Source of the DNA: an uncultured Clostridia bacterium
Lineage (GTDB): Bacteria; Bacillota; Clostridia; Oscillospirales; Acutalibacteraceae
Direction: 5' to 3'
Length of the DNA stretch: 19,840 nt
Assembly: GCA_946187095.1 (NCBI GenBank)
Contig: CAMHPW010000002.1
Location: 1-19,840 of the forward strand
How positions within the stretch are numbered: the stretch's first letter is position 1; each line of letters opens with the position of its first letter. Position numbers and translations under genes: made by a program. A model generated the notes under the pieces. The model made no database searches. It was not told where the DNA came from and saw only the letters and a program-made list of their open reading frames with translations. Below, one piece after another: positions 1 through 19,840 of the stretch.

Positions 1-250
1 TTTAACACATTTAATCACTAATGTCAATGTTTTTAATTACTTAAAATTGCTCCTGTCTATCATATTTTTGATATGTATGTGATCCGGACACGCTTCTGCT
101 TCTATTATAACGTGAGTTCGATAGGTAAGATTGCCCACGTTGTTAATTCATAAAAGCATATCAACACTCGGCAGATTTACGAAGTGGAAAATTTGTTGAG
201 TGTGAAATTGTCAATATTACCTGACGCGAAAGAGTAACCGCCAATCAAAC
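1..250. other. Intergenic region without a recognisable gene
   Basis: No frame here gives a start codon with a ribosome binding site and a convincing product. One forward frame stays open from base 2 to about 90, but it is AT-rich, has no visible start and looks like chance. Short inverted pairs (AACGTG at 109-114 with CACGTT at 136-141; ACACTC near 164 with GAGTGT near 200) are too short to call. It may be the downstream edge of whatever lies left of the window. Confidence 0.4.
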
Positions 251-258
251 CAAACTAA

Positions 259-298
259 AAAAGCTGAAGCAAGAATATTTGTTCTTGTTTCAGCTTTT
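259..298 (-). terminator. Rho-independent terminator of the 1607-residue surface protein gene
   Basis: A long hairpin lies about 50 bp past the stop codon at 351. The arms 259-275 and 282-298 pair over 17 positions with one G-T wobble and a 6-nt loop. Read on the minus strand, the stem is followed by a run of six T. The plus-strand side has only four T after the stem, so it mainly serves the minus-strand gene. Confidence 0.85.
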
Positions 299-350
299 CA
301 AATATTCAGTTTCAAACAATAGTATGATGTGACGATTTTTAATATCGTGC

Positions 351-3300
351 TTATACTACGGTGACTATGAAATATGTTTTGATAACCGTATTGTTTTTAT
401 CCTCTGCTTTTATACAGATATCATAATCGGTTGCTTTGGACGGCTTGACGGAAACGGCTGCATTTTCACTGAAATCCTGCTGAACAGTCCATTTTGTCTG
501 ACTTTTCTGTTTGTAGAATACAGCATATCTGTAATCGCCCGCACCGCCCTTTGCGGAACATTTCACCTCAACACTTTCACCCTTTTTAATTTCCGTTGAC
601 GAAATCGTTGAGGTATTCTGCAGTTGGTTAAAGACAGTTACTGTCATCATTTTCTTTACGACGGTACCCGATGAGCCTTTTACTTTGACGCAGATATCAT
701 ATTTTGTTGCCTTTGCAGGTTGGAATTTTACTGTATCATTCGTACTGAAATCCTGTGCGGTAGTCCATTTTGACTGTGAAGCCTGCTTGTAAAGCACCTG
801 ATATTCATAATATTCCCTTTCGCCCTTCGCACGGCAGTTGACAGTCACGGTATTGCCGAGTGTCACATTGGAGGCGGAAACAGTGGATTCATTTGTCAGA
901 GGTTCTATTTTCTTTACATGAACGGTGAAATATCTCTTTTCAACGGTGCCTGCTTCGTCCTTGACCTTTACACAGATATCATAATCGCCTGCATTGGCAG
1001 GGGTAATGGTTTCACAGCTATAGTAATATCCGTTCATATATGTATACTCATTTTTGACGGTCCATTTTTGGGAGGAGGCATTTTTATACAGTACGGAATA
1101 CTGATAGTTTCTATTCCACTCATATCCGGAATAAAAGCCTCCTGCCGAACTGGGATAAACATATACGCTGTCACCCTTGAAAATGGTGTCGGAACTGATA
1201 TAGGAAGTGTTTTCAAGCTTATTCAGCACTTGTACAGTAAAGTATTTTGCGGAAACTTTTCCCGTACCATCTTTGGCTTTTACACAAATGTCATAATTTA
1301 CCGCATAAGACGGTTTTATCTGTACGGACGTATTGCTGCTGTAATCCTGTTTGATTGTCCATTTCTTTCCGGAACTCTGCTTGTAATAGACAGCGTATGT
1401 ATAATTGCCGTCACCGTAGTCGGCATTAGCATTGACGGTTATGCTCTGTCCCAGAACGATCCTTTTTGCCGAAACTTCGGATTTGTTGGTAAACAGGAAT
1501 TCGCATGGAATATTACAGTCTTTTGCATATTGGTGTGCAGGTGAGCCTTCTTCTGCTTTGATGATCAGTCCCGAATTACTGCTGAATACATGGTCAATGT
1601 AAGTCCCTCCGGCATAAAATTCATTGGGATTATGGTATATTTCGATGTCATTGTGAATGGTGATATCCGAAAGTTTTGTTTTATTGAATGAACCACAGGC
1701 AAGATAGGCGATATTCTTGGGAACGGTATAGGAACCTCTTTTGGTTGTCGGGAAACGGAGAATTAATGTTTTATCCTTGTTGAAAAGAATACCGTCTTTT
1801 GATGAATAATTTGGGTTATTTTCACTGACATTGATGTTTCTCAGCCTTATACAGTTGAAAAATACCGGATAATATGCAGAATAATCGTAATATCCATAGT
1901 CAAATTTTTGATATTCTCCCAAATAGGCAACATTTTCGGGTATATTGATTTCCGTCAGATATTTGCAGTTGTCGAAAGCATTGCTGCATAATGCATTCAC
2001 ATTTTCGGGAATGGTAAAAACTCCCTGTCTTGCAGGCGGATAACGAATCAGTTGTGTTTTGGTCTTATTGAATAAAATGCCGTTTTCCGCTGAATAGTTC
2101 GGATTGTTCTCACTTACGAAGAAATTTTCGATATTCTCACATTCTAAAAATGCACTGTCCAGATATGCATTATCACCGAGTGTGACCGTTTTCAGCTTAG
2201 GAGATGAGCCGAGCCAATTCAGAGAAACTTTCTGTTTACCTGTTCCGATTGTCAAATTCGTCAAATTTTTTAATGTCATGATGGAATCATAAATATAAAC
2301 TTGTGCAGGGTTACAGTTCAGCGTCAAATCTGTCAGTCCGCTGCACCCATAAATGCAGTCTATATTCAGCTCTGTTATATTATCAGAGAAATTCAGGCTT
2401 TTCAGGCTTTTACAATACGAAAAGGCACGATATTTAATTTTTGTAACACTGTCGGGAATCGTGATATTTTTGAGTTTCTGACAGTCCTCGAATGCGTAAT
2501 CGGAAATGATTGTGATATTTTTTGACATAACAACATTTTCAAGATTCGTGCAGCTTTCAAACGCCGAAGAACCGATATTTGTTACACTGTCCGCCATGAC
2601 AATGCTTTTCAGAGGATAAAAACAATAAAATGCTTTCCTGCCGATGGTTGTCACACTGTCCGGAATCACAATATTGATATAATCATAATATCCATAGCTT
2701 TGATAAAAAGCTTCTTCTCCTATTTCGGTTACTTTGTGTCCATTTACTTCATTCGGAATGACAACATCTATTTCTTGTTTTTCCTCGTCAAATATTGTAA
2801 AATCCATCAGAAAATCCGTCAGAACAGCCGTGCCGTCACGTTTTAATAAATACCTGAAAATATCATCTTCAAATTCAGTGACAACATCGTTTTCTGTTAT
2901 TGCAATCCATTCAAGGTCATCATCCTCATTTTCGGCAACAGCATAACTCAAAGGAGATTCCAAATCCGACATATCAAGTTTTGCATAGAAATGATAAGGG
3001 GAATAATTTCCCTGCGGAATCGTAACGGCAAATGAGCAATTTTTTTCAGAAATATGATAAAAATCCCTTAATAATGAATCCCCGTATACTTTGAACTGCC
3101 TATTATTTCCCGTGCTGTGACCCAATGTATGACCTATAAACACATTATCTTCCGTTTCATACATAAAGAACATTTCACCATTGATATTACAGCGTTTTCT
3201 TGAAAGAATATTGTCAGGGGCACCTGCATATACCCATTCATATTCGTCAGCGGGCTCTGTAACGACAGCATAGCTGACAGACCACAATGTTTTGTCATCA

Positions 3301-5174
3301 CCCGTTGTATCAAACTTCACGGCAATATAGGCTTTTGAACTGAGGGTAACGCATATATTGTCAAAACTGTTATAGGTTATTTCATAATCTTCTTCATATG
3401 CACCCCACATATCATCCCATTGTTTGTCGGCACGGACTTTGAATTCATATCTGCCTGCCGCAAGCAAAGGTGTTATGCCCTGATATATGCCTGTTGTTTC
3501 GGTTTCATACAGGGGAATGTCATTATATCCTCCCCAATCGGTCATGGAACCGCATACTCCGTATTTGGTGTCTTCAACGGGTACGACCGGCGGTTCCTGT
3601 CCTGCCGGCTTGCCCGCATACTGTTCGGATTTCAGTACATTGTCCGTGATAACGGCAAAGGATACGGGCCAGATAATGTAATCATCACCGGTCGTGTCAA
3701 ACAATACAAGAATATCCGATGTTTCATCAATAACTGCACTTAAATTTGTCTGACTGCAGTTTGTTCTGTCATATTCTTTTTCATAGACTCCCCAGCTGTC
3801 ATCCCAGGCACCGTCGGCACGGACTTTGAATTCATGCTGACCTGCCGGAACATTTTTGACCATGCCGACATATTTGCCGTCAGTGTATTCATACATGGGA
3901 ATATCCGCCGTCCAACGTGTCATACTTCCGATAATGCTGTATTTGCTTGCATTGATTTCTTCCGTTGTACAGTACGATACAGGCCAGACTATTTCATCAT
4001 CACCGTTTGTGTCTATCGTTACGATGAGGTCAGCCGTATTTTTTACGGTAACACGGCAGTTTGTCTGACTGATCATTGTTCTGTCGTAATTTGCTTCATA
4101 CTCGCCCCAGTACTCGTCCCACATACCGTCCGCACGGACTTTGAATTCATAGCTTCCGGCTTTCAGGTCTTTGCAGACACCTGTATAAATGCCGTCACCG
4201 TCAATATCCGTCATGGGAATGTCATATTTCCAGTTCGTCATAGAACCGATAATGCCGTATTTCATTTCGGGTTCATCTCCGGGTTCATCTCCGGGTTCGT
4301 TTCCGGGTTCGTTTCCGGGTTCATTTCCGGGTTTATTTTCCATAGTCTTGCCCGTATATTCTTCAGATACCAGTACGTTATTCGTGATGACCGCAAAGGA
4401 TACAGGCCATACGATGTCATCATCACCGGTGGTATCAAAAAATACAAAAATATCCGATGTTTCATCAAGCTCTGCACTTAAATTTGTCTGACTGCAGTTT
4501 GTTCTGTCATATTCTTCTTCATAGACTCCCCAGCTGTCATCCCAGGCACCGTCGGCACGGACTTTGAATTCATGCTGACCTGCCGGAACATCTTTGCATA
4601 TGCCGACATATTTGCCGTATGCATATTCATACATGGGAATATCGGAACTCCAGCTTGTCATAGAGCCGACAATACCGTATCTGCCGGGGTTCACTTCTTC
4701 CGTTGTACAGTACGATACAGGCCAGAGTACCTCATCAGGGCCGCTTGTATCGAGCATAACAATGAGATCAGTCGTGTTCTTTACGGTAATATGACAGTTG
4801 GTCTGACTGTTCATTGTTCTGTCTTCATTTTCTTCATAGGCACCCCAGCAGTCGCTCCACGTATTGTCCGCACGGACTTTGAATTCATAGCTTCCGGCTT
4901 TCAGGTTCTTACAGATACCTGTATAAATGCCGTCACCGTCGATATCCGTCATGGGAATGTCATCATCATAGCCCCAGCCCGTCATGGAACCGACTATGCC
5001 GAGGCTATGATGTTCAAAATAGGTGTCAATTTCACCTTTATTGAAATAATCACGGGCGGAAACGGACAGGTTGGTTCCAACAAGCTGTCCGGCTGAAGTC
5101 AGACCGGAGCCTGCAATCACTGCTGCCGAAAGTGTCCAGGCAAGAGCTTTGCGGAAATAGTTTTCTTCTTTCAT
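351..5174 (-). CDS. Large secreted multidomain protein: X25-like carbohydrate-binding repeats, BspA-like LRRs, triple-tyrosine repeats
   Basis: A 1607-residue secreted protein. The ATG at 5174 is chosen because GGAGG lies 8 bases upstream; the longer reading from TTG at 5189 would start inside that ribosome binding site. Residues 1 to about 40 form a signal peptide (KEENYFRK, then a hydrophobic stretch). Residues about 58-680 hold five copies of a ~100-residue module with GSMTxW, AGxxEFKVRAD, WGxYE and DTTGDD motifs, plus a degenerate sixth to about 760. It resembles the X25 starch-binding-type module of pullulanases, so binding of alpha-glucan is an inference. Copies 2 and 3 are joined by a PGNEP/PGDEP linker. 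Residues about 800-1225 are BspA-type leucine-rich repeats (IPDSVTxIGxxAFxxC pattern). Residues about 1230-1607 are four triple-tyrosine repeats ending in YDICVKxKD...YFTVxV. No catalytic domain, LPXTG or dockerin is seen; how it stays at the surface is unknown. Confidence 0.88.
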   Translation of the reverse strand: MKEENYFRKALAWTLSAAVIAGSGLTSAGQLVGTNLSVSARDYFNKGEIDTYFEHHSLGIVGSMTGWGYDDDIPMTDIDGDGIYTGICKNLKAGSYEFKVRADNTWSDCWGAYEENEDRTMNSQTNCHITVKNTTDLIVMLDTSGPDEVLWPVSYCTTEEVNPGRYGIVGSMTSWSSDIPMYEYAYGKYVGICKDVPAGQHEFKVRADGAWDDSWGVYEEEYDRTNCSQTNLSAELDETSDIFVFFDTTGDDDIVWPVSFAVITNNVLVSEEYTGKTMENKPGNEPGNEPGNEPGDEPGDEPEMKYGIIGSMTNWKYDIPMTDIDGDGIYTGVCKDLKAGSYEFKVRADGMWDEYWGEYEANYDRTMISQTNCRVTVKNTADLIVTIDTNGDDEIVWPVSYCTTEEINASKYSIIGSMTRWTADIPMYEYTDGKYVGMVKNVPAGQHEFKVRADGAWDDSWGVYEKEYDRTNCSQTNLSAVIDETSDILVLFDTTGDDYIIWPVSFAVITDNVLKSEQYAGKPAGQEPPVVPVEDTKYGVCGSMTDWGGYNDIPLYETETTGIYQGITPLLAAGRYEFKVRADKQWDDMWGAYEEDYEITYNSFDNICVTLSSKAYIAVKFDTTGDDKTLWSVSYAVVTEPADEYEWVYAGAPDNILSRKRCNINGEMFFMYETEDNVFIGHTLGHSTGNNRQFKVYGDSLLRDFYHISEKNCSFAVTIPQGNYSPYHFYAKLDMSDLESPLSYAVAENEDDDLEWIAITENDVVTEFEDDIFRYLLKRDGTAVLTDFLMDFTIFDEEKQEIDVVIPNEVNGHKVTEIGEEAFYQSYGYYDYINIVIPDSVTTIGRKAFYCFYPLKSIVMADSVTNIGSSAFESCTNLENVVMSKNITIISDYAFEDCQKLKNITIPDSVTKIKYRAFSYCKSLKSLNFSDNITELNIDCIYGCSGLTDLTLNCNPAQVYIYDSIMTLKNLTNLTIGTGKQKVSLNWLGSSPKLKTVTLGDNAYLDSAFLECENIENFFVSENNPNYSAENGILFNKTKTQLIRYPPARQGVFTIPENVNALCSNAFDNCKYLTEINIPENVAYLGEYQKFDYGYYDYSAYYPVFFNCIRLRNINVSENNPNYSSKDGILFNKDKTLILRFPTTKRGSYTVPKNIAYLACGSFNKTKLSDITIHNDIEIYHNPNEFYAGGTYIDHVFSSNSGLIIKAEEGSPAHQYAKDCNIPCEFLFTNKSEVSAKRIVLGQSITVNANADYGDGNYTYAVYYKQSSGKKWTIKQDYSSNTSVQIKPSYAVNYDICVKAKDGTGKVSAKYFTVQVLNKLENTSYISSDTIFKGDSVYVYPSSAGGFYSGYEWNRNYQYSVLYKNASSQKWTVKNEYTYMNGYYYSCETITPANAGDYDICVKVKDEAGTVEKRYFTVHVKKIEPLTNESTVSASNVTLGNTVTVNCRAKGEREYYEYQVLYKQASQSKWTTAQDFSTNDTVKFQPAKATKYDICVKVKGSSGTVVKKMMTVTVFNQLQNTSTISSTEIKKGESVEVKCSAKGGAGDYRYAVFYKQKSQTKWTVQQDFSENAAVSVKPSKATDYDICIKAEDKNNTVIKTYFIVTVV
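3640..5000 (-). repeat. Tandem duplication of a two-module X25-like unit
   Basis: Modules 1+2 (about 5000-4380) and 3+4 (about 4256-3640) are copies of one two-module unit, not four independent modules. Odd copies share YTGxCKxLKAGSYEFKVRAD and even copies share YVGxxKxVPAGQHEFKVRAD. Matching DNA lies at a fixed offset of 738 bp (for example the GGACTTTGAATTCATGCTGA block at 3821 and again at 4559). The first module of pair one has two extra codons (744-bp offset at its start). Confidence 0.85.
4269..4328 (-). repeat. 12-bp minisatellite encoding the Pro-Gly-Asn/Asp-Glu linker
   Basis: Five tandem 12-bp units of the form GGGTTC(A/G)T(C/T)TCC on the plus strand, encoding (PG(N/D)E) on the minus strand. 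They form the flexible linker between X25-like modules 2 and 3. Copy number is likely to vary between strains by slippage. Confidence 0.85.
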
Positions 5175-5209
5175 ACACAAAACCTCCAAATAATAAATTT
5201 TGTATGAAT

Positions 5210-5238
5210 ATTATATAATCTTTTTATAAAAAAGTAAA
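5210..5238 (-). promoter_or_regulatory. Promoter of the 1607-residue surface protein gene
   Basis: On the minus strand, TTTACT (5238-5233) and TATAAT (5215-5210) are 17 bp apart. Transcription would start near 5203, about 29 bp before the ATG. The -10 is consensus and the -35 matches four of six. Confidence 0.6.
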
Positions 5239-5255
5239 TATTTTTATGAAAATAA

Positions 5256-5290
5256 TAAAACATAAAAATTCATACAATTTTTATGTTTTA
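5256..5290. repeat. Perfect 15-bp inverted repeat between divergent promoters
   Basis: TAAAACATAAAAATT (5256-5270), a 5-base spacer, then its exact reverse complement (5276-5290). It sits between the outward promoters of the two giant surface-protein genes, 18 bp from each -35. It is AT-rich and symmetric, which fits an operator shared by both genes. It lies upstream of both starts, so it is not a terminator for either. A related inverted 9-mer (TTGTATGAA at 5200-5208, TTCATACAA at 5269-5277) links it to the minus-strand start region. Confidence 0.7.
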
Positions 5291-5307
5291 GTTAAGGACA
5301 TTAAAAA

Positions 5308-5336
5308 TTGACATTAAAAACTCATAATGGTATAAT
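5308..5336 (+). promoter_or_regulatory. Consensus promoter of the 1866-residue surface protein gene
   Basis: TTGACA (5308-5313) and TATAAT (5331-5336) are separated by exactly 17 bp, a full match to the housekeeping consensus. The start near 5343 gives a 5' leader of about 110 nt before the ATG at 5453. Confidence 0.85.
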
Positions 5337-5452
5337 TGTCGGAAGATATTCCTGTATGCAAATCACGCTGTCCCATGCATACAGAGACCATTTCGGAAAG
5401 GAGAAATATATTTGTCAAAAAGACAGCTAAAATGAATAAAGGAGGTTTTTTT

Positions 5453-8400
5453 ATGCAGAAAAATTTAAAAGGCTGCGGCAGACGTGTTTTGACATCACTT
5501 CTGGCGGCACTGCTTGTAACAGGCAGTTGTCCCGTATCACCGCTGATGACGGCTGATGCAGTCTATACCCACCCCGAAGGCGTTATCTCTCAGAAATGTT
5601 TTTACTTTCCGTGGCTGAACGATCCAACAGACGATTTCCTGATGGACGATGATCCCTCTACCTGCTGGAATGTTTCCGCCTATAGCGGAAGTGTAGGTAT
5701 GCCAAACGGAGATGATTGGATTAGCGGCTACTGCTGTGTTGATTTCAACGTAGGTTCCTATCTGAACTATATGTACGGAACTAATGATCCCGATGCTCCC
5801 GAAAGAACAGTCACTCCGTCGGGCATTGTCCTGACAACTGCCGATTCGGATGTATTTGAGGCCGATGCCGTCCCCGTATCATGGACGCTTTACGGTTACA
5901 ATAACGACTCCGGCGGCTATTATGACGATCCCGGAATGGGCGGTAGCGGACACTATGAGTATGATGAATACGGAAACGAATATTGGGTTGATGACGGCGG
6001 CGGTGATCCCGGATATTATGGCGGTTCCTCTACGGAATGGATTTATCTTACTTCCGACACCATGTACTATGCCGAACCGGCTACAGATTATTCGTTCTAT
6101 TTTGACAGCTATCAGGGATATTCACGCTTTCTCTTTGTCGTCGATCAGATTGCCAATGATTCCTGCGAATGTTGCCAACTTGCAGAACTCCGTCTGATTG
6201 GCAGTACAAGTGAATGGGGCAGTATCGGTCTGACATATGACGATACAGACGGCAGCTATTTGATTCAGAGTGCTTCCGATTGGGATACATTGAAAAATGC
6301 CATAGAAAATCAAAGCAGCGATGATATTTGGTGGGACACCAAAACATTCAAGCTCACAAACGATATCACGGTAAATTCCACGATAGGCAGTGAGGAATTT
6401 CCGTTCAATTCCGTTTTTGACGGAAACGGTCATACTATCACTTATTCGGGCAGTTTCACTCTCTTTGCAAGAACCGACAGCAGTGCCGTTATCAAAAATC
6501 TGACACTCAACAGCCTCAACGACAGCGGAATTACCTGCAACACTACGGAATCTTACACTTATCTGGGCAGTATTGTCGGATATAACAAGGGTGTTGTGAT
6601 GAACTGCACCAATAATGCTCCTGTCGTTCTGACAGGCAATGACGACGTTGAAAACTGCTGTACAGGCGGTATTGTCGGATTCAACTACAACGGCAAGATC
6701 ATCAACTGCGTCAACAATGCCAATGTAACGGGATTTCAGAAAGTCGGTGGCATTGTCGGATATGATTACAGTGATTTTCAGATGTACACAGGCAGTACGG
6801 CTGTCATAGGCTGTACCAACAACGGCTGTGTTGCATTGAGTATTGATTCACCACAGGAAGGTGATTGCTGCGGCGGCATTATCGGTTATCTTGGCTGCGC
6901 TGATGATTCATCGGGTAATGAAGAAATCAAGCATCATGTCGTTGCCAACGTCACACGGCATGATAATATTATCGGCGGCTGCAATAACGAGAATTACAGT
7001 GCAAATATCTCGAATTTTGATGTACGCTGCAACTACACTACCGATGAAAATGCCGTGGAAACAACGGAAATCGGCGGTCTTTATAGAGCCCTGATGTTGG
7101 ATATCGCCCAAAACCTGTCGATAGAATTCCCGAGCCTGGCAGTTTTCATTGACGACTATATCGGACAAACTACACTTGCCGATGTACGTGAGGACTATTC
7201 AAGATTTACGCTCGTTGAACACCCGGATTATTATTTCGGAAACGGCGAAACCGTATGGCTTGACATAACATATAACGGTGATACTCCCGATGGTTACAGA
7301 TATGTACAGGGAAACACTGCAGGCAATTTCACAGAGGGAAATTTGTCGGACACTTACGGATATTATGACGGAAATAACACAGATACATGGTATTATGCAG
7401 ACATACCGTCCTCACTCAGCGGCATGGTGACAGTAGAGCCTTATTCACAGATGAGTGAAAGCACCATTACATTCAACACCAACGGCGGAAGTACCGTTTC
7501 TCCCATCACTCAGGCTGTCGGCACAGCAGTAACCGCCCCTGCAAATCCCACAAAAGAGGGATATACTTTTGACGGCTGGGAACCCGAACTCCCCGAAACG
7601 ATGCCTGCAAACGATATGACCGTAACAGCCAAATGGAAAGCCAATCGCTACACCATTACGTTTGACACAGCCGGCGGTACGGCACTTGCTCCCATCACAA
7701 AGGAATACGGCGAAACAATAACCGCCCCCGAAAATCCCACAAAAACAGGCTATACTTTTGCAGGTTGGAGCAATGAAATTCCCTCCACCATGCCTGCCGA
7801 AAATATCACAATTACAGCAAATTGGACTGTCAATCAGTATACCATCACATTTGATACGAACGGTGGCAGTACCGTAGATTCCATCACACAGGATTACGGC
7901 ACAGCCGTAACCGCCCCCGAAAATCCCACAAAAACAGGCTATACTTTTGCAGGTTGGAACAATGAAATTCCCTCCACCATGCCTGCCGAAAATATAACCA
8001 TTACGGCAAACTGGACTGTCAATCAGTACACCATTACATTTGACACCAACGGCGGCAGTGAAATTCCTGCTATCACACAGGATTACGGCACAGCAGTGAC
8101 TGCCCCCGAAAATCCCACAAAAGAGGGTTATACCTTTACAGGCTGGGATAAAGCAATTCCCACAACTATGCCTGCCGAAGATATGACCATTACGGCACAT
8201 TGGGCAGTCAATCCCCACACTGTCACATTCAAAAATGATGACGGAAGTGTAATTTCAACCGTTACACGGGACTATGGCGAAACAATTACACCGCCTGCCG
8301 CTCCCGAAAAAGAGGGTTATACCTTTGCGGGCTGGAATCCCGAACTTCCCACTACCATGCCTGATGAAGATATCACGGTAACGGCACAGTGGACACCCAA

Positions 8401-11053
8401 ACAATATACCATCACTTTCAACACGGACGGCGGTACAGAAATCGCACCCATTACGCAGAATTACGGCACAGCCGTAACCGCCCCCGAAAATCCCACAAAA
8501 ACAGGCTATACTTTTGCAAGCTGGGATAAAGCAATTCCCACAACCATGCCTGCCGAAAGTATCACAATTACAGCAAACTGGACTGTCAATCAGTACACTA
8601 TTACATTTATGGACGGGGAAACGATTCTCGACACAATCACACAGGATTACAACACAGCAGTGACTGCCCCCGAAAATCCCACAAAAACAGGCTATACCTT
8701 TACAGGCTGGGAACCTGAATGCCCTGCCGCCATGCCTGCCGAAAATAAAACACTTACAGCACAGTGGCAAATCAATCAGTATACCATTACATTTGACACC
8801 AACGGCGGCAGTACCGTAGATTCCATCACACAGGATTACGGCACAGCAGTGACCGCCCCCGAAAATCCCACAAAAGACGGCTATATTTTCAGCAGTTGGA
8901 GTCCGTCACTTCCCGAAACCATGCCTGCCGAAAATATGACTGTTGCGGCAATCTGGGAAGAAGATCCTCATTTTGCGGATACAGAAAGAACTGACTGGAT
9001 AAAAGAAGGTGTGGATACAGGCTTTGACTGGTCAATTTCCGAAGGAAAGCTTACCATTTACGGTGATGGTGGAATGCCTTCCATGCCGTCTGCAAGTGAT
9101 TATCCGTGGGCAAGTCTGGCACAGTATATCACCAAAATCACCATAGACAGTGGCATTATCAACATTGCAGACAATGCTTTCTGTTCAGCGGGCAATATAC
9201 AGTATCTGAAACTCCGTATTGTTTGCCTGCCCGACACAGTGACGGAAATAGGCGAAAATGCTTTCAGCGGTGCAGTCAACCTTAATGAGTTGGATTGGAA
9301 ATATAACGAAGATTTTGATCCCGATGTAACGATCATCATCAAGTCCAATGCATTCAAAGGCTGCGTGATACTTGATGTTACTCTCATGGTAATTCAGACG
9401 AACAATAGCAGCGGTGCGGGAACAGGAGCTTTTGAAGGCTGTATCAAAGCACGCATTGTCATATTCGGTGCCAACGGCGGTACAGGTACACAGGCAGGTA
9501 TTTCGGCAGATGAAAACGGTATTATCACGCTTCCCGTATGTACTTACCATTCGCCCGGTGAAAGATTCGATTTTGCCGGCTGGCTCGTCAACGGTAATAT
9601 CTATTATCCGAATGAAAGCGTTCAGATCAGTGAAGATATCACTGTTACGGCTCAGTGGAAAAAATGGGTGCTTGTTCATGCCTATACAAGAACAAAAACT
9701 TCTTCCGACAGCTTTTATGACATAAGTTCATTTGACATTCCGCATATCAACTATTCCGGCGATACGGTAACGCTGACAGCCCTCAATAAGAGAGCTCAGG
9801 GCTACAGCTTTATGGGCTGGTATACCGTTGTCAGCGAAGAAAACGGCATTGTTACCGCATACGGTGAACTTGTATCGGATATGCTGAATTATTCATTCCG
9901 TCTGGGTGAGGATGACCTGCAGCTGGTAGCCGTCTACAAGGCAAACGAAAAATCACAGCTTAATATTTTCTCTGTCAACGGTGCACAGTACAGAATAGAT
10001 GACAAGTCAACTATCAGAATGGGAAGTTCCCATACTGTTCCCATCGGTACAAAAGTGACCGTGACGGCTGTTGATCCCCAAAAAGTTCTGGAATGGATCA
10101 GCGGCAACAATCAGATCATAGGCAAAGGCGAATCCGTTACAGTGGAAGTGGCAGGTCAGAAAAATCTTTCACTTGTCTACCGTTCGGAAATCCCGAATCA
10201 GTCGTTTGTACAGTTTGTCAGCGACTATCAGCAGGTAATGCAGTTCGATCAGGTATCTTCGGAAGATGATATTATCATTCCGGCAGGACCTTCCAAACTC
10301 GGCTATGTATTCGATCATTGGGTATTTGAGGGTACAAATGACACTGCCGATGCCGAAACTATCAAAGCCAAAATCAGCACAGAATCCGTGATTACGCTTA
10401 AGCCCGCCTATGTTGCCAGCAATCAGCAGTTTACAGTCACAGTCAACTATGTTGACAAAGACGGAAACGCCTTGCAGGAAACCACTTCTGCCTCTGTCAA
10501 TGTCGGAACGACATATCAGATCACTGCACCCGTCATTGACGGAAATCAGGCGGCTTACTGGAAAGACAGCAGCGGAAATATCATCTGCTATGGTGAAAAC
10601 TGTTTCCGTCTGGTCAAGGAAGATATCACTCTGACAGCCTGCTATGTTCCCGAAAATGAAGAAGTACAGGCTCAGCCTGTTATCACATTGGGTGATTTCT
10701 CTGTCGCAGACGTTGACGGAGCTCACAAGATACTGTGTACTGCTACAAGAAATATGCCAAGCACAGGCTATCACGTCAAGGCAAACGGTATTCTTGTATG
10801 CAAAAATCCGGATCAGCTGACAGAAAGCAATTTCACTTATGAGAATATTGACGGAACTGTTATTCTGAATGCGCCGAACAGCTATAACACTATCAACGGT
10901 ACATTTACCCTGACTTTGAACGTGCAGGATGATGATATGCTTGTTGCATTCAGAGGATACATGATCGTTGAAGATTCCGTGACAGGAACACAGAATATCT
11001 ATTATTCTGACATTAAGCAGACAAATTACAGCTCTGTAAATATAGGAGAATGA
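5453..11053 (+). CDS. Giant secreted protein: discoidin-like domain, GLUG repeats, eight InlB-type repeats, LRR segment
   Basis: An 1866-residue secreted protein. The ATG at 5453 has GGAGG 7 bases upstream and is followed by a signal peptide (QKNLKGCGRR, hydrophobic core, likely cut after ADA at about residue 36). Upstream in-frame codons back to 5336 overlap the promoter and are not used. In order: residues about 40-250, a galactose-binding/discoidin (F5/8 C)-like fold broken by a Gly/Tyr/Asp-rich insert at about 147-195; about 265-490, a beta-helix region with GLUG motifs (GGIVGxNxxGxIxNC); 671-1168, eight Listeria-Bacteroides repeats; about 1180-1340, a BspA-like LRR segment (VTEIGENAF); then more divergent Gly-Trp-type repeats (FAGWL, FMGWY, FDHWV). 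The last ~120 residues are a beta-rich domain I do not recognise. No LPXTG, dockerin or catalytic motif is visible. Adhesion or glycan binding is inferred. It is followed 4 bp later by a 43-codon gene. Confidence 0.88.
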   Translation: MQKNLKGCGRRVLTSLLAALLVTGSCPVSPLMTADAVYTHPEGVISQKCFYFPWLNDPTDDFLMDDDPSTCWNVSAYSGSVGMPNGDDWISGYCCVDFNVGSYLNYMYGTNDPDAPERTVTPSGIVLTTADSDVFEADAVPVSWTLYGYNNDSGGYYDDPGMGGSGHYEYDEYGNEYWVDDGGGDPGYYGGSSTEWIYLTSDTMYYAEPATDYSFYFDSYQGYSRFLFVVDQIANDSCECCQLAELRLIGSTSEWGSIGLTYDDTDGSYLIQSASDWDTLKNAIENQSSDDIWWDTKTFKLTNDITVNSTIGSEEFPFNSVFDGNGHTITYSGSFTLFARTDSSAVIKNLTLNSLNDSGITCNTTESYTYLGSIVGYNKGVVMNCTNNAPVVLTGNDDVENCCTGGIVGFNYNGKIINCVNNANVTGFQKVGGIVGYDYSDFQMYTGSTAVIGCTNNGCVALSIDSPQEGDCCGGIIGYLGCADDSSGNEEIKHHVVANVTRHDNIIGGCNNENYSANISNFDVRCNYTTDENAVETTEIGGLYRALMLDIAQNLSIEFPSLAVFIDDYIGQTTLADVREDYSRFTLVEHPDYYFGNGETVWLDITYNGDTPDGYRYVQGNTAGNFTEGNLSDTYGYYDGNNTDTWYYADIPSSLSGMVTVEPYSQMSESTITFNTNGGSTVSPITQAVGTAVTAPANPTKEGYTFDGWEPELPETMPANDMTVTAKWKANRYTITFDTAGGTALAPITKEYGETITAPENPTKTGYTFAGWSNEIPSTMPAENITITANWTVNQYTITFDTNGGSTVDSITQDYGTAVTAPENPTKTGYTFAGWNNEIPSTMPAENITITANWTVNQYTITFDTNGGSEIPAITQDYGTAVTAPENPTKEGYTFTGWDKAIPTTMPAEDMTITAHWAVNPHTVTFKNDDGSVISTVTRDYGETITPPAAPEKEGYTFAGWNPELPTTMPDEDITVTAQWTPKQYTITFNTDGGTEIAPITQNYGTAVTAPENPTKTGYTFASWDKAIPTTMPAESITITANWTVNQYTITFMDGETILDTITQDYNTAVTAPENPTKTGYTFTGWEPECPAAMPAENKTLTAQWQINQYTITFDTNGGSTVDSITQDYGTAVTAPENPTKDGYIFSSWSPSLPETMPAENMTVAAIWEEDPHFADTERTDWIKEGVDTGFDWSISEGKLTIYGDGGMPSMPSASDYPWASLAQYITKITIDSGIINIADNAFCSAGNIQYLKLRIVCLPDTVTEIGENAFSGAVNLNELDWKYNEDFDPDVTIIIKSNAFKGCVILDVTLMVIQTNNSSGAGTGAFEGCIKARIVIFGANGGTGTQAGISADENGIITLPVCTYHSPGERFDFAGWLVNGNIYYPNESVQISEDITVTAQWKKWVLVHAYTRTKTSSDSFYDISSFDIPHINYSGDTVTLTALNKRAQGYSFMGWYTVVSEENGIVTAYGELVSDMLNYSFRLGEDDLQLVAVYKANEKSQLNIFSVNGAQYRIDDKSTIRMGSSHTVPIGTKVTVTAVDPQKVLEWISGNNQIIGKGESVTVEVAGQKNLSLVYRSEIPNQSFVQFVSDYQQVMQFDQVSSEDDIIIPAGPSKLGYVFDHWVFEGTNDTADAETIKAKISTESVITLKPAYVASNQQFTVTVNYVDKDGNALQETTSASVNVGTTYQITAPVIDGNQAAYWKDSSGNIICYGENCFRLVKEDITLTACYVPENEEVQAQPVITLGDFSVADVDGAHKILCTATRNMPSTGYHVKANGILVCKNPDQLTESNFTYENIDGTVILNAPNSYNTINGTFTLTLNVQDDDMLVAFRGYMIVEDSVTGTQNIYYSDIKQTNYSSVNIGE
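7463..8956 (+). repeat. Eight tandem InlB B-repeat / Flg_new-type units (about 63 codons each)
   Basis: Eight in-frame units of about 189 bp, each coding YTITFDTNGG...ITQDYGTAVTAP, then NPTKTGYTFxGW, PxTMPAE and ITANW. Units 2 to 4 and 8 are nearly identical over long stretches of DNA; units 5 and 7 are the most diverged. Such arrays are typical of surface adhesins and can change length by recombination. Confidence 0.9.
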
Positions 11054-11057
11054 AATC

Positions 11058-11189
11058 ATGAATAAAAAGAAATACGAAAAGGCAGAAATGGAAATAACCG
11101 TTTTTGAGTGTGAGGATATCATTACCGGAAGCGAAGGAAGCGAAGAAAGCGAAGATCCTACTCCCACCGACGGCAGAATTGAAATGTAA
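11058..11189 (+). CDS. Small acidic peptide of 43 residues downstream of the giant surface protein
   Basis: ATG at 11058 with AGGAG 9 bases upstream, inside the end of the preceding gene; the gap to that gene's stop is 4 bp, so the two are co-transcribed and probably translationally coupled. The peptide begins MNKKKYEKAEMEITVFECED, continues with IITGS and a Gly-Ser-Glu stretch, and ends near PTPTDGRIEM. There is no signal peptide or membrane segment. The lead pattern K-Y-x-K-x-E-M-E-x-x-x-F-x-x-E-D-I-I-T is one I recall from many short Ruminococcus and Clostridia peptides with variable small-residue tails, often annotated as hypothetical. Its function is not known to me. A leader-plus-tail layout would allow a processed peptide, but no modifying enzyme is nearby. 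Confidence 0.8.
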   Translation: MNKKKYEKAEMEITVFECEDIITGSEGSEESEDPTPTDGRIEM

Positions 11190-11212
11190 TGATAACTCCC
11201 CGCAAATGACCG

Positions 11213-11262
11213 GACCGGACAGTTGAAAAAAGACTGTCCGGTCTTTGATTTTTTCTTTTTTT
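11213..11262 (+). terminator. Rho-independent terminator of the 1866-residue protein operon
   Basis: A perfect 11-bp GC-rich stem (GACCGGACAGT at 11213-11223 with ACTGTCCGGTC at 11233-11243), a 9-nt loop and a T-rich tail to 11262. It ends the transcript carrying the giant protein and the 43-residue peptide. Confidence 0.92.
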
Positions 11263-11272
11263 GTGCTATAAT
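11245..11272 (+). promoter_or_regulatory. Promoter of the 525-residue triple-tyrosine protein, embedded in the terminator T-tract
   Basis: TTGATT (11245-11250), a 16-bp spacer and TATAAT (11267-11272) preceded by TG at 11264-11265, making an extended -10. Predicted start near 11279, about 25 bp before the ATG. The -35 lies within the T-rich tail of the upstream terminator. Confidence 0.7.
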
Positions 11273-11303
11273 ATACGAAATGGATATCAAGGGGGAATCT
11301 TTC

Positions 11304-12881
11304 ATGAAAAATCTCGGAAAAAAAATACTGACCGTCATGCTTTCGGCAGTTATGTTTACTTCATTCATGCCGTCGGTGTCGGCAGACAACAATGTTTATG
11401 CCTATGCACAGGAATTTTCCGTTTCGGCAGAAATGGAACAGGATATATTTACCGTGGGACAGGAAATTCGGGTGCGTGCACAGGCAGAGGGCGGCTATAT
11501 GGGAGAACAAGACAAGTATCTCTACAAATTTGAGTATTATCCCGTGAAAAACAACAGTCAGTGGCTTACCTTGCAGGATTTCGGCACATCACAGGAAATG
11601 ACACTTGTTTTCAGTGAGGCAGGAAACTATTATTTCAGAACCACTGCCAAAGATGCAAAGGGCTATACGGTTTCCAACAATCGCATTATTCAGGTATATA
11701 ACGGAAATGTCAATACAACGGAAATTTCTTCCCAAAGTATTATGACAGGCGAAACGCTCGTTATATATCCGTCTTTTGAAACGGATATTCCCGATAACAA
11801 TGACGGCTATGTCTACTACAGATACAAAAAATCGTCCGAAAGTGATAATCACTGGACAGAGAGCTACTCTCAGACGATGGATAAGATCGAACTGCAGTTT
11901 TCCGACAGCGGTATTTATGACCTTGAAGTAATGCCGATCCTTTACTATGGCGATATGCAGGCAAAACGGTTTTCCGTTACCATTCTTTCTCCGCTGAAAA
12001 ATCTGTCCGTGATATCCGACAGCGTGGTCACACAAGGGAAAAGCATATCCGCAAAGGCTTTGGCAGAAGGTGGAAAAACACCGTACAAATATGCCTGCTA
12101 CTATAGAAAAAAAGGAACGGAAAAATGGAGTTCAAAAGGCAGTTTCGGGACGATCTCCGAATTTACGGTAACACCCGCTTCCGTCGGCACTTATGAAATA
12201 TGCCTGAAAGTAAAAGATGCAGACGGCACGATCGAAAAGAAATATTTTAATATAACAGTAACGGAAAAATTACAGAATATTTCAGCTATGAAAAACGGCA
12301 GTACCGAAAAATCAGATACACTTGATATCGCTTACGGTGATAAAATCCGTATCTGCGGACGTTCCACAGGCGGAAAAACTCCCGTGACATACACCTATTT
12401 CTGTAAATTTTCTTCCGATACAAAGTGGACAAACCTGAAACCGTCCCCCGAAACGGACTATACAGATATTACTTTCAAAAGAATCGGCACCTATGACATA
12501 TGCGTTAAAGTCAAAGATTCGGAAGGAACTCTTGTCAAAAAATATATGACAGTCAATGTCAGCCCCGCTGTGCAGGAACTCAAAAATACCTCTGTTCTTT
12601 CCAATAAAGACGGAACCGTCAAAGGAGATGAAATTATCATCAAAGCAGGCGACACTTTCAAAATACTTCCCGATTCGACAGGCGGAAATGCTCCCATCAG
12701 TTACATTTGCTATTACAAAGCGGAAAACAATTCCAAATGGTCGAGAGCCGCTTTGGATACAGAAAATTCAGTGTCACGGGTAACACCCCAAAAAACAGGA
12801 AAATACAGTGTCTGTGTCTACGCCAAAGATCATTCCGGAAATCTTGTAAAAAAATATATGAGTGTAACAGTATCGAAATAA
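11304..12881 (+). CDS. Secreted protein made of five triple-tyrosine-type repeats
   Basis: A 525-residue secreted protein. The ATG at 11304 has GGGGG 8 bases upstream and is followed directly by a signal peptide (KNLGKK, hydrophobic core, SVSA at about residues 26-29). Earlier in-frame codons from 11223 lie in the terminator and promoter. The rest is five ~90-residue beta-sandwich repeats of the Y_Y_Y type: about 35-130, 131-225, 226-318, 319-420 and 421-525. The later ones keep the signature of a Tyr-rich strand (YKYACYY, YTYFCKF, YICYYK), a Lys-Trp turn and a final G-TYDICVKVKD...KKYMTV. The first two are more diverged. It is homologous to the last 380 residues of the 1607-residue protein encoded 6 kb away. 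There is no anchor or enzyme domain, so a binding or scaffold role is an inference. Confidence 0.87.
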   Translation: MKNLGKKILTVMLSAVMFTSFMPSVSADNNVYAYAQEFSVSAEMEQDIFTVGQEIRVRAQAEGGYMGEQDKYLYKFEYYPVKNNSQWLTLQDFGTSQEMTLVFSEAGNYYFRTTAKDAKGYTVSNNRIIQVYNGNVNTTEISSQSIMTGETLVIYPSFETDIPDNNDGYVYYRYKKSSESDNHWTESYSQTMDKIELQFSDSGIYDLEVMPILYYGDMQAKRFSVTILSPLKNLSVISDSVVTQGKSISAKALAEGGKTPYKYACYYRKKGTEKWSSKGSFGTISEFTVTPASVGTYEICLKVKDADGTIEKKYFNITVTEKLQNISAMKNGSTEKSDTLDIAYGDKIRICGRSTGGKTPVTYTYFCKFSSDTKWTNLKPSPETDYTDITFKRIGTYDICVKVKDSEGTLVKKYMTVNVSPAVQELKNTSVLSNKDGTVKGDEIIIKAGDTFKILPDSTGGNAPISYICYYKAENNSKWSRAALDTENSVSRVTPQKTGKYSVCVYAKDHSGNLVKKYMSVTVSK

Positions 12882-12907
12882 ATATATCCCAATCAGTATC
12901 AAAAAAC

Positions 12908-12938
12908 GCCCGAAACATAAAAATTTCGGGCATTTTTT
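12908..12938. terminator. Bidirectional terminator between the triple-tyrosine gene and mazF
   Basis: Stem GCCCGAAA (12908-12915) with TTTCGGGC (12924-12931), an 8-nt loop, six T after it on the plus strand and six A before it. It lies between convergent genes that stop at 12881 and 12960, so it can serve both. Confidence 0.9.
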
Positions 12939-12959
12939 GATATTTAATTAGACGGACTT

Positions 12960-13295
12960 TTATTTTGAAATTTTTTCTATCTCTGCCGATATGATGTCGA
13001 TAACCTTATCAAGAATATCATCGGGGATTCTCTCTACAAAAATATGCGGTCTTGAATTGAGGTCAAGTGTTCTGATATGTTCGCATAAAATAACTCCGGT
13101 TGTCTTTGTACGGCTGTCAAGAGAAACGTGCAGAGGAAATTTATTATCGGTATTTGTGATAGGGCATACAACAGCTAATTTCGTTTGTGTCTGAAAAATA
13201 TCGTTGCTGACGACCAATGCAGGACGGTATCCCGCTTGTTCGTGTCCCATCTGCGGATTAAAACTGACTTTGATGATATCTCCCTGTTTTACCAT
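12960..13295 (-). CDS. mazF: MazF-family endoribonuclease toxin
   Basis: A 111-residue protein of usual MazF/PemK length. It should cleave single-stranded mRNA at short sequence motifs in the cytoplasm and stall growth when freed from its antitoxin. It begins VKQGDIIKVSFNPQMGHEQ, the first beta strand and loop of the fold, then AGYRPALVVSND. Arg24 and Thr47 (in CPITN) sit where MazF proteins carry their catalytic Arg and Ser/Thr. The start ATG at 13295 is inside the end of mazE (7-bp overlap, ATGGTAA), with GGGGG 7 bases upstream, so the two genes are translationally coupled. The family and pairing are clear; the cleavage motif cannot be read from sequence. Confidence 0.95.
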   Translation of the reverse strand: MVKQGDIIKVSFNPQMGHEQAGYRPALVVSNDIFQTQTKLAVVCPITNTDNKFPLHVSLDSRTKTTGVILCEHIRTLDLNSRPHIFVERIPDDILDKVIDIISAEIEKISK

Positions 13296-13534
13296 ACTTC
13301 TTCCCCCATCGGCTTACCCCAGTCAATTTCTTCGGGAGTATAATCTCCCTTATACCCCTCAAATAACTCAGCGATATTTTTATGATTTTTCGTGTCGGCT
13401 TTCTCAATGATAATTTTATTATCCTGCGTTTTGATTTCTATCTGTTCATTGACACTCCATTTCAGAAGGTCAAGAAGATATTTTGGCAGTCTGATACCTT
13501 GACTGTTGCCCCATTTTTGAATATTGGTTGTCAT
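13289..13534 (-). CDS. mazE: MazE-family antitoxin (SpoVT/AbrB DNA-binding domain)
   Basis: An 81-residue antitoxin. The N-terminus carries the swapped-hairpin AbrB signature: IQKWGNSQGIRLPKYLLDLL (residues 5-24), followed by Val/Ile-rich strands to about 45. The acidic tail (EEIDWGKPMGEEVW) is the usual toxin-binding segment that would lie across the MazF groove. ATG at 13534 has AAGGAG about 9 bases upstream. It overlaps mazF by 7 bp. Such antitoxins repress their own promoter; two 11-bp direct repeats overlap the -10 here. Confidence 0.93.
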   Translation of the reverse strand: MTTNIQKWGNSQGIRLPKYLLDLLKWSVNEQIEIKTQDNKIIIEKADTKNHKNIAELFEGYKGDYTPEEIDWGKPMGEEVW

Positions 13535-13551
13535 AAGTCATCTCTCCTTTT

Positions 13552-13593
13552 ATAGTATATACATAGTATATCCCATTTTTGATTTTTTGTCAA
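13552..13593 (-). promoter_or_regulatory. mazEF promoter with overlapping operator repeats
   Basis: On the minus strand, TTGACA (13593-13588), a 17-bp spacer and TATACT (13570-13565). Two direct repeats read on the plus strand, ATAGTATATAC (13552-13562) and ATAGTATATCC (13563-13573), abut with an 11-bp period, about one helical turn. They cover the -10 and the start site, the expected place for autorepression by MazE-MazF. Confidence 0.8.
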
Positions 13594-13600
13594 TAAAATG

Positions 13601-13646
13601 ATAGGGTGCGTTTGGGGTTAGAATAAAAAAACAATTTGCACCCTAT
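13601..13646. repeat. 9-bp inverted repeat between the mazEF and NACHT promoters
   Basis: ATAGGGTGC (13601-13609) and its exact reverse complement GCACCCTAT (13638-13646), with a 28-nt AT-rich spacer. It begins 7 bp outside the mazEF -35 and ends 58 bp before the NACHT -35. No T-tract follows on either strand, so a terminator is unlikely. It could be an operator or a boundary scar of an inserted segment. Confidence 0.5.
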
Positions 13647-13704
13647 AAGTATTTATGTTAACCGTGGCCAATATGATATTTTAAGTGAATTCTAACAGTT
13701 ATTA

Positions 13705-13733
13705 TTGACTTATTGGTTGTTTTATAGTATTAT
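13705..13733 (+). promoter_or_regulatory. Promoter of the phosphoesterase-NACHT gene
   Basis: TTGACT (13705-13710), 17-bp spacer, TATTAT (13728-13733). Predicted start near 13740, giving a leader of about 34 nt to the ATG at 13774. Confidence 0.65.
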
Positions 13734-13773
13734 TTAATCCAATAAATTTTTTCATTCAGAAAGGGGTATATTA

Positions 13774-16700
13774 ATGAAAATTAATTTTTTGCATATATCC
13801 GACATTCATTGTGGATATAATAATTATACCGTGAGCAACATGAGAGAAAAAATGTCATCTGATATCAGTAAATTCATAAGTGAAAAAAATCAGAAAATTG
13901 ACTATATATTTATTACAGGGGATTTAAAATACGGTAAAAATAATCCTGATACATACCCTGAAAGTACCCTTGAATTTATTCAAACTCTTCAGCGTTCATT
14001 CAATGTTAAGGCTGAAAATACATTTGTTGTCCCGGGAAATCATGACCTTACAAGAGGTTTTATACGAGATGCTGCCATTAGAAATATGAAAGAAAACTAT
14101 TCTTCTCTTAATGGTATCATAAATGTTGAGTATCTAAATGCACTTTTTCCAACAATCGATAAATTCAAAGAAATATATAAAAATATCTGCGGCAGAACTT
14201 ATGAGAAGAATCATTTTTATCTGGATGTAGGTTCATTCAATATTATTCACTTAAATACAGCTCTTATTTGTGGTGAACAAAATATTCAAAATGAAGACGG
14301 TTCACTGATTTTGGGAATGTCATTGTTGAAAGAAGCATTAAATGGCATGGATATCAGTAAACCGGCAATCGTACTTGCCCATCACAGCTTTGACTGTTTT
14401 ACCACAACAGAACAGGCTGAACTTGAAAAATTATTAAAATCCAAAAATGCCATATTGTATTTATGCGGTCATAAACACGTATCTATGATTTCAAATGTTG
14501 CTGTTGCTGAAAAAGATAAACCGCTTCATCAATTCCTATGCGGCACCAATATGGATAAAGACCCGTATCTAGATCGAACCGATATGGATATAGCTGTTGG
14601 AATGTTTGATACAGATACCTATGTTGGCTATTTCGATATTTATAAATGGAGTTTCAAAAAAAGTGGCTGGATGCCTGACAGTGAATTTTCATTTGCCGAA
14701 TCCCACACAACAGACGGAAGAATTTACTATCCTTCCAAATCCGATTGTTTATCTTCCGAAGCAGTCAAGACGTATATACACTATCTAGAATGTTCCTGTT
14801 CTGACATTCAGTTGGACGGTTTACCTGTTGATGGATATGTAGGAAGCAAAAAATTTCCGTTGGATATGCTTTATGTGCCTATTCGATTCCAAAAAAAACT
14901 TAGTTCTCAGGAAGAATTTGAAGAATGGCATGAACGATTTTATTATATTGATCGGTTTAGTTATACGAAAAACAGTAAAGAAACAAATACTATCAGTTCA
15001 CCTATTCAGGAAGAAGTATTCAATTCCATCATTCTAGCTGGACCCGGAAACGGAAAAACGACTTTTCTGAAAAAAGTGGTCAGTTATTATTCATATTCTT
15101 ACTCTCATAACAAGTTTCTCGAAAGTGAAGAAGGCTTTGTAAAAAACAAATTGCTGCCTATTTGGATAAAATGCCGTACTTTGAATGAACGGACAGATTT
15201 TTCAATGATCAATATCATCAAAGATATTCCTTCTTTTGCTGAATTTCCTCCTGATGAAGAATTAAAACAAGCTTTTTATGATATAGCTTTAGCCAAAATC
15301 ACCAATGGAGAGGCTATTATATTGATAGACGGTCTTGATGAAATATCTGATTACAGAAAACGAAATTCATTTATTGAGCAAATTGATACTTTCAGTTCTT
15401 CCTATAAAAAAAGCAGAATTATTATCACATCACGTATTGCGGGCTATGAAGACTATAATAAAAGCGGACTTTCTGGTTTCAAAAATTTTCAGATACAGCC
15501 GTTCAACAATGAAGACATCAGAAAATTGTGTGTGAAATGGCATACGGCAGTAATAAATGATCTTGAACAAACAGTAATCCATGCCAATAAACTGGCAGAT
15601 GTTATCATAAAACATGACAGAATAAGAGCTCTTGCGACAAATCCTCTACTTTTGACTACGCTCTTATTGGTTCAAAGGAGAGTTGGCAGACTTCCAACAA
15701 AACGAGTGGCGTTATATGACGAATCCATCAAAGTATTAATCGAAACCTGGAACCAAGAGGGACATGAACCGTTGGATTCCTCAAGTACCTGGTGTAAACT
15801 AGCATATATTGCCTTTAGTATGTCGGTAAAAGGAGTACAGCAAATAACCAAAGATGAATTGATTACCATTTTGCATGATGCAAACGACGATATGAAAAGG
15901 ATTCTGACATTTGACACAGATTCTCCTGAACAGTTTATTAAAAGGACAGAACAAAGAAGCAGTTTGCTTATCAAAGTGGGCTATGCAAAAGATAATAATG
16001 AAATTTTACATGAAATATATGAGTTTCAGCATCTTACATTCCAGGAATACTTAACTTCTTTCGCAATAGTAAAAAAATATTACCCTCATGCAAAAAGAAC
16101 AGATAGAACGATTGATATTCTTTTAAACATAAATGGACTCAATGCTTTTGATCCCATATCAAAAAAAGAGGAAGTAGTTTTATTGACAGCTGCTTTATCT
16201 GGGTGGGATGCCGAAGATATCGCCCTTGCACTTATTGATAAAATTCAAAATTCCGAAAAAAATTTTTCTGACATTTCCAGACTTTCGATAATGTTAGTCT
16301 TAGATGATTTGGAGTTGGAAACCGAAACGGTAGAAAATCTTCTGACACTCTCCCTGTCGCAACCTTCAGAATATGCACTGAGTGTTTTAGAGGAACTTTG
16401 GGAAACAAAATACAAAGATACAGTAAAAAAATCACTGAAAGAAACCTTTCTTGACTGGATTAAATTACAGCGGAAATTGGCATATTACAATCTTTTTGAG
16501 GGAGCTCCCACCATCTTAGACATTTGGAATATAGATAAAAATTTCAGCAAAAAAATTATAGATAAAATGGAAAAAACTTATTCTGCCGATTCAGAAGGAT
16601 ACGAAGCACTGTCATATGCGGTACTGGAACACATAAGTAATCATCCAAATATGGATAAGGATATTGCACATCCTCTTATAAAAAAAGCACTGTTGAACAT

Positions 16701-17730
16701 TACCATCCAAAAAATTCATATAGTTAAACAACTGTTAAATATTGGGTATACTGATATTATACAGAAAGCAATCAATGACAATAATACCGATTGGATCATC
16801 ACCACAGCATTGAATGCAACGGAAATGTCAGAATTAATTTGGATCGATAAATCCTTTTTGAAAAAAATCAAACAAAAAATAGAAAATGCATATATAAACA
16901 GTGAGAATGAATATGACAAATTATCATATTTTTGCTTACGTTTATTCGAGATGGAAAAAATTCCGGAAGAATTGGTTACAGATCTGTTCAAACTTTCCTG
17001 TAAAAATATTACCTCATCCAAAGCCAAAAACATTATAGATTTATTTCATGGAAAATACGCATCAATTTTGCGTAAAACAGCAGAAGGGGAATTTGCAGAT
17101 TGGATAAATGGTTCAAAAAATATGTCTCCTTCTGTACATATTCTTGATATAATAAAAAATTTTACAGAAAAAGATATAATTAAATTTTTTCTGTCCCACG
17201 TAGACGGTAATGAAAAATCTGTTATTGAGGCAATACAAGCTGTCGATGTTTTTTATTGGTACAAAGATATAAAAAATGTAATGGATAATATTGCTCTCCA
17301 GCAATATTGGGATTTCATATGGAACTGTATGGAAGACAATCGAACAGCTGTAAATGAAGCTGCACTTATATCCTTAGCCACACATTATGATGAGACCATG
17401 TCTTTGTCTCAAACCAAAAAAATTATCAATACATTATGCAAAATCATGAAAAACAGGCAACTAGACAGAAGTACCCTATATTTGTATTGCTATTTTCAAA
17501 TTGAACAATACGAATTGGAAAGCAACGATATTTCAGAAGCAAACAAACAAATGGTTCTTGATGTGTTGTCACATGATTTTTCTGAAATGATGAAAACAGG
17601 AGCCTTCATTTTCGCTGTGATACATAAATTGATAAGTTATTCACAAATACGAGAATTGATAAATAATATAAAACTTGATGAGTTTCAAAAAGAAAAAATC
17701 AATCAGTTAATCGCTGCGGAACAAGAGTGA
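13774..17730 (+). CDS. Metallophosphoesterase-NACHT fusion, NLR-like candidate anti-phage protein
   Basis: A 1318-residue cytoplasmic protein with AAGGGG 7 bases before its ATG. Residues 1 to about 250 are a calcineurin-like metallophosphoesterase with all metal-site motifs: HISDIH (Asp10, His12), TGD (Asp50), GNHD (88-91), AHHS (202-205) and GHKH (232-235). Residues about 415-770 are a NACHT STAND NTPase: Walker A GPGNGKTT (423-430), Walker B ILIDGLDE (516-523), SR sensor (553-554), NPLLLTTLLL (623-632), and FQHLTFQEYL (751-760), typical of the winged-helix end of bacterial NACHT modules. Residues about 780-1318 are predominantly helical and hydrophilic, probably the repeat-type sensor. The family logic is that the C-terminus detects a phage component, NACHT oligomerises with ATP, and the effector fires; here the effector would be a phosphoesterase acting on nucleotide or nucleic acid. 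That substrate is inference. Codon use is AT-richer than the surface genes, suggesting acquisition. It is followed by a MazF-family gene with no terminator between. Confidence 0.88.
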   Translation: MKINFLHISDIHCGYNNYTVSNMREKMSSDISKFISEKNQKIDYIFITGDLKYGKNNPDTYPESTLEFIQTLQRSFNVKAENTFVVPGNHDLTRGFIRDAAIRNMKENYSSLNGIINVEYLNALFPTIDKFKEIYKNICGRTYEKNHFYLDVGSFNIIHLNTALICGEQNIQNEDGSLILGMSLLKEALNGMDISKPAIVLAHHSFDCFTTTEQAELEKLLKSKNAILYLCGHKHVSMISNVAVAEKDKPLHQFLCGTNMDKDPYLDRTDMDIAVGMFDTDTYVGYFDIYKWSFKKSGWMPDSEFSFAESHTTDGRIYYPSKSDCLSSEAVKTYIHYLECSCSDIQLDGLPVDGYVGSKKFPLDMLYVPIRFQKKLSSQEEFEEWHERFYYIDRFSYTKNSKETNTISSPIQEEVFNSIILAGPGNGKTTFLKKVVSYYSYSYSHNKFLESEEGFVKNKLLPIWIKCRTLNERTDFSMINIIKDIPSFAEFPPDEELKQAFYDIALAKITNGEAIILIDGLDEISDYRKRNSFIEQIDTFSSSYKKSRIIITSRIAGYEDYNKSGLSGFKNFQIQPFNNEDIRKLCVKWHTAVINDLEQTVIHANKLADVIIKHDRIRALATNPLLLTTLLLVQRRVGRLPTKRVALYDESIKVLIETWNQEGHEPLDSSSTWCKLAYIAFSMSVKGVQQITKDELITILHDANDDMKRILTFDTDSPEQFIKRTEQRSSLLIKVGYAKDNNEILHEIYEFQHLTFQEYLTSFAIVKKYYPHAKRTDRTIDILLNINGLNAFDPISKKEEVVLLTAALSGWDAEDIALALIDKIQNSEKNFSDISRLSIMLVLDDLELETETVENLLTLSLSQPSEYALSVLEELWETKYKDTVKKSLKETFLDWIKLQRKLAYYNLFEGAPTILDIWNIDKNFSKKIIDKMEKTYSADSEGYEALSYAVLEHISNHPNMDKDIAHPLIKKALLNITIQKIHIVKQLLNIGYTDIIQKAINDNNTDWIITTALNATEMSELIWIDKSFLKKIKQKIENAYINSENEYDKLSYFCLRLFEMEKIPEELVTDLFKLSCKNITSSKAKNIIDLFHGKYASILRKTAEGEFADWINGSKNMSPSVHILDIIKNFTEKDIIKFFLSHVDGNEKSVIEAIQAVDVFYWYKDIKNVMDNIALQQYWDFIWNCMEDNRTAVNEAALISLATHYDETMSLSQTKKIINTLCKIMKNRQLDRSTLYLYCYFQIEQYELESNDISEANKQMVLDVLSHDFSEMMKTGAFIFAVIHKLISYSQIRELINNIKLDEFQKEKINQLIAAEQE

Positions 17731-17794
17731 CAGAAACGAAAAAATTGCCAAAGTTCTTCATTATGTATTAGAAAATTTAATTCGTATCGAGTGA
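17711..17794 (+). other. Possible coding remnant in the +1 frame after the NACHT gene
   Basis: In the frame +1 to the NACHT gene, an open stretch overlaps its last 20 bases and runs to a TGA at 17792-17794. It ends with a well-formed amphipathic helix (RNEKIAKVLHYVLENLIRIE). It has no ATG, GTG or TTG start. The TGA overlaps a GTG (17791) that opens a 10-codon frame in phase with the next gene. It looks like the tail of a lost antitoxin-type gene or a frameshifted extension, but it is short enough to be chance. Confidence 0.25.
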
Positions 17795-17829
17795 CACAAA
17801 GGAAACATTATAAAAAGGAATGAATTAAA

Positions 17830-18393
17830 TTGGCACAAAATCAAAAACATAAACGAAAAATAGACGACCCTCTCGAAATATACCAGTTGCAAGAGATGTT
17901 TGTTGATATGAAAGATGTTGTAAAACATATGCCATATAAACAACAGCATATTTTGCGTGAATGGTTCGGTGTCTGGGAGCAATACATATCTTTTGAAAAT
18001 ACATTTGATCCCAAAAAATTGGTCTATTATAAGCGTGGAGATATAGTGTTAGCAGATTTTGGCTATAATGTCGGAAGTGAATTAGGCGGAAAACATTACG
18101 CTATTGTTATAGAAAACGACAACAGCAAAGCTAATAATACTGTCGTTGTAATTCCCATTTCTTCCATTGATCCAAACAGAACCAAACCATTGCATAAATC
18201 CGAAGTTTATTTAGGGAAAATTATTCCCAACAGCCCAGTGGAAAGCTATGCCATGCCCTTACAAATTCGTCCGATTTCAAAATTAAGAATTATAAAACCA
18301 AAAACAAAAAATGATAAGTCATTGAAAATCAAAAAAGAACTTCTTGATGATATAGATAAAAAAATTATTGAACTGTTTACAAAGAAAATTTGA
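17830..18393 (+). CDS. PemK/MazF-family protein with a 65-residue N-terminal extension, no paired antitoxin
   Basis: A 187-residue protein. The TTG at 17830 is chosen because AAGGAA lies about 9 bases upstream; the next in-frame ATG (17896) has a weaker site. Residues 1-65 are a charged, helical extension absent from ordinary MazF. Residues about 66-187 are the PemK/MazF fold: YYKRGDIVLADFG, VGSELGGKHYAIVIEND, VVVIPISS and a C-terminal helix. The position of the usual catalytic Arg (G-x-R-P) reads GKHY (Lys88, His89), a variant I recall from other Firmicutes members; Ser111/Ser112 remain. No antitoxin gene adjoins it. It starts 99 bp after the NACHT gene with no terminator between, so it is probably in the same transcript. 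It may be a toxin restrained by its own extension, by the upstream NACHT protein or by the RNA that follows; none of these is shown. Confidence 0.83.
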   Translation: MAQNQKHKRKIDDPLEIYQLQEMFVDMKDVVKHMPYKQQHILREWFGVWEQYISFENTFDPKKLVYYKRGDIVLADFGYNVGSELGGKHYAIVIENDNSKANNTVVVIPISSIDPNRTKPLHKSEVYLGKIIPNSPVESYAMPLQIRPISKLRIIKPKTKNDKSLKIKKELLDDIDKKIIELFTKKI

Positions 18394-18402
18394 TAAGTAA
18401 TC

Positions 18403-18430
18403 TTGACTTTTTGTTATTTTGTAATATAAT
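18403..18430 (+). promoter_or_regulatory. Strong promoter with no downstream protein gene
   Basis: TTGACT (18403-18408), 16-bp spacer, TATAAT (18425-18430), 10 bp after the stop of the PemK/MazF-like gene. The only thing downstream before a strong terminator is about 130 nt without an open frame, so it marks a small RNA gene. Confidence 0.75.
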
Positions 18431-18475
18431 TGAGTTATAGGTGTATCGCATAATTAAGAATTACATACACTAAAC

Positions 18476-18522
18476 TATACCCTTTGCGGGTCTTATAAAA
18501 GAAGTTATACCCTTTACGGGTC
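18476..18522 (+). repeat. Two 17-nt direct repeats, 30-nt period, each an internal hairpin
   Basis: TATACCCTTTGCGGGTC (18476-18492) and TATACCCTTTACGGGTC (18506-18522) differ at one base, which is in the loop. Each can form ACCC/GGGT with a 5-nt loop. Keeping the stem while the loop changes fits an RNA-level role. Confidence 0.8.
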
Positions 18523-18566
18523 AAAGCAAGAGCAACAAGCTGTTACAGGCTTGTTGCTTTTGTTTT
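18523..18566. terminator. Long terminator hairpin ending the small RNA and the upstream operon
   Basis: Arms 18523-18540 and 18549-18566 pair over 18 positions (two G-T wobbles) with an 8-nt loop; the core is AGCAACAAGC/GCTTGTTGCT and the right arm ends in T-rich sequence. No other terminator follows the NACHT or PemK/MazF-like genes, so it also ends their transcript. It is 10 bp past the stop of the convergent gene at 18577 and may serve that gene too. Confidence 0.88.
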
Positions 18567-18576
18567 GCATAGCATT

Positions 18577-19284
18577 TTAATTTTTGCCGAACAACCTTGA
18601 AAAAAGTCCTTGTTTCTGTTTTGGCTGTTCCGCATCAGACGGCTGATCCATTACGGAATGTTCGGCAAGCTGTTTTTGGATAGTTCCTGCGTGAAGTGCT
18701 TGTTCAGCACTCAAAGCTGTTGTCAAATTTTCCATCGCAACAGTAAGCTGTCCGATCTGTTCCTGCAACAATCGAATTTGGTTGTCTTTCATCATTAACT
18801 GCGTATTAAGTATTGCTAATTGCTCTCTTAAAATTCCGTTCTGACTTTCCAAAAGTAATATGGTTGATTTTTCTGTTTCATTTGGCGATTTAGGTGTTTT
18901 GGGCGTTTTAGGCAATTTTGCAGAAAAATCAGTTTCCGACTGTATTTTTTCTTCATTTTCTTCTGCTCCGTTTGGCGATTTAGGCGTTTTGGATGATTTG
19001 GGCATTTTAGGCGATTTTACAGAAAAATCAGTTCCCGACTGTACTTTTTCTTCATCTTCTTCTGCTGCATTTGACGATTTAGGCATTTTGGGTGATTTAG
19101 GCGTTTTAGGCGATTTTTCGGTTTTTATTTGCAGCTTTATTTGCGAGATTTGTGTTTCGGACAGAATATATTTATTCCCCACCTTATGAAGTGTATCCTG
19201 AAAATCTAATTGTAATATGGCATTGCTGATTGTTTGTTTACATACGCCAAGTTCATCTGCAAGCTGTTTTATCGTCATTTCCAT
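18577..19284 (-). CDS. DUF536-like HTH/coiled-coil protein with Ser/Thr-Pro-Lys repeats
   Basis: A 235-residue protein if started at the ATG at 19284 (AGAGG 11 bases upstream); a GTG at 19305 is also in frame but lacks a ribosome binding site. Residues about 3-50 are a helix-turn-helix (TIKQLADELGVCKQTISNAI, then a short wing). Residues about 55-140 are a low-complexity basic/acidic stretch built from KSPKTPKSPK-type blocks alternating with EENEEKIQSETDFS-type blocks. Residues about 142-205 are a coiled coil (long Leu/Gln/Asn heptads). The end is GLFSRLFGKN, a tail I associate with DUF536 proteins, often found beside plasmid replication genes in Firmicutes. A DNA-binding or plasmid-maintenance role is inferred from the family; no replication gene lies in the window. 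It has its own promoter and is transcribed towards the small RNA. Confidence 0.78.
   Translation of the reverse strand: MEMTIKQLADELGVCKQTISNAILQLDFQDTLHKVGNKYILSETQISQIKLQIKTEKSPKTPKSPKMPKSSNAAEEDEEKVQSGTDFSVKSPKMPKSSKTPKSPNGAEENEEKIQSETDFSAKLPKTPKTPKSPNETEKSTILLLESQNGILREQLAILNTQLMMKDNQIRLLQEQIGQLTVAMENLTTALSAEQALHAGTIQKQLAEHSVMDQPSDAEQPKQKQGLFSRLFGKN
18881..19120 (-). repeat. In-frame minisatellite inside the DUF536-like gene
   Basis: Units beginning TTTG(G/A)CGATTTAGG at 18881, 18971 and 19070 (90-bp and 99-bp spacing, third unit partial). Within them a 9-bp motif of the (GATTTAGGC/GTTTTGGGC) type is itself repeated. Both levels are multiples of three and keep the frame, encoding SPK/TPK/MPK triplets and the acidic block. 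Confidence 0.85.
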
Positions 19285-19340
19285 TTGGACATCAACCTCT
19301 ATCACAAATATATTTTTCTTTCGGGAAAGTCACCAATACT

Positions 19341-19369
19341 ATTCTACTTCAAATTTCCTAAATCTGCAA
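19341..19369 (-). promoter_or_regulatory. Promoter of the DUF536-like gene
   Basis: On the minus strand TTGCAG (19369-19364), 17-bp spacer, TAGAAT (19346-19341). Predicted start near 19334, about 50 bp before the ATG at 19284. Confidence 0.55.
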
Positions 19370-19445
19370 TAACCTATTTACCGCCAATTTTTAAACAAAA
19401 TGATATAAACAAATATTTTTAGTTATTAAAAGTGATAAAATGTTA

Positions 19446-19474
19446 TTGACATAATAGTTTCAAATTGATATAAT
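19446..19474 (+). promoter_or_regulatory. Consensus promoter of the terminal HTH gene
   Basis: TTGACA (19446-19451) and TATAAT (19469-19474) with exactly 17 bp between. The predicted start near 19481 leaves a 212-nt leader before the ATG at 19693. Confidence 0.85.
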
Positions 19475-19480
19475 AAAATC

Positions 19481-19692
19481 CTAAAAAACAATTCATTCTT
19501 TTGTTTTGAAAAAGTCTTTTAGTGAGCCAAAAGCGATTGAATAAAGGTGTCGAGAGTTCACCAACAAATGATTTTGTACGACATTATGGCGTACAAAATC
19601 TATACTTGCAACTACCTCAGAGATTAAATTCTCTACGTTTTAATTCACAAAAGAATGTATATAAAATTTTTCAGAAAAATGAGGGATAGGAA
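19481..19692 (+). promoter_or_regulatory. Long structured 5' leader
   Basis: No gene is seen in this stretch. It contains a perfect 11-bp hairpin, GATTTTGTACG (19570-19580) with CGTACAAAATC (19590-19600), loop 9 nt; a GGTG/CACC pair (19546-19549, 19559-19562); and AGAGA/TCTCT (19619-19623, 19630-19634) with a 6-nt loop. None is followed by a clear T-tract except the AT-rich segment before the ribosome binding site. It does not match a riboswitch class I recognise. Regulation of the following gene, or an independent RNA, is possible. Confidence 0.5.
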
Positions 19693-19840
19693 ATGAGAAT
19701 AATCGAGGGTAATAATTATTATACTGCACAAGAAGTAGCTGACACAATAGGAGTACACATTCAGACCGTCAGAATGTGGATAAAGACAAAAAAAATGAAA
19801 GCCGTCAAAGTAGGAAGATGTTTTTACGTAAATGCCGATG
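19693..19840 (+). CDS. Excisionase/MerR-like HTH protein, 5' part only
   Basis: The ATG at 19693 has GAGGG 7 bases upstream; the frame is open to the window end (49 codons). The product starts MRIIEGNNYYTAQEVADTIG and continues with VHIQTVRMWIKTKKMKAVKVGRCFYVNAD. The pattern YYTAQEVADxIGVHxxTVRxWIxxxKxxAxKVGRxFYV is the winged-helix DNA-binding fold of HTH_17/excisionase-family proteins. In such proteins this domain binds DNA for prophage or transposon excision, or acts as a small regulator or antitoxin. What follows the HTH is outside the window, so the role cannot be settled. Confidence 0.8.
   Translation, partial: MRIIEGNNYYTAQEVADTIGVHIQTVRMWIKTKKMKAVKVGRCFYVNAD

Follow-up and report, generated by a model that had tools for sequence, protein, structure and literature searches.

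The gene at positions 13774..17730 on the forward strand of the window (the whole stretch analysed here, 19,840 nucleotides from an uncultured Clostridia bacterium) encodes a single protein of 1318 amino acids that unites a metallophosphoesterase (MPE) with a NACHT NTPase. This combination is real and marks a sizeable family, and the same design is already anti-phage in DS-8. It is likely that the window gene specifies an NLR-like abortive-infection protein with the metal-dependent phosphoesterase as its killing part. The reading frame begins with an ATG preceded by AGAAAGGGG, is free of internal stops and, by whole-genome search, is present in a single copy.

The N-terminal MPE, the predicted effector, occupies residues 1-320 (13774..14733; all parts of the gene are on the forward strand), as delimited by Pfam, PADLOC, AlphaFold2 (mean pLDDT 88.2), fold search and conservation. 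The first-pass annotation had described a complete calcineurin-like phosphoesterase, and this is borne out: Pfam Metallophos matches residues 4-236 above its cut-off (E 5.5e-14), and the metal motifs D10-x-H12, D50, G88-N89-H90-D91, H203-H204 and G232-H233-K-H235 stand where they had been placed. A linker at about residues 317-420 (14722..15033), recognized by sequence comparison and containing a motif around CxxIxLxGLPxD, is retained with the NACHT domain where the effector differs. The NACHT core described earlier is likewise intact: Pfam NACHT covers residues 423-591 (15040..15546) with E 5.8e-8 and 33.2 bits against a cut-off of 26.7, Walker A extends over G423-T430 with K428 (15040-15063), and Walker B reads D519-x-x-D522-E523 (15328-15342). 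Sequence comparison extends the conserved chassis through residues 592-860 (15547..16353), including EFQHLTFQEYL at 750-760. The helical solenoid of residues 861-1318 (16354..17727), the predicted sensor, was delimited by AlphaFold2 and sequence comparison and contains weak repeats with a unit of about 100 amino acids. Of the helical C-terminus of about 540 residues proposed earlier, the helical character stands, as AlphaFold2 predicts helices almost throughout residues 781-1318 (pLDDT 80.7); its extent does not, since residues 592-860 are still conserved with NACHT and the variable part begins only near residue 860.

The catalytic residues of both domains are nearly invariant in an alignment of 100 relatives of at least 850 amino acids each, a few of which lack the MPE. 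K428, D522 and E523 are kept in all 100 and D519 in 99; among the rows that have a letter at the position, the MPE motifs are kept at D10 (88/89), H12 (87/89), D50 (91/92), N89 (93/93), H90 (92/93), D91 (93/93), H203 (93/94), H204 (93/94), H233 (92/95) and H235 (93/94). In comparisons in which the MPE is 61-71% identical, the C-terminus reaches 32-47%, and the C-terminal part differs among subgroups. The protein thus has the NLR-like bNACHT layout of an N-terminal effector-type domain, a NACHT domain above cut-off and a variable C-terminal part.

The MPE has the same fold as SMPDL3A-like phosphodiesterases and might hydrolyse cGAMP or nucleotides; the best structural match, 9a6c_B, is by its title an integrative model and not an experimental atomic structure. 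A sequence-profile search of the PDB returned Mre11/SbcD as the sole matches. Sequence hits to Mre11/SbcD structures (4o24, E 1.1e-6) could point to a housekeeping regulator or an SbcD/Mre11-like DNA-repair enzyme, as could the 30.2 bits to the SbcD model TIGR00619, below its cut-off of 77.65, and the label ‘DNA repair exonuclease SbcCD nuclease subunit’ that one source gives to relative P0086. Against such a role, which we regard as very improbable, the full-length protein occurs in one of the 64 genomes of its genus; the reading was dropped on account of patchy occurrence and architecture. At E<=1e-10 the window's own protein is the only full-length relative also among 391 genomes of its class and 394 of its order, so that species genomes seldom carry a relative of full length. 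A single-protein query of genome contigs gave 42 stretches with zero relatives, and 18 stretches of viral contigs likewise held none; phage records gave zero matches. Plasmids gave 81 matching records, none covering more than 80% of the query, and among the 40 matches listed of these 81 none aligns within residues 1-198.

The NACHT chassis is not tied to one effector. At a loose, self-chosen cut-off (at least 80 bits and at least 350 model positions), 159 chassis proteins from sources including bacteria and archaea were collected, counted as rows without de-duplication between loci and proteins; 99 carry an MPE (>60 bits), 29 an Mrr-type domain (>25 bits) and three a SIR2 domain (taken from Pfam lists), the effector thresholds being our own and the HMMs having been built from members of the very groups counted. 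Of the 29 Mrr rows, 25 are loci used to build the Mrr HMM, and Pfam Mrr_cat was checked on eight; the 28 rows classed as ‘other’ take in truncated proteins and distant NACHTs, and the SIR2 protein P0141 lies below the chassis cut-off. For a quick chassis tree, short rows and six truncated loci (L006, L014, L032-L035) were dropped, thinning at 60% identity left 67 rows, and removal of 10 of the 16 ‘other’ rows left 57, of which 31 form the main MPE-NACHT group (SH-aLRT 99). The MPE label requires three changes on this tree, gain and loss being undistinguished, and effectors have therefore been exchanged. In a tree of the MPE itself (55 rows, with L040 lost for short coverage, L053 called SAVED from its operon and length, and 21 of 51 inner branches open), the stray rows P0121 and P0134/P0136 have MPEs that sit at a distance from the main NACHT MPEs. 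Module swapping in both directions and a fast-changing C-terminus fit an NLR-like sensor-switch-effector protein. The earlier proposal of a three-part protein with the MPE in the effector slot holds up at the level of sequence comparison, in that the chassis bears Mrr or SIR2 domains elsewhere, the MPE family recurs in CBASS and further conflict operons, and DS-8, which has both domains, is anti-phage.

How close is the window protein to known systems? The cited passages on DS-8 (DefensePredictor, Science 2026, PMC13092281) describe an anti-phage protein that combines a metallophosphatase and NACHT in one chain, loses activity on mutation of either domain, and is suggested by its authors to act on a cyclic nucleotide. 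The window protein likewise joins MPE and NACHT with intact active-site motifs, and its MPE is homologous, scoring 72.5 bits to model positions 1-242 of NCBIfam NF053861, the model through which alone DS-8 was compared. The match is, however, confined to the MPE, the protein has 1318 residues against 994 in the model, and the score is far below the cut-off of 790, so that we regard it as a sister design and not DS-8 itself. NF053861 is absent from the hmmscan list of the window protein at E<=0.1 and is listed for seven of nine relatives scanned, at 62-138 bits. At a lax E<=10 the DS-8 model matches 13 of 14 control genomes, none above cut-off; it is therefore the score that counts and not a mere match. 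The bNACHT or Avs-type STAND proteins share the order of effector, NACHT and sensor, whereas those described in the cited part of PMC12169576 carry PD-(D/E)XK nuclease or undefined effectors and no MPE. Membership of bNACHT clade 6 (PD-(D/E)XK), hinted at by the Mrr-NACHT relatives, is a lead only.

The MPE family is also found in CBASS, ABC-three-component (ABC-3C) and GTPase-centred operons. The PADLOC CBASS effector model PDLC00736 matches MPE residues 1-308 (E 4e-48) and fits the MPE-SAVED protein L043 (E 4.6e-263), whose operon contains a DncV-like cyclase, an E2/ThiF and a JAB gene; a calcineurin-like SAVED partner in CBASS is named in PMC10419184. The MPE there is of the same family but joined to SAVED and a cyclase, whereas the window MPE is joined to NACHT; SAVED is absent from P0001, and a cyclase from the window proteins scanned. 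ABC-3C or YydB-type proteins and DS-9 differ in using separate genes with an ABC-type ATPase or HAD partner rather than a fused NACHT, and neither an ABC ATPase nor a middle component was found among ten window proteins scanned. Elsewhere the MPE adjoins ABC-3C genes or GASH/GTPase genes, and a plasmid search with the MPE alone matched 11 records, four of which were opened. In GTPase-centred systems, a calcineurin-type MPE is described as the commonest effector (Kaur et al. 2020, PMC7159879); these MPEs differ in their weak similarity (23-32%, three opened) and in the GTPase/GASH switch. The effector had been termed unusual, a description that does not survive the calcineurin-like effectors presented in the cited parts of PMC7159879, PMC8195603, PMC10419184 and PMC13092281. 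Another conflict protein, left out of this comparison, is described as bearing a metallophosphoesterase-type domain (PMC10907252).

The nature of the neighbouring genes provides little defence context. A PemK/MazF-like protein of 187 amino acids, identified by Pfam, is encoded about 100 bp downstream on the same strand (17830..18393) with similarly low G+C (32.3% vs 32.9% in the MPE-NACHT gene), and is possibly a companion. Upstream, Pfam identifies a divergent MazF-like toxin (12960..13295) and a MazE-like antitoxin (13289..13534), both on the reverse strand; what had been counted as two toxin families is one, PF02452 (PemK/MazF). The supposed defence island was overstated: PADLOC at E<=0.1 finds a single weak match, mad1 (E 0.0094), among seven flanking window proteins, and the flanks of L004, the other of the two MPE-NACHT loci with flanks, include metabolic genes. 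Of its six flanking ORFs, some of which overlap and may not be genes, three are metabolic (GH42, xanthine-dehydrogenase type and MobA-like) and three are without Pfam matches; PADLOC on three L004 ORFs gave no match. An Rfam scan gave nothing at gathering score. Around an Agrobacterium SIR2-NACHT gene lie McrC and ATPase genes, the ATPase resembling restriction-enzyme models (E 1.2e-15), and a HEPN/nucleotidyltransferase gene matching PDC-S09 (7.9e-8); McrC itself had no match in the scan that hit its neighbours. The toxin-antitoxin neighbours, in place of known defence genes, would suit a conflict protein directed at plasmids, mobile elements or stress-induced dormancy instead of phages, as would a neighbour weakly matching a plasmid replication model below cut-off (E 6.1e-5, 23.5 of 85 bits) and a SIR2-NACHT relative on a conjugative plasmid. 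We consider this rather unlikely, since DS-8 and other bacterial NACHT proteins are described as targeting phages (PMC13092281, PMC12169576).

What could be the mode of action of the window protein? We infer sensing, oligomerisation, killing and substrate as follows. The C-terminal solenoid would detect the infection, probably through a protein of the phage or one of the host that the phage has perturbed; the ATP-loaded NACHT would then oligomerise, the clustered N-terminal phosphoesterases would switch on, and by hydrolysing a phosphodiester bond of some nucleotide or nucleic acid on which the cell depends they would halt infected cells before release of phage. We consider it somewhat likelier that the enzyme is a nucleotidyl phosphodiesterase for small nucleotides than that it is a DNase. 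Little defence context in the flanks, rarity in species genomes and the substrate proposed by the DS-8 authors were weighed against abortive infection. Alternatively, the MPE might do what SMPDL3A does to cGAMP, breaking down a cyclic nucleotide that serves as a signal, and so defend by an altered signal instead of killing, as hinted for DS-8. This seems an improbable course: on the NACHT chassis the MPE occupies the slot of an Mrr-type or SIR2 domain, and MPE-SAVED in CBASS has its own cyclase, so that degradation would turn the system off. On comparison, an enzyme that kills is thus favoured over one that degrades a signal.

MPE-NACHT receptors emerge as a broad family in bacterial and archaeal assemblies, with parts exchanged both ways, and the question is sharpened to the target cut by defence phosphoesterases. 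We tentatively suggest, at somewhat less than even confidence, that the MPE is a general-purpose killing cartridge that attacks one common cellular nucleotide or nucleic acid across NACHT, CBASS-SAVED, ABC-3C, GTPase-centred, COR-GTPase and other switches; its presence in CBASS would then mean that it attacks something other than the cyclic messenger suggested by the DS-8 work. The comparison predicts one substrate common to all switches and distinct from the cyclic messenger, and if the cartridge proposal is true, the substrate solved in any single system would be solved for all.

The metallophosphoesterase (MPE)-NACHT protein, hereafter P0001, is encoded as a single uninterrupted reading frame of 1318 residues (13774-17730, forward strand), and a search of the 1.69-Mb genome, whose assembly is 83% complete, finds its gene in single copy. 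Pfam models place Metallophos at residues 4-236 (E 5.5e-14) and NACHT at residues 423-591 (E 5.8e-8), both over their cut-offs. The catalytic motifs listed in the first-pass annotation were all located in the protein and are near-invariant across 100 aligned relatives, while the phosphoesterase fold and helical C-terminus it described are borne out by AlphaFold2, which models residues 1-320 confidently as a phosphoesterase (pLDDT 88.2) and residues 781-1318 as a helical solenoid (pLDDT 80.7).

The same annotation regarded the effector as unusual, a view that finds no support, because both the MPE effector and its fusion to NACHT are already in print. In GAP1-N1/GASH systems a calcineurin-superfamily phosphoesterase is reported as the commonest effector domain (Kaur et al. 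2020, PMC7159879), calcineurin is listed among the N-terminal effector domains of STAND-type proteins (Kaur et al. 2021, PMC8195603), a CBASS review includes a calcineurin-like phosphoesterase among the partners of SAVED (PMC10419184), and DS-8, described with DefensePredictor (PMC13092281), combines a metallophosphatase and a NACHT within one polypeptide. The corresponding DS8 model scores 72.5 bits against P0001, confined to the MPE and far under the cut-off of 790; it is absent from the P0001 matches at E 0.1 or better, which we ascribe to HMMER filters, and at a lax E<=10 it also matches 13 of 14 control genomes, none over the cut-off. Seven of nine scanned relatives are listed by this model, the best (P0134, P0136 and P0146) at 118-138 bits. 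On these scores we consider P0001 a sister of DS-8, not DS-8 itself.

Homologues with the same architecture do exist: a whole-protein search with P0001 returned 56 proteins, 26 of them (query counted) annotated with both PF00149 and PF05729. Alignment by BLAST is nearly full-length for P0002-P0005 (51-60%), runs to residue 1033 in P0006 and 1008 in P0007 before resuming weakly (24-27%) near the end, and stops at about residue 857-961 in P0008-P0020, whose tails are different and shorter. A profile built on ten members retrieved 117 proteins, whose named sources include Bacteroidota, Bathyarchaeota, Methanomassiliicoccaceae and Clostridiales (the last partial). Full-length relatives are rare among species genomes at E<=1e-10: besides the window's own genome, matches came from two of 64 genomes at genus level (both NACHT-only), one of 394 at order level (MPE-only) and six of 391 at class level (four MPE-only, two NACHT-only). 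The C-terminus (781-1318) is 46, 47, 44, 36, 33 and 32% identical to those of P0002-P0007, and the MPE segment 71, 70, 64, 61 and 68% identical to those of P0002, P0004, P0005, P0006 and P0007. Within the C-terminus a unit of about 100 residues is weakly repeated in tandem, and P0006 and P0007 are shorter by about that length. The region looks like a fast-evolving recognition surface, the predicted sensor.

The NACHT core and its conserved flanks (P0001 residues about 317-860) form a chassis, for which we scored pooled proteins with custom-built HMMs at a loose cut-off. It was passed by 159 proteins, 99 carrying MPE, 29 an Mrr-type domain and three SIR2, with 28 other, truncated or distant; on an Agrobacterium plasmid protein SIR2 occupies the effector position. 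In GTDB species genomes 50 stretches fit a pattern, and among the 32 named loci an Oscillibacter MAG (L004) is the only one aligning with P0001 from the start (35% over residues 3-884), the remaining 31 beginning at residue 303 or later. These loci and L003 supplied 27 proteins of 950 aa or more, and all except L004 and the SIR2 protein L003 have N-termini in one cluster, whose 25 members derive from Actinomycetota, Acidobacteriota, Planctomycetota, Methanosarcina, ANME-1, Bathyarchaeota and others; Mrr_cat is present in all eight scanned. A quick tree of 57 chassis rows gathers 31 into the main MPE group (support 99), pairs the MPE row P0121 with the Mrr row P0126 (support 100) and requires three changes of the MPE label, a count by which gain and loss are indistinguishable. 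The MPEs of P0121 and P0134/P0136 stand apart from those of the main group in the MPE tree, which speaks for separate acquisitions. As far as sequence comparison can tell, the chassis exchanges its effectors.

MazE/MazF lie upstream of the MPE-NACHT gene on the opposite strand, and the gene of a 187-aa PemK-like protein follows it in the same orientation after about 100 bp (Pfam); the two neighbouring toxins, earlier taken for two families, both belong to PF02452. The MPE-NACHT and PemK-like genes (32.9 and 32.3% G+C) are set apart by their low G+C from the window (39.4%) and from five other measured coding stretches (38.0-45.9%), which suggests that they may have arrived jointly. PADLOC matched nothing in seven flanking proteins except a weak mad1. 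By eye, the interval 18403-18570, which separates the PemK-like gene from the one after it, shows a near-consensus promoter-like stretch and a hairpin with a T run that resembles a terminator; the 17-base repeat TATACCCTTTRCGGGTC occurs at 18476-18492 and 18506-18522, 30 bases apart, and has no further exact copies in the genome. The region is possibly a small RNA and, as a guess, a type III antitoxin of the PemK-like protein; an Rfam search found nothing. Beyond it a 242-aa protein (18577-19305, reverse strand) has weak helix-turn-helix matches and an apparently repetitive middle part, and it matches, under their cut-offs, the models of an IgA-binding protein (E 5.9e-7) and of a plasmid replication protein (E 6.1e-5); the contig ends at 19840. 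Pfam identifies large surface-type proteins at 351-5189 (reverse), 5336-11053 and 11223-12881 (both forward), with BspA leucine-rich repeats and pullulanase X25-like modules, Listeria-Bacteroides/InlB repeats and MucBP, and a PKD-domain protein.

What might the phosphoesterase act upon? On the precedent of bNACHT proteins (PMC12169576), the C-terminus of P0001 would serve as sensor, its NACHT would oligomerise and pass the signal on, and the N-terminal MPE would be the effector, cutting a phosphodiester. The authors of DS-8 lean towards SMPDL3A-like hydrolysis of a cyclic nucleotide (PMC13092281). The top PADLOC model for P0001, PDLC00736 'Effector / Endonuclease' (E 4e-48, residues 1-308), fits at full length (E 4.6e-263) an MPE-SAVED protein, L043, whose operon (L051) encodes a DncV-like cyclase, an E2/ThiF protein and a JAB protein; the cyclase recurs in L052 and L053, and ThiF in L052. 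Such CBASS fusions count against a cyclic-nucleotide substrate, because an effector that degraded the signal by which it is activated would disarm itself; so does the NACHT chassis, where the MPE fills a position held elsewhere by an Mrr-type or SIR2 domain. We prefer to see the MPE as a nucleotidyl phosphodiesterase that would deplete a common nucleotide, an inferred step to which cleavage of DNA is the main alternative. Separately, L052:6326-8410 encodes a 694-aa three-part CBASS effector of MPE, SAVED and a peptidase S24-like domain.

Related MPEs occur in further conflict systems. Plasmid records with an MPE match number 11, and in the four examined the MPE gene adjoins DUF2326 (Priestia, L039; PADLOC PDC-M68B 3e-37, more weakly LmuB 2.4e-12) or GASH/GTPase-associated genes (L040-L042). 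In L055 it adjoins MC3, CTD7 and DUF3732, the first two being Pfam ABC-three-component families, and an archaeal leucine-rich-repeat COR GTPase (P0140, Methanocorpusculum MAG) bears a C-terminal MPE of the same type (residues 955-1282). A genome of the same class encodes a 924-aa protein (L054:5318-8092) in which the MPE precedes a P-loop ATPase-like stretch (AAA_16 below cut-off). The MPE tree, many of whose branches are weak, intermixes partner types, with 12 changes for seven groups against a shuffled mean of 18.8. Judged from these architectures, the MPE is reused by switches other than NACHT.
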